DNA from: Polytrichum commune
Taxonomy: Eukaryota; Streptophyta; Polytrichopsida; Polytrichales; Polytrichaceae
Length of the DNA stretch: 64,000 nucleotides
Assembly: GCA_950295325.1 (NCBI GenBank)
Contig: OX485803.1
Span: 13,268,001-13,332,000, forward strand
Direction: 5' to 3'
The position numbers were made by a program, and so were the translations under genes. Each line of letters begins with the position of its first letter. The stretch's first letter is position 1. The notes beneath the pieces were generated by a model, which was not told the DNA's origin, did not search any database, and saw only the letters and a list, made by a program, of their open reading frames with translations. Shown in pieces: positions 1-64,000 of the stretch.

Positions 1-2284
1 TGAGCAATTAGTGCAGCTACTCCCATGACTTTGTGATAGATTGCACATGAATTGCATTCGAAACTTTATTCGTGAGTACAAGTATGTCCTCTCTCCCATG
101 GCAAAACAATTTCACAAAAGGAAAGAAGAAAAAAAGAGGAAGTTGTCACAAAAGCGAAGCATTAACTTACCACCCGGCCATTCATGGCTCGAGTGCGGCC
201 TTCGAGTTGCGTAAGTGGAAAGGAAGAGTCTTCGTCAAGTTGTTCTCTTTACATGCGTGCCACAATCACCTTCCATTCTCAAGCATTATCATGCACTAAG
301 TGTTGTGGGTAGTAACTAAATTACATGGGAGTCATTTCTCCTACTTGTCACATATTACATGTAGTATACACATGTGGGTTCAAGTTCACCTGCGAGTGAT
401 GCTTCCTCCCCACAGTTCACATGGTCGTGATGTTTGGTGCCACGTATCACGGGGGGGGGGGGGGTGAAAACGTGGATTGTTGTGTAGAACCTAAGGATTC
501 CTAATATTGGGTAAAATTATTGCCTAAATCAATATCATAGACCCCAAAGCGGAGAAAGTTAACCATCTTCTATTGGTCATTGGTTCATTTAACCATGTGT
601 GGATTTCGTTTCTCAACACCTACCACGTGGAGGGTGCAGTAAAAACCTGACCCCTTATAGATTTGTCATTGATTCATCCTAATTTAACTTCAGTAGACTA
701 CACTAATTATCCCAATTAGTGAGGGAGGGCTAGTAGTGCATGTGGAAAATTAGTGAAGGTGATACTAAATTTCTTCCCACTACGAAATTAGTGCCACCAA
801 AAGACCCAGGAAGCATTGTTCATTTGGGCACTATTCAGTGAAAATACGATACATAGTAGCATTATTCATTGTAATAACCAAACCTATTCATCTTGGCATT
901 ATTCATTAAAAAGCGTGTGTTTGCATCTAATTTGTTTTTTTTTAATCTCTCTACAAGCACCTTAGAGCAAGTACACTCATTTTCTTGAAATGTACGGTAA
1001 ATGAGCATGTATCCATGAATTTAATATCACTCAGTAAAAAATTTCAGCCCTCACTAATTTTGAGACTTTGACGGAAAAAAAAAAATGCTTGTCTTGGAAG
1101 AAGTACCACACACACTAATTGGGATAATGAGTGTAATTCGGGGTTCATTTATTCATGTGTGGATCACCTAGCGTGGGGGTAAAAAACCTGCCCTTTACCC
1201 CTCTAGGTGTGTTGCTGATTCATCCTAATTTATTTTGCGGCACAATTCATTGTTTGTTTTACCTTTGGCGACTCCAGATGATTTCATGAACAGCTTCTGA
1301 GAAACAACAAATAAAATAAAATAATAATGAACAGATTTGAAGGAATTTGAGGGAGATCTGGTTCGAATTCGGCAAGGCTCGTGGAGAGCGTCGGATCTCA
1401 GACCATCTGGAATCCCGAATCCTAATTCCAACGGCGACATACAGATTCTGTAAGTAAAAGGTAAGAATCTAAGTAAGTATCTAACTTCTCCTTTCCTCAC
1501 GAACTTGCACCTTTTGAAGAATCCTCCCTTCCACTCGTGATGGAATTTTCACAAATGTAAAAATGAATAAAAAATATCAGAGACTGTCAAATCGTGACTA
1601 TCTGTCCTTGTCTGTGTAAAATTCTTGGGAAGATTCATCGTACAGTCATCTCCTGGGAAATTCACACAAGCGGAGACTTTGCAATGAATTTCATGTGACT
1701 GTTCCATTGCTGCATATACAAAGATTGTTTCGAAGAGTGGGGTAGTTCCAGAGAATCTTCCGAAGCAGTTCAAGTGTAAATGATCAATTTCCTTGAATGG
1801 AGGGTTAAGTGGCCGAGCTGTCATGTAATCCACCCGATCAGTTGTAACACATGATTTATCCTGCTTGCTGACAGTAATTCAGCAGACTTAGAGTCAAATA
1901 TAATCGGCTGCATTGCGCTCGTACAACTACCTGAGCTGACTCTTGTCTTTCCGATGCAGATTCATGGAGTGTGAGCAGCATCTTGAGAAAGAAGGAATCT
2001 TCCCATCCACATAAATTCACCTTCACCTCCCACTCTTCCTTCCTCACGGTTTAGTGTTGGTTGCAAGATCTTGGTTGAAGGTTTTGCACGCAGCTCCGGC
2101 ATTTCCATTCGTTAGATAGTTAGCATGGGGTGTTAACAAGCTGACGTGACTGTATATTCAAGCAACTCCTGGAATGGCTGAATCTGCATTAGACATGATC
2201 TACGAGCCATCCTTCACTCATGTGATCGGATGCTTTGTTCAATGCACTCGTACACACTTTCAATTCCTCAGCAACGACTATTCA
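1..2284. other. Intergenic, no supported gene
   Basis: Only short ORFs without recognisable domains. It holds a G14 run at 451-464, an inverted-repeat element at about 694-1137 and a flanking direct repeat; the remainder (1240-2284) shows nothing I can name. Confidence 0.6.
694..1137. mobile_element. TIR element (family with TACACTAATTATCCCA ends)
   Basis: The left end ACTACACTAATTATCCCAAT (about 697-716) is matched in inverse orientation at about 1111-1136. The same terminus occurs in the intron element at 5828-6063. The interior has no ORF. About 100 bp just outside each end form a degenerate direct repeat (578-690 and 1141-1235), so the mobile unit may be larger than marked. Confidence 0.5.
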
Positions 2285-2902
2285 TTCTTACAGTACATAT
2301 AGAGGCACCTTTAGATTGAGTCCGAGGAGTGATTACTTCACCTCCTAGCTAATTCTTTTGATGTAGCTCCTCATTTTTCTTTTCTTCTTCGTCTTCTTCG
2401 CTGCCAAAATGGTGGTGATTGTATTGGCGATACATCTTTCCATGCATCAGTAGCTGCACGGCTTATGATATTCTGGCTGCGAATCTGAACAGACACGCTC
2501 GTTCATGTGACCTTCTCCTTCCTAGAATCGAAGCGAGCCCTGGAATTTTTATTTTGTATTTTAAAATCTCTCAGATACTCTTCTTTGTACATTGTAGATA
2601 GTTGCAGATTACTGCATTGCAAAACATCATCATCATCATCGTCATAAACTCCAATGCTCATTCATCAGATTTTGTTTGCATCTCTCTCTTGAAACTGTGT
2701 CGAAGCTGGTCAGCAGGTTCAATTCGGAGGTGAGATGTTGTTGCAGCAAAGCCGTGTCCAGGTTGAGTCACGTGAACCGAGTCTGAGTCCTAAGGATTGG
2801 TGAATTACATCCCTCGGGCAAGAATTAGCCAAGTGTGTCTTTCAGACACATGTATGCGGTGATTGAATTTGTTGCAGTGGAATTCAATCCACGCCAGCAG
2901 AA
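2285..2902 (+). promoter_or_regulatory. Probable promoter/5' leader of the YihQ-like gene
   Basis: A TATA-like TACATATAGA is at about 2295. A pyrimidine-rich stretch of TTCTTC repeats (2367-2402) typical of plant 5' leaders follows, then a CAT-trinucleotide run (2627-2642) and a CACGTG G-box at 2769. Short ATGs occur before 2903, so upstream ORFs may be present. The exact start of transcription is not visible. Confidence 0.35.
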
Positions 2903-5900
2903 ATGGCGAGGGATGATCATCGCCACCGAGCTCAGGTTCCTTCTCGCCGCCTTCACAACCCTTTTCCACCGGAACCGAAGGGGTTAACATTCCTGGAGGG
3001 CCACCTGCACTTCGACCCGGAGGTTTTACCTTCCCAGAAATTCAAAGCAGGAAATCATTTCACCGTCTCATGGGACACCACTAATGGAGTTCTATCTGTT
3101 TCGCATCGAAGCGAACCGGATCGAGTGCTATGGGCCACACCATCACGGGGATCATCCTTCCTGTCAGCTGCACTGGGGGAATCCACCATTCACGAAAGCC
3201 GAGGCTCCTACTCCCTCCATGACAAGGTGGACCTGCTGTGCACACACCAAACCATCCAAGACATCTGCGTAACAAGAGCTCACAAGGTTAAGCAAACTCC
3301 AACAAATTCCATCAACGCTTCTCCGTCTCCAACTGCTCATGTAGCTGTGGACCCTGATGGCACCGCCTTGGAGGGTGATGATGGTGATGTGGTGGTAGTC
3401 AGTGGATGGTTGTACTCAGATTGTGAGACGGCATCGGAGGAGCTAAGGCGACATAACTGTGAGGAGTTAGCTCAATTGGATAATGATGATGATGAGTGTG
3501 GAAGTCCGTTTGAAAGGATGTCATATTTACGGTGGTTTGGATTCGGTGCGCGCAACAGAGGAGAGAGTTTTGGTGTGCGGTACAGGTTGGTGTTCTCCGG
3601 GAAGAGAGATCACCAGCTAGGGTTTCATGTGGAGCTCGATGATCCGGTGAAGACGAAGATGATGATGAATGTGGAAGGTCATCATAGCAGAAGATTTGCG
3701 CATGAGCCACCTGAAGAGCTATGGTTATGGTCCAAGGAGCCTCGGTCTGCATTTCGAGGAGGGCTAGCCGATCAGAGCATCAACTACAACAAGAGGTGGA
3801 GTGACAAGCTTGTCACATTTCGGAGACAATCTCTTAAGAAAAGCTATTCGTCCGTAGAGGGAGTTTTGGGAAGGCTAACCCTCGGAGGAGACGATGATGA
3901 TGATGATGATGATGATGATGTTGTGGTTGACGATGTGGTGCCACGGTTGAACCGTGTGTTGCTCACATACATGTCCCACCCGGATGAGAGATTCTTCGGA
4001 TTCGGAGAGCAATTCTCGTGTTTCGACATGAAGGGGAAGAGGGTTCCGATCATGGTGCAGGAACAGGGATTGGGGAGAGGCGATCAGCCCATCACTGCGG
4101 CCGCTAATCTGGTGGCATACAGGTAACACTTGAATGGCCGCCATAGCCAACCCTAATTTATACTTCTGGTGCAAAGTCGACCGTGAGTCTTCTCTCTACC
4201 GATCGAGCTCGAGCTCATTGGCCTCAGACGCTCACGCAAAGGACTGTAGAATATTCCTACTTTCAAATGTTGTCGAGTTGTTCCATAGGTAAGCAAGCCT
4301 GTGAATCTTCGACCAAAGCTACCTATGTCACTTACTTTGACAATCTGGTGAGTTTGATGAAGAATTACGTCGTAACCAAGTGATTCAGAGTTGCATGAGT
4401 AAAATCAGTTGGCAAATAGAGCCATCCGGAAACTGTGGGTTTGATCCTTCTTTGAGAAAACTTGTCGTGCATCGCTGCCTATTTTTGAAAGTTGGGTGAA
4501 ACTTTTCAGACCTCCTCTTTCCATCTCTCATGTGCAGGCCACACACATTCAAAAGCTCCGGGTTTGAAGCGGAGTTTGGTAAGCCAAGGTTTAAAGACTT
4601 TCGGCCTTGACATGTGTCTAATTCCTAAGAGTTTGATTTCAAGGTTGGTCCCTCTTTCATGGGGCATAAATGTCCGTTTTCGATTCCAATCCAAGACGGC
4701 GGTTTTGTAAAGCTTAAAACCTCCGTTTCCGATCGGAGTTGGAAACGGACAGTTATAACCCCCAAAAAAGAAGATGGAGCAACCTTGAAACCAAGCTCCT
4801 TGAAGTTGGGCACAAGTCAAGGTTGAAACTCTTTTACCTTTTGGTTTACCAAACACCGTTTCAAACCTAGCGTTCTTGACCGTGTGTTGACCTCCCCTTC
4901 AAACATTGAGAGAATTCTAGGTTTTAAAATAGGTTATGTGCATGGGGCCCGCCGTCCTAACTCTTGGATCAAGTTATGAAAACCTAGCTCGGCCAATTCA
5001 TCCTAGTAAGACAAGCTAGAAAACCAGTTCTTAATAGGCCGGCACCACTCTGTGTATGGTAATTCAAGCATTAAGAAAACTTGCATGACTTTCTGTTAAC
5101 TCCCATAACTCATGGTTTGGGACTAAACCCATGGTAACTTCATCTGCTTTACTGTACAAATAACTCTAGTTCAATGTCAAGAATCGATCAGAATGCTAAT
5201 TTAATTGTTTGGACGGATTAAACCCTTTTTGGCTTTCTTCAGGGCGGGAGGCGATTGGCATACCACATATGCACCGTCGCCGCATTACATGACGTCTGAT
5301 ATGAACTCAGTCTACTTGGAGGGCTATGAGCATTCCATATTCGACCTCACACGGCCAGACCGCCTGCAGATTCAAGTACCTGCTCTTTCCCTGCGACGAA
5401 AATGCACCATTTCTTCTTCTTCTTCTTCTTCTTCAATGCATCATATACACATTGTGTTCTATTTGTCATTTGTTACAAAATATCACTTTGACCTACCTCG
5501 ACTTGAACATTTTGGGACGGTTGAAAGTTGATATGAAGCACTGTCAGTGCCACCTCGTCGAGTATGGGCACAATTGTGTGCGAGGAGAGTCAGTGCACTT
5601 GTAATAATAAGTGGTGTAAAATAAGTTGTGTGAACACCAGTTATAGCACAAGATTAAATAATCACCAACATCAATTTTCTTTTAAAAAACAATTAATTTG
5701 TCCCATGCTAGGTTTCTATGAGAAGGTTAATGTGGGTTGAAAATCAATGTGGCCCACATTAATGCTCATTATGCGAATTAACATAGACTCCAGAAAATAA
5801 CTATGGCCCCCATATATAGGACTACTTAGTGTACTACACTAATTATCCCATATACTGTGTGTCACTATACAGAGTTACACACTGCAATAACATCTTACTC

Positions 5901-8900
5901 AAGAACTCAATTTGTACTAACAAATCTCAATTGGTTGTTCGGACATCATAGAACAAAATTGACTTTGCTTAGTAAAATATTACATTCTCATTAAATTAGG
6001 TATAGCACTTTGGAATTCCAAATAGTAACACGCACTAAATGGGATAATCAGTGTAGTGCAGTCACCGGGGAGTTTTTGGGCATAATCGGTCGATATCCTA
6101 GTGTTCGCAAGTCCAAACTGTGCAACCAGTCACATGCTGACATCTTCCTGTTTTGCTTTATTAATTTGGGGCAAATTCCATAGATTCCTCTAAATGATGG
6201 GTACTTTTCCTGAACAAAAGTCTTGAACTTCAATCGGTTATTGCATTTCTTATACTCAACCGGTTCATTTACAACTACAATGTTTTGACCAGTGTCGTCG
6301 GTTGATTCTCCCTGTTCATTGGTGTAGAGTTAGTGGCACGTAGGTTATAAGTTCTGAGCATGGATGAATTAGTCGTGTCCTATTTGGGTAAAAAAGGTAC
6401 AGCAACATGCAACTCCGAATGCTAATCCGCATTATTCCGACAAAGAAACAGTGTAGGCAGTTGATTCTCTCTGCTCAGTGGTGTAGAGTAAGTGGCACTT
6501 AGGTAATAAGTTCTGAGCATGGGCGACTTAGTCGTGTCCTATTTGGGTAATAAAAAAGCTATAGCAACACGCAACTCAGAATGGTAATCCACACTGATTA
6601 GACCCAAAAAAAACAGTGTTCTACCTGTTCGTTGGTGTAGAGTTAGTGGGCACTTAAGGTGATGAATTCTGAGCATGGGTGAATTCATCTTCATCTTTAT
6701 CTTCACACTAAGTAGACCCAAAAACAGTGTTCTGCCAGTTTGTTGGTGTAGAGTGAGTGGGCAGTTAAGGTGATGAGTTCTGAGCATGGGTGAATTCATC
6801 TTCCTCTTCATCTTCACACTAATTAGACCCAAAAACAGTGTTCTGCCCGTTCGTTGGTGTAGAGTGAGTGGGCAGTTAAGGTGATGAGTTCTGAGCATGG
6901 GTGAATTTATCTTCCTCTTCATCTTCACACTAAGTAGACACAAAAACAGTGTTTTTCCCGTTCGTTGGTGTAGAGTGAGTGCGCAGTGAAGGTGATGAAT
7001 TGTGAGCATGGGTGAAGTCATCTTCCTCTTCATCTTCATCTTCACACTAAGTAGACACAAAAACAGTGTTCTCCCCGTTCGCTAGTGTAGAGTGAGTGGG
7101 CAGTGAAGGTGATGAGTTGTGAGCATGGGTGAATTCATGTTCATCTCCATCTTCATTTTCATGTTGATCGTGATCCCAGGTGCACGCGGAGTCCATGAGG
7201 GGGCGGATCGTGCACGGGGGCACCCCCGCGGAGCTCATCGCGGAGTACACGGGCGCCGTGGGGCGCATGCGCGAGCTGCCCGCGTGGGCGCTGAAGGGGG
7301 CCATGGTGGGCATGCAAGGCGGCCCGGCTCAAGTGCGCACGGTGTGGAACCAACTGGAGGCGCTGGACGTGCCTCTCTCCGCTTTCTGGTTACAGGTACG
7401 TTTATTAATTCTTCCTTCCTTAACCCATGCATGCCACCCCCACTCACTACCCATTCACCCAGCTCATTGTGACATCGGAACTGCTTGAGGCAGGCACCGG
7501 TGGAAGATTTGGGCGAACCAACCCATACACCCCTTCCTTCCTTGCTGGATGCCTAAACCTTTGCCTCCAAGGAACCAGTGTATTGGTTGGTTCGCCCCAG
7601 CCCTAGACGTGCCTCTCTCTGCTCTCTGATTACATGTAAACTATTAACCCCGACCTACGACCCAATCATCCAGCTCGTCATAACATCTGAATTGCTAGAG
7701 AGAGAGAGAGATCATCTACGAGTGCGCCTCTCGTTCATTCAGCAGGAAAACCCTGAAATGGTGTGCAGTGTGGAGGTTACTTTTTTGAAGTTGATTTGAC
7801 ACTGGGATGATTGGCTTTGAGGACCCCGAATTAGTGTACTTGAGGTCATTTGAGATGAATCGGCGACAAACTTACAAGGAGGTCTAGTCTTTTTTTCAGT
7901 TGGATGGATGATAGGTATGCTCCTATACAATGATTTCTCTCTCTCCAGGTTTAGTATAGGACGTTCTACGTCCGTTTTTACTAAGTGTCGGGTTGTCATG
8001 CTCAAATAAAGGAGACTAACTTCACTACATGTTGTTGATATTTGAAGACGTAGTCCAATTTCTTTAAAACATGTGTCATTATGATGTTTGCTCTTTGATC
8101 TTCACTGAACCACTTACCAATCAACTATAGGGGTCCGATTAAGAAAATGAGCCACTTAAGACCCATCTACGTTACCATAGTGGCGTCTGGTTCATTACAT
8201 TTGAATGTTGAAAGCTAATTTTCACACTGGATTGAACATGGTCTTGACCAATGTGGACTCCATGTCAAGACCACCAAAAGAAATCCAAGCATCTCTCAAA
8301 TTGTAACAAGTGTCCTTAACTTTCCAGATGTCTTTCAGATTCCATTGAAGTAGCACTGTTAATTGTTTTCAGCATCTGAGAGTTTTATTCCACAAACTGA
8401 GGGTCAAGGTATACCTAACTGAAGAATGTTTTAGTGAATCAGGATTCGTGTTTCTCATACAACCCTAAATACCTTCAGTTGATGGCCTCTGTTCCACAGG
8501 ATTGGGTTGGGCAGAGGAAGACGAGCATTGGGTGGCAGCTATGGTGGAACTGGGAGGTGGACCAGGACCACTACCCAGGCTGGGAGAAATTGGTGGCTGA
8601 TCTCAAGTTTTGTGGCGTGCGGACAATGACATATTTCAACCCTTTCATTGTTCCAGTAAGTCTACTGATTGCTCGATTGCAAAAACAAGAAAAAAAACAC
8701 GAAAACAATAATGCAATCAGAAGATAAATTACCGTCAAGATTTGACACTTCAAAACAGCTTGCCAGTAAATTCAACCTCTCCATCAGTGTATCCAGCTTC
8801 ATTGTTAAGGTAGATGTGCCTAATTCAATTACTGTCTTATATTCGGACACCTACAGTTTTTGAGTGGTCTATGGTTTGGTGTGGCTCCAAGAGCGGATGC

Positions 8901-11900
8901 CAAAAGACATGTGTTTAAAAAAGGGATTTGAACTATCCGACCGAAACGTGATAACCATTCTAAGTTCAATAGTCAATATTATTTATTTATTCATTTATTC
9001 ATTTATTTATGGGGGGAGCTTATATCAGCATTTAATGAGCACCAAAAATTTTCACTTTGATAACAAATAAGATATTCATATGAGCTCCGAAAATTATGAG
9101 GAAAGTGGCTACAGCTTCAATTTGAATTTGCTAACCATTTCGTACTAATCATGAATTTCCATATCCTAGGAGAAGTGGGCTAGTTGGAAAAAGTAACCAT
9201 TTAAGACTCATCTATCTTACATGATAAAAGCAAACACGTCCATCGGGATTCACATTGAACCCTGAGTTTGACATTCAAGACGCACACATGCTAGAAGTTA
9301 GTCTCCTTTACCAAATCACGGGACTTCGAGAGCCTTTCCCAAAATTCAAAACGTGTCTCTGTGATGACAAACAAGAGGGCCTAAAAATCGGTTACTTACC
9401 TTAATCAGACACCCATCTTTGAGTTGTGTGTGGTTAGGTGTGGATGAAAGAACGTACACAAAAAAGACAGCATGTGTTCAAATCATTAGAGATCGGACTC
9501 CTACATACTCAAAATTTGTTTAACTATTGTAGACTCAGAAGTGAACAACACCGGAGGGACTTATAAGATCACCAGATCATGAGAAAGAGAACCTTCACTT
9601 TTGATAATGAACAAGGTAACCAGACGAACATCAAAAACTCATGAGGGAAAGCGCCAACGCCCCTGATTCGGATTTGCTAAAACCATCTCGCACTAATCGC
9701 GTGCGTGTTGCACATCGTAAATGAAAAGTGCCTGTTTTTAGGCCCAGTTGCCAGACTTACGCTCCATTCTCATTCTCAGTCTCAGTCTCATTAATATTCT
9801 TGGTGGGTTCTCAGACAGATGAGAAGCCTAACAGGCAAGGCAACCTGTTTGATGAGGCGAAAGAGAAAGGGTTGCTGATATCGGACACGTCCGGAGCCCC
9901 ATACATGATTCCCAACACCAGCTTCGAGGCTGCCATGATGGACCTGACGAACCCAGAAACTCGAAAGTGGATCAAGGGCCTCATGTACAAAATGGCCAAG
10001 ACCGGCGTGCGCGGATGGATGGCTGATTTCGGGGAGTCCCTTCCGTTTGATTCTTGCCTCCATTCAGGTAAACAGTTTTCTTTGGACACATACATGACCG
10101 ATAACTTCCAATAAAACTGCTCACGACTTGAGCACTTCTGTACAAGGATTGTGAATTCGCTATCAAAGAAGACATCATGTGTTATTTCGGATGCTTTTCT
10201 CCCTGCACCCACACCGCAATTAGTGCGAGATAAGTAGGTAGCAACTCCAAATCGTGTCCGTAACCATCTGCGGAGTTCATATGAATACATTATCTGGAAT
10301 TCTCGAAGTGAAGATTCTTTGTGCTCATTAAAGTGGTCATGTAGGTCCTCTCCAACATGTCAAGCTTGAAACGATTAGCATATTTTGAGCACCGAGTCTA
10401 ATCTCTTCTTGAGCACATGATGCCTTTTTGGTGTCTGTCCTTAGATTTACACTTAACCACAAACCACTCTACTATAGGTGTCCAAATTATTGCTATGTTG
10501 GAATCAGGCATGTCTAGCTTACCTAACCACGCCATCAAGGTATAACTGTTGGGTTTAGAAATTTGATGACATGGAGACTTGAAATGTATCTAATTTTAGA
10601 TTTATTATTCTTGTTGTTTGCTAATCAAGATTCCTCCCCATAGCTCATGGTTGGGTCATTTCTGCCATTACATTCTCCTCTAGAAATTCAAGACTGCTAC
10701 ATCAGCAACACCAAATCAACATTCACGTAAAACCAAGTATGTTTTGTAGATGTTTACATGGTCTACAACATACTATTCTTAAATAGCGTATTTAGGTTCT
10801 GGTGCAAAATGTAAAAAATCCTAGGTAATCTAGATAACTTATGAATCAGTCCATTGGGGACGCACCTCTTTGCATGAATCTTGGTAGATTCAAAGAAGGC
10901 TTTTGTGTCTATCCGAAGATAAGGCATCAACAATAAGGTTTTGAGTGATGAGAGCTATTGCCACTTTTCTAAGCTTATCCTCAGCATTCACGCATGTGCT
11001 CAAGGACCTTAAACTTCTACTCTTGAACCTATAATTTGAAAGAGGGCCATGAAACTCTTTTACATGGTTATAGATGTTCTAAAAAGTCAGAGAAGAGGGT
11101 TGAAGGTCCTAACCATTATTTTAATGTTTTTCTTCATTTTGATTCCAATCAGGTGAAGACCCTGCCATTGCTCACAACAGGTACCCAGAGATGTGGGCAG
11201 AACTAAACCGCGAATTCGTCGAAGAGTGGGAGCAAGAGCAATACAAATCCATAAAAGAGCAGGCAAAGTTGAACCCACCAATGACTTCCAGTGTGGTGAA
11301 GGAGAGTGTCACAAAACGTGTTGGTGAGGAGGAGATTTTTTATAACGATGACGACGACGAAGAAGGCGAAGAAAAACTGGTTTTCTTCATGCGGGCAGGC
11401 TACCGGGGGAGTCCAAGATGGGCCACATTGTTTTGGGCTGGGGACCAAATGGTAAGCTGGCAAAGACACGATGGCATCAAGAGCGCAGTCACGGCTTTGC
11501 TTACGAGTGGATTGAGCGGTTACGCCTTCAACCACAGTGACATTGGAGGCTATTGTACAGTGGACCTACCTTTCATGCATTACCAACGCACTGAGGAGCT
11601 TTTGTTGAGGTGGATGGAGCTCAATGCATTCTCGGTCATCTTCCGCACACACGAGGTAAACCCCCACCTCCATAACATCGCCCTCCTCAATGTCAATCCC
11701 TCTCTTATTACCTGAAACCCTAGGGAACGGATGTGTTCTCAGTGTAAATCTCCCTCTTTTGTTGTCACATTCCCCTCCCATATATCATGGGTTTTGACAT
11801 TAAAGTAATCCACCACCAAAGAATTCAATCCACACACTCGCACACATCACGTAGTCATCGTTGTAATTATTGTCATTCTTTGCATTGTTGAATTTATTTA

Positions 11901-13752
11901 TTTTATTGCATAATGTCACATGCTACACTTATTCTCTATGATCATGCGTTCATGTTAACACCGCATACTTCTTTAATATCACTTACACTTTGGTTGTCAC
12001 ATGCATGACATTAGGGAGGTTGGAGTGTATTGGGTTTGTCTAAACCCAATTTTAAGGTAGACGTGCTTTATTTGGTTGATCAGCTTAATCGGACACCTAC
12101 ATTTGAGTGGTATGTGATTTGGTGTGACTTCTAGAACGGAGACCCAAAATGACGTGTACTCCATGGCATGTGTAAGCACCTCATGCCATGCCAAAATGTG
12201 TTGGACAGAGCAATCGTGTATCCATATAGAAATTTGTTCAGTTCAAACTTCACACGGACTCCAAGCATGCACCGGAAACGTTCCAAACATGGTCGTTAAG
12301 TCCAAATCAAAATGACTGTTCAAAAAGGGTAGCTTTATTGGGTGGAAGTGATTTGTGGCATGTGCAAGATTTGTTAGTGAAGCATGTCGCCCTAAACCAA
12401 CATGTCATGAATGCAGGGTAATGTGCCAGGTGCCAATGCACAGTTCTACTCCAATGAGAAGACTCTTCTACACTTTGCGCGTTGTGCCAAAATCTACAAA
12501 GCTTGGGAGTTTTATCGCCGTCAGTTAGTGAAGGTGAGAACACTGCCTGTCCCAGGCCGTTTATGGTGTTTAGTGTCACTTACTATTTGGACTTACAACA
12601 TGCTATAACTTTTTAGCATAGATCTACGTTTTTTTTACCCACAAAGGTCAAATTGGTTGTTTGCAACTATAGAACATCAACTATCAACTTTGTACTTAGT
12701 AAGACTTACATCAAAAATAAAATGTTATAGTAGTGCGTAACTTCAAATAGTAAGTCACACTAAATACCATACATAGTGTAGTATTGTTATCTGCAAAGTG
12801 GAATTTCAATGTGGTTTCTTATGGTTGAATGGTTTATGAAGACATGTGGTTCTAAAGTGGCGCCACTATCCAGATTGTTCTCCTTTAGACAAGTGTCAAA
12901 CTTGCCATTATGAAAGTCTCATTCATGCAATCCCAAAAATGACTTTAATGTAACATTATTAAGCAGTGTGCGTTCATACATGTGATCCCTGAAAATATAA
13001 TCATGGGATGCCTTAGGTTGGGGCATCCCATGGTTATATTCTCAAGGCCCACATAAACGAACACACACTGCTTAATAATGTTACTAAAGTACTACAAAGT
13101 TGGAACAAGATAACATAGTCCAGCTCGATTTAATCTGCTATTCCAGCATGCTGCTTGAGAGCACTAATTTGACAAGGCACCTGTTGAAAAGCGTTTACAC
13201 GTCTTGAAAGCACACCCTGATGATGCCCTCCCAACCACCCACTGGCTCTGTCGCCCTGTTGAAGTCTGCTTGAAAGGTTATTATTTCTAGGCCACTTGAC
13301 CACATTGCCTGCAGACTGCAGTGTCAATAATTTTAACTGACACAAAACAATTCGGTGTGCATGTGTAGGAGGCAGCAGCTTCTGGAATGCCAGTCATCCG
13401 GCATCTGTTTCTGCACTACCCACAGGACAGAATTGTGCAGGCACTTGTATACCAACAATTTTTAGTAGGTAGCGAGATCCTTGTGGTACCCGTGTTGGAC
13501 AAGGGACACACGCAAGTGCAAGTCTATTTTCCAGCCAGTGACTCAACCACATGGGAGCATGTATGGACAGGTCTTTTGTACAGAGCAACAGACAAGCAGG
13601 GCATCACTGTGCAGGCGCAAGCGCCGCTCGGGTTTCCTGCAATATTTGTGAAGCAAGGCTCATGGATAGGTGCCCAATTTATGCACAATTTAATTAAGGA
13701 AGGGATACTCAGGGTGACACAAACATCAGTACCAACCAAATTGGTTTGGTAG
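2903..13752 (+). CDS. GH31 glycosidase, YihQ/sulfoquinovosidase-like, 8 exons
   Basis: Exons by phase-consistent GT...AG junctions: 2903-4122, 5243-5375, 7180-7395, 8500-8655, 9815-10067, 11153-11655, 12417-12533, 13369-13752, giving 993 aa. Exon 1 carries the N-terminal beta-sandwich; the rest is the (beta/alpha)8 barrel. The nucleophile is D646 (motif GWMADFGE), the acid/base D757 (WAGDQ), followed by HSDIGGY (Y793). These motifs and the order of blocks are those of bacterial YihQ, which releases sulfoquinovose from sulfoquinovosyl glycerides. Pocket positions equivalent to E. coli Q262, Q288, W304 and Y508 are kept (Q497, Q523, W539, Y793), but R301 is replaced by Q536. There is no obvious signal peptide, so a cytosolic protein is likely. 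Two acidic inserts (about 336-345 and 724-733) are not catalytic. The ATG at 2903 has good context (aaATGGC) and precedes the conserved N-domain. Family call is firm; the substrate is uncertain. Confidence 0.9.
3890..3921 (+). repeat. In-frame (GAT)n microsatellite coding for poly-Asp
   Basis: A run of GAT/GAC codons in exon 1 of the YihQ-like gene encodes ten consecutive Asp followed by VVVDDVV. It lies between conserved N-domain strands and is probably a surface loop. Confidence 0.95.
4557..4873. mobile_element. Foldback element with ~140-bp arms in intron 1 of the YihQ-like gene
   Basis: The ends GGTTTGAAGCGG...TTTGGTAAGCCAA and the inverted GGTTTGAAACGG...TTTGGTAAACCAA define the edges, and pairing continues inward through CCTTGAC and TGTCCGTTT blocks almost to the centre. 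The whole 317-bp unit therefore folds into one long imperfect hairpin (by eye about 75% paired). No ORF or clear target duplication. Confidence 0.7.
5828..6063. mobile_element. TIR MITE in intron 2 of the YihQ-like gene
   Basis: Termini of about 30 bp, ACTACACTAATTATCCCAT on the left and its inverse ATGGGATAATCAGTGTAGT on the right. It is non-coding. Its right half is similar to 12645-12786 in intron 7 of the same gene, and its ends to the element at 694-1137. Confidence 0.65.
6295..7140. repeat. Minisatellite in intron 2, seven units of two lengths
   Basis: Each unit contains TTGGTGTAGAGTGAGTGGGC, a block GATGAGTTCTGAGCATGGGT and a TTCATCTTCCTCTTC tail. The first two units are about 160 bp and carry an extra TCGTGTCCTATTTGGGTA segment. 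The following five are about 115 bp. The array ends some 40 bp before the exon 3 acceptor at 7180, so its CT-rich tails lie where a polypyrimidine tract would be. Confidence 0.85.
7512..7600. repeat. Short hairpin between duplicated exon ends
   Basis: GGGCGAACCAACCCATACAC and the inverse GTGTATTGGTTGGTTCGCCC pair over about 20 bp around a CT-rich loop. It lies in intron 3 between exon 3 and the decayed copy of its end. Confidence 0.7.
7603..7700 (+). pseudogene. Decayed duplicate of the exon 3 end and start of intron 3
   Basis: The stretch beginning CTAGACGTGCCTCTCTCTGC matches the end of exon 3 (CTGGACGTGCCTCTCTCCGC at 7363) and continues past the splice junction into intron sequence (CATCCAGCTCGTCATAACAT matching CACCCAGCTCATTGTGACAT). 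The donor CAG/GTACG has become CAT/GTAAA. It is about 240 bp downstream of the source and is not needed for the reading frame. Confidence 0.75.
7990..8196 (+). mobile_element. Right half of a TIR repeat (family C) in intron 3
   Basis: It shares the blocks TAGTCCAATTTCTTT, GGTGTCCGATTAAG-like sequence and the terminus AAGACCCATCTACGTTACCA with other copies in this gene. The terminus TACCATAGTGG is the inverse of the start CCACTGTGGTA at 13948. Confidence 0.55.
8805..9231 (-). mobile_element. TIR repeat (family C), near complete, in intron 4
   Basis: Read on the minus strand it starts GTAAGATAGATGAGTCTTAA, passes AACTAGCCCACTTCTCC, CATATGAATATCTTAT and CAAAGTGAAAATTTTTGGTG, and ends GTAGGTGTCCG...CATCTACC. 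The outer ends are inversely related. A TTTA simple repeat has expanded inside (8978-9010). Confidence 0.6.
9395..9720 (-). mobile_element. TIR repeat (family C), second copy in intron 4
   Basis: On the minus strand it has GCGAGATGGTTTTAGCAAAT, CAAAAGTGAAGGTT, a GAGTCT/TAGTCC block and GGTGTCTGATTAAGG. It has the same orientation as 8805-9231, 165 bp downstream. Confidence 0.55.
10217..10490 (+). mobile_element. TIR repeat (family C) in intron 5
   Basis: TTAGTGCGAGATAAG, GAGTTCATATGAATACATTA, TTTGAGCACCGAGTCTAATC, GATGCCTTTTTGGTGTC and CTATAGGTGTCCAAAT align in order with the copy at 13945-14315. Confidence 0.6.
12035..12170 (-). mobile_element. TIR repeat (family C) fragment in intron 6
   Basis: The segment AATCGGACACCTACATTTGA...GTATGTGATTTGGTGTG is the inverse of the family C 3' half (CACATACCACTCAAATGTAG). 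Confidence 0.5.
12645..12786. mobile_element. Fragment of the ATTATCCCA-TIR MITE in intron 7
   Basis: Similar to the right half of 5828-6063: AATTGGTTGTTTG, ACTTTGTACTTAGTAA, AACTTCAAATAGTAA, then CACACTAAATACC and AGTGTAGTA. Confidence 0.5.
12941..13092. repeat. Long hairpin (MITE or young inverted repeat) in intron 7
   Basis: Arms of about 65-70 bp around a loop of about 10 nt. The outer part TAACATTATTAAGCAGTGTG and the inner CATGGGATGCC match their inverse copies exactly; differences are scattered and several allow G:U pairs. It is transcribed with the gene, so it would form a dsRNA stem. Confidence 0.8.
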
Positions 13753-13944
13753 CTGAAATTGGCCGAAATTGGCTTGTATATAGGATTCTTTGTTGGGTGA
13801 ATGATTGGCATTCACTTGTACATCGAAAGTTTTAGGTGAATCCATTAAGTGTTCATGGAGAACTCACTTCGGTGGAGTTCTCTTGTACATTGCATTTCCT
13901 TGACCAATGGGTAAAATTCAGCCCGTTGAGTCTTTACATGTAAC

Positions 13945-14315
13945 ACCACTGTGGTATTTAGTTACATGGATCTTAAATGGCTACTTTTTTCCAACTAGCC
14001 CACTTCTCCTTGGATAATGACACAGAAAAATTAGTATAAGATGGTTAGCAATTCTTAATGGAGACCATAGCCCCTTTCCTCATAATTTTCCAAGGCCACA
14101 TATATATCTTATTCATTATCAAAGTGGAGATTTTTGTGCTCGTTAAATGGTCACATAAGTCCCGCCTAATTGTGTTGACTGTTGGCTCTAAAATGGTTAT
14201 ATTTTGAGCCCGCAGTCCAATCTCTTTTAAGCACATAATGCCTATTTGGTATCCATTCTTGGAGGCACACAAAACCACATACCACTCAAATGTAGGTGTC
14301 CTAATAAGAAAAGCA
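13945..14315 (+). mobile_element. TIR repeat (family C) between the convergent genes
   Basis: Starts CCACTGTGGTATTTAGTTAC, then CCAACTAGCCCACTTCTCCT, ATATCTTATTCATTATCAAA, CTCGTTAAATGGTCACATAA, CAGTCCAATCTCTTTTAAGC and CAAATGTAGGTGTCC. This is the fullest + copy of the family that fills the GH31 introns. It occupies much of the 1.2-kb intergenic space and may contribute to the 3' UTR. Confidence 0.65.
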
Positions 14316-14951
14316 ACCGAATAAGGGCTCTCTACCTTTAGAGTAAATATATCAATTTATGAAGACCAACCAATAACTGACTCAAGATGTTGCTTTTTGT
14401 GGTAGTCAATAAGTGTGCAATGAGATCCTAGAAAATCATTATTCTGTTGATTTATTGCTTGCAATTGAGCACATTGCTGCATTCCAGAAATCATTCATCG
14501 TTTTAGGCACAATCTAGCCATGAGAGAGCACTCATAGAGATTAACTCATGATACATATGTTGACCAATACTATGTAGGACATGTCTAGAATCTATCTATT
14601 CAAGATCCTGCATCAATTTAAGCTTCCTTAGCATTCTGTTATGAGACATTCTTTCCCTTTCAATACAAAACAATCAAAGCCTCTACAAATACTTCAAATA
14701 ATCTGAGAGAGAAAGTGAATCACTACAAGTTTTGAGAATGACTTGACCATGCTTGAAGATTCAATGACCACATTTTGTCCATAATCTACATGAAGCAAAT
14801 CATCAAACAATCAGGTGTTTCAGCAATAACCATCTTGAGACATATCTGAAATTTGCCATGGATGCAAACAAAATAGGAGTTACCTGTCAGGAGGACCTTG
14901 CTAAATGTATTTTTTTCATTTAAATAAAAAAATATGGGCTTGAACTACCAC

Positions 14952-17900
14952 TCATTGGAGAAGTTGATACTGCTCAAGGAAATCTGAAGGATCTGTCAGT
15001 GACTTCTTTGCTCGCCAATATACTTTATTTGCTTCCTCAATGTTGCCCGCCTGGAAAGTGCAATAACGTCAAAGACAATTATTAAGAGTTTGAAATTAGC
15101 CATGAATCAAAATGCACATATCAAAATCCAGGAATGACTATGAAACTACAATGTGAATCCTATTTTAGGTATGCATTGACAGAATATCTTACCTTCCTCT
15201 CCTGAGAACAGTATTCAAGCCACAGATCCTTATCATTGTGCCCGTACAGTTCAACAGCTACATTGAACAGCTTCCGCAGTTGTTTAATGGCCTCAACATT
15301 GCCTACAGCCACCAAGCTCGCCTCCAATTTGATGCATGACTTCAAGAAATCTGATGCAAGGGCTGGCAATGCTAGCAGTCTGGAACACAAGTGGCATCAA
15401 TGAGTCAGGTACTTGGGCCATAATCTCACACTAGTCTTATGCAGACGCCTATGTTTGAGCAGTATATGGCAAGGCTTGTAATTAAAATCGAACATCAAAA
15501 AAGGAATATGTTCCAATGAGATTGGCCTGTGTGCTCAAAATAAGGACACCATTCTAGGTTCAGTACTTAACAGAATTGGGAGGGCATATGTCATTGCTTA
15601 AAGAGAAAGGAAAATCTCCATTTTGACCTTTTAAAACTTTTGCATCTAAACTCAAGTTTTTCACACTTGAAAGCAACAACCTTCATGATTCACAATTGCT
15701 AACTGGATGAGACATTTTGCTATTCCATCCAATGGTCAAATGTGTATGTGAAGTTGGAAGTGTCCATTGTAGATAGGCCCGCATACCTTACGTACCTTGT
15801 AATCCTGAAGGTTCTCTCCACACATGCGCTAAGGTACTTGATAGCAAAAGCTTTGCAACAATCAGCATATACATCCTCAGGGTTTTACCTTATGTTTGTT
15901 TTTTGGAAAGAAGGACCAACAGCCACAACTCCTAAAAAGTGCCACATATAATGTAGACAGACAACTATGTACCTGGTGTATACTGCCCGCGCTTGCTGGA
16001 AGCCTCCAGCATGCAGCACCCAGTCAACCAAGGCAGATGCTAATTCCGCTCCTTCTTGCTTCCTATTAGTACTAGTAGCTATCATTTTTTCAAGCACTTG
16101 CAAAAGCACCTCTAGCTGCCGTTTATGCCCAACATTTAGCTGAACCTCAGCAACCTGACAAACCAAACAGAATAAGCATCATGATCAGTAGTATTCACAT
16201 GCTGTTGATGATAATTTGAATGTCAATCACAACTTTGATATTGCCATTTGTCAAACGTCTCAACCACAATAAAAATCCACTAATCAAATCGACCAGTTCC
16301 CTTAACCTTGTTACAGAAAAGAGAAAACTGTCACTGTACATCAGCCATCAACAGTGCAGGACTAAACTACAACTAAAATTAATTAGAGCACTACTCCCTA
16401 TAGCATATGTTTGTGACACAGGTTTCATGCAATTGATAATATCTTCACAAGTATGCCTAAACACAAAACACCAGGAGTTAACTATTAGAACCATGTCTGG
16501 TGGGACTGGATGCTCTGTATGTATCAACTTTTCATGACCTTTTTAAGAAGACCATGCCACCTAAGACAGCACATGTGTATGCGATTACTTACGATTTGTA
16601 GCAGTGACTTAACCTCCCCGTTTGCTTTCTTTAAGGAATCCTTCAAGAGCTTTGCCAATTGTTTTGGGCCATCGACTCCCATAAAATCGACATGTTTTGC
16701 GGATAGTGAGAGGAGAATAGTCCACATCCTAGAAGATCCACATGTTGAAGCGCCAACCTTGCAAGACCTTTCTGTAACTTCTTTAGCCTCTTCAATCTTC
16801 CCCCATCGCAAGAGGAGACTAACTTGACCTTCTGCAAGTGCTTCACTGTCAATCCCAGCTGATTCAGCACGTTTGTACAGTCCAAGGAGGGCATTCGCGG
16901 ATTCTTGAAGCTTCCTATCCATGTCCTCCTTGGGCATGGCATTTGCAGTTTCAGGCTGAGAGTCCAACTCTTCCAACTGACTAACCAAAAACTGGGCATA
17001 AACTTCATACATCCTTGCTGTATGAACTGATTGCAGTGCTTCCTCAAACACCTGCAAAAGACCGCCAGCCGCAGTAGCATGACAAGTGAGGCCTCAAATA
17101 AGCCTTCAATGAATTTCTATGTCTGGAACATATATCCATGTTCGAAAGGAGACACCAAGAGATCCCCCCTTGCAGGGCAACATTGCTGAAGTTTTTACAT
17201 TAGGGTCCAGGTCCAAGAAACTTGGGGCCCAAAACACCCCTTGATGGACTTACTTCGGACTCGGGATTGGACCCAAGCTTGAAGATTGGTTTCTCAAACG
17301 AGGAGTCTTTTCTTGAGTGGAGGCCATCAAGATTCGGCGGGAAAGTGATGACACATTAGCACCACTTCATTTTTTCATACCTTGAACCACACACTAGTGT
17401 AAACTCCTTGGGTCCAAAATTTTGCTCTCAACCAATAAGATTGCTCAATTTGGAAGTTCCTATAGTCTTGAGCCCTAGTGTAAACCCACCCTAAGACCCG
17501 CATATGAGAGCTAAGTAAGGTGCCTCAACCTAACACCAACACTGAACCTATGACCACCCAAAGGAATGGGTGGGCTTCATTTTAGAACACAAATCTAGGA
17601 CATCCAAGGATCTTTCATGTATAGTGTTGGGTTGAGCGACAGTAGTTCGCAGAACTTGCAAAAGCATTTCATCATACCTTGGTAGCTTCAAGTCTCGCTT
17701 CTAACATGCCAAGCCCTTTCATTTCAGCTTTGACCAGATGACGTCTTGCAAGCCAAGCCCAACTCTCCTCATCAGTGTCAAAGTCTTGTCTCAAACCTGC
17801 ATATATTTCCTCTTCGAGTGCCTCAGATTGTTCAACATCAATGGTTTCAACAATCTCTAGGAACCGTTGCCTGAAGCTGAGGCTATTTGGAATTGCTGCA

Positions 17901-19888
17901 ATTGCATTCTTATACAAAGCCCAAGCAATTTTGCAAGTGGCTGCATGATGAGAGATACTAGGTTTCTCCTTGATCTTCCCATCCTCTTCTTCCCCTTGGT
18001 CACTAGCAGCACCCTCTTGAGCCTCACCTCCCTCTGTAATTGCCGGCTTTTCCCCTACACCTAGGATCAATCGTCTGGCCTTAATCTTTTGAGCAAAAAT
18101 TAACTCCATGTGGAAGTACTCTAACCATAAAGTTTCAGATTTTGGGCACATTCGGAGCCCCTGTTGCATTAGAGCTCGTGCAGCAGTGACATTAGAATTC
18201 TGTTCAGCCTCCCATACAGCAGCATAGATCCAGAGTCCTGGAACTGTAGAATGCAGCTGTAGTGCCTTCATCAAAACCTACAGACACAAAAAAAAAAACA
18301 AATTAAATTAAATTAAAAAGAAGGGTCAACATCACAAACCTCTAAATGCATATACCAACAACACTGATTTCACACAGATCAAATGACATCAAACTACAGC
18401 ATCGAATGAATGCCTACCGAACAGAGTTTCAAATTTTAGTCTGTTGTTCTGCATTTTAGAGTTGCAGACCTACAAGGTTGAATCATGAGCTAAATCAATG
18501 TTGAATGAATCATTAGCTAAAAGTTGAGTTAGCACTAACGAAAATATTAAATCTGTACGGATCTATCAACACTTGTCACTTGCATTTTGACACCAAGTCT
18601 GGGTGATTCTCCATAATATCCCTGAGCACAGATTTAAATTTTATTTATTTATTAAGATTAAAAAAAAGGCTACCTTCTGAATACGACGAGAGCCTTGGTT
18701 TCGACAGTATTCCGCATAACGTAGCCACAGGTCCAAGTCTCCTTTAAACTTGGTCACAGCCCGTTCATATATCAGCATGATGTGCATTGCACTGCTCCGA
18801 TCGCAAAGTGAATCTCGCCAGCCCTTTCCTTTTTTCTGGAGTTTTCGTACCAAAACCTAACCACATTCAAGCAATTGAATTTACAATACATCCTCCTTCC
18901 AGATACTACAACCCATAGGTAAATCCTCCCACATGAAATACTGGCTTGATGGAAAAGAGATATGACTTTATGAAAGTCATCATCAAAAGAGCCGGCGTAG
19001 AAAAGGGTCTACATCACAAAACTCTGAATTCATATACCATCAACACTGAATTCACATTGATTCAATGACATCAAGCTACAACATTGAATTCCATGCCTAC
19101 CAAACATAGGGTTGCAATTTTGTAACTGCTGTTTCTACATTTTACAGTTCAAGCAAGACCTGAAAGGTTGATTTATTGAATCAAAGTTGAATGAGTCATT
19201 CTATTTGTTGAGTTAAACCCTAAAGGGCATGTATCATCAACACTGACTCAACATCAAACGCTTGCCGGTTGCAATTTGGTATAAAGTCATGTTTTGAGGG
19301 ATGGCATAGAAAAGGTCGACATCACAAACCTCTAATTTCACATAACATCAACACTGCTTTCACATTGATTCAATGACATCAATCTACAACCTTAAATCCA
19401 ACCTACCAAACATAAGTTTGGTATCTTATTCTGTTGTTTCTACATTTTACGTTTACAAGACCCAAAAGGTTGACTTACGAGTTGATTCGATCAAGTGTTA
19501 AATGGATTATTCTAATTGTTGAGTTAAACCCTGAAGGGTACCTTTCAACACTGACTCAACATTAAACGCTGGTTACTTGCAATTTGACATGAAGTCAAGT
19601 TTTGAGAGGTGGCATGGAGTTGTTCTTTCGACATGAGAGCTCTGTCAAGTTTAGAGGTGGCGAACTAACCTCCTTGCGAGATCGTCGAAATTCCTCCAAT
19701 TGGGTCTCATACTCCACATACCTCAAGTAATCCACTTTTAACGTAGAATGTCGCTTGAGAAGGTACTCAAAATCGCGTCTCTTCCTTACAATTTCCTGAA
19801 TCTCCTCCCGTGTGAAAAGTTCTCGATTCTCCAAATCCTCCAGCTCCGGAAGCATGCGCTCCAAGTGATAATGCACGGTATCCGCCAT
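14952..19888 (-). CDS. UTP6: UTP6, U3 snoRNA-associated SSU processome protein, 7 exons
   Basis: Exons on the minus strand: 19888-19670, 18856-18674, 18277-17678, 17051-16593, 16154-15973, 15379-15193, 15050-14952; all junctions are GT...AG and phases agree, giving 642 aa, a usual length for plant UTP6. The N-terminus (MADTVHYHLERMLPELEDLE, then a K/R-rich helix) is the U3-associated UTP6 domain. It is followed by half-a-TPR (HAT) repeats, seen as WxxYAEYCRNQG, LWIYAAVWEAEQ, LWLEYFHMEL and, in the last exons, LWLEYCSQERKAG and VYWRAKKSL. UTP6 belongs to the UTP-B subcomplex that binds the 5' ETS of pre-rRNA in the nucleolus. An acidic/glycine stretch in exon 3 (around residues 210-235) looks like a disordered insert. 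The gene is convergent with the GH31 gene, with 1.2 kb between the stop codons. Confidence 0.93.
17200..17500. mobile_element. Possible short element in UTP6 intron 3
   Basis: Begins TTAGGGTCCAGGTCCAAGAA and ends with a loosely inverse CTAGTGTAAACCCACCCTAA. The same first 30 bases occur at 20243 (TTAGGGTCCAGGTCAAAGAA). The match between the two ends is weak and no target duplication is evident. Confidence 0.3.
18320..18612. repeat. ~300-bp repeat unit 1 (UTP6 intron 2)
   Basis: Starts GGGTCAACATCACAAACCTC and contains AATGACATCAAACTACAGCA and the AAGGTTGAATCATGAG block. The same order of blocks occurs in two units in intron 1 (18997-19305, 19306-19612). Confidence 0.7.
18997..19612. repeat. 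~300-bp tandem repeat, units 2 and 3 (UTP6 intron 1)
   Basis: Two head-to-tail units begin AGGGTCTACATCACAAAACT and AGGTCGACATCACAAACCTC. Each continues through CATTGATTCAATGACATCAA, a TGTTTCTACATTTTAC block, TTGTTGAGTTAAACCCT and a GCAATTTG...AAGTCATGTTTTGAG end. They lie upstream of exon 2, while unit 1 lies downstream of it. Confidence 0.8.
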
Positions 19889-20099
19889 GGCTAACCCCTC
19901 TCTGACCACAAACCCTAATTCTGTTGCAACAATCCCCTGCCCAAAAACCCCCAAACTACACGCCACCACTCATGAATGTCAACATGTATCGGTTGCTTCT
20001 GCTATTCTTCATAGCAACAACAACATCAGATTCAACTTGAATTCCAAGGCGCGACAACCTCAGAATTGAAAAAGCACACTGGAAATGAGGAACTCCGCA

Positions 20100-21430
20100 G
20101 CCCGAGCTGCCAGTTGCAGAGTTCGGGGTTTAGGGTTTAAGGAACCTGTCTTTACAGTTCCAGGTAGACGGCATTTCCATACCCACCAAAAACGGTATAA
20201 TACCACGGTATGTCATTCTCCTTCTGGTGAGGATGGGTTTTTATTAGGGTCCAGGTCAAAGAAACTTGGGGTCCAAATTGATGTTGGGAGGGTATTGCCA
20301 TTGACCTCTTGTCAAAGGGTAAGGATACCCAGCTCAAATTCTACACATGTCCCAAAAAAAATGTTTTTATGCACATTCAACATTTTTTTAACACAAAACA
20401 AACACTTCTATGTTTTGAAACATGAAAGAAGAAAGAAAAACAAAAACGTTCATTCTCATTGTAGATGGTTCAATCATCAAGAATTTCCATGTACAAAATA
20501 CAACATAATTCAACAACCCAAAAAGTACAACTTTGATACAATCAAATTGTTCTTACATGACACAATGTCATATACTCACTTTAATTAAGTTATTTCATAT
20601 TTGTGTATGAACCATTCTCATATTGACCAAAGCAATTCTTACAATCACAAAATCCAGTCACCCAAACACTTGGCCGACTTTTGAAGAAACTAGTGCACGT
20701 AATAGGCTCTACAGTAGGCAGTTGTCCACTTTGGGAAGCATTGAGGTTTTCCTTGGCGGTAGGAAACACGACACTTAGGGATCTACGTGTGACAATAATA
20801 CCTATCCACTTCAATGAGAATTTTTTCGATGTTTGCAATGTTTGAATCTTAACTTTACCTTGAAATGAGCCCCTTCACAAGTAGGATAATGTTGATGAGC
20901 CATAGATGGAATTTTCAAGTCCCAAGGATAGGTGTCATCGCCTATGGACATTGTTTATTGGTGATGACGGTTCCCTTTAAGACATGGTTTGCCCATGCAA
21001 ATGTATGAGCGCCCATCCCATGGGCATAGTCGTGTGTGTGCATGGTTTAACTAGATGTAACTTTCTCATTGTGGATATGATGATGTTACTACAACAAACA
21101 TAGTGTATCATTCATACAATGTAACATTGTAACATTGCATGAGGGGTCATGTTCCATGTAGTGCAACTCCATGACCATAGTGTATGTTGTGTGCCCACAT
21201 ACACCATGGGATATGAACATGGTCCACCCATCATTGTATTGCAATCATCATGTTCATCATAAAGCTAGCGTGTCTCACACATACTTCATGGGGCACTCGA
21301 TGACTAGGGTTTACATTGTGAGAGTGCATATTATTTCAAGGTTTAGGATTCTTGTTGTATGTGACAATACAACTCAATGAACTTGAGTGCAAAAAGAGGA
21401 AGTCAATTACACATAATTCGTTGAATGCTT
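20100..21430. other. Intergenic upstream of UTP6, no supported gene
   Basis: The first 100-200 bp should hold the UTP6 promoter and 5' leader (read leftward). The rest has no domain-bearing ORF and no repeat I can classify beyond the 30-bp match near 20243. Confidence 0.5.
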
Positions 21431-21432
21431 GA

Positions 21433-22625
21433 GGGGCGGGACCATGAAGTTGGACCAGGGCTCTGCAAGGCAGCTGATTGGCTCTTCGGTTTACACTAAG
21501 GAAAAAATGGCAGAGGGACCATGGAGATTGAGGTCCCCAAAATATAATTTTTAAGGCCTAATAAATGCACTGACATGGTCCAACGGGTTTTGCGTTGAGA
21601 GAGGCAAGAGAGGTGGTCTGGTAGGAAAAGGCAAGGGCCCATGTCAGAGAAATGCCATTTCAAGAATGTTCTAATGAATCTACCTTTTATGTGCCTTAAT
21701 TATATTATAGCCCATGAGACATACCAGCACTATCTTGCCCTACCCTTTAAACCCGCTTACACGTGTTTCATCAAACAACGCGGGACATCTAGAACTCAAG
21801 AATTCAAGTGCAGATTTGTTTTTTTGGTCTACCAGCTGCAATGTTTGGAATTTGGAGGCGTGTAATATACCGTTGGAAAGGTCTTGAAAATACCTTTCCA
21901 ACGGTATATTACACGCCCCAAAATTTTTAAAAAATACAGTTGCAAAAGAATAAAGAAAAATACATAGTCGTTTAGTGATTGTAGATCAGGGTGGTCAAAA
22001 GAAGCGCAATGGGAAATCTTCTAACATTAATTATCAAAGAATTGAAATTTAGTGTTGAGCAAGGTTGGGTGGTAACAACATTAGATATAATCAAACACTA
22101 AATATCCTATTTAGTGTAGTGAAACACAAGGTACATGTCACATGTACAATTGAATCGCTCATTTTCTTTTTGTAAAAATTGTTGTGAGAAGATTTGCAAG
22201 CCACATCTTCGACACATTTAACAAGAAGTGAAGATAGTTGAAGCCTAAGAGATGACAAGAGAATGATCAAACTTTAAGGCGAAAAGAAGAAAAAACTAAT
22301 TGACAAGATAAGTGAAGGCATGTGCAGGCAAGTGAATGCATGTGTAGGCAAGTGAAGGCAAATTGAAGTCAACAAAATGGTCAAACTTCATTTTTCCCCA
22401 AAACTGCCCTTTTTGGGCTTATATTAAAAAAATCAGCACATCCACTTCTTGCCGCATGGTCATTCTTCATGGTCCACATTCGGTTTACACCTAGTGAAGG
22501 GCCCATGAACCATGAGAACTAATATTTTAGTAACTCGGACCATGGAAGTCATCCCATGAAGTCGTCCCACACAAAATAGGCCTCTTACGTGGGACGACTT
22601 CATGGTCCATAGTGTAAACCGCCCC
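21433..22625 (+). mobile_element. PIF/Harbinger-type element, copy 1
   Basis: The right end reads CCATAGTGTAAACCGCCCC. The left end GGGGCGG...ACCATGAAGTTGG lacks about 11 bp of the TIR. It is flanked by TGA on both sides (21430-21432 and 22626-22628), a 3-bp target duplication. GGG-starting ends plus a 3-bp duplication fit PIF/Harbinger. The interior has no transposase ORF but has a perfect 26-bp hairpin at 21857-21917 and a small GGCAAGTGAA-type tandem repeat near 22320. Confidence 0.8.
21857..21917. repeat. Perfect 26-bp inverted repeat with 9-nt loop
   Basis: Left arm 21857-21882 and right arm 21892-21917 are exactly complementary (GGCGTGTAATATACCG...AAGGT). The equivalent place in copy 2 (about 33378-33440) still shows the palindrome, but degenerate. 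Confidence 0.95.
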
Positions 22626-22847
22626 TGAGTTTCATTTACAAGTTAAGGATCGTCTACTAGTTAGTTCACAAGATAGGAATGTCGTGAGTGGAATTCGTGA
22701 CGGAAGGTGTATCCAAACCATTCGATTCGTGTACTTTAATCATTTGAATACAAGCCAACAATATAATTATAACATGCGCAACAAAATTGCAACTCTCGAA
22801 ATTGGTTGAAAATATTATCCAATTCAAATCGGGGATTCATAATATTA

Positions 22848-23005
22848 TTCATATCCATAACAATGTTATGTGGGACTGACAATATTACACAAAATATTCC
22901 CGAATATTATTTTCACATTAAATCTGAATATGGGGAATGTTATGTGGAATATTGTCAATCCCACATAACACTATTATGGATCTAAATAATATTATGTTCT
23001 CAATG
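22848..23005. mobile_element. AT-rich foldback MITE (family G), copy 1
   Basis: ATAATATTATTCATATCCAT and CAATGTTATGTGGGACTGAC on the left are matched in inverse on the right. The same structure recurs at 46604-46712. No ORF. Confidence 0.7.
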
Positions 23006-23103
23006 CAATCTTCAAGTGCCATGATCAACAAACACACCCATGTTTACAATCCTTCTACAAGTATTGCTCTTTGTGCTACATTTTGTGCATTGTAGAATGA
23101 CTC

Positions 23104-23647
23104 CATGGGGAGGTCATTCCATTGTCAAGTTGAACACCACGTGTGAACAAAGTTTGCTACCCCTATATTACATGCCATAGATAATGTTAAATTTTATGAT
23201 ATTTTTTCTACATATACATAACCATTGATACTATCTTTTGTATATTTTTTTGAAATTTTTAGTCATCTTCGTTTTCATAGTAATGTTTTTAGTTCAATTA
23301 TGTGTCATTCTAGTTAGAAACAACATATTCTATAAATTAAAAAATTATCAAATTTTGTTACCATTTTTTACAGTACCAGGTACATCTAGTCATGAAAAAA
23401 ATTGATAAACGTTTGACCCGTTTTGGTGATCCTTTATGTAAAGAGTGGGATTTTTTACATGTAAAGTGTTTGCACATGGTTTGTTCAACTTTACAATGGA
23501 GTGACCTCCCTATGGTATATCTACTCATAAATTTTTTGATAAAAGTTTGACCCATTTTGGTGATCCTTTATGTTAAAAGTAGGATTTTTTACATGTAAAC
23601 TGTCCGCACATGGTTGTTCAACTTTACAATGGAGTGACCTCCCCCTG
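23104..23647. mobile_element. hAT-type MITE copy A, with duplicated right end
   Basis: TIR CATGGGGAGGTCATTCC on the left and GGAGTGACCTCCCCCTG on the right. The flanks AATGACTC (23096-23103) and AACGACTC (23648-23655) are an 8-bp target duplication with one change. The last ~135 bp (23376-23510) occur twice in tandem, so the element has two right termini. Confidence 0.85.
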
Positions 23648-23659
23648 AACGACTCACCA

Positions 23660-25010
23660 CAATAAGTTCGTTATTTACATAATAGTTCTTAACAACCCTT
23701 TATTTTTGTGAACATGTTCTCACGGGGCTGCAATTTTTTATGTTTGTGTTACAAGGGTTATAAGAATGCAAACATTTTTACTTGAAGTAGATGTGTTAGA
23801 GTGAAAGATTGTTGTTTATAGACTGATGCAAATTGTGTGGCCATTCATAGATGATGATATATGTGGGTGCACTTTTGGAAAGACGTGGGTACATGTTATC
23901 ATCATGATGTTTGTGGAGGTGTTGTAGAATATGGAAAGGGAGGCACCATGGACATTGGGAAGTTTCATTGACCCTAAAGTGATTGATTTTAATTTGGTCA
24001 TAATCACAAAGACAACATATAGAAGAAGAATATGTAGTTTAAGGGGATGTGGACTTTTGAGTGAGCTCAGGAGTGCAAATGTCTTGCAAAGAATGTACAC
24101 ATGTTTATGTTTATAACAAAGGTTTCATGAAATAGCCCCATATTAATACTTGTACATAGTTCAAAGGTTTCCTAATGGCAAAAGATATTGACAACAACTC
24201 TATCCATTATGTGCCTCATTGTTCATGAAAAAATAAACTAAAAATAAATTATTTAGTAGCAATTGAGAAGGTTTTGAATATAATCAGAGCAGTAATGTCA
24301 CACAAAACCCTTGTCAAGAAGTGCACATACATCTATGAATTGAATGATATTATCAAAAACAAAAAGAATGTCATATATTGGCCACATAACCTCAACGCCA
24401 ACTGACATACATTTGACATCAATACTTGTAAGGTTGAGGACCACAGTGCCCTCAATATTGCTCCTCAACAAACCCCCCCCCCTCCCCATGGTGTACCAAA
24501 CAGACACATGGTAAACAACACAAACACAATTATAGAGGACGGTGCCTTAAACAACCTTCTATTGCCTCGGGAAGAACAATTGGTGCATGGGGAGTTGGCA
24601 TGATTGGCGCATGGGGGGTTGGCATGATTGGTGGATGGGGATTGGTGCGTGTTTGATTGGTATAAGAATTCCTAAAATACTCGAGAGTTCAAAGATGTCA
24701 CGTCGTTGTTCACAACCTATATTACATGAAATACAACAACTCAAAATGCTCCTCATTACTTACTATCGCACAAAGAGCTTACCAAAGAGTTTCTACGCAA
24801 ACGAACGGGCTGATAAAATTCACAACTTGCAAAGTTGAAAGAAACACAACTTTGATGTTGCCATTGGTGTGAATTATGACGTTGCTTCACTTTTGAGTGG
24901 GTCTAAATCTATATGTAGTCTTGAAACGGGCATTACAAGAATTAGAAGGCCCCCAATGATTACTATCTTTTTTTGAAGGTGAACACCTTTAACAGGTACA
25001 GACAACCCAA
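23660..25010. other. Intergenic, no supported gene
   Basis: Short ORFs only. It contains a C10 run at 24473-24482 and a GGCATGATTGG-type direct repeat near 24590-24650. Nothing else recognised. Confidence 0.5.
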
Positions 25011-25012
25011 GC

Positions 25013-25320
25013 CCGGGGGGTGCACTCCATTGTCAAGTTCAACACCACGTGCGATAAAACATTATTCTACTTTTTACATAAAGCATCACCAAAATGGGCC
25101 ACAATTTTATCAATGTTTTTACATGCGTGGATATACACGGTATCTATTACATAGTAAAAATAAATAACCAAATTTGATGATTTTTTACTTTTTTAATAAA
25201 ACATACCATTTCTAACTAGAATGACGCAAAATTGAACTAAAACAATTACTACAAAAGTGAAGATGCCTAAAAATTTCAAAAAAAATAGCAAACTTTAATC
25301 GCACGTGGTTATAAAACGTA
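25013..25320. mobile_element. hAT-type MITE, degenerate copy B (inverted relative to A)
   Basis: CACTCCATTGTCAAGTTCAA, ACTTTTTACATAAAGCATCA, CATACCATTTCTAACTAGAA and ATGACGCAAAATTGAACTAA match copy D and the inverse of copies A and C. The right terminus after CGCACGTGG is lost, and no target duplication is visible. Confidence 0.65.
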
Positions 25321-25453
25321 AGGGGGTGTGATATCCCCAAGATCCGAGCCCCTATGTTCCCACATGGTTGGTTGAAAATATCTACCTCACCCAAAATATC
25401 CCCCTCCCCCGCCCCCCTCCCCCCCCCCCCTATACAGATGGATCACATGTGGT

Positions 25454-25578
25454 AGGTTGTACAAGAAATGAAGTGTTAAGAAGATCACCCATCCGAGTAC
25501 TATTCCGACCTTAACTAGCTTAACCTTTGAGTTCCCATGGAATCCACGTTAAGGTGCAAAGTTGAATATAACCATACC
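25454..25578 (-). pseudogene. Decayed 5S rRNA copy
   Basis: Read on the minus strand, the segment follows plant 5S rRNA over its full ~120 nt: the landmarks AGTACTCGGATGGGTGATCT (like AGTACTAGGATGGGTGACCT), the AACTC...AAGTTAAG-like box and GGATTCC are in the right order. Roughly a third of positions differ and small indels are present, so it is not functional. It may be a dispersed pseudogene or the head of a 5S-derived SINE. Confidence 0.65.
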
Positions 25579-25579
25579 T

Positions 25580-28220
25580 ACATTGAGGTTTATTTTTCCT
25601 CTCACTAATGAACCACTTTTCTTCTAGGTTTATGGTTGCTTGAAGTCTCAAGAATAATATGCCACACACGAACAATGTGAAGTTGTTGTGTTTCTACATG
25701 TTTGTTAGAGTAACATACAATGCCAATGTTGTTTGTGGATCATGTTTCGTTAACCCATGTGGTGGTCACCATCCTTACCCATCACGAGCCTATATTCAAT
25801 CGATGAAGGTTTTGTATATGATATTTACATAAACCAATACATGGCATATCCTTATTGAATTCCTCTTTGGTGGCAAGCACATGGAAGCATGCTAAACCCT
25901 AAGAAGAAGTGGGGTTAAAAATGTTTAGTTGTCCCAATTGGCCAACCCACCCCAAGGACAATTGCCACGTAATCACAAACTCTTGTCAAGATGCACAATG
26001 ATCAAACACAAATTCTTGTCGAAATATCTTGTGTTTAAGTAGATCTGGACATGTTTTTTAAAATATGGATTTTTTTGGTTGCTTCAATTCTATGGGTTGA
26101 TCCGTTGACACGCTTCTAATACACCTAAAGATTATGGAAGACATGTGAATCCTTAGTGCTTACTTGAATGTCGTGATTTTGAAATATGACGGAGAAATCA
26201 CATTTTCTATTTTTGATGTTATATATATATATATAATGTTGAATAGTGAAAACACAATCAAAACAATTGCTACAACACTATCATAATTAGCTTTGCATAT
26301 TTTATCAGAAGAACTTATCATACATTCCTATCATAAGATCCTATGACATAATTGAACATGTTAAAATTTTGGACTTGGACTTACTCCAGTTTCACTTTAA
26401 TAACAATTAAATCCATGCTCAAACCATAACTTACAATTATCAAGGGCCCCTCCAAGTGACCTCCACAAATAAGTGAAATAAGACAATGTTTGTAATAAAC
26501 TCAACAATTAAAATTGTTAACACCTTGGCATTTGCTAGCATTAGCTACACGTGTCTAAATTATATATTTTTCTCTTTGTCATCACTTCCCATAGAATATG
26601 AAACACACAATTAGTGTAAGACGATTAACGAATCCATAGCCACAAGCCTCATAATTTTCTCAAGCTCATACGAATAGCTCATTCGCTATCAAAGTGAAGA
26701 ATCTCACATATACCCCCCCCCCCTTTACACACACACACACACAATCATGTTGAGTTTGAACCTAAAGTGATATGCATACTTTGAGCACATAGTCCAATCT
26801 CTTATGAACACGTGTCTTTTTGGTGTCCAATTGTACATCTGTACCTAACCACATGTTTTTGGTGTGTTGGCTCTACATTGGAAGTAGGCCACGCGTGAAC
26901 CCTAATTTTTAATTTGTTCTCAAGCATGGTTCAAGAGGTGCACACCGCCTCCACACACGGTTCGCCACACTTTGTGGATAGACACAATGAACATTTCAAG
27001 TTATTCAACTTCGCTTCACTTTTAAGTATACATTGGGCCGGTGTGAGTCTTATATATATTCACACACGTTCTCTTGTAAGATTCCCCTCAAGATGAGGGA
27101 GCCTTGATTGGACCTTGGGTTCAACTCCCTCCGTCCACCTATGCATGGTGTCCTCCACCTTCATTGTAGGAAGGCACATTTGGGCATAACTTAAGCTCGT
27201 TTTGGACAATGGAGCCCATGTTAATGGCCGCAAGTTAAGTTGGCCCCACCAAAACCCATGTGGGTAGGCTTTCACTTGTGGTCTATAAGGACAAGGCATT
27301 TGTGTTGCCAAGTGGACACCCTAATCGCCATTTACACTACCATTGTCCATGGGAGCCTAATCACATACTTCACACTCCATGTTATTCATTCACAAGCTAC
27401 TCATTGAACACCAAAGGTCGTCAAAGTATCCAATCCGTTCTTCCACTCCCATTAGAGTAGAGGCGCCTGCAACCGATCACTTAAGAGACAATGTGTCATA
27501 TTTGGAGAAGTACAAGGCGGTGCAAATTTTTCTTGTGTAGGAAGACAAAAATCAAGAGGACTACAAAAAAATTTCCCCCATGCAGGAAGATAGAAATTAC
27601 GAGGACTGCAAATTTCTCTGTAATATCATTCCTTAAATTAATAATATTGCAAATTTTTGAAGCCAAAAGTTGACCAGGACGTATTACCAATGTCTAGTAT
27701 GCCATAACCGCTCATTCCTCCTCAATTTGGCACTTGGAACCATGACATGTGTCATGGCACCATTGGCTCCGGCATGATTGAAATTTAGTCCCAACCTAAT
27801 CGAAATTCTAGTACCTTGTAGATTATTGATGGGGTCCTAATCGGGAATAGGTGCATCTACTATCCTTACCCTAACTAGGTTTGTTCATATATCGTATCAT
27901 GGAATGTAGGTATCACCCATATGAGTTCTCTTACTTATTAAATGAGCATGTAGGTGCCCCTTCTCCCCCCCACCCCGTGGGGAGGGGGGGTTAATTCCAT
28001 CGACCATTAAGTCTAGAATGACTAACAAATCTTGAGCACATAGTCCAATTTATTTTTTAACGCGTGAAATTTGGATGTTCGTTCTTAGATCCACATTCAA
28101 TCACACACCACTCGAACATATGAGTCCATTTAAGACGAGCAATTAAATTAGGTCTACTTATTTCATTGTAGTTAGTATCATACACATAAAATACTTGGCA
28201 CACACAAATTGAGCCAAGTG
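25580..28220. other. Intergenic, repeat debris, no supported gene
   Basis: Includes a family C copy (26600-26870), a C11 run at 26713 followed by an (AC)n tract, a ~58-bp tandem duplication at 27515-27630 and another family C fragment (28025-28140). No coding domain seen. Confidence 0.5.
26600..26870 (+). mobile_element. TIR repeat (family C)
   Basis: ACACAATTAGTGTAAGACGA, CTCATACGAATAGCTCATTC, GAGCACATAGTCCAATCTCT and GTGTCTTTTTGGTGTCCAAT align in order with 13945-14315. A C11 run and an AC microsatellite sit in its middle. Confidence 0.6.
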
Positions 28221-28224
28221 TTTC

Positions 28225-28577
28225 AATGCGCAAGGGGAAGATATTATTTTGTTGAGCATACTAATCACAAGTCTCATGTGTTTATATTGCAGTATGCAAG
28301 AGGAAGATATTTTTGGGAATTCTAATGCCAAGTGTTATTTTCGTACACTTTAGTCAACTCGTATACCGTTGTGTAACATAGGCATACACCTCGTAACACT
28401 ATTGAACATACTCATGTCAAGGTATTAGTAATCGCACTTGAACACCAAGTGTCATGAGGTGACAATAACAATGAGGTTGTTGGTCGTTAGTGTAACCTAG
28501 CATACGCCTCAAAGTAGGATAAGTGACATTATTATGCATGTGACACTAAATACCATAAATGATGCACTGAAATCAAG
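28225..28577. repeat. Unclassified interspersed repeat, copy 1
   Basis: It shares GTATGCAAGAGGAAGATAT-like, TGCCAAGTGTTATTT, CATACACCTCGTAACA and GTCATGAGGTGACAATAACA blocks, in order, with 49618-50010. No ORF. Confidence 0.6.
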
Positions 28578-28744
28578 CAAGAATGAAATGGCCCTCAAGA
28601 TGCATGTTATTTATTTATTTAACTATGGCCCCTGCATCCACAATGGATGCGTTTACATAGACGTCACAAAACCTAAATTATTGCAAAAAATTGAATCTTG
28701 AGTTATGCAATATGGGACAAGAGGGAATCAATGCATGTTGTGGT

Positions 28745-29000
28745 ACCTCTCAATGGAGAGAGGGAATTATTGTATACGAGCATACCTCTTATCCCTTCAG
28801 CACAAGAGGGTGACCCCTTATAGGTTTGTTGTTGGAGATCCTCAAGTGGCCTTAATTATACTAATTTGGACCCTTTGAAGCTAATTATGGTGCAACTCAA
28901 CTAATAAAAGTAACCTCCATACTACATATTGTCTCATACCTTTTGTGTTGGATGAATGAGAGGTACACTCGTACAAGATACTTCCCTCTCTCCCCTATCA
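28745..29000. repeat. Inverted repeat element
   Basis: The left arm GGTACCTCTCAATGGAGAGA...GCATACCTCTTATCC (28748-28800) and the right arm GGATGAATGAGAGGTACACT...CTCTCTCCCC (28945-29000) are inverse copies. Single arms also occur at about 7905-7960 and 50070-50115. Confidence 0.5.
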
Positions 29001-29495
29001 ATCATCCAACATAAAACCATGAGATAGTAGCCAAGTATTTTTAGTTTAACACTAAAATTAGCTTTAGAGGCACCGGATTAGTTATTTGAGTTTAATCAAC
29101 TAGAGACATGTAGGGATCTTAGTTCTTATGTAGGACGTGGGATGAGAGACATGCTCATATGCGGCCTTGCCGTTATTACAGAGTTTAAAAGGGCTTGAGA
29201 TTCATGGGGTATGTAAACTCATCCATTGTGGATGAAAGGGCTCTTGTAAAAACAAATCCGCCTATAGAGTTAAGAGCGATTCATTCTAGCTAGACTCCAA
29301 TATACTAATTTTGGATCCCCTATGCTATTTCCAAAGTCATAATGTTTAAAATAGTTGTTTACAAGCTATAATATAATATATTGCGCTCTCACCTACACAA
29401 TGGATGAGCTTACGTAGACACCACGAATCTTTGGCCATCAAAAAGGGAAAGCATGGGTTTGAGCATATTCCCACACCATAAGCATCCCTACTTAA

Positions 29496-30689
29496 GGGTT
29501 GTGTATATCATGGACCATGAAGTCGTCCCTTGCTCCTCTAAAATATGTGATTGGCCATTGAACTCGTCCCGGGACAACTTCGGTCTACATCAAGAAAAAA
29601 GATGCAAGACTGACCATCAAACTTGAGGTCCCCAAAAGGATTGTTTCCACTATCCATTCTCATGGTCCAGTGGGTTTTGCAGTGGGAGAGGCAAAAGAGG
29701 TTCTCTCGCTGCACATATCAAGGGACCATCAAAGAGAAATGTCGTTCTAATTTTATTGATTTTTATTTTGTGGTTGCCAAACGTTTCCAAAGTTACGAGG
29801 AAAGAAAGGGAAAAGAAGATGAGAGGGTTAAACATTAATAAGATTCCCAAAACTATCCTTTTTGGGACATACAATAAACTCCCACTTGAGTATGCACATG
29901 TTTAAGTACGCATCCCGGTTAAGTGCGCAATTTTCTTGATAAAAATTAGGGTTCATATTGTGTTGTTTGAATATGTCATGCAAAGTCATTTGCAGAGAAT
30001 GCATGAATTTGTTATGCTTGACATTAAATGTCAATTTGTTAATGTTTTGTTGAAATGTCTCAAACGATCGTCGCAGTTCATCATACATCTATCCAACTTC
30101 CGTTTGAACATCGGAGCAAAGCTATCAGTCATCAATGTTGAGGACAGTGTTGTGTCGAGCTTCAAAGCCTTTGAAGTCGGTAGCACTTTCATATTCAACA
30201 AAAATGTCTCGATAAGTTGGATTTTGCTGCAATACGTTTCTCCCAATTGTCCGAAACTTTATGGATGGTGCCTTCATTGCCTTCACACTCCCACCCCAAC
30301 GCATGCTTGCTAGGTGCGTTCAGCTTGCTCAACTTTGCAATGATTTCACATCATTGGGCTTTGGTCAAGCGGGTTGCCTCACATTTCATCCATTTCCCAT
30401 TGCGATTCATTGAATCATAGCGTCTAGAAAAGCAATATGAGTAATGCACGCACCTACCATGCACACCAACGGCTCTAGTTCAAAATGCACACTTAAGCGG
30501 GAGAACACCGTATACTAAAAAACCAGCACATCCACTTTTTGGGGGCATGGTCGCTTCTCTTGGTCCACATCCGGTCTACACCTAGTCATGGGCCCAAAGG
30601 CTTTCAAACCTACATTTTCTAGAAATCAGACCATGGAAAAAGGCCTTGTGACATGGGCCAACTTCATGGTCCATGATGTGAATGGCCCC
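29496..30689 (+). mobile_element. PIF/Harbinger-type element, copy 3, with divergent interior
   Basis: The outer 250-300 bp on each side match copies 1 and 2 (CATGGACCATGAAGTCGTCC; CAGTGGGTTTTGCAGTGGGA; CAGCACATCCACTTTTTGGG). The middle (about 29880-30480) is unrelated to them and carries coding remnants on the minus strand. No clear target duplication remains. Confidence 0.75.
30190..30420 (-). pseudogene. Possible Myb/SANT-like (Myb_DNA-bind_3) remnant inside Harbinger copy 3
   Basis: A minus-strand frame reads ALGWECEGNEG...VSDNWEKRIAAK...SRHF before a stop. This resembles the GW-x(n)-DEVWEEYIKAH-x-KKFR end of the Myb/SANT-like domain. PIF/Harbinger elements encode such a second protein besides the transposase. 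The frame is broken and the match is by eye. Confidence 0.35.
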
Positions 30690-31072
30690 TCCTTATATAT
30701 AGCCCACAGTAATTTCGGCGGCATTTCGCCGTGTTTGTGAAACGTGTGGAACTTTTTGTACCAACAGGAGCAATACATCTTATTAAATGCCGAAAGTATA
30801 TTCAGATTCGAGAACCTTGTTCAAAAAGTGCACATGTCTTGATTCCAAAGCAAAGGTAAGTTTGTGCATTGAACCTCGTGGAGGCTTGATTCACCAATTA
30901 TTCATGAACTCACTTAAAAGTTATGTATACTATACACACATGGAAAGCTTAGTGAGGTCCTGTTGTTCATTGAGAGGACGTCAGACTGATTTGCATGCTT
31001 TCCTTTTTAACGAATGATGGTGGGATACTGTCATAATGTCACACGTGTTGGTGTTTCTTTGGTTACTAATAA

Positions 31073-31584
31073 GGGCAGGTTTAGACTTGGAGTCAAGGCT
31101 CAAAAATGGGTTGGGGTGAAAGAAATCCACTCCTCTCATTGGTAGAGAGGTTGGGACTCACCTCTTCAAGTTTACACCATGAGTTGGGGCCAATTAACAA
31201 ATAAATTATTTTATTCATCATGATAAAGGCCTCAAGCCTTGGAAAAGAGAGCTCCCAACCTTGTGGACTCTTTCCCTCTAGTTGAGGCCATTGTCAGAGC
31301 TTTTATTTGCTTGTAGTAGTTTATTCTTTGAGCATCGAATAGGAGGGGAGACATTCTAAATTTATTATACTTTAATCATTATCCACAGAATAGTTCATGA
31401 GTACGTTGGAACCTCTCATAACCCTCTCATAATTGCAGCCTCCAAATGGCCCCAATCCCACCTAAATAGGTTTACACATGAAAGAAATGAATGGAGTTAG
31501 GTTACTTTCTTACCGATTTGCATGCCACATGGGACATATTGGCCTTCGTTCCCAATGGCCTTGGCCCCAAGTCTAAACATGCCC
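31073..31584. mobile_element. Second Harbinger-type MITE (GGGCAKGTTTAGACTTGG ends)
   Basis: The left end GGGCAGGTTTAGACTTGGAG and right-end inverse GGGCATGTTTAGACTTGGGG form the TIR. TAA flanks both sides (31070-31072 and 31585-31587), the classic 3-bp target of PIF/Harbinger and Tourist MITEs. 512 bp, non-coding. Confidence 0.85.
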
Positions 31585-31964
31585 TAATTTTAGCAACAAA
31601 TCAACATCATAACATCATAGCATTCCTGCCCCTCCCTCTTTAATATCACACATTTGGTCCCGATAACATGATATTTTGGTCTCAAATGTTGTACTACCAA
31701 TGTTGTTCAAGGAAATAGCTTATTTTGATGTAAAGTGTCAATTTTGTTTCTAAACACAACTCGTGTATCACTTTGATTGGCAAAAAACCGAACCCTTGGA
31801 CCTTCTTCAACCCATCAACGAAGATGCATAAGTATGAAAGAACATTTGTATCGAAGAAATATGCTTATAATGTCCCCCAAAGTTATCATGCATGTTCCAA
31901 AATGTTAATCACATATGAACTTGAAATACACGTCCTATTATGTATGCACATATAATCACCTCTA

Positions 31965-32125
31965 TTGTATGACAAATTGGGCTTAAAAATTGTCGTCTTA
32001 CAAGTGGTGTAGTTGTAGTATGGAGGTCAATCAATACTACAAATTTGGTCGACGGGAAATGCGTCGTATAGTTGATGTGTCGTATAGTCAAGTGTTGTAA
32101 TACGGAGGTTAGATTGTGCCTTGCA
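31965..32125. mobile_element. Fragment related to the pogo-like element
   Basis: GTCGTATAGTCAAGTGTTGT and AATACGGAGGTTAGA resemble the right end of the 37375-38123 element. Confidence 0.35.
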
Positions 32126-32129
32126 TACT

Positions 32130-32768
32130 TCAGGAGAATGTCACAATATAGGGTTGGATGTTTCATGTGTGTAGTTTTGGACATTCTTTTGTAGGTCGGA
32201 AAGGTGAAACGTTGTATCTCAATTCATGGATTTTTCTCATAGATTAAAGGAATTGTTAAGTCAACCACACATTGGTTAAAACAACCATATAGATGCATAT
32301 AGAGCATTGGCCAAGTTGTTTAATACATTCAGTTGGTCAAGTTTATTAATCAAAACACAAAGTTGATACCTTGCTCCTCTTCATGTGTGCAATGAATAAT
32401 CAACAATTAACAAGTCATGTGACTGTGCAACGCCCTTTGTGGTCATTTAAACAAACTATGTGGTCAATCCAACAACCTCCTATATTGAAACCATATTGGG
32501 AATTTATTTGAATGCAATATCAATTCAATTCAAGATTTTAAACCTTGCAATGTAGAAGTCATAGGAAGGGATTCGAGTTGTTTTGCAAATCTTCTTTTCT
32601 ATTCTCTTTGAAATTCAAATGTTATATAATATTATTACGTAGTTGGGAGATTTCCCAAAACATCAAGATATTTTGACAATTTAATAACCATCTGCCCCCC
32701 CCCCCAAGCCACCACTTCCTCTCAAGTGGAGGTGGTTTAGGGATGAGATGGTCCTCAGTAGTCTGCTC
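32130..32768. other. Intergenic, nothing recognised
   Basis: AT-rich, no ORF with a domain, with a C11 run at 32695-32705. Confidence 0.5.
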
Positions 32769-32771
32769 TCA

Positions 32772-33898
32772 GGGCCGGTTTACACTATGGACCATGAAGT
32801 TGGACCATAGAAGGTGACCTTTGTCAATGGTCCGAGTTCATGGTCCAACTTCCATGGTCTGACTTCATAAAAAAAATAGTTTTGAGAGCCTTGGGCCCTT
32901 CACTAGGCGTAAACCGAATGTGGACCAAGAAGAATGACCACGCACCAAAAAAGTGAAGGTGCTGAATTTTTTAATACATGCTCAAAAAAGGCAATTTTGA
33001 AAAAAATTAAAGTTTGATCATTATCGTCTTCTCTTGGGCTTCAGTTGTCTTCACTTCTTGTTAAATGTGTCTAAGATGTGGCTTGCAAATCTTCTCACAA
33101 CAATTTTTACAAAAAAAAATGAGCGATTTAATTTGTACATGTTCAATGTAATTTACATGTGACATGTACCTTGTGTTGTCACTACACTAAATAAGATATT
33201 TAGTGTTTGATTATATTTAATGTTGTTACCACCCTACCTTGCTCAACACTAATTTTTTATTCTTTGAATATTTAGTGTTAGAAGATTTCCCATTACGTTT
33301 ATTTTGACCATCTTGATCTACAATCACTAAACCACTACAGATTTTTCTTTTGTAACTGGATTTTATAAACATTTTGGGGTGTGTAATATACCGTTGGAAA
33401 TGTATTTTCAAAACCTTTCCAACAATACACTACAGGCCCTCAAATTCCATACACTGCAATTGGTAGACCAAAAAAACAAATATGCACTTGAATTCTTGAG
33501 TTCTAGATTTCCTGCGTTGTTTGGTGAAACACGTGTGAGCCGGTTTAAGGGGTAGGGCAAGGTAGTGTTGGTATGTCTCATGGTCTATGATATAATTAAG
33601 GCACATCAAAGGTAGATTTGTTTAAACATTCTTGAAATGGCATTTTTATGACATGGGCCCTTGCCTTTTCCTACGAGAACACCTCTCTTGCCTCTCTCAC
33701 CGCAAAACCCAGTGGACCATGTTAGTGCATTTATAAAGGCCTTAAAAATTGTATTTTGGGGACCTTGATGTCCATGGTCCCTTTGCCATTTTTTCCTTAG
33801 TGTAAACCAAAGTTGTCCCGGGACAACTTCAACAACCAATCAGCGCATGCCTTGCAAAGCCCTGGTCCAACTTCATGGTCCATAGTGTAAACCGACCC
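32772..33898 (-). mobile_element. PIF/Harbinger-type element, copy 2 (inverted to copy 1)
   Basis: Full termini GGGCCGGTTTACACTATGGA and the inverse GGGTCGGTTTACACTATGGA, flanked by TCA on both sides (32769-32771, 33899-33901). The interior is collinear with copy 1 throughout, including the degenerate central palindrome and TTTAGTGTTTGATTATATTT block. Confidence 0.88.
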
Positions 33899-34134
33899 TC
33901 AACATCATGAATTTCTGTCATCTTCTTCACATTCTGATGAAATAATTGGTAATGGATTTTCGCATTCCTTCCTTGCTCCATTAACTTGTTTGCCACTAGT
34001 CACGCCCAAGCTTTGCAAAACACCTCTCAAGCTAGTCCTACATCCCTAGAATGCTTTTTCCACATATAATGTCCTTGAACATATGTTTAAGGCTTGAAAT
34101 TATGTTTTGAACACTCCCTGTTAGTTCACGTTTT

Positions 34135-34515
34135 TGGTCAAATCAACCAACTTCCGGAGGTCGTTTCCACAAACTAAGTTTGGATTTGGCATCTCTAATC
34201 TTCTACAAACATATGATAGAGTTTTCATGTCATTCTAACTTACGTATTTTCGACCAACTGACAATTTTTTTATCAAATCGACCAATTTCCAGAGGTGCAA
34301 ACCAAGTTCAAATTTGCCCTCTCTAACCTTGTACCAACATATGGTAAAAAATTTGGGTCATTATGACAACTTTCATATTGCCGACCAACTAGCATCTTTG
34401 ATCATATTGGCCAATTTCCGGTGGTAGTTTTTGCAAACCAAGTCCATATTTGACCTCTCTAACGTTCTACCAACCTATGATAGAGATTTCGGGTCATTCT
34501 AACCACTTGCTTTGG
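34135..34515. repeat. Tandem repeat, three units of ~125-135 bp
   Basis: Units start at about 34138, 34275 and 34402 with ATCAACCAACTTCCGG, ATCGACCAATTTCCAG and ATTGGCCAATTTCCGG. Each contains CCTCTCTAACNTT and ACCAACATATGATAGA. No ORF. The next 800 bp (34520-35530) shows nothing I recognise apart from scattered GACCAACT motifs. Confidence 0.8.
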
Positions 34516-35759
34516 ACATCCTCCCATGAGTGTCACATCCGCGCATACCCACCCTCTCTACTTCCTAATGCATTCCTAGGTAATAAGTTACGAGTTGTCT
34601 GATGCACGCTTTCAAAAACACGTTCATCACCTTCATCTTGTCAACACTAAGGACTATGTTAGCTTACAATAAGAGCAGTAATAGAGAATACCAACAATGT
34701 GTCTACTCTTTAAATCCTTCTTTCAACACTTTACTACTTGTTTTCCATGATTGTTGTCCGTCTGGACCGCCACATATTTCTAGGATGCTACCTGTCCACA
34801 TCTAGAACTTGCAAGCATACACACCCTCTCTAAGAGTCTAAGCGATATTCGCACATGTGAACTAAGATAGCCACAAGGCTTTAGGACAATCCTTATATAC
34901 TTCAAAACAACTACCTACTAAGTGGGCCAACTTGGTAGGTTGCCACCTGACAAAACATTGCAATTAGTTGTCCTGACGCGTTTTTGCCCTATGTCCAATT
35001 CATGACCAACTGGCACATTGAGGTCATAAATTGCAATCAACTAGTAAAATACTCACAATGTCATTTTAATAACTTTGGATCTTCAAGGAAGTTTTTGACC
35101 AACTTAAGTTACTAAGACCAAATAATCAATTCTATTGAATAAATTGTTCATAAGTTAAACAATAAATAACCAACTAGTGGACAATCTAACAACTAATTAT
35201 ATTAAGGACATATTTGACATCAAATAATGAGCTAGCATTTTTTACCCCTTTGACAATTTGTGACCAACTAGTTAGTTTTTGATGGCTTGGTTTACTAAGG
35301 ATATTTATGTTCTTAAAACACAATGCTAAATTCTACCTTAACAATAGTCATCTCATGGAGGTTGCATTCATAATGGCATCAAATGTTCCTGTAAAATTTT
35401 GATATCAAAATAAGTTTGAGAATGCGTCAATAGCACATGTCCAAATGAGCATCGGGGTCATTAAGGACATGTATCACAATATGGAAATGTCCCATAATTA
35501 CGTGGTCGCTATTCTCAATGCTATAACCTTAAAATGCATGTAGATGTTAACCATGATTCCATGCCAAAAAGTTATCAAAGTTATTTACCAAATACTCCAC
35601 TTCGAGCATGTACAATACATTTGGTGATGCATGAAATGCGGTTATTGCACATTAGAATCCAAAATATCTCATATTGTTGGGGCTTTGTAACACAATTCAA
35701 ATGCATGGTAGTTTGCACTTCTGCCTTGGAACCTTGTGGTTGTTGTTGTGCATCCATAC

Positions 35760-37350
35760 ATAACCACATCAACCAAAACATAGCCCAAGGAAAGACTAGC
35801 ACTCCACAAAACCTTGCACAACATTTTCCCCTCATACCCAAACAACTCCTACAAGCAATTGCCCAACGCACCCACCAAATCACGGGCTACACAAACACCC
35901 ACAACCCCACACTTGAGCAACCCCCCTCAACTACAATACACAAACACACACAACACCGACATCCACATTACCACATGGAACACATGACACATCAGCTCTA
36001 GCCTACCATGTATACGGCATCCATCATCCCAACATAATCACCCGGATAAGCTACTCATCTCCGCCATAATCAACCACATAATATGGTCCACACACATAAT
36101 CACAACACAAAAAAGTCAGGGCACACACATGAATAATAGGCAATGAAATCGCGGATCAACTAGCAAACAATGGTGCTCTCCTTGACAAACCCACCAACAC
36201 CCCTAGAATACATACGGCCCACACTACGCCATACTAGCTAAACGGAGTCCCAACTGGAACACATACGGGTGCCATATGGAACCTACACACATACGTTAAC
36301 AAAGAACACAAAAACCAAGAACTAAAATGGGCCCAATCCAAATTTTCATACATAGATAAATGGACATCCAACAACCAAATCAACCCCAAACTTTCAAACC
36401 AATTATGGAAAATCCCTAGAATAACAGACGCCCAAATTACACAAACCCTAAAACTACGATACGCCCAATACATGGGTAACCACCGGAAACACTTATTTTG
36501 GCCTAATATATACCCAAATCTGAACTGTACACTATGCCCCAACAATGACCCAAATACATGGCCACACCTACTCTCAACATGTTCAAACCCGCACCTAAAA
36601 GGCTTGCGCATAGCCCGACACAATAAAGCATTACACCAAATTGTACATACACTATAATCAAGCAGACATACAAGATGTTACACCCTTATAAATGCATGAA
36701 ACCAAAACCTCATACCACAAAATAACACGGTCCCAAATTGGCTACTCCAATGCTCATGCCACACCACAATGTGCACATGACTAGCCAAACTCATGCTAGA
36801 CATACTATGTGTATTAGGTGCCCCCTCCCCCGAAAGCCAAACCCCCCTAATGCCAACCCAACCAAATGTTATACAGTTCATTGAATTCACACACTGCCAT
36901 GACAGATTCCCAAATACTGCACAAAAGGATAAAACAACGAAATACAACCCACTCATCCAAGCGATCAGAGCAGCTGAGTGGAAAGTCAACCTCCTCATCA
37001 CTATCACAGCAGGAATGAGAGGGGCAATCCATGAACAACCATTAAAGAACTAGAAAACCTCAAATTACCCAAAAGATAAATCAAAATACTTATTAAACAA
37101 CTACACCAAATAGCCATCAAATACCTAACATATCTTATATTAAACAAAACAAAAAAACTAGACAACAAACAACCCCCTGTTGATCCCCCATAGGGAATAG
37201 GAACTGAATTGATGGGTAAACTAACGGAGCCCACCCCTTGAGAGGGAGGAAGTACCCCTATAGTGACGTTTGGTCAAACATGATCACGGTAGAGCAGAAC
37301 GGGCTCCCATTCACGCCAGGGTAAAAGAAACCCGGACGTTATTTTTATTT
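35760..37350 (+). mobile_element. LINE fragment A: RNase H, zinc finger and C-terminal domain
   Basis: Broken frames read HPDKLLISAI...QKSQGTH then IIGNEIADQLANNGAL (RNase H), LRYAQYMGN, CTLCPNND...WPHLLSTCSNPHLK (Zn-binding) and, further on, VIQFIEFTHCHDRFPN...KYNPLIQAIRAAEW...ITAGMRGAIHE. Frameshifts and stops are frequent. The plus strand is extremely C/A-rich and G-poor. The 3' end runs into a T-rich tail just before the TA of the pogo-like element at 37375. The reverse transcriptase part is missing or decayed upstream. Confidence 0.8.
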
Positions 37351-37374
37351 TATTTTATAGAGTTTACTTTGGTA

Positions 37375-38123
37375 TTGTTCTCCCTCAATAGCATGACACC
37401 TTGGGAAACACAAAAAAAGTTGTATTTTTGAGGTGTCGTCTTCTCATTAATGTGACAAATGGTGTAAAGTTGTCATATTATTGAGGGAATATGAAAACAT
37501 AATTAATATGAGCTTAAAAATACATACAATGAGTTTAAGCAATAGAGATGGCATGAAATAATAATCTATAACTATAAAAAAAAATACAAATATTCTCAAG
37601 AACTCTTGAAATAAGAGTCCAAAGATCTTTGGTGTTGTCTACCCAACTTAGCAACTATCATCTTATCTAGATTCCCTACTAGCTTTTGAAAACTAATAAT
37701 TTCATGAACATCAAAATATATAGATTTTCTAATAAGAAACTAGACAAAAATGATGCATGACATTTAGCATCAAGATATTGGTACAATATCACATGTGTAC
37801 AAGGCCACATAATAGGCAGGAGGCCACTCTAACCCTAACCATGTTCATTCTACACTAATAACCCTAATTAGCAGTACATTCCCATTGATAAGTGAAGTTC
37901 CCAAGTGAAGATGGATGTATTTTAGATGTACATAACACAAATGAAAAAACATTCAGCATTAACTACCTCTTTAACATGATAAAACGAAGATACTAAATGT
38001 TGCGTTATCAAGTGCCTTAGTCGTATAAAAGAGGGAGTTTTGAACTAAAAAGTTGATCTCACAAAAATGTGTTGTAATATTGAGGGTGTCGTATAAACAA
38101 GTGTTGTATTAACGAGGTTAGAC
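37375..38123. mobile_element. Pogo-like (Tc1/mariner) element, uninterrupted copy
   Basis: The ends TTGTTCTCCCTCAATAGCAT and inverse GTCTAACCTCGTTAATACAA are related and the element is flanked by TA on both sides (37373-37374, 38124-38125). The CTCC/CCTC-plus-TTAATA end style recalls plant pogo-like MITEs. A second copy starts at 43375. No ORF. Confidence 0.5.
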
Positions 38124-38284
38124 TACACAAAATCTACATTGACAAAGTCACTTGACCAAGGGAACACTTTCATGTAATGTTTATTATATTTTATTTGTCA
38201 CAAAGCTAGTAACTAAAGTACATCACAATTCATCTATGAATGTTAGCAAAAGTTTCAATGTATCATAGAGAGAGAGAAGAAACG

Positions 38285-38790
38285 TTGACCATGTGATCAA
38301 CGTGATTGGAATGCCCGTTCGACCCACCCTTGGCATTAAACCCTCAGGGCATAATACCATTGGTGCAGGACTACTAACCCCTCTCGGGGTGGGCACTATA
38401 GTGACACACTATACTAGTTCCTAGCTAGCCATTGGTGCCTTGAGGATACCGGACATGGAATCCTCCCAAAGGGCTTTGAGGTACCTAAACCCAACAAGGT
38501 CCAAGGACCCCCCACCATAGTTGGGTGGACTAAGGTGGTGAGCACCATGCCGGCATGGGGAATAGAACCCACAACCTCCTCATTGGGGGCCATGAGTCAT
38601 GTAAAGACCTCACCGAGGTTTAAAGAGAGGTAACCAAATAAAAGTACAAGCCCCTGAACGGGGAGGAGGGGAGCCTTGCAAACCAGCTACGGAAGCCAAG
38701 GTTCCACCCTCAACTAACCAGACCTGACAACAGTAAGACCGGGCATGAGTCCTAACCACCAAGCCAAGGCCCAATGTATCATAATACAAA
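38285..38790 (-). repeat. SINE-like segment with Pol III box motifs
   Basis: On the minus strand, CCTCGGTGAGGTCTTTA (A-box-like) is followed about 40 bp later by GGGTTCTATTCCCC (B-box-like). Upstream of this lies another part with TTGGCTTGGTGGTTAGGACT. The B box is good and the A box weak. The GC content is higher than the surroundings. Confidence 0.4.
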
Positions 38791-38799
38791 GACAAAAGA

Positions 38800-41700
38800 T
38801 ACTATGATTGAAAAATATCATAATTGCTTGCCGTGCAAGGATAGACACTATATCAAGGGTTGTTTACACCAGGGGCAGTTGTGGTTGACCCTTTAATTAT
38901 AATATCACTTGTTTTAAAATTACACATCGACTTAGATAAATTAAAAAATGAAGCAACACCATAATTAACACATATGGCAACCTTGGAGTCATCTCTCTTT
39001 CTGTATGATGAGTATTCACTAACTTGCACCACATTAATACGTTATGAATGTTATGTTTCTAACATTAGTCAACTACAAATGAAAGATGGGTGTATCATGG
39101 AACCCCCCCCCCCCCCACCTAGATTTGGGTGTCGGCCTGGTTACTTGAGGGAAAGCCATAATGTCAACATGATACAACTCCCTTGCGTGTGAAAGAGAGT
39201 TGTTAGCTACCCAAGCACACTGCGGGGTCCCAAGCAGGTACATGCATTGTTGGTACCATTTAGTAGTGGAGTTGCACTTCATGTGTGAATTTTCATGTTG
39301 TGTTGAGCTTACGAATGATGCCATTGTGGACTTGCTACCATGGGCTTGCCAAGGAGGCAACCTCCAACCTAGCATAATCAGTGATAACCTTCCCATCCCT
39401 AGTCAACCCCCTTATTCATGCGGATGCAATTCCCCCACCAACAACATGCCAAACGTACTGGCTACATCTAGGATGACCATAGTAAGGATGGGTTTGGGCA
39501 CTTCATTGTATGTGGAGAAATCCATCTATTAACATAACGAAATTTTTTATCTATTAACATGGGCCCAATTGATGATATTATTAGTACTCAACTTTACAAG
39601 GAAGCTTTACTAGTAATCACTCTTGGAGGAATATGATGCCAATTTACATTGCTAATAAAGTAGGATGTGGATGAAATTATCCATTCATCTAACTAAATGA
39701 GCGATTCATCCCCAATTTGCAAAATTATCCATTTGAAAGTTTGATTTGGAAGAAATATTCCATCCATCAAAATATAATATATGAATACATATACACAAAC
39801 ATATAGACATATTTAGTGGTCTACCTCAACTAAACAACCACTATTGATATAATATTATATGATTTAATTCATATTCGGCAAGATAAATATTCAATTATTC
39901 ATGCTTTATGATTTCATAAAAAGTAACACATTGTGTGACTCTAAAGAACACATCTCACTAAATACCATAAACAATCTATTTACATGCAAAAAAAAATTTA
40001 GATGTTTAAGTGTCTATTCACTTGTAAAAGTTACTTGTGACGACATGAGTTTGGGATTTGTCATTTAAAACATAATGGAATGTGCTAGAACCAATGTGTT
40101 ACCATGCATGATGGAATCTATATTCGAGACTATTCAAAGGTGCACGTACATAAATTCTTTAAAATACACTATGTACGGGTCATATTGGGTTGCGTTATAA
40201 CCTTCTATCCTCCATTTGTATCGGTACAACAAACATACGAAATAATGTGACATTTGAATTGATGTGTCATGTTAATTAGCATGGTCTTTGTGACTTGTCA
40301 TGTAGCACGAGGTGTCATGTGACACCATCTCTACTTGCCACGCACTGGTTGCAAGATAATTGATGTTGGATCAATGATGAATAACGTTAACCACACTACA
40401 TAAGATATACAAGTGTGGTGGAGTTGCTTCAATAAAGTAACTCTCATTTCCACCACACATTGGTGATAATTAATGGTGTTCTCTCATTCACATTCAATCT
40501 AGGTTTGCTCCATACATCGAGGCAAAGTAAAAGCAATAAATATAAGTAAATGCCTTCTTGCGCGGCGACTTTCGAAAACATTTAGAACCCCCAAATATGC
40601 GCAAACTATAAAACAATTTCCGTTCGTATAAGGTAGACTTTCTTTGGATGCTTCTTCACGTAAGCCGCCACATGGCGTCCACTTGGACATAAGGCTACTT
40701 CTTATACGTCATCGCTACTACACTAGTAGCCTTGACAAGAGAATTGGAGGTTGTTAGTTGAACCTCGATAGAAACAAGCTCTTTCCCGCGGTCAATGAAA
40801 GGTTGTTGGACTCTATGGAATGTCATGCAAAGGGAGGGGGTATCATTTGTGGAGAAATGTGAAAGGTATGGCCAACTCAAGTTGATGATCCAATCGGAGG
40901 TTAAAAAAACTAAAGGAAAGTAAGCGTTCTCTTGTTTCGCATCCACGAGTATTGTGTGGGAGTGAGTGCCCAAGTTCCTCAAAATCCAAAAACTTCGCCA
41001 CTTGGCCTTAAATTATTTTCTAGGCGTGTATTTGAAATCACTATATCATTGCAACTAAGCGTCACTGCTTTTTGGTGGGGTAATCAATCATAGAAAAAGT
41101 ACCCGAGTAGACCAAGACCAACCATGTTTTATCTTACATAGCAACCCCTTTATCGCCCACCTTTGAATATAACCCTCGAATCCTCCGAATTCATAACAAT
41201 TCTATAACATATGGTCTTTGGTGTAGTTAAACTCTCTCAACCGTGTTTTGGATTTATGAATGAGCTCAATTTACACCTGTCATTAATGGTCGAGGTTAGA
41301 CATCCATCTCTCTAAGTCAGGCCCGTAACACTCTTACCCAAGGTAGAAACACGACCAATTAGATTGTACTACATATATTTCATCTATTAAACAATTTTAC
41401 TCCAAAATTAACTTCAGAGTGTTAGCTGCAAACTTGTATGGTCATGTTGTTTTTTTTATATAACCTCTTTACTATGGTAACAATAGCAGGGGCTTAGCTC
41501 AAAGATGTGGGCATCCAACCCTGACCATTAATATTATTGACTCACGTGTGTATGTAACCACAAGATTAACCGATTATTATATAATGTTCACCTAGTTGTT
41601 AGGGTTTCGTGATGTTTTATGGACTCAAGGAGAAAAATGTACATTGGAGAGTCGAGTCTACAAAGTATTGTTGACTATGTATTAAAAACAATGTGGAAAT

Positions 41701-42150
41701 GAGAAGTTTGGTAGGTGTGTCTTTTTGAGCTTTGTCACTCCCCGAGTGGCAACTTCCGGATGCTACTCCACAAGCTTTGTAGGGAATCAAGGTCCGGAAC
41801 AAAGGAATCTCAAAGCACTAAAATTCCGGGAAAGTGGTTCCTTAAACGGGCCCCTCCCGTTGGAGATGAAAGCCTTGGCCTATGATGAGAGACCAAGGGC
41901 AAAGTACCAAGTCCCAAGAACCAAACAAATGGTCTTACCATTCTACAACTGCCCCTCACCTGAAGGTACCATCGATGCCAACAATTTTTGTGCTTCGGGT
42001 CAAGAGAAGGAATTCCCAACCAAATGTGTATCATGGAGGCCGCTTTCTTTCCTCTAAAAAAGAAAAAGAAAAAAAGGCGCAAATTGAAAAAATCAATTGC
42101 AAAGATAACCCAAAATACAACCACCTCAGGTAAGGCAACGCAACCCGAGT
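38800..42150. other. Intergenic, no supported gene
   Basis: Contains a C14 run at 39103-39116. A minus-strand stretch at 40500-40980 has long open segments but no domain I can name. 41700-42130 may be the downstream part of the LINE fragment at 42271. Confidence 0.45.
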
Positions 42151-42270
42151 GGAAATCGAGAAATGATGTTCATATGTGGTCTATCTATTCATTCAAGTGA
42201 CAACTGAGTTACTCCGAGTCACACTAAAGTTCTTGACCCCCCACATAGAGTTGAACCCATGAAGGACGTC

Positions 42271-42474
42271 TTAGTATGCCACATCCGGAGCCTTTTCCAA
42301 ATCCTTTAGCGTCCGTTTCCACTCAATCCCACGATAATCCTGCAAGGTGTCCCAAATGACTTGACGTGTTTTCTCAACATGCCACTGCACATTGTTGAAA
42401 ATTAGATCATTCCATTGGCGCCAGGTAATCCACGGAAGACCACTTCTAACAAAGAACCATACGCTTTCTTCCAT
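42271..42474 (-). mobile_element. LINE fragment D: C-terminal region after reverse transcriptase
   Basis: The frame reads WITWRQWNDLIFNNVQW then TRQVIWDTLQDYRGIEWKR. This is the W-x2-W-x2-RN-x-IF type signature found after the zinc-binding domain of plant L1-type elements. Only this terminal piece is recognisable; a G12 run at 42496 lies just beyond it. Confidence 0.55.
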
Positions 42475-42489
42475 CTTTACAATTGCTAA

Positions 42490-43370
42490 AGTCTCGGGGG
42501 GGGGGGGTAGTCATTGGTTGGAGTAGCAATATACGTGCGAACAAATGATAGGGTATTTTAAAAACATAAGGGCTAAAAATTATAAATGGACTTAAGAGTA
42601 ATATAGGGTATCAAAAATGGCATTGGACATCTTTAAAGTACTATAGGGTATGGAATAATACGTAATTTGGAATTATAAGTACTGCAAGCCATTTTTCTAT
42701 TAACCCAAAGTAGAAATTTACATAATGATAGCATGTGAAAAAAAAAAAAAAATGAAAGTAATACCCCCCTATAAAATAGTGGTTGTTCGCACCTATATCC
42801 TTATTTTTGAACACACTGCCCCCTCCCCCCGAGGCTAAAGTGTAGTTTCCACATGAGATACAAGTGTGTCTTAGCCAACGTGAGCATGACATGTGGCAAA
42901 TTTTGAATAGCGAGCTCTCTAAACAACATAATGTATATGGAAATTAAATGTTAACTTTTTTCATACCACACGAACTACGTTATAAGTACAAATCTAAATT
43001 GAGATCACAGTCACCTTCCTCGTAATTTTTAGAGCTTGCATGAATATTATACTTATTATCAAAGTGATGATTCCCGTGCTCATTAAATGGTCACATAGCC
43101 CCCCCCCCCCCAACCTCACACATACCTTGACAATATTTAACTTTGATAACTATGATATCTCCGACTTTGAAGGCTATTGAAACATTGTCCACGTAATCAT
43201 AAGGATGTGGAAAGACAATGTCATTGGAACGTATGATAATAACGGCGAAACACTTAATGACCGTACACTGATGACATTAATCAGCAAGTGATTAATGTTT
43301 AGTGGCTCCTAAGCATCCGGCTATGGGATTCTTACATGTATGTTATGTGATGGGTAGTTACTAGTTTATA
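42490..43370. other. Intergenic, low-complexity and repeat debris
   Basis: G12 at 42496-42507, an A tract at 42737 and a family C fragment at 42990-43120 with a C13 run. No ORF of interest. Confidence 0.5.
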
Positions 43371-43374
43371 TGTA

Positions 43375-44745
43375 TTGTTCTCCCTCTTTAGCATGACATG
43401 TTTGGGAAACATAAAAAAAATTGTTTTATCGAGGTGTTGTCCTCTCATTATTATGACAAATGGCATAAAATTGTCGTACTATAGAGGGAACACAAAAACA
43501 TGAGTAATATGAGCTATATATATATATATATACACACACACGCACACACAACGAGTTTAAGCAATATAGATAGCATGAAATACTAATTTATAACTTCAAA
43601 CAAATATAAATATTCTCAAGAACCTTTGAAATAAGAGTCCAAAGATCTTTGGTGTTGCTTACCCAAGCAGCGACGCTATCTTGTGAGCGGTGAGCAGTGA
43701 GCGGCGAGCGGCGAGCAGAAAATTTGAAATTTTTGAAAAAAAATCAGAATATTTGACTTAATTCTTACACCGAGTAGGACTCTTCGTATACTTTCTTTAC
43801 AAATATGACTAAAAGTAGATGGTACGTTTAACTGTGGATGGTGCCTATAACCGTGGAGTGGAAGAAATTATAAACTTTTGAAAAAACCATCCATAAAAAG
43901 AAACGGAAGAAAACGAAAAAAAAATTTAGAAAAAAAACTTCCAAAATAATAGGGAACATAAAATAAGGGATAAGAATGTAAATTAAAATTTGAAGTATTT
44001 ATCCACGAAAACTCAAAAAAATGAAAACAGATAATAAAAAAAATGAATTTTTTTTGTCAAGGTCCTTTCGGATCCGAGACAAGAATATTCTATAGTTACA
44101 ATTGAGAATAAAAAATAGAGAAAAATAGTCATTTTCATGGCAATCTAAATTCATTTGTGTGAACTGCAAAAATCCCTCCGCGGGAATAGGACCTTGATTA
44201 ATTTTTGTTAAATAATATGCAGATTTTATAGAATGAAACCATAAATTCTCCACGGTCATAGGGTCTATATCATACATTTCATTGAAAAATTTGAAGAATA
44301 AAAATTCAAATTTTCTGCTCACGGCTCACTGCTCACGGCTCACCGCTCACAAGATAGCATTCCTGCTTACCCAAGTTAGCAATTGTCATCTTATCTAAAT
44401 TCCCTACTAACTTTTGAAAACTAATAATTTCATTAACACCAAAATATAAAGAGTTCTCTAATAAGAAACTAGACGACAATGATGCGTAATGTTCAACATC
44501 AAGATATCGGTGGTATTATATTACATGTGTCCAAGGCAACACACTAGGCAAGAGGCCACTTTAACCCTAACCATGTCCATTCTACACTCGTAACCCTAAT
44601 TCTCATTAAGTTCCCAATGATAAGTGAAGTTCCCAAGTAGTTCCCAAGTGAAAATGGATGTATTTTAGATGTACATAACATAGATGAAAAGACTTTCAAC
44701 ATTAACTACCTCTTCAATATGACAAAATGAAGATTCTAAATGTCG
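43375..44745. mobile_element. Pogo-like element, second copy, interrupted by a 700-bp insertion
   Basis: Collinear with 37375-37990 (AAGAGTCCAAAGATCTTTGG, AACTAGACGACAATGATGCG, GGATGTATTTTAGATGTACA) except for the insertion at 43667-44366. An AT/AC microsatellite has expanded at 43515-43550. Similarity fades after about 44745, so the right end is lost. Confidence 0.6.
43667..44366. mobile_element. 700-bp hAT-like element with heptamer-repeat TIRs
   Basis: Flanked by TTACCCAA on both sides (43659-43666, 44367-44374), an 8-bp target duplication. The ends GCAGCGACGCTATCTTGTGA and inverse GCAGGAATGCTATCTTGTGA continue as tandem 7-mers of the type GTGAGCN and finish with AGAAAATTTGAA, giving TIRs of about 60 bp. 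The copy of the host repeat at 37.65 kb is the empty site. The interior is AT-rich; a minus-strand open stretch of 107 codons (44322-43999) matches nothing I know. Confidence 0.85.
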
Positions 44746-44749
44746 AGTC

Positions 44750-45410
44750 ATGCATGCCCGAAACCAAGGGTACAACCACACCATCTCTTTTAACTGACCG
44801 GTATTGGCGTCACCCAATCCGGCCGTCCATCGCCAAAGCCGGGATCGATCCAACGGTCGTGGTATCCTCGAGTAAACGTGTCAATAGCCGGATTTGGTTG
44901 TTGGCATAGTCCATGGGTCCAAGCGCATATAGGCATGCTACCTTGGTATAGCCATCTAGAGCATGGCTAGATTGGCATGGCTAATGTGACCAAACACAAC
45001 TACACTAATCTATTTGTATTTGGTGTCACCATTCAATTTGTTTTGCTCAATTCTAAGGGCCACATTAAGGGCCACTTCACACACAATGTTGAGACTTGTG
45101 ATCATTGCATTTTAAGATCTCTAATTGGTAAAAAAGGCCAAGACACTCCAAGTTCACTTCACACATATTGATGAAAAGTCTACATGGATAAGTGGATAAT
45201 GTTTCATTGTAGGTCATAAGTAGTTGCGTTAGGTCCACATCCGACAGGTAGGTCTTATGTAAATTCCGGCAAACTGTGTCAAAATCAATGGCCTTGGAGA
45301 GCTGGCACGACCTTTGCATGAGAGTCAAGGGCCCTCACAACTACATGGTCACGACCCTTAGCTTGTGTGTGAAGTGGTCCTAATTGTAAACGGTTCGTGT
45401 AGTGTCATTC
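44750..45410. other. Intergenic with a weak inverted repeat
   Basis: GGCCACTTCACACACAATG near 45071 and its approximate inverse GCTTGTGTGTGAAGTGGTCC near 45361 suggest a decayed ~320-bp TIR element. Nothing else is supported. Confidence 0.35.
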
Positions 45411-45417
45411 AGGCTCA

Positions 45418-45971
45418 GGGGTTGTTTACATCATGGACCATGAAGTCGTCCCAAGGCCCTGTAAAATTTGTGATAGGTTGTTGAATTTGTCCTGGACCAC
45501 TTCGGTTTACACCAAGGAAAAAAATACCAGAGTGACTATGGAGTTCATGGTCCCCAAAGACATATTTCAAGGCATGCATTATCCATTGACATGGTCCAAT
45601 GGGTTTTGCAGTGGGAGAGGCAAAAGAGGTGCTTTGATAGAAAATGGCCCATGGCATAGAAATGTTGTTATAATGTAACTTTAATGATTTTTTTTGGGTG
45701 GGGCAAGAGAAGATGAAGACAAGAGAAGACAAGAGAATAGTCAAACTTTTTCTTTTCTTTTCAAAATTGCTCGTTTTGGACACTTATTATAAAAAAATCA
45801 ACACATTCACTTTTGTGTGCATGGTCATTCCTCTTGGTCCACATTCAGTTTACACATGGTGAAGGGCCCAAAGACTTTATAAATTGATATGTTTTAAAGA
45901 AATCAAACCATGGAAAAAGGCCATTTTCCATGGTCCTACTTCATGGTCCACAATATGATGTAAATTGGCCC
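45418..45971 (+). mobile_element. PIF/Harbinger-type element, copy 4, internally deleted
   Basis: 554 bp: both termini (GGGGTTGTTTACATCATGGA on the left, inverse GGGCCAATTTACATCATATT on the right) and subterminal parts match copies 1-3, but about 600 bp of interior is missing. Flanks TCA and TTA are a possible 3-bp target duplication with one change. Confidence 0.8.
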
Positions 45972-46603
45972 TTAATGTGAATTTAACATCCTTTGTCATA
46001 CTTTGTAAGGTAAAATAAAATCGGGCATTGTAGATTTACACAGGTGCAATAATTGTCACTTACTATGTGAAATTTCATCCAAAATTGAATCATCCATGAC
46101 CATATAGTATTACAAAAATTCTATTATGCAAAATATACCAAACCTTATTTCATTCGTTGACATTCAGACGAACTAAAGATAAGTTGGGATGACAACACTT
46201 GTAACCCTATTCCCAAGAAGTGTCATTAGAAAAGTTACCATGTTGACATAAAATACCATATGACACTAAAGACTATATTTAGTGTAGCCACACACAAGTT
46301 TGTCTGACAAATTTTAATTTAAGGGCACATTCCCAAGCTACACATATCATGATATTTATCAAGTGTGAGCCATACCATCTTGGACACCTCCAAATCTAAA
46401 AATAAAATTATAGCATTTTTTTTACACCCTATTCCAATCCGTTAAAAAAATAGGAACTATTTGTCAAATACTATTAGTGTATTCTCTTCCCCTCAAACCT
46501 CAATGTTTGGTTCTTGGCGCTAGGCGACATAACATACACAATATTTGGATTTGTACATAGTATAACTTCAATTTCTAAAATTTCAACGTGCACTTTAACA
46601 TCA

Positions 46604-46712
46604 TAATATTATTCAAATCCATAACATTGTTATATGGGACAAACAATTTTCCACGGATTTTCACTCCCACATAACATTATTATAGATATGAATAATGTTA
46701 TAATTCTTCGTT
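46604..46712. mobile_element. AT-rich foldback MITE (family G), copy 2
   Basis: ATAATATTATTCAAATCCAT and CATTGTTATATGGGAC on the left, inverse on the right (CCCACATAACATTATTATAG). Same layout as 22848-23005 with a shorter loop. Confidence 0.65.
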
Positions 46713-46714
46713 TG

Positions 46715-47685
46715 AGATATCTATTATGCAACAAACAACATGGTGATGGTGAGGCCGTTACCCACCATTCCCCACCATTCATAGAACGAGATATAGTAAC
46801 AAGCAGTGAACAGAGGAGATCAGGGGAGGAGGGTTACATCGGTCAGATCCGACAGTCGAGAAAGCACATGCAACGTGGCCTCACCAGAAGCCAAAAGTTG
46901 TTTTCATCGCCCATAGACTTCTTCTCGACAATCTTTGCGGGCTTGGACTACATGGGACCATGTTAAAGTGATTCATAGTTCACCGACACATATGCAACTA
47001 ACCAGGTTGGCATGACACGGGTTCAAACTTACTAATAATATTTACATGGGTCCATTGGATTCCAATTGAAGAAGCCCAAGCCACCCCATTGTGATGTTGA
47101 AACCACCTACACAAGTGTTCTTGATGACTAAAAACCCATGTTATTATGAAGCCTCTCCTTGGAAGGTGAAAACCTTGAAAAACAATTGTATAACCCCATG
47201 ATTCTACTTTGAACCATAATATGGGTTAGAGACCCCGATTTGCTCTAGTGGGATCTGGTGAGATGAATTAACAACAAACTTGGGAGGATCATGTCAATTA
47301 CGCATACTTGCCATGGTGGGTGTCATGAACTGGAATCATGTAATTGTCTTTGGGCTCAATAGTAAATACTAACTTACTTGAACCTCATTACATGCTAAAT
47401 TGTGGAAAGAGAGGATCATCACACACGAGTGTGCATCTCAACATAAAATCCCTCAAATAGAATGCAAAACAAGGGTACCTTTTTTAGTTGATTTGACATA
47501 GGAAAAACTTTTAAATTCCTTGAAGTAGTCTATATTGTCCATGATATTTATTGTCACGTCTAGTATTTGCAAAGGGACTAAACTAAATGCCTAGAGGTCT
47601 CAAAGTGTCACATCCACTAGTTGCAATTATGATATTGTTTGTCAACATAAGTAAACATTTTAAGTGATTCTTGTTAACATTGAGA
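46715..47685. other. Intergenic, nothing recognised
   Basis: A short GC-richer stretch at 46740-46960 has a 110-codon open frame without a domain. The rest is featureless. Confidence 0.5.
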
Positions 47686-47689
47686 CATC

Positions 47690-49561
47690 TACTAAAATGA
47701 AATTGAAAAGAATTTGATTTTAAAGTCCGGGAAGCCAAAAAGGCTAATAGAACTGAAAGTACACCAAGATGGTTTCAAACAAGATAATTTTATAGAGTGG
47801 CAGAGTGTGGTGGCCTTTGTGAGATAGAGGCTAATGTCAACTTCGTGGTCTAATTGAAAGAAAGACATGAGGCTCCTTGGAATCACATTCTCAAATAATG
47901 ATGGAAATTTATGTCTAATAGGGGACATTCCAACACAAATGTGCCTCATTTTCAATTATATTGTAGGAGCAAAAGTGGCATAGTCTAATGTCTCTAAAGA
48001 TAGGGGTAGTTGTCGATCGTCCAATTTCAATGGCATGTTTATGGTTTGAGGTGTGATATGCAACAATGATTTTGCATTGTGGTGGAGTCAATGGTTGCTT
48101 CAAGTGCGAATTCACATTCATATTTAAGAAAACCCTTGAGGCGGAGGTAATCTAGTCTCTTCCCAATGAGATGGAAAGAGTTCCACTCCTTAGCAAGAAA
48201 AAACCTCCTTGATATTATCATATGTTAATTTTAATGTGATAGGGTTGTCACGGTTTTCCCAATGAGATAAACCCCATGATGTCTTCGTGGTTGTCTATTT
48301 GTGCCAAGTGTTAAATCCTTGTTTGGCCAGGTGTTGGGACAGTGAGATGCTTTACTAATTGACCAAGAGGGGGATAGGTGGACAAGCCATTGTTGAAAGC
48401 CCATAATAAGCTTGAGAGTGTATAAATCCATGGGAAGTTCTCCAAATTTGGCCAAGAAATATGATAGGTAGTTGAAGAACGCACTTTGACGTGAGACATC
48501 ATATGTATCTTCATGCCCTTCTCGAAAGCATGCCAATGAGTTTTTCAAGTTGCCTCTCCATGTTTCAATGCCATATGTGAAAGTAGGAAGCACAAAAGCC
48601 TTGAATAAATTGGATTCCCAACATGTGACTCTGACTATTGCTTCTTTCCTTAAGGTGCCCATCAAGGCTTTCATACTTGCGATTCTTCACCTTTTACTGG
48701 ATGGCTCAAAGTAACCATGCAAATTAAAACCAGTCCCAATGGTATGTGTATTCATGGGTGATCTCAATGTGATCCTTGTCTAGGTAAAATGCCTTTTGGT
48801 TTAATTTATGTTTGTTATGGCCAAATATCATGATTTTAGTCTTAGATAGATTGACTTCAAGGCTAGAAGAAGTGCAAACTCATATAGCTTGCTCAAAATT
48901 CTTTGTATACCTAATCATGATCTTCAAAGTAGAACAACATCGTCAACATCAAGAACATTGGCAAGCAATGTGTTAATAAACATGGAGAATCCTCGTCGAT
49001 CTCATCCAATGTACAAGTTCATCAATGTACAAGCCCAATCACGTGAGGGAGAGGGGACATTGCCCATGTGTGTTGCCATTTATTTGAACTTTTTGCGTAG
49101 ATTGCAATGTACATGGCTTTTATAGCTTGTTGTAAATGAGGTGGTACCCTTGATCATTGGAGGCATTCCCAAAGCTTGTCACGCGACACTGTGTCAAAAG
49201 TTTTTTTGTAATAAACAAAATAAGAATAGAGATTTTGACTTGCAAGTGATTACTTGTTTGATTAAAATATGTTATGTAAGGATGTGATCCAAAGTAGATC
49301 TTCCTTCCATGAAAAATTATTGTCCTCTCGCTCTGACCCCTCTTAATTTTGCCCACCAACTAACTATAATTTTTTGCTCTTTCTTTCTAAAACAGAGCCA
49401 TAAATCTTGCTACAGATTGTTCCTAGCATTTTGGTCCTACAATTTCCCAATGAACATCTTTCACCAAATTTGAAGGTCATTTGAATGATGTTGATAGTCC
49501 ATGAAGTCGGGAACCCCTCTTTAACCACCAACTCAAATAGCTTTGTGATTGGTTCACACAT
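47690..49561 (-). mobile_element. LINE fragment C: reverse transcriptase to C-terminus
   Basis: In order on the minus strand: FPTSWTINIIQMTFKFG...NCR (RT finger/palm), FDTVSRDKLWECLQ near 49200 (after a frame change), LANVLDVDDVVL near 48960 (the catalytic box, VDD instead of the usual YADD/FADD), NLSKTKIMIFG near 48830, FKAFVLPTFTYGIETWRGN near 48590, and the zinc motif RLCHFCSYN...ENEAHL near 47970. Stops and frameshifts throughout show it is dead. The family differs from fragments A and B, having no RNase H in this position. Confidence 0.8.
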
Positions 49562-49617
49562 GTCATTTAGTGTAGCACATTGAGATACTTGAGATGATAG
49601 TTTTGCGTTTTAATACC

Positions 49618-50010
49618 CAAGGGGAACATATTATTGAGCATAATAATGGCAAGAGTTATGTGTGTACATTATAGTATGCAACATGGTGGTATTATTGAGC
49701 ATACTAGGTAATCACAAGTGTCATGTATATACATTATAGTAAAGATATTCTTGAGCATACCAATGCCAAGCATCATTTGAGTACACGTTAGTCAACTTGT
49801 AAACCACTGCGTAACATTGGCATACACCTCATAACATCGTTGAATGCACTCGTACTATGCCAAAATATTAGGAAGCACACTTGAATGTCAAGTGCCATGA
49901 GGTGACAATAACGGTGAAGTTGTTGGTCATTAGTATGGCCAAACATACACCTCAAAATAGGTTAAGTGACACTACTACGATGCAACACGAAATACCACAA
50001 ATGATGGACT
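49618..50010. repeat. Unclassified interspersed repeat, copy 2
   Basis: Collinear with 28225-28577 (GTCAACTTGTAAACCACTGC, GGCATACACCTCATAACATC, GCCATGAGGTGACAATAACG). It abuts the 5' side of LINE fragment C. Confidence 0.6.
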
Positions 50011-50434
50011 CCAAGTCATTTAAGACGAATCGTCCACAAACCTATAGGTGATAAGTTTTCACATTGGAAGGATGAGAGGTACACTTGTTTGCGTTGATAA
50101 CTCCCTCTCCCCGAATCCTTATCATAGCCCGAAATAAAAGGATAGTTGGATAAGTTCCGAGCTAAGATCTTGCTAAGTATTGGCCAACAAAATGACACCA
50201 TTAGAAACCACATCATGAGTGGGATGGAAATCTAGTAATAGACAAGAGTACACGCCTCAAGGATAAGAACCGCAGTTTAAAAATACATATCAAACACTAT
50301 ACGCAAGAGGCACTTGACATCTTGACCACATTGATTTGCTGTGCCACTTTTGATGTAACTTGGCAATCAACGAAGGAAAAATTGTTTCAAATCTTACATT
50401 TCTTATTATTGTCATTCCATGGATAATCTGACTC

Positions 50435-50842
50435 CACGGGGAGGTCACTTCATTGTCAAGTTGACACCACGTGTGGACAAAGTTTGCTAACCCTATATTA
50501 CATGCCATGTATAATTTTAAAATTTATGATATTTTTTCTACATATACATAACCATTGATAGTATCTTTTGTATATATTTTTTGAAATTTTTAGTCATCTT
50601 TTTTTAAAAAATAAATGTTTTAGTTCAATTATGTGTCATTCTAGTTAGAAACGGTATGTTTTATGAAAAACAAATCATCAAATTTAGTTACCACTTTTAC
50701 CTATGTCATAGGTACTGTGTATATCTACTCATGAAAAAAATTTGATAAAATTTTGACCCATTTTGGTGGTGCAACTTACCAAAAGAAGATTTTTTTTGGT
50801 CGCACGTGGTGTTCAACTTGACAATGGAGTGATCTACCCGTG
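50435..50842. mobile_element. hAT-type MITE copy C
   Basis: Ends CACGGGGAGGTCACTTC and GGAGTGATCTACCCGTG. Flanked by TCTGACTC on both sides (50427-50434, 50843-50850), an exact 8-bp target duplication. 408 bp, AT-rich, no ORF; similar to copy A throughout. Confidence 0.92.
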
Positions 50843-50854
50843 TCTGACTCTAGA

Positions 50855-52960
50855 TTCAAAAGTTGTCTAGGTAGGACATGTATCAATTAGATCTCGTTCA
50901 TGTCAAAGTCTCTCAATTGCACACTATTATCATTCGTTTAAAATACGGTGGCCTACATCGTAAACCTACAATGTTATATATCTATTATGGGTTGGAATGC
51001 AATGTACATCCATAATATTATTCCCGATGTTTTTATTGTTTGGTTTCCTCATATACAGTGTGACCCACGATATTTACCATGAACAATGTAGTATGATAAC
51101 CTATCCAACATGAATGTACACTGGTGCATAGAGAGCAAAAGAAATGTGTAATGCAAACCCATGCATGTTGTAACTAAAGAGACACCACCAACACTTCTAG
51201 ATTGTTACGTGTCATAACATTGTTTCAACACAATGTGTGTGTTGTATTTCTAAAAGTCGGTAATCAATGTGCACAACACACCTGAATGCACATTGAATGA
51301 TCCCTTCACACCTAACGCAATGTTCATTGAGACCTAGCTACTATGAAACTTGTGAAGTGTTTTTGATGATGTTGATTTTAAGCCGTGTGTTTGAAAACAT
51401 CAACCCTAACCTTCAATCATGAGGGCGGAAAAGGAAAAGGAAAAAAATGTTCAATGAAGGTCCCATGCCATGGCAAGGTTCTCATGTAGTTTGTAGTTGT
51501 CTCCAAGTGATCGAGTGTTTGGGTGTGTGTCACTGACTCATTGGCTTTTTGTTTGAGTTGGTCCGAGCAAGGAAAGGTGAACTCTTACATATCCTCGTCA
51601 TGGTTGAATGCATGTTGCCCAAGAAGTGCATGAATCTCTTATTCATGTCTCTCTCTCTCTATATAAATATATATATATATTCACTGAGAACATAACATTG
51701 TTAAGTTGTTATCATTTGTTTTATTATAATATTATATATTGATAATGGTCTACCCAAGTTTATCAAGTTGAATCAATTGTAGCAATGCCAGTAAGAGAAT
51801 ATACATGGTGTAGTTTCTAAATGGCATTTGACTTATTCCAGACCCCACCCACCCTCCACACTCAGTTGGATAATGTGATGGATAGAACTTGATGACACAT
51901 TCAATGATGATCGTTTGAAAGATGGGAATACATGAATTTATTACATGAATTGTTTTTTATAAAAAAAACACAAAGATCACCCAAAAGTGATGCAAGCGAT
52001 CGTAACATTTGGATACTAGTTATAGAAAGTAGATTAAAATCACAATAATAATAATAATAGTGTTTTAAAGATTCCAAGACAATGTTGTTCTCAATGTAAT
52101 CATAGACTATGATATTATCAACCCATTTATGTTTTGATAATTAAAAAAAAAAAATGAACGAGACATTCAAATGAAAGTTTAGTATCTACACTTCAAATTT
52201 ACACTTCACCTTTCACATGTGCAATGCATTTTTATTTTCAAGTTAGATATTACATTCATAAGAATGTAATTGAAAGCATGGTAACTTTGGGAGGGTTTCA
52301 CGTTACCTTCCCAAGTGCCAACAACATCATCACTTTTCCTCCTATGACGACTGTGCGAATATTCAACCAAAGTCCACTTGTTTATGAATATGTCTTTAAT
52401 ATTGAAATGCAAGTAATTTGACATTCAAAAACCGTACTCAACTCATGAGTGCACATTCCTAAACAGACCTTGGTCATCGTCTTTACTTGTGTAAATCATC
52501 TTGAGTTTGGCAACAATATAGTTTTTGGCTCTTACATATTGTGGCTTAGTGACACCTATTTGCTTCTAACATGAGGCATACTAAAAGAGTGATTAGTTGT
52601 GGTTATCACTGACCTAGATGTATATAAACCATTTGGCTTGTTATTCAAGTTTTGTTTTATAAAACCACTAAGAATCAGTAATCCCCACCTAAGTAACCCT
52701 TGAAACACCTACACATGCACCAAAATCCCCTCAAAAAAACCTACTATTGGAAGTCGATAGGACTAGAGATGATATTGCATAAGCATGTACACATACACAT
52801 ACACAAAGGCACATGAACAATGCTTGGAGTGAGATGATCTCATGTTCTCCTTGCTTTTCTTTTTATTATTATTTTGAATTTTGAATTTTTTTTGGGGGGC
52901 TCATACAAATAACATGGGATTATTTGGACTAGCATTGTGGCCTTATTCTAACCTTATTGT
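50855..52960. other. Intergenic, no supported gene
   Basis: Simple repeats (CT and TA tracts near 51650, an ATA run near 52040) and short ORFs only. I see no conserved domain or classifiable element. Confidence 0.5.
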
Positions 52961-52970
52961 TTCTCATGCC

Positions 52971-53384
52971 CACAGGGAGGTCACTTCATTGTAAAGTTGA
53001 ACAACCGTGTGCGAACACTTTACATGTAAAAAATCCTACTTTTTACATAAAGCATCATCAAAATGAGTCAAACTTTTCTCAGTTTTTTTTTCAAGAGTAC
53101 ATATACACGGTACCTATTACATAGTAAAGAATGGTAATTGAGTTTAATGATTTAAAAATAAAATAAAACATACCATTTCTAACTAAAATGACGCAAAATT
53201 GAACTAAAAAGTTACTAAAAAAATATAACCAATATTTTCAAAAATAAAATAAAAATGCTATCAATGGTTATGTAAATGTAGAAAAATATCATAAATTTCA
53301 AAATTATCTATGGCATGTACTATAGGGGTAGCAAACTTTGTTCACACGAGGTGTTCAACTTGACAATGAAGTGACCTCCCCGTG
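52971..53384. mobile_element. hAT-type MITE copy D (inverted relative to C)
   Basis: Ends CACAGGGAGGTCACTTC and GAAGTGACCTCCCCGTG. Flanked by CTCATGCC on both sides (52963-52970, 53385-53392), an exact 8-bp target duplication. 414 bp, non-coding. Confidence 0.92.
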
Positions 53385-53829
53385 CTCATGCCTCCTCCAT
53401 TACATTTTTATTGACTACGAGCAATCTAGTGATCTACCTTTTACACCTACAACATGATACCCATTTAATTAGCTCATTCATATAAAGGGATTGACAACCC
53501 CCATGGTCAACCCTATGAATAGAACCCAGTGCAAGCGGCAACAAACACACATAACCCTCATAACACCCACTCTTTAGATACACGAAGTGATACACAAAAA
53601 CCCATATACTGATAACATGCCAACAAACCAACCCATAGGCTCAACAATGCCCCCTTCCCCTTCTCTCGTCTTTGGTCACCCATAGGACTATCTCTTACAA
53701 GAGGCAGTAGCACCCCCTTCACTCATGTCTTTGGTTACATGTATAGACCACCTATAACATGAGGCAATAGTAGTTGTTGCATTAGCCCTATGGGTTTTTG
53801 TGTATTATTATGTGTAGATCGAGAGTGGG

Positions 53830-55330
53830 TGTTTGTACTCATTATCACTTGTGTTGGGTTTGATTTTTGGGGTTGACCTCAAGGGGTTGTCTATCTTTTT
53901 AATGCATGCATATTAAGTATGCATCATGTCGTGGGATTTATTCTTGAGCTTTTGGCGGTTGATTAGGTGGGGGTCACTGGTTGTTGGTGATTTTCCAATT
54001 TTTGTTTGTTGAGCATGATTTAGGTGAGATATTTGATGGCTACCAAGTGAATTTGTTGCATGCATGCATACATGGGTGGGCATTAGGGGGGTGTAGCAAT
54101 ATTCAAAGAGGTTGGTGATATTGTATGTGTGGATGCCTCCTCATATGCATCCTATAAGGACAGTGAGAGTGACATGTTATTAAATGTTCTAGGGTGTCCA
54201 CTAGTGTTTGGTATTTGAGTTATATTTCCTCTGGGTTGTGATCTTGGCAAAAGGTAAGTTCGATGGATTGGAGGCTCGAGTTGTGGGTGGTACAGTGTGT
54301 TGTTTTCTCTGGGGAGGTGGTGATGATGATCATGATGTCAAGTTTGAGTCTAATGGGGCATTGGCATGGCCTTGTGGTGCAAGTGCAAAACTATGTAGGG
54401 ATTGTATTCTCTTTGGGGGGAGGGGGGGGGGGGGGTTCTCCAGGATGGATGCATGCATTATTAGTATTGTGTCTCGTGTTGTGGAGTGGGAGAGGAGTAG
54501 CTTATGGTTTTTGCCATCTCGGTATGTTTTTGTCTTGGTCGCCACATGTTGTTGAGGGTGTGGTGGGTGCACATGGAGAGACATGTGTTGGCCTCTCGAA
54601 GTGGGCAAAGGTTGCAAAGGGGGAAAGGTGATTTTGGTGGGCCAGATGGTGTGTTTTCTTTAATTTTCCATGCATTGGTCATATCATAGGTGGAGGGGTT
54701 GTGTGATTTGTGCCATTTGTGCATTGGGGTGTTGACCAAAACTAGTTGGAGATGGGAGCATGGAATAGTGAGTTGTTAACCCATTTTGCTATGTATGGAT
54801 ATTGGGCTAATATTGTGGTTACAAGTTGGTAAGTGTATTCCTTGAGTATGTAGGGTTTGAGGTACATGATGGGTGTGGTGTGAGGTGTTATGTAAGTGTT
54901 TTTGAGTGCCAAAAGGGTTGGTATGCACTATATGTATCATGGAAGTGGTGTGTGAAGGGGATTTGCTAATGCCAAATTTGACGAGTTTATTGGTGGCACC
55001 GTTACCTAGTATTCATGAGTGTGTGCATCTTTGTTGGAGGGCGAGGGGGGGGGGGGTTGTGCGTTGCGATAGTTGTCGGATCATGGATTGTATCAAGATG
55101 GTTATTTTGGAAGGAAGGTTGGCGGAGGTGGTTGTGGATAAAGTAGATGGAGTTCATACTATTCGACTGTGTCGTGTTAAATTTGATGAGGTGAAGGGCT
55201 ATAAAGATGGTTGTCAATTCGGTGCGAAATATATACTGGTGTTCGGGGTGTAGGCATATTGGGTGTTGTTGACTGGCTAAAAGTAGTATCCATAACAAAG
55301 TGAGAGTACAAGTCACTACAAGTTTTAGTA
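53830..55330 (-). mobile_element. LINE fragment B: same family as fragment A
   Basis: On the minus strand: FRTELTTIFIALHLI...IYFIHNHLRQ (RNase H, about 55250-55080), NKLVKFGISKSP (54980), CNLCPLREANT...MCTHHTLNNMWRPRQKH (zinc motif, about 54640-54540) and SLQSIELTFCQDHNPEE...YQTLVDTL (54280-54200), which parallels FIEFTHCHDRFPN...YNPLIQAI of fragment A. Its plus strand is strongly G/T-rich, the mirror of A. Many frame breaks; the 3' edge is approximate. Confidence 0.65.
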
Positions 55331-55339
55331 GGTAGGCAT

Positions 55340-58040
55340 GTGGCTAATATTGTCTATTGGTTATTATTTCAACTCAATCTGAGTATATTAAATTCATCAT
55401 GGTTTATAGGCACAATATTGTAGGGTGTTTCTTAGGGGTTCTTGTGTATATGACAATGATACAATACATGGATGAGTTGGTACTCGTTTATGATAATTGT
55501 TGTTGTTGTTGTCATCGTCAATATTTTAATGGGCTTTCATTTGGGATAAATCTATGTGAAGGTTTTCAACAGTTGGAGGAAGGATGGAGGTTTATGGTGT
55601 TTAAAGCGATGCTTATCAAGCATCTATGAACTTTGCGACACCAAAATTCCATAAATTCAAATTTTGAGCTTTTAATGTAACATGATAGTCATATGAAATG
55701 ATGAAGCAATCCCGAGCTTCCTCTCCAAATATGACAATTCTTCGAGTTCATACTATTTTTTACTTTGATCATAGTCAAACATCCCCTTTCACTAAATTGA
55801 GTGATAGAAGCCACAAGGTAGAAGTTCCCAATTTTGTTAGTGATCCAAATTTCGACATCTACTTCTTCTCCACAATGAGTAACCACACAGTTCAACACGG
55901 ACACTCATTGTATCATTTCTAAGGACTAAAAACAAAACTCATTCATTGAAGGAGACGAAAATATCAATCATGAACATTGTCCACTTTGGAAGGGGGGAGG
56001 AGGAGGTTTGTTACAATGGGTCAAACAAGGTTTGTGACTCCTAGCTTAGAAAGAAGAGGCTATGTTTCATGTGATCTTAATGTCATTGTGAAGTTCATAA
56101 CGTAATTGCCAATCCGAATAAATTATCGAGATCCATAAAAGACTGCAATCCTCTAAGTTTTCACGATGGGCATCTACGTTAAGGAGGCTCTCACTCATGA
56201 CATGCTTCGTGGGTGGATGTATTTTCATTCACTTGTTTGTTGGTGTTGCACAATGGTAATACTTAATGTAACACAAATGCAATCGGATGGGATAAGTTTT
56301 GAAGTATGTGAAGTATTCAACTTGGGATGGGGTGACATTTAAGTCATGGTGTCCATGCACCCACAACGTTTAGCATTTGTAAAATGTGACTATCCTCATT
56401 TGGTACAAGTGAAGTGTACCTTGGCGGCAATTTGAGTACATGTATCTTCTTGGTGGGTGGCCCTTGGGCAACAAGATTCCCATAGCACAAGATAAATGTC
56501 TTGTATGTATGAACCGCCACATGGCTTGTCTTGGAAGAAAAATCTAGGGCATGGGTCCTTTTTATGTCATTTTTGTGTATGTGTTTTAATATGCAACATT
56601 TTTACCATTTCTTGCTTCATGAGTGTGTGTGTGTTTAACTTTTATTTTGACAAATACTTTTCATGTGAGTGTATAAACTAAATCATTAGAATATATAGTT
56701 GTACAAGACAATATATCTCAATGGATGCTCAAAACCTCGACATGAGTTATGGAGAATCTCCATCGTGAAAAACCATTGAACAAATCTCTAAATGTAAATT
56801 CTATGCAAGATTTTACAGAATTCTAAGCAATGTGATGACGACGACATGTGCCGTACCCTAGTACCACGGCAACTTTAACCCCTAAGTGCCCAAGCCTTTC
56901 GGAATGCACTTTTCCTAAGAAATATGTGCATGGCTTTAATACAATCCCCAATGGAGGAATTTGTCTTTTATCCAAAATCTAACCGTATAGATGTTTAAAG
57001 AACTTGTTTATTAGTATGCATACCAATTTTGAGACCGAGATTGCATAAGAGTTGTGAGATACAAACAGGAGAAATGTATACATTCTTTTTTTTGTATGCC
57101 GCCCCTCCCCACAATGTTGGTATGATTTGCTCATAAGTGTTTTTAGGAGTTTGAGGTGACATGAACAACTCCAACATGTGAAAGAATACAAAAATGTGAT
57201 TCCAAAGACCCTATGTATGCATATAGAGCTATCCCAATCATTTCGCAATCCTCCTTGCAATTCTTGAAATGCATTTTCTTTATTTTGACACTTGACGATT
57301 TGATATTGCAAATTACTTCACATTGGTAATTGTGAATACTAATATTCAACGGTCAAAAATACGGAATTTTTTTACTCTTTCCACTACGACACTTTTCAAA
57401 AGAAATGAATAATGAGAACTCTTTGGATGTCAAAAACAAGTACAATAGTCCAATTAGCTGAAACATTGAGGAAGTAGTAAAGCACTTTCTCCACCCATTC
57501 CCTACATCACGGACACATATGCCTTTCCGACCCTCTCTAAAATCGAATATTTACTCTTTTTGGTCAAAAATGCCTCAATCCAAAAGTTGCCCTTCCATAC
57601 TGCCCGCCAAAAAAATTTACGCGGTCAAAGGAATTTTACCTGCCCACACACAAACGAGCCGAAATTTTTGATCAACCATATATGGTTGCTCGGGCACTTA
57701 GGGGTTAACACAAAACAAATCCATGTGTCACAAAGCTGCTAAAATCAATATCCTTAGTAAAGTTGATTTGGCTCAAAACAAATCCCACTTTGACATGGGG
57801 CTATGATATTTCGTCCATAGACCACAAAATGGGGCAAGATACTCGCAAAGACTCTAAAATATATATGATACATGGAATGCACATGTGGGAAGGACGGACC
57901 AAGGTCACGTTTCCACCCCAAACACACATTCGGTCATTCAAACATCTAACGGTTCACAATGATGATGTAAGGATCAACACAATAGGAGTACGTCCACTTT
58001 TAATTTCACTTTCTCTTTTTTTAATAATCTTTTGGACGCG
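55340..58040. other. Intergenic, no supported gene
   Basis: 55340-55640 may be the decayed 5' continuation of LINE fragment B. The remainder has short ORFs without domains. Repeat density seems to drop toward the HGL1-like promoter. Confidence 0.45.
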
Positions 58041-58047
58041 CGAGATT

Positions 58048-58560
58048 GGGTTGTATATATCATGTTGGATGGGTGGCCCAATCCCGATCCACAGGCGTTT
58101 CCGCCTTGTCCAGCTGGCCCACGGTGATGGGGGCGGTGACGTGGTCCCAACAGAAGGGCCAGAAAAGAGCCCAAAGCCGCGCGTCCCTCTCCTCCACAGC
58201 GTTCATCCGTCCCACGTGGCACCGCCACTAGCCGACGTGGACACACAACAACATCGTAGGTGGCAGTATTATTACTAGACTCCACCCGTGACTCCTAGCG
58301 GTCCGTGCCCGGAACAGCATACGCCAGGAGCGGCAAAGAATCCTAGCTGGCGTGAGCTCTTTTCACTCAAATAAAGCAAAAACCAGAAAACTCCAAAACC
58401 CACGTTTTCTACTGGGATAGGACGTCACCAGAAAACATCCTAACTGGCATTTGTTCCTCAAGCACTTCGAGGTGAGAGCTGAAAAACGTGCTAGGAGAAG
58501 AACAGGGTCGAGGTTCACAGACACAGGAAAGAAGGGAAGGTGAGAGGTAGACCACGTGGC
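58048..58560 (+). promoter_or_regulatory. Upstream region of the HGL1-like gene with G-boxes and TATA-like site
   Basis: A TATA-like TGTATATATC lies near 58051. ACGT-core motifs follow at 58139, 58213 (perfect CACGTG), 58235 and 58553 (CACGTG). In plants such G-boxes bind bZIP/bHLH factors in light or stress responses. The segment 58080-58250 is clearly more GC-rich than the flanking repeats. The transcription start itself cannot be fixed from sequence. Confidence 0.4.
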
Positions 58561-58659
58561 TGAAGTGTAATGGTGCTAAGAGTGATAATATCTAGGTGGA
58601 GGGCGACAGATATGAGGTGGCTCCTATTGTCAGAAAGTGGAGGTAACGAAGGCGTGAAG

Positions 58660-58703
58660 GAGGAGAGAGAGAGAGAGAGAAAAAAAAAGAGAGAGGCGGA
58701 GGA
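58660..58703 (+). repeat. (GA)n-rich purine tract in the 5' leader of the HGL1-like gene
   Basis: An uninterrupted GA run followed by an A tract and more GAGA, about 110 bp upstream of the start codon. GA/CT repeats are common in plant 5' UTRs. Confidence 0.7.
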
Positions 58704-58799
58704 GAGACTGGAGATGCAAATTGCGAGAGGATCGGAGCTGGAACAGTTGGAAATTGGAATTGGGGGCCCAGTTGCGGAGACAGGGGAAGGGGAAGTCCA

Positions 58800-61700
58800 A
58801 TGCGGCCTTCCTCGATGGCCTCGTGCCCCACTACTTGCTTCGACTTCGTTATAAGTCCCCACAGCAGCACTATGAGTCTCAGATCTCTGTGTTCTCCGTT
58901 ATTGGGTGCGTCATTTGCCTCTTGGTGCCTCCGACGAGGTGCAAGTGAAGGTGCTCTGCTCAAGACTGCACGTCCATATTCATATCGACATCTTCGTCTT
59001 CTGCCCCTCGTAGCGCAGAGTGGTAAGTGGTCGCAAGAGCAGGTGTAAGAGCAATAGCAAAGTGAACGTCGTATCTTGTCATGTTGCGTCTACCTTTAGT
59101 GGCTTGCCTCTTTCCGGATCTGAGGCTCTGAATAGTTGTGGGATGCTCGGGTGCGTATGTGGGATTTTGTCTCGTAGTAGACCACTTCGCTATTTTTGGT
59201 GTGAGAGTTGGGTTGCCTTTAGGTGATCTGTGCCCAGAACGTGGATAATGTGGAGAAGGCGTTTTTCATTTTGCACGTGTCAAGGTATTTTCTTGGATTC
59301 GGCACTTTCGCAGACCCCTTTTCGGATTTGATGCCCAGCTGTCTTAGCTTGATGCCATCATCGTCTTCATACCGTCTTCATACGGCGCTGTTTTTCGTCT
59401 GTTATCGAAGAACTGATGGAACACTCTGCATTGTTAGGCAATGATGGGCATCTGACCCTCATGTGGTAACCCTCTCAGGTGCCTTCATTGTTGGCACCAA
59501 CATGGCAGCCGATGGTGTTACACTCGCAGGGTCCTTCCAATCTCGAGCAACATCCAACAGTGCTACAATGTTGTTAAATGTACGCCTATACCAGTGGCTG
59601 GGAATAATTTCTGACCACAGTCTGGTTTCGCACGTACTCTGTACAGTTATGTACTTTGCGCAGAAACCCACAACTCCTCTTTCCACGAGGCAAGGTATCT
59701 TAGAATGTCAAGGGAAGGTGCTCTTCCAAGTTCCAGAATCTGCAAAGCAAGTTGGCAACAGCGAATGATTGCCCCTGTAACCCCAGTCTATAAGCAACAT
59801 TAGGCCTTATACAAATCTCTATAGAGAATTTAATCAGAATGGAGTGTTCGTTCACGCGTTCTCCAGACGAAAAATGTACCCACTTGTGCTTTCCCCAAAG
59901 GTGTGTCTACGGCGGCCTGAAGATGCTTCGATTGAATAACTTGGCTCTGCAACACGCCTGTGCAATCAATCGAGTTATACTTGCTTCATTTATTCAGGAA
60001 AACAGTATCTGTAGGAAAACGACTGCTTGTGGCAGATAAGTACAGCGATGGTGGCAACTTTTGGCAATAACCTTTTACGTTGATGAAGTCTATAATTAGA
60101 CGTTATAAAAGTTTTAGAAACATAACCTCATATTTTTTGGTGCGTGTCATTGGGATCTGAGGATCTTCACGGTTTGGCGATGTGAGGGTGGGTGAAGAGA
60201 CTGGCCTTCTGAAAGTGCAGATATCTGAAAGTGTCGTGGTCGTGGTTGTGTCAGCTTACGGTCTTTCTCTCGTTGGGCAGATTCTCACAACTTCGAAGTA
60301 ACTCGGACTGCAGAGGTAAGCACTTTAAGGCAGCAAAGGAAGGAAGGCATGGCGCTTTCCACGAATATGGTTTGGGTGCCAATACTTGAGGAGGGAGTTT
60401 TCCGGTTTGATCAGTCTGAGGATAGCAGAAAGGGGGCTGCTCCTTGCTTCTCATTCACAAACTCAAGACTACGTGAAGAAGTGATTGATGTCTCCTCTTT
60501 CAAGAAGAAAACTCCCACTTTCGTTCCTCAGTTCTCTACTGAAAAGGGGCAGCAAGTTGTAACTTTTCAGGTGACTGATTCTTCTCAATTATTCCTGTTT
60601 GTCGAGGCTCTTGTTGTGTTGTGTGATGCTGTTGTGTGGCTTTTGAATTGTTAATGACCATTGTAACTCATTTAAAGAGTTTTTGTAAGTGTCTCATCAG
60701 TATTTCTTCTAGGAGATAAACCGGATTGTAGTCCAGGTTAGAGTGCAATTCAGACTATTTTTTTTGTTTTTTTGTTTAGTTTCACTGCAATATGTGTACT
60801 GTAATGATGGACTGATCTCATTAATGTGCAATTGTGGGGTGTAATAATGCAGTTGCCTACTGGCACCTCCTTTTATGGTACTGGAGAAGTCGGTGGAGGC
60901 CTTGAGCGGACAGGAAAGAGGGTGTGTAATCTAACAGTAATTTATTGAGCATCCATTTGGCTATCATTGTATTTGGAAGAATTGGATTTTGTGGGTAGGT
61001 GAGATAGAGTAACAATACCTTGCCCTCGTTTGCGAATCCGATGTAAGCTCACACTAAAAGATTACAGGACATAGGAGACACAGAGGGATTTAGCTTACAA
61101 ATCTAACAAAATAAATTGGGTCATTGTACAGATATTCACCTGGAATACAGATGCCTGGGGCTATAACCAGAACACAGTTTCTTTGTATCAGTCTCACCCA
61201 TGGGTTTTCAACGTTCTACCAACTGGAGAAGCATTTGGAGTCCTCGCTGATACAGCCTTGCGGACCGAGGTAATTTTTCTAATAGATGAGAAGCATGGAG
61301 ACGTAGCTATGGGAATCTGTTTTGTATGTCAGATGTAATGACATTGAGCTGGTATGAATTATTTGCATATATGTATTTTCTTGTTGACAGATCGATTTGA
61401 GGAAAGAGACAATTATCAAGTTTGCAGCAGCTGGACCATATCCAGTGATCACTTTTGGACCGTATGCCACACCGGCGGAGCTTGTGACTGCCCTTGCACG
61501 AGCTACTGGTATTTTTTTATTATCATGTACCTTGAGGTGGATTTTAAAACTCCATTGATTGCAATTAACCTTGTATATTGTTTTAACAAAATTGTGGGAT
61601 TTGATTTTCTTGCGCTTCAGGTACGATTCAAATGCCACCCAAGTGGGCACTTGGTTATCAACAATGCAGATGGAGTTACGAAACAGCAGAGAGAGTTTGG

Positions 61701-64000
61701 AAGGTATGAAACATGTTATGTGTCCGTGGATTCCGAGTTTGTGTATGTGGTCAAGTGCTTTGAAGAAATTTTGGTCACTTTGTGGTTTGTGGTCACTCAG
61801 TTGAATATCTCTGATGCTGTTCAGGTGGCCTCAACTTTTCGGGAAAAGAAAATGCCCTGTGATGTGATCTGGATGGATATTGATTATATGGACGGTTTTA
61901 GGTGCTTCACATTTGACCAGGTATGATGGATTTACCAAACTAAGTACCTGAGTAACTTTAAATTCGTCTGTGACGGCTATGTTGATAAAGTGGGGAAAAG
62001 AACCGAGATATTTTGACTCAACACTGTTGACGCGGCTTGTGCAGAAAGCGTTCCCAGATGTGAAGGGGCTAATCAATAATTTGCATGATATTGGGTTCAA
62101 AGGCGTATGGATGGTTGACCCTGGGCTTAAGGTAGAGAAAGGTTATGAGGCCTATGACACAGGCTCTGCGGAGGATGTATGGATCCAAAATGCTGATGGG
62201 AAACCTTATGTTGGTATGTCATTCCATCATTTTCAGAAATAATTTCATCCCTCACGAATTATTGTGGGTTAGCATTTCAGTGGTCTGTGTTAGAAGTGGA
62301 CATCAACTCATTCTTGGACTTTTCTTTTGAATATGCAGGTGAGTGTTGGCCAGGCCCAACTGTCTTTCCAGATTTCACTAACAAGAAGACCTGTGAGTGG
62401 TGGGTTAAACAAGTCAAGAAGTTTGTTGAAAATGGAATCGATGGCATCTGGAACGACATGAATGAACCGGCTGTTTTCAAGGTCCACCACATTACACAAC
62501 AAGCTGTGTGTGCAACACAATTGTTGCTACTGTGTTGCAATATCTAACCTACTGGGGTTATTATGTCAACTTTTAAAGAGCCTCTTGATTGGATATCAAA
62601 ATCAGTTCCAGATATGCTTATCACTGTAGTTGGTAAATGGTTTTGCAGACGGTAACTAAGACCATGCCAGAGACAAACATTCACCGAGGTGATGAAGAAT
62701 TTGGGGGTGTCCAGAACCATGGATATTATCATAACGTAAGTCAGCTTGTCCATTTCTTATGCAATTGTGACCAATGTCTACGTTTCAACTTGCAATATTC
62801 TCTTAATCTCTCTATGAATATGTCTTCGGGATCGTCTGTACTTTTTCACAGTATTTTAATCATGTGAATGTACAGATAGTAATTGTTTTTATGGCCTTTT
62901 TCGTGATGCAGGTCTATGGAAACTTTCAAGCAAAAGCAACAATGGACGGTATGTTACTTGCCAACCCGGATAAGAGGCCATTTGTGCTGAGCAGGGCAGG
63001 TTTTATTGGTAACCAAAGGTTTTCTGCCACCTGGTCTGGTGACAATCTGTCAAACTGGGAGCATTTGGCCATGAGTGTTCCTATGGCGTTAAACTTGGTA
63101 AGCTGAAATTCACATCCCAATCCACATCGCAAGTAATTTATGGTTGACTTTCACAAAGCTGTATGTCACCTCTTACTATAGGTCTCAAACATTTTTGACG
63201 TTTTCTTTTGCCTGTGTCCAGGGATTGAGTGGACAGCCGTTAAGTGGTCCAGATATTGGTGGGTTTGCTGGAGATGCTACGCCCAAAATGTTTGTGAGGT
63301 GGATGGGAATTGGAGCGATGATGCCATTCTCCAGGGCCCACTCCGAGAAAGGAACCATCGATCAGGAACCCTGGGCTTTTGGTCCTGAGGTTAGTTTGGA
63401 ATCGATCTTAGTGTTGTAATAATTGTACGAATTCTAAGATACAAGCTCCTATGTAGAGTCATGTCTATGTATAGTATGGAAATTCCAGCATTCCATCAGT
63501 GCTTATTGTCAGCGTTTTGTTGCAGGCTGAGGAGCTTTGCAGACAAGCTTTGAACAGACGATATAGGTTGCTGCCTCACTTGTACACACTCTTTTACAAG
63601 GCGCATCTTACTGGTTTACCTGTGGCTACTCCGCTATTTTTCGCTGGTATATTCTCCATACGGCTCCCTTCATTTCGAAATAAATTTGGATGTATGCATG
63701 TTTGCTAAGTCCTGAATTATCTTGGTTGTGGTTTCCTTACGACTTTTAACCATGCCTTTATTTGGGATTTGGAAGGTTTTTAGAATTGGTTAATAACGCT
63801 GTGTTATTTTTACTTTTTGACAGATCCCACAGACCCTAAGCTTCGAAAAATTGATGACAGCTTCCTCTTGGGTTCCATCCTTGTTGCCACATGGTACAAC
63901 TATTTAATCAAAGTTATCAAAGTTATATTGTTGTTGTCCAGTCCTTCTCCATTATATTGATGTAATTCTGACAGCAATGAAAGAAGAAAGATATGTTGTA
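58800..64000 (+). CDS. HGL1: GH31 alpha-glucosidase, heteroglycan glucosidase-like (3' end outside window)
   Basis: Exons: 58800-59022, 60281-60570, 60853-60921, 61132-61269, 61391-61508, 61621-61703, 61825-61920, 62045-62213, 62339-62481, 62649-62735, 62912-63097, 63222-63389, 63526-63646, 63824-63893 and probably 63975 onward. All phases fit. Exon 1 gives a Ser/Arg/Leu-rich leader of about 70 residues that resembles a plastid transit peptide; an in-frame ATG at 58815 is an alternative start. The mature part matches plant AGLU2/HGL1: [16 protein letters not shown], nucleophile D435 in WNDMNEP, acid/base D516 in WSGDN, then [15 protein letters not shown]. The family hydrolyses alpha-glucosidic bonds and in plants acts on starch-related heteroglycan. 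The last listed exon is the least certain; the C-terminal beta domains lie beyond 64000. Confidence 0.9.

Follow-up and report, generated by a model that had tools for sequence, protein, structure and literature searches.

The window analyzed here, a stretch of 64,000 nucleotides from Polytrichum commune (contig OX485803.1, positions 13,268,001 to 13,332,000), contains a gene for a glycosidase resembling E. coli YihQ in which Gln occupies the site of YihQ R301. Which substrate would such a plant enzyme accept? The sulfoquinovosidase pocket comprises Q262 and Q288 (or Lys and Glu), W304, and Y508 in YihQ numbering, and R301 reportedly contacts the sulfonate. The original prediction was that the plant protein, with an otherwise intact pocket, lacks this family-defining Arg and may bind a different anionic or neutral glycoside, or sulfoquinovose in another way.

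Gene structure and active site

We assembled the gene model independently. The GH31 gene occupies positions 2903-13752 of the forward strand (the span first proposed, 7180-11655, covers exons 3-6 only) and consists of eight exons and seven GT-AG introns encoding a 993-aa protein. Exon 1 (2903..4122), an open reading frame with a GT donor, encodes the N-terminal part, including ten consecutive Asp codons that span a GAT repeat at 3893-3920; exon 2 (5243..5375) has AG/GT borders and an open frame. The codons for Q497 (7315-7317) and Q523 (7393-7395), corresponding to YihQ Q262 and Q288, are located in exon 3 (7180..7395). Exon 4 (8500..8655) contains the CAG codon for Q536 (8536-8538), at the site of R301, and the codon for W539 (8545-8547), at that of W304. 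By alignment, the nucleophile (YihQ D405) is D646, encoded in exon 5 (9815..10067) at 10025-10027, and the acid/base (YihQ D472) is D757, encoded in exon 6 (11153..11655) at 11443-11445. Exon 6 also encodes Y793 (11551-11553; YihQ Y508) and an acidic insert around residues 685-733. Exon 7 (12417..12533), with AG/GT borders, aligns to YihQ GNRPGDNWQF...FAR, and exon 8 (13369..13752), which ends at a TAG stop, is homologous to the YihQ C-terminus and encodes PF21365.

The protein scored 704.6 bits against NF007746, the NCBI YihQ-type equivalog model, above its cut-off of 553; six of 14 control genomes had a match, none above the cut-off. Because Gln types also exceed this cut-off, it has no power on Arg301. 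Both GH31 domains, PF01055 (132.7 bits) and PF21365 (60.5 bits), were above their cut-offs as well.

In phmmer alignments with YihQ (5aed) and 8r56, WLQDWVGQRKTSIGWQLWWNWEVDQDHYP was aligned gap-free against WAQDWSGIRMTSFGKRVMWNWKWNSENYP of YihQ, which placed R301 on Q536. The plant and YihQ sequences align without a gap from Q262 through W304, with the exact spacing originally described, so a misplaced alignment at R301 was rejected. All seven plant residue numbers were reproduced by our gene model, and the YihQ numbers in the original prediction (Q262, Q288, R301, W304, D405, D472, and Y508) are correct for K-12 MG1655. At the R301 site, the Agrobacterium enzyme (5ohy, 5ohs) has Arg, with a one-residue gap upstream in the alignment. 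Thus, the alignment and NF007746 bear out a YihQ-like glycosidase whose pocket is intact except that Gln replaces R301. Arg301 is a criterion for YihQ-type sulfoquinovosidases, and with Q536 at this site the plant protein is, as judged by alignment, outside the QQRWY/KERWY sulfoquinovosidase set.

The plant protein shares with YihQ (5aed, 5oht) the GH31 fold, the D405/D472 pair, Q262, Q288, W304, Y508, and the NF007746 match, but differs in Gln for R301, in belonging to another clade, and in overall sequence (33.8% identity). An N-terminal extension, acidic inserts, and introns, as in a eukaryotic gene, are found on the plant side only. YihQ has a kcat/KM of 6.4 x 10^5 M-1 s-1 on sulfoquinovosides (PMC11968277), and O6-sulfated epi-cyclophellitol aziridine probes are available for GH31 sulfoquinovosidases (reviewed in PMC12312396). 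The rhizobial and Agrobacterium-type KERWY sulfoquinovosidases (5ohs, 5ohy; four plasmid loci, L164-L167) likewise have the GH31 sulfoquinovosidase fold and the catalytic pair; unlike the plant protein, they carry Lys and Glu for Q262 and Q288 and Arg at 301. Sulfo-ED-type genes accompany three of these four plasmid loci (the markers come from L165), and L166 has glycerol genes only.

The plant protein has a long branch of its own in the tree (0.73) and acidic low-complexity inserts, as might a decayed, inactive relic or a contaminant. However, its seven introns, all canonical and 0.76-1.8 kb in size, argue against bacterial contamination, which we rejected; its 2,979 coding bases contain no stop or frameshift; and it retains 71 of the 71 columns conserved at ≥95% in 81 relatives (YihQ included). 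We consider a relic or contaminant very improbable.

Gln301 across the family

We then asked how common Gln is at this position. Among 98 aligned rows, counting the window protein and YihQ, 56 carried it, all 56 with Trp at 304 and 54 with Tyr at 508; in a QQGYF group, the 304 and 508 sites are occupied by Tyr and Phe. The 22 genome-contig loci were found partly through the peptide WQLWWNWE, which biases the sample toward Gln. The family-model searches, from each of which the best loci were taken, are free of this bias; two of these searches overlap two others. Locus L016, which does not include the site, was left out of the tree.

The plant protein falls in a 26-row clade (support 98) with 25 Gln rows, itself included, and a single Arg row, and it forms one group with the Chloroflexota Gln types (SH-aLRT 96). 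YihQ and the rhizobial KERWY rows form a 23-row clade; the plant protein lies instead in a 59-row sister clade. Its identity to Chloroflexota Gln types is 47-52%. Those from Anaerolineae/Chloroflexota (G103, G085, G001-G003) are its sister rows and have the same QQQWY pocket, with 47.0, 49.4, and 51.5% identity in the three compared; unlike the plant gene, they are single bacterial ORFs, with no sulfosugar marker nearby. A model of one Gln-type relative (L003) matched 23 sulfoquinovosidase chains, with TM values of 0.92-0.94 over the target; ranks 24-50 scored 0.47-0.70. No match was found in the viral contigs scanned.

Gln301 is the ordinary state of the clade to which the plant protein belongs, and the proposed plant loss of a family-defining Arg did not hold. 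Gln recurs across many relatives, so we also rejected a sequencing error at Q536. An Arg at YihQ position 193, present in 23 of the 26 rows of the clade, was considered as a stand-in for R301 and rejected, as the plant residue is Asn428. On the basis of Gln301, W304, Y508, and its nested placement, we assign the plant protein to a Gln-type (QQQWY) YihQ-like clade. As far as sequence comparison goes, the gene is a eukaryotic member of this large GH31 clade, which is otherwise bacterial among the genomes searched.

The YihQ-side Arg types and the clade of the plant protein also differ consistently elsewhere (e.g., Q246M, L316W, and P488T), and the pocket surroundings may thus differ beyond residue 301. 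Such differences would suit another anionic or polar 6-substituted sugar (a 6-O-acyl or uronosyl glycoside, for instance) with Gln as its better partner; however, neither gene context nor structure suggests a named substrate of this kind, and we give this alternative only a small chance.

Gene neighborhoods of Gln-type enzymes

Three Gln-type genes (in G1072, G850, and G739) are located in what are likely sulfosugar-breakdown clusters, judging from neighboring genes. In G1072, on the YihQ side of the tree, the sole NF007746 match at E ≤ 1e-120 is a Gln type, and its locus is a sulfo-transketolase-like cluster with genes for an SftI-like protein, a split transketolase, a SauS-like sulfoacetaldehyde dehydrogenase, a DASS symporter, and DUF4867. 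In G850 and G739, from the Actinomycetota sample, the Gln type has the QQQWY pocket, belongs to the 26-row clade of the plant protein, and, unlike the plant gene, adjoins genes for an SftI-like isomerase, a PFK-like kinase, and a SuyB-like protein; the G850 cluster alone has an L-sulfolactate-dehydrogenase-like gene in addition. The G739 cluster was detected by tblastn, as longest-ORF gene calling misreads GC-rich genomes. The only NCBI match of the protein that we take to be SuyB-like, from its domains and from recall, was galactarate dehydratase (144.5 bits; cut-off 730.85), and a SuyA-like ORF had no match in Pfam. The gene set of G850 and G739 resembles the GH188 'Y160' cluster (PMC11465081), but with a GH31 gene and without the Gfo/Idh/MocA gene, which is absent from both clusters. 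An Arg-type paralogue in G850 has none of those cluster genes in 19.9 kb.

Reading these loci as sulfosugar clusters remains soft. Several marker scores were below the NCBI cut-offs: 494.6, 158, and 134 bits for SftI (700), 525.5 for SauS (600), and 274 for sulfolactate dehydrogenase (500). Weak SftI matches also occurred in two of the 14 control genomes.

Within the stretch read, no strong sulfosugar marker was seen at 28 of 30 plant-side Gln-type loci (the other two had such markers) or at any of 12 intermediate Gln-type loci, nor was any marker seen near the closest Chloroflexota relatives (L147-149, L168, L169). These context counts exclude L240 and L242 (no GH31 gene) and L241, L243, and L244 (repeats of L176, L179, and L220), and include loci that served as marker sources and so match by construction (L023, L165, L221, L225, L228, L230); other sources repeat counted loci (L243 = L179; L240 extends L225), with the same effect. 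Matches below the strong level were not counted: SauS 476 and DASS 256 at L157 (an Arg type), a dehydratase at 276 at L184, YihO at 117 (L158) and 77 (L156), and 64-70-bit matches at L150, L155, L185, and L255. Twenty flanking proteins scanned at 11 loci belonged to unrelated families, except for a sugar-type transporter beside L158. In a Spirochaete group, the Arg types keep a sulfoquinovose cluster; in G1064, their Gln-type sister, the outer flanks are retained but the cluster is absent, and its genome has no SftI or DASS match.

These marker-free loci, together with the low marker scores, are consistent with a Gln clade that hydrolyzes neutral alpha-glycosides (e.g., an alpha-glucosyl lipid or glucosyl glycerol), in which specificity for the sulfonate would have been lost with the Arg, the three clustered Gln types being later recruits or misread clusters. 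This is a serious prospect, if short of an even one. However, Gln types still keep the site Trp (56/56) and Tyr (54/56), three of them lie in sulfoquinovose-like clusters, the marker-free copy in G850 is the Arg type, and Arg-type loci are marker-free too (2/2 plant-side and 4/4 intermediate).

Proposed function

Since Gln types occur in likely sulfosugar clusters, Gln alone cannot exclude sulfoquinovose, and binding of sulfoquinovose in another way is at least as open as the other substrates originally proposed. Gln at the R301 site stood; a different substrate, deduced from a missing family-defining Arg, was unsupported as put, and an Arg-to-Gln swap would not by itself prove one. We favor sulfoquinovosides or close 6-substituted alpha-glycosides as the probable substrates, at roughly even chances. 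No report of activity for any Gln-type enzyme was found in the literature searched, and a text search for YihQ together with R301 gave no match.

The plant enzyme would act as a retaining exo-alpha-glycosidase: D646 would attack the anomeric carbon, D757 would protonate the leaving group, and water would then free the sugar with retained configuration. The -1 subsite would take a 6-substituted quinovosyl unit, either sulfoquinovose, with sulfoquinovosyl glycerol as one possible source, or a closely related sugar. Its sulfonate would be held through hydrogen bonds with the Gln536 amide, the Trp539 indole, and a Tyr793-bound water, replacing the Arg salt bridge.

Implications

If the Gln types are neutral glucosidases, the name sulfoquinovosidase would be wrong for them. 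At least one search of genomes for sulfoquinovose users has filtered GH31 proteins by published signature residues (Hanson 2021, PMC8397734); if Gln types cleave sulfoquinovosides, a screen requiring Arg would miss a large branch (the 56 Gln rows here). Sulfur-starved green algae degrade sulfolipid, and the relevant part of that report (PMC5638391) names no degrading enzyme and mentions neither a lipase nor a sulfoquinovosidase; on the same condition, the plant gene of the Gln branch would be a direct candidate. It is conceivable, though we hold it somewhat unlikely, that the plant has its own sulfoquinovosidase, from a widespread Gln-type branch, which would grip the sulfonate without an Arg and release the headgroup in the sulfolipid turnover of a photosynthetic eukaryote.

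A YihQ-like moss gene with glutamine at the R301 site

The YihQ-like glycosidase is encoded on the + strand at 2903-13752 by eight exons (2903-4122, 5243-5375, 7180-7395, 8500-8655, 9815-10067, 11153-11655, 12417-12533, and 13369-13752). All seven introns are GT-AG, and the spliced product is a stop-free protein of 993 residues. The original prediction spanned 7180-11655, only the middle part of our model. The start was set at the earliest Met in frame, and an additional 5' exon upstream of exon 1 is possible. A GAT repeat in exon 1 (3893-3920) codes for most of a ten-Asp run, possibly a length-variable coding tract, and intron 2 holds a tandem array (6609-7155; about five copies of a 111-bp unit) that ends 24 bases before exon 3. 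Tail to tail with this gene lies a UTP6-like (U3 snoRNA-associated protein 6) gene on the - strand, at about 14900-19900 (PF08640, 88.9 bits; PF24892, 33.6 bits). Another GH31 gene, belonging to a different subfamily, lies on the + strand at 60349-64000, where 13 exons were read before the window end cuts it; its spliced fragment scored 370.1 bits on PF01055, with alpha-glucosidase II (5djw) as best PDB match. Judged by eye, and with its ten-letter protein motif, we take it to resemble plant heteroglycan glucosidase HGL1.

The plant protein scored 704.6 bits on NF007746, the NCBI YihQ-type model (cut-off 553), and Pfam identified the GH31 barrel and C-terminal domains. Its best six distinct PDB sequences (8r56, 5aed, 5aee, 5ohy, 5ohs, and 6pnr) are all GH31 sulfoquinovosidases (SQases), with E values of 1e-114 to 5e-108; the next match reached only 3e-30. 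Alignment to K-12 YihQ, free of gaps between Q262 and W304, placed Q497, Q523, Q536, W539, D646, D757, and Y793 on Q262, Q288, R301, W304, D405, D472, and Y508, reproducing all seven residue numbers first proposed and bearing out the observation of Gln at the R301 site. This Arg presumably contacts the sulfonate in YihQ. The protein retains every one of the 71 columns with 95% or higher conservation across 81 relatives, and its catalytic machinery is intact. Because Arg301, a tested hallmark of characterised SQases, is absent and the protein falls outside their clade in our tree, we do not file it as an SQase of the characterised type.

Gln301 is common among YihQ-like relatives

Gln at site 301 is not odd among relatives. 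In an alignment of 98 rows (96 relatives, the window protein, and YihQ), site 301 was Gln in 56, Arg in 27, another residue in 14, and lacking in one; the pockets, written as residues at YihQ sites 262, 288, 301, 304, and 508, included QQQWY (48 rows), QQRWY (20), and KERWY (4). Gln rows had Trp at 304 in 56/56 cases and Tyr at 508 in 54/56. By contrast, a related group of 11 rows (L163 and ten of L076-L087, from the same phylum as Myxococcales genome G004) has a QQGYF pocket without the Arg, Trp, and Tyr, with Tyr at 304 and Phe at 508; it forms its own clade (support 99) and may possibly have a different specificity. Two rows (L160 and L186, from G382 and G401) with a HERWW pocket also form their own clade, and sulfosugar markers were not found near them.

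A maximum-likelihood tree of 97 rows (quick method, SH-aLRT supports only, midpoint root) grouped YihQ and the rhizobial KERWY enzymes in a 23-row clade (13 QQRWY, 4 KERWY, 5 QQQWY, 1 QQQWF). The adjacent 59-row clade (43 QQQWY, 7 QQRWY, 9 others) includes the window protein, which lies in a 6-row group (SH-aLRT 96) with Gln-type rows from the Chloroflexota sample, nested in a 26-row group (SH-aLRT 98) of 25 Gln and 1 Arg. Phylum names here derive from titles of the loci through which each genome was reached. The window protein is 33.8% identical to YihQ, whereas six Gln-type rows compared with it reach 47.0-51.7%. The QQQWY label required nine changes on the tree, and branches with good support force seven of them, consistent with repeated swaps.

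Matches above the NF007746 cut-off occurred in 5/251 Chloroflexota genomes, 11/188 from the phylum of G004 (9/140 in an overlapping sample), 1/247 Bacteroidota, 9/246 Actinomycetota, and 26/149 and 40/198 in two overlapping Spirochaete/Leptospira samples, and in none of 14 control genomes. An AlphaFold2 model of L003, an Anaerolineae Gln-type protein (19-row alignment; mean pLDDT 87.2, pTM 0.86), matched 23 SQase chains best (TM 0.78-0.81 over query, 0.92-0.94 over target); chains ranked 24-50 gave 0.60-0.66 and 0.47-0.70, respectively.

Sulfosugar genes track clade more than residue 301

Gene neighbourhoods were read as natural experiments on whether Gln means another substrate. Arg types in four Spirochaete genomes (G999, G974, G1077, and G950) all have a YihO/YihP-like transporter and an SftI-like isomerase beside them. 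Three of these loci further hold a split transketolase, a DASS symporter, and an RpiB-like gene; at the fourth (G1077) the contig stops there, and DASS is on a separate contig. Their Gln-type sister in G1064 retains the ROK and metallo-hydrolase flanks, and the sulfosugar genes are absent from its whole 19.6-kb contig; the genome, in a group whose completeness is not stated, gave no SftI or DASS match. In this group, the Gln type is the one without the pathway.

We counted loci spanning 10 kb or more, each only once, assigning them to the YihQ or window side when YihQ or the window protein scored more than 60 bits higher, and otherwise as intermediate. A locus had a strong marker if it carried SftI at 150 bits or more, DUF4867, YihS, the two halves of transketolase, or strong sulfo-ED genes. 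Such markers were present at 11/14 Arg and 2/4 Gln loci on the YihQ side, figures that arise partly by construction because 5 of the 14 are E. coli and four plasmid references picked for similarity and because several counted loci supplied markers. The window side gave 2/30 Gln loci (G850, which supplied markers, and G739, which did not) and 0/2 Arg, and intermediate loci 0/12 Gln and 0/4 Arg; the single QQTYF locus had none, and among loci shorter than 10 kb the count was 1/12 (an Arg type with DUF4867). Against any simple account, sulfosugar genes track clade more than residue 301. Window-side genes are mostly marker-free, and 20 flanking proteins from 11 loci belonged to unrelated families, except for a sugar-type transporter beside L158.

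Gln types in sulfoquinovose-like clusters

Gln types also occur within sulfoquinovose (SQ)-like clusters. In G1072, of the YihQ clade, the one NF007746 match at E <= 1e-120 is Gln-type, with a YihO-like transporter on one side and DUF4867 on the other (232.6 bits against a cut-off of 28.7). Upstream lie DASS, two CoA-ligase subunits, an RpiB-like gene, and a split transketolase, together with a SauS-like sulfoacetaldehyde dehydrogenase scoring 525.5 bits (cut-off 600) and an SftI-like isomerase scoring 158.1 bits (cut-off 700); we read this as a putative sulfo-transketolase layout. PMC9594981 names DUF4867 SqvB and reports it from the majority of sulfo-EMP2, sulfo-TAL, and sulfo-TK clusters. 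In Gln-type G010, SftI-like and split transketolase genes lie on a different contig; the Gln-type gene of G011 adjoins a split transketolase, weak evidence because an Arg type is present in that genome as well and SftI gave no match there.

In the 26-row clade of the window protein, the Gln types of G850 (L179/L243) and G739 (L176/L241) have as neighbours an SftI-like isomerase (494.6 bits in G850 and 134.1 in G739; cut-off 700) and a PFK-like kinase (328.7 bits on NF010675 in G850, cut-off 273; the G739 copy is 63% identical). Since SftI also matched weakly in 2/14 control genomes, the hits at 134 and 158 bits carry weight only jointly with their neighbours. Both clusters also encode what we take to be a SuyB-like protein, 82% identical between the two genomes. 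It carries the second and the C-terminal domain of the galactarate/altronate dehydratase superfamily and, among NCBI models, matched galactarate dehydratase alone (144.5 bits against a cut-off of 730.85). Next to it is a small ORF, SuyA-like but not confirmed by Pfam. The G850 cluster further contains an L-sulfolactate-dehydrogenase-like gene at 274 bits (cut-off 500), a solute-binding protein, and a GntR/FCD regulator; the second GH31 copy in G850 is Arg-type and has none of the sulfosugar markers within 19.9 kb. This gene set resembles an actinobacterial cluster described in PMC11465081 around GH188, the other SQase family, which according to that paper has plant sequences among its members; the clusters differ in having GH31 in place of GH188. 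No Gfo/Idh/MocA match was found at either, leaving GH31 as the glycosidase in sight.

Our literature search, incomplete for the likeliest sources, found no description of a Gln-type or plant GH31 SQase, and we do not claim absence from print. Given that each side of the tree has Gln-type genes standing in SQ-like clusters, we give about an even chance that the substrate of the plant enzyme is SQ or a close 6-substituted sugar, and a lesser, still appreciable one that it is a neutral alpha-glycoside.
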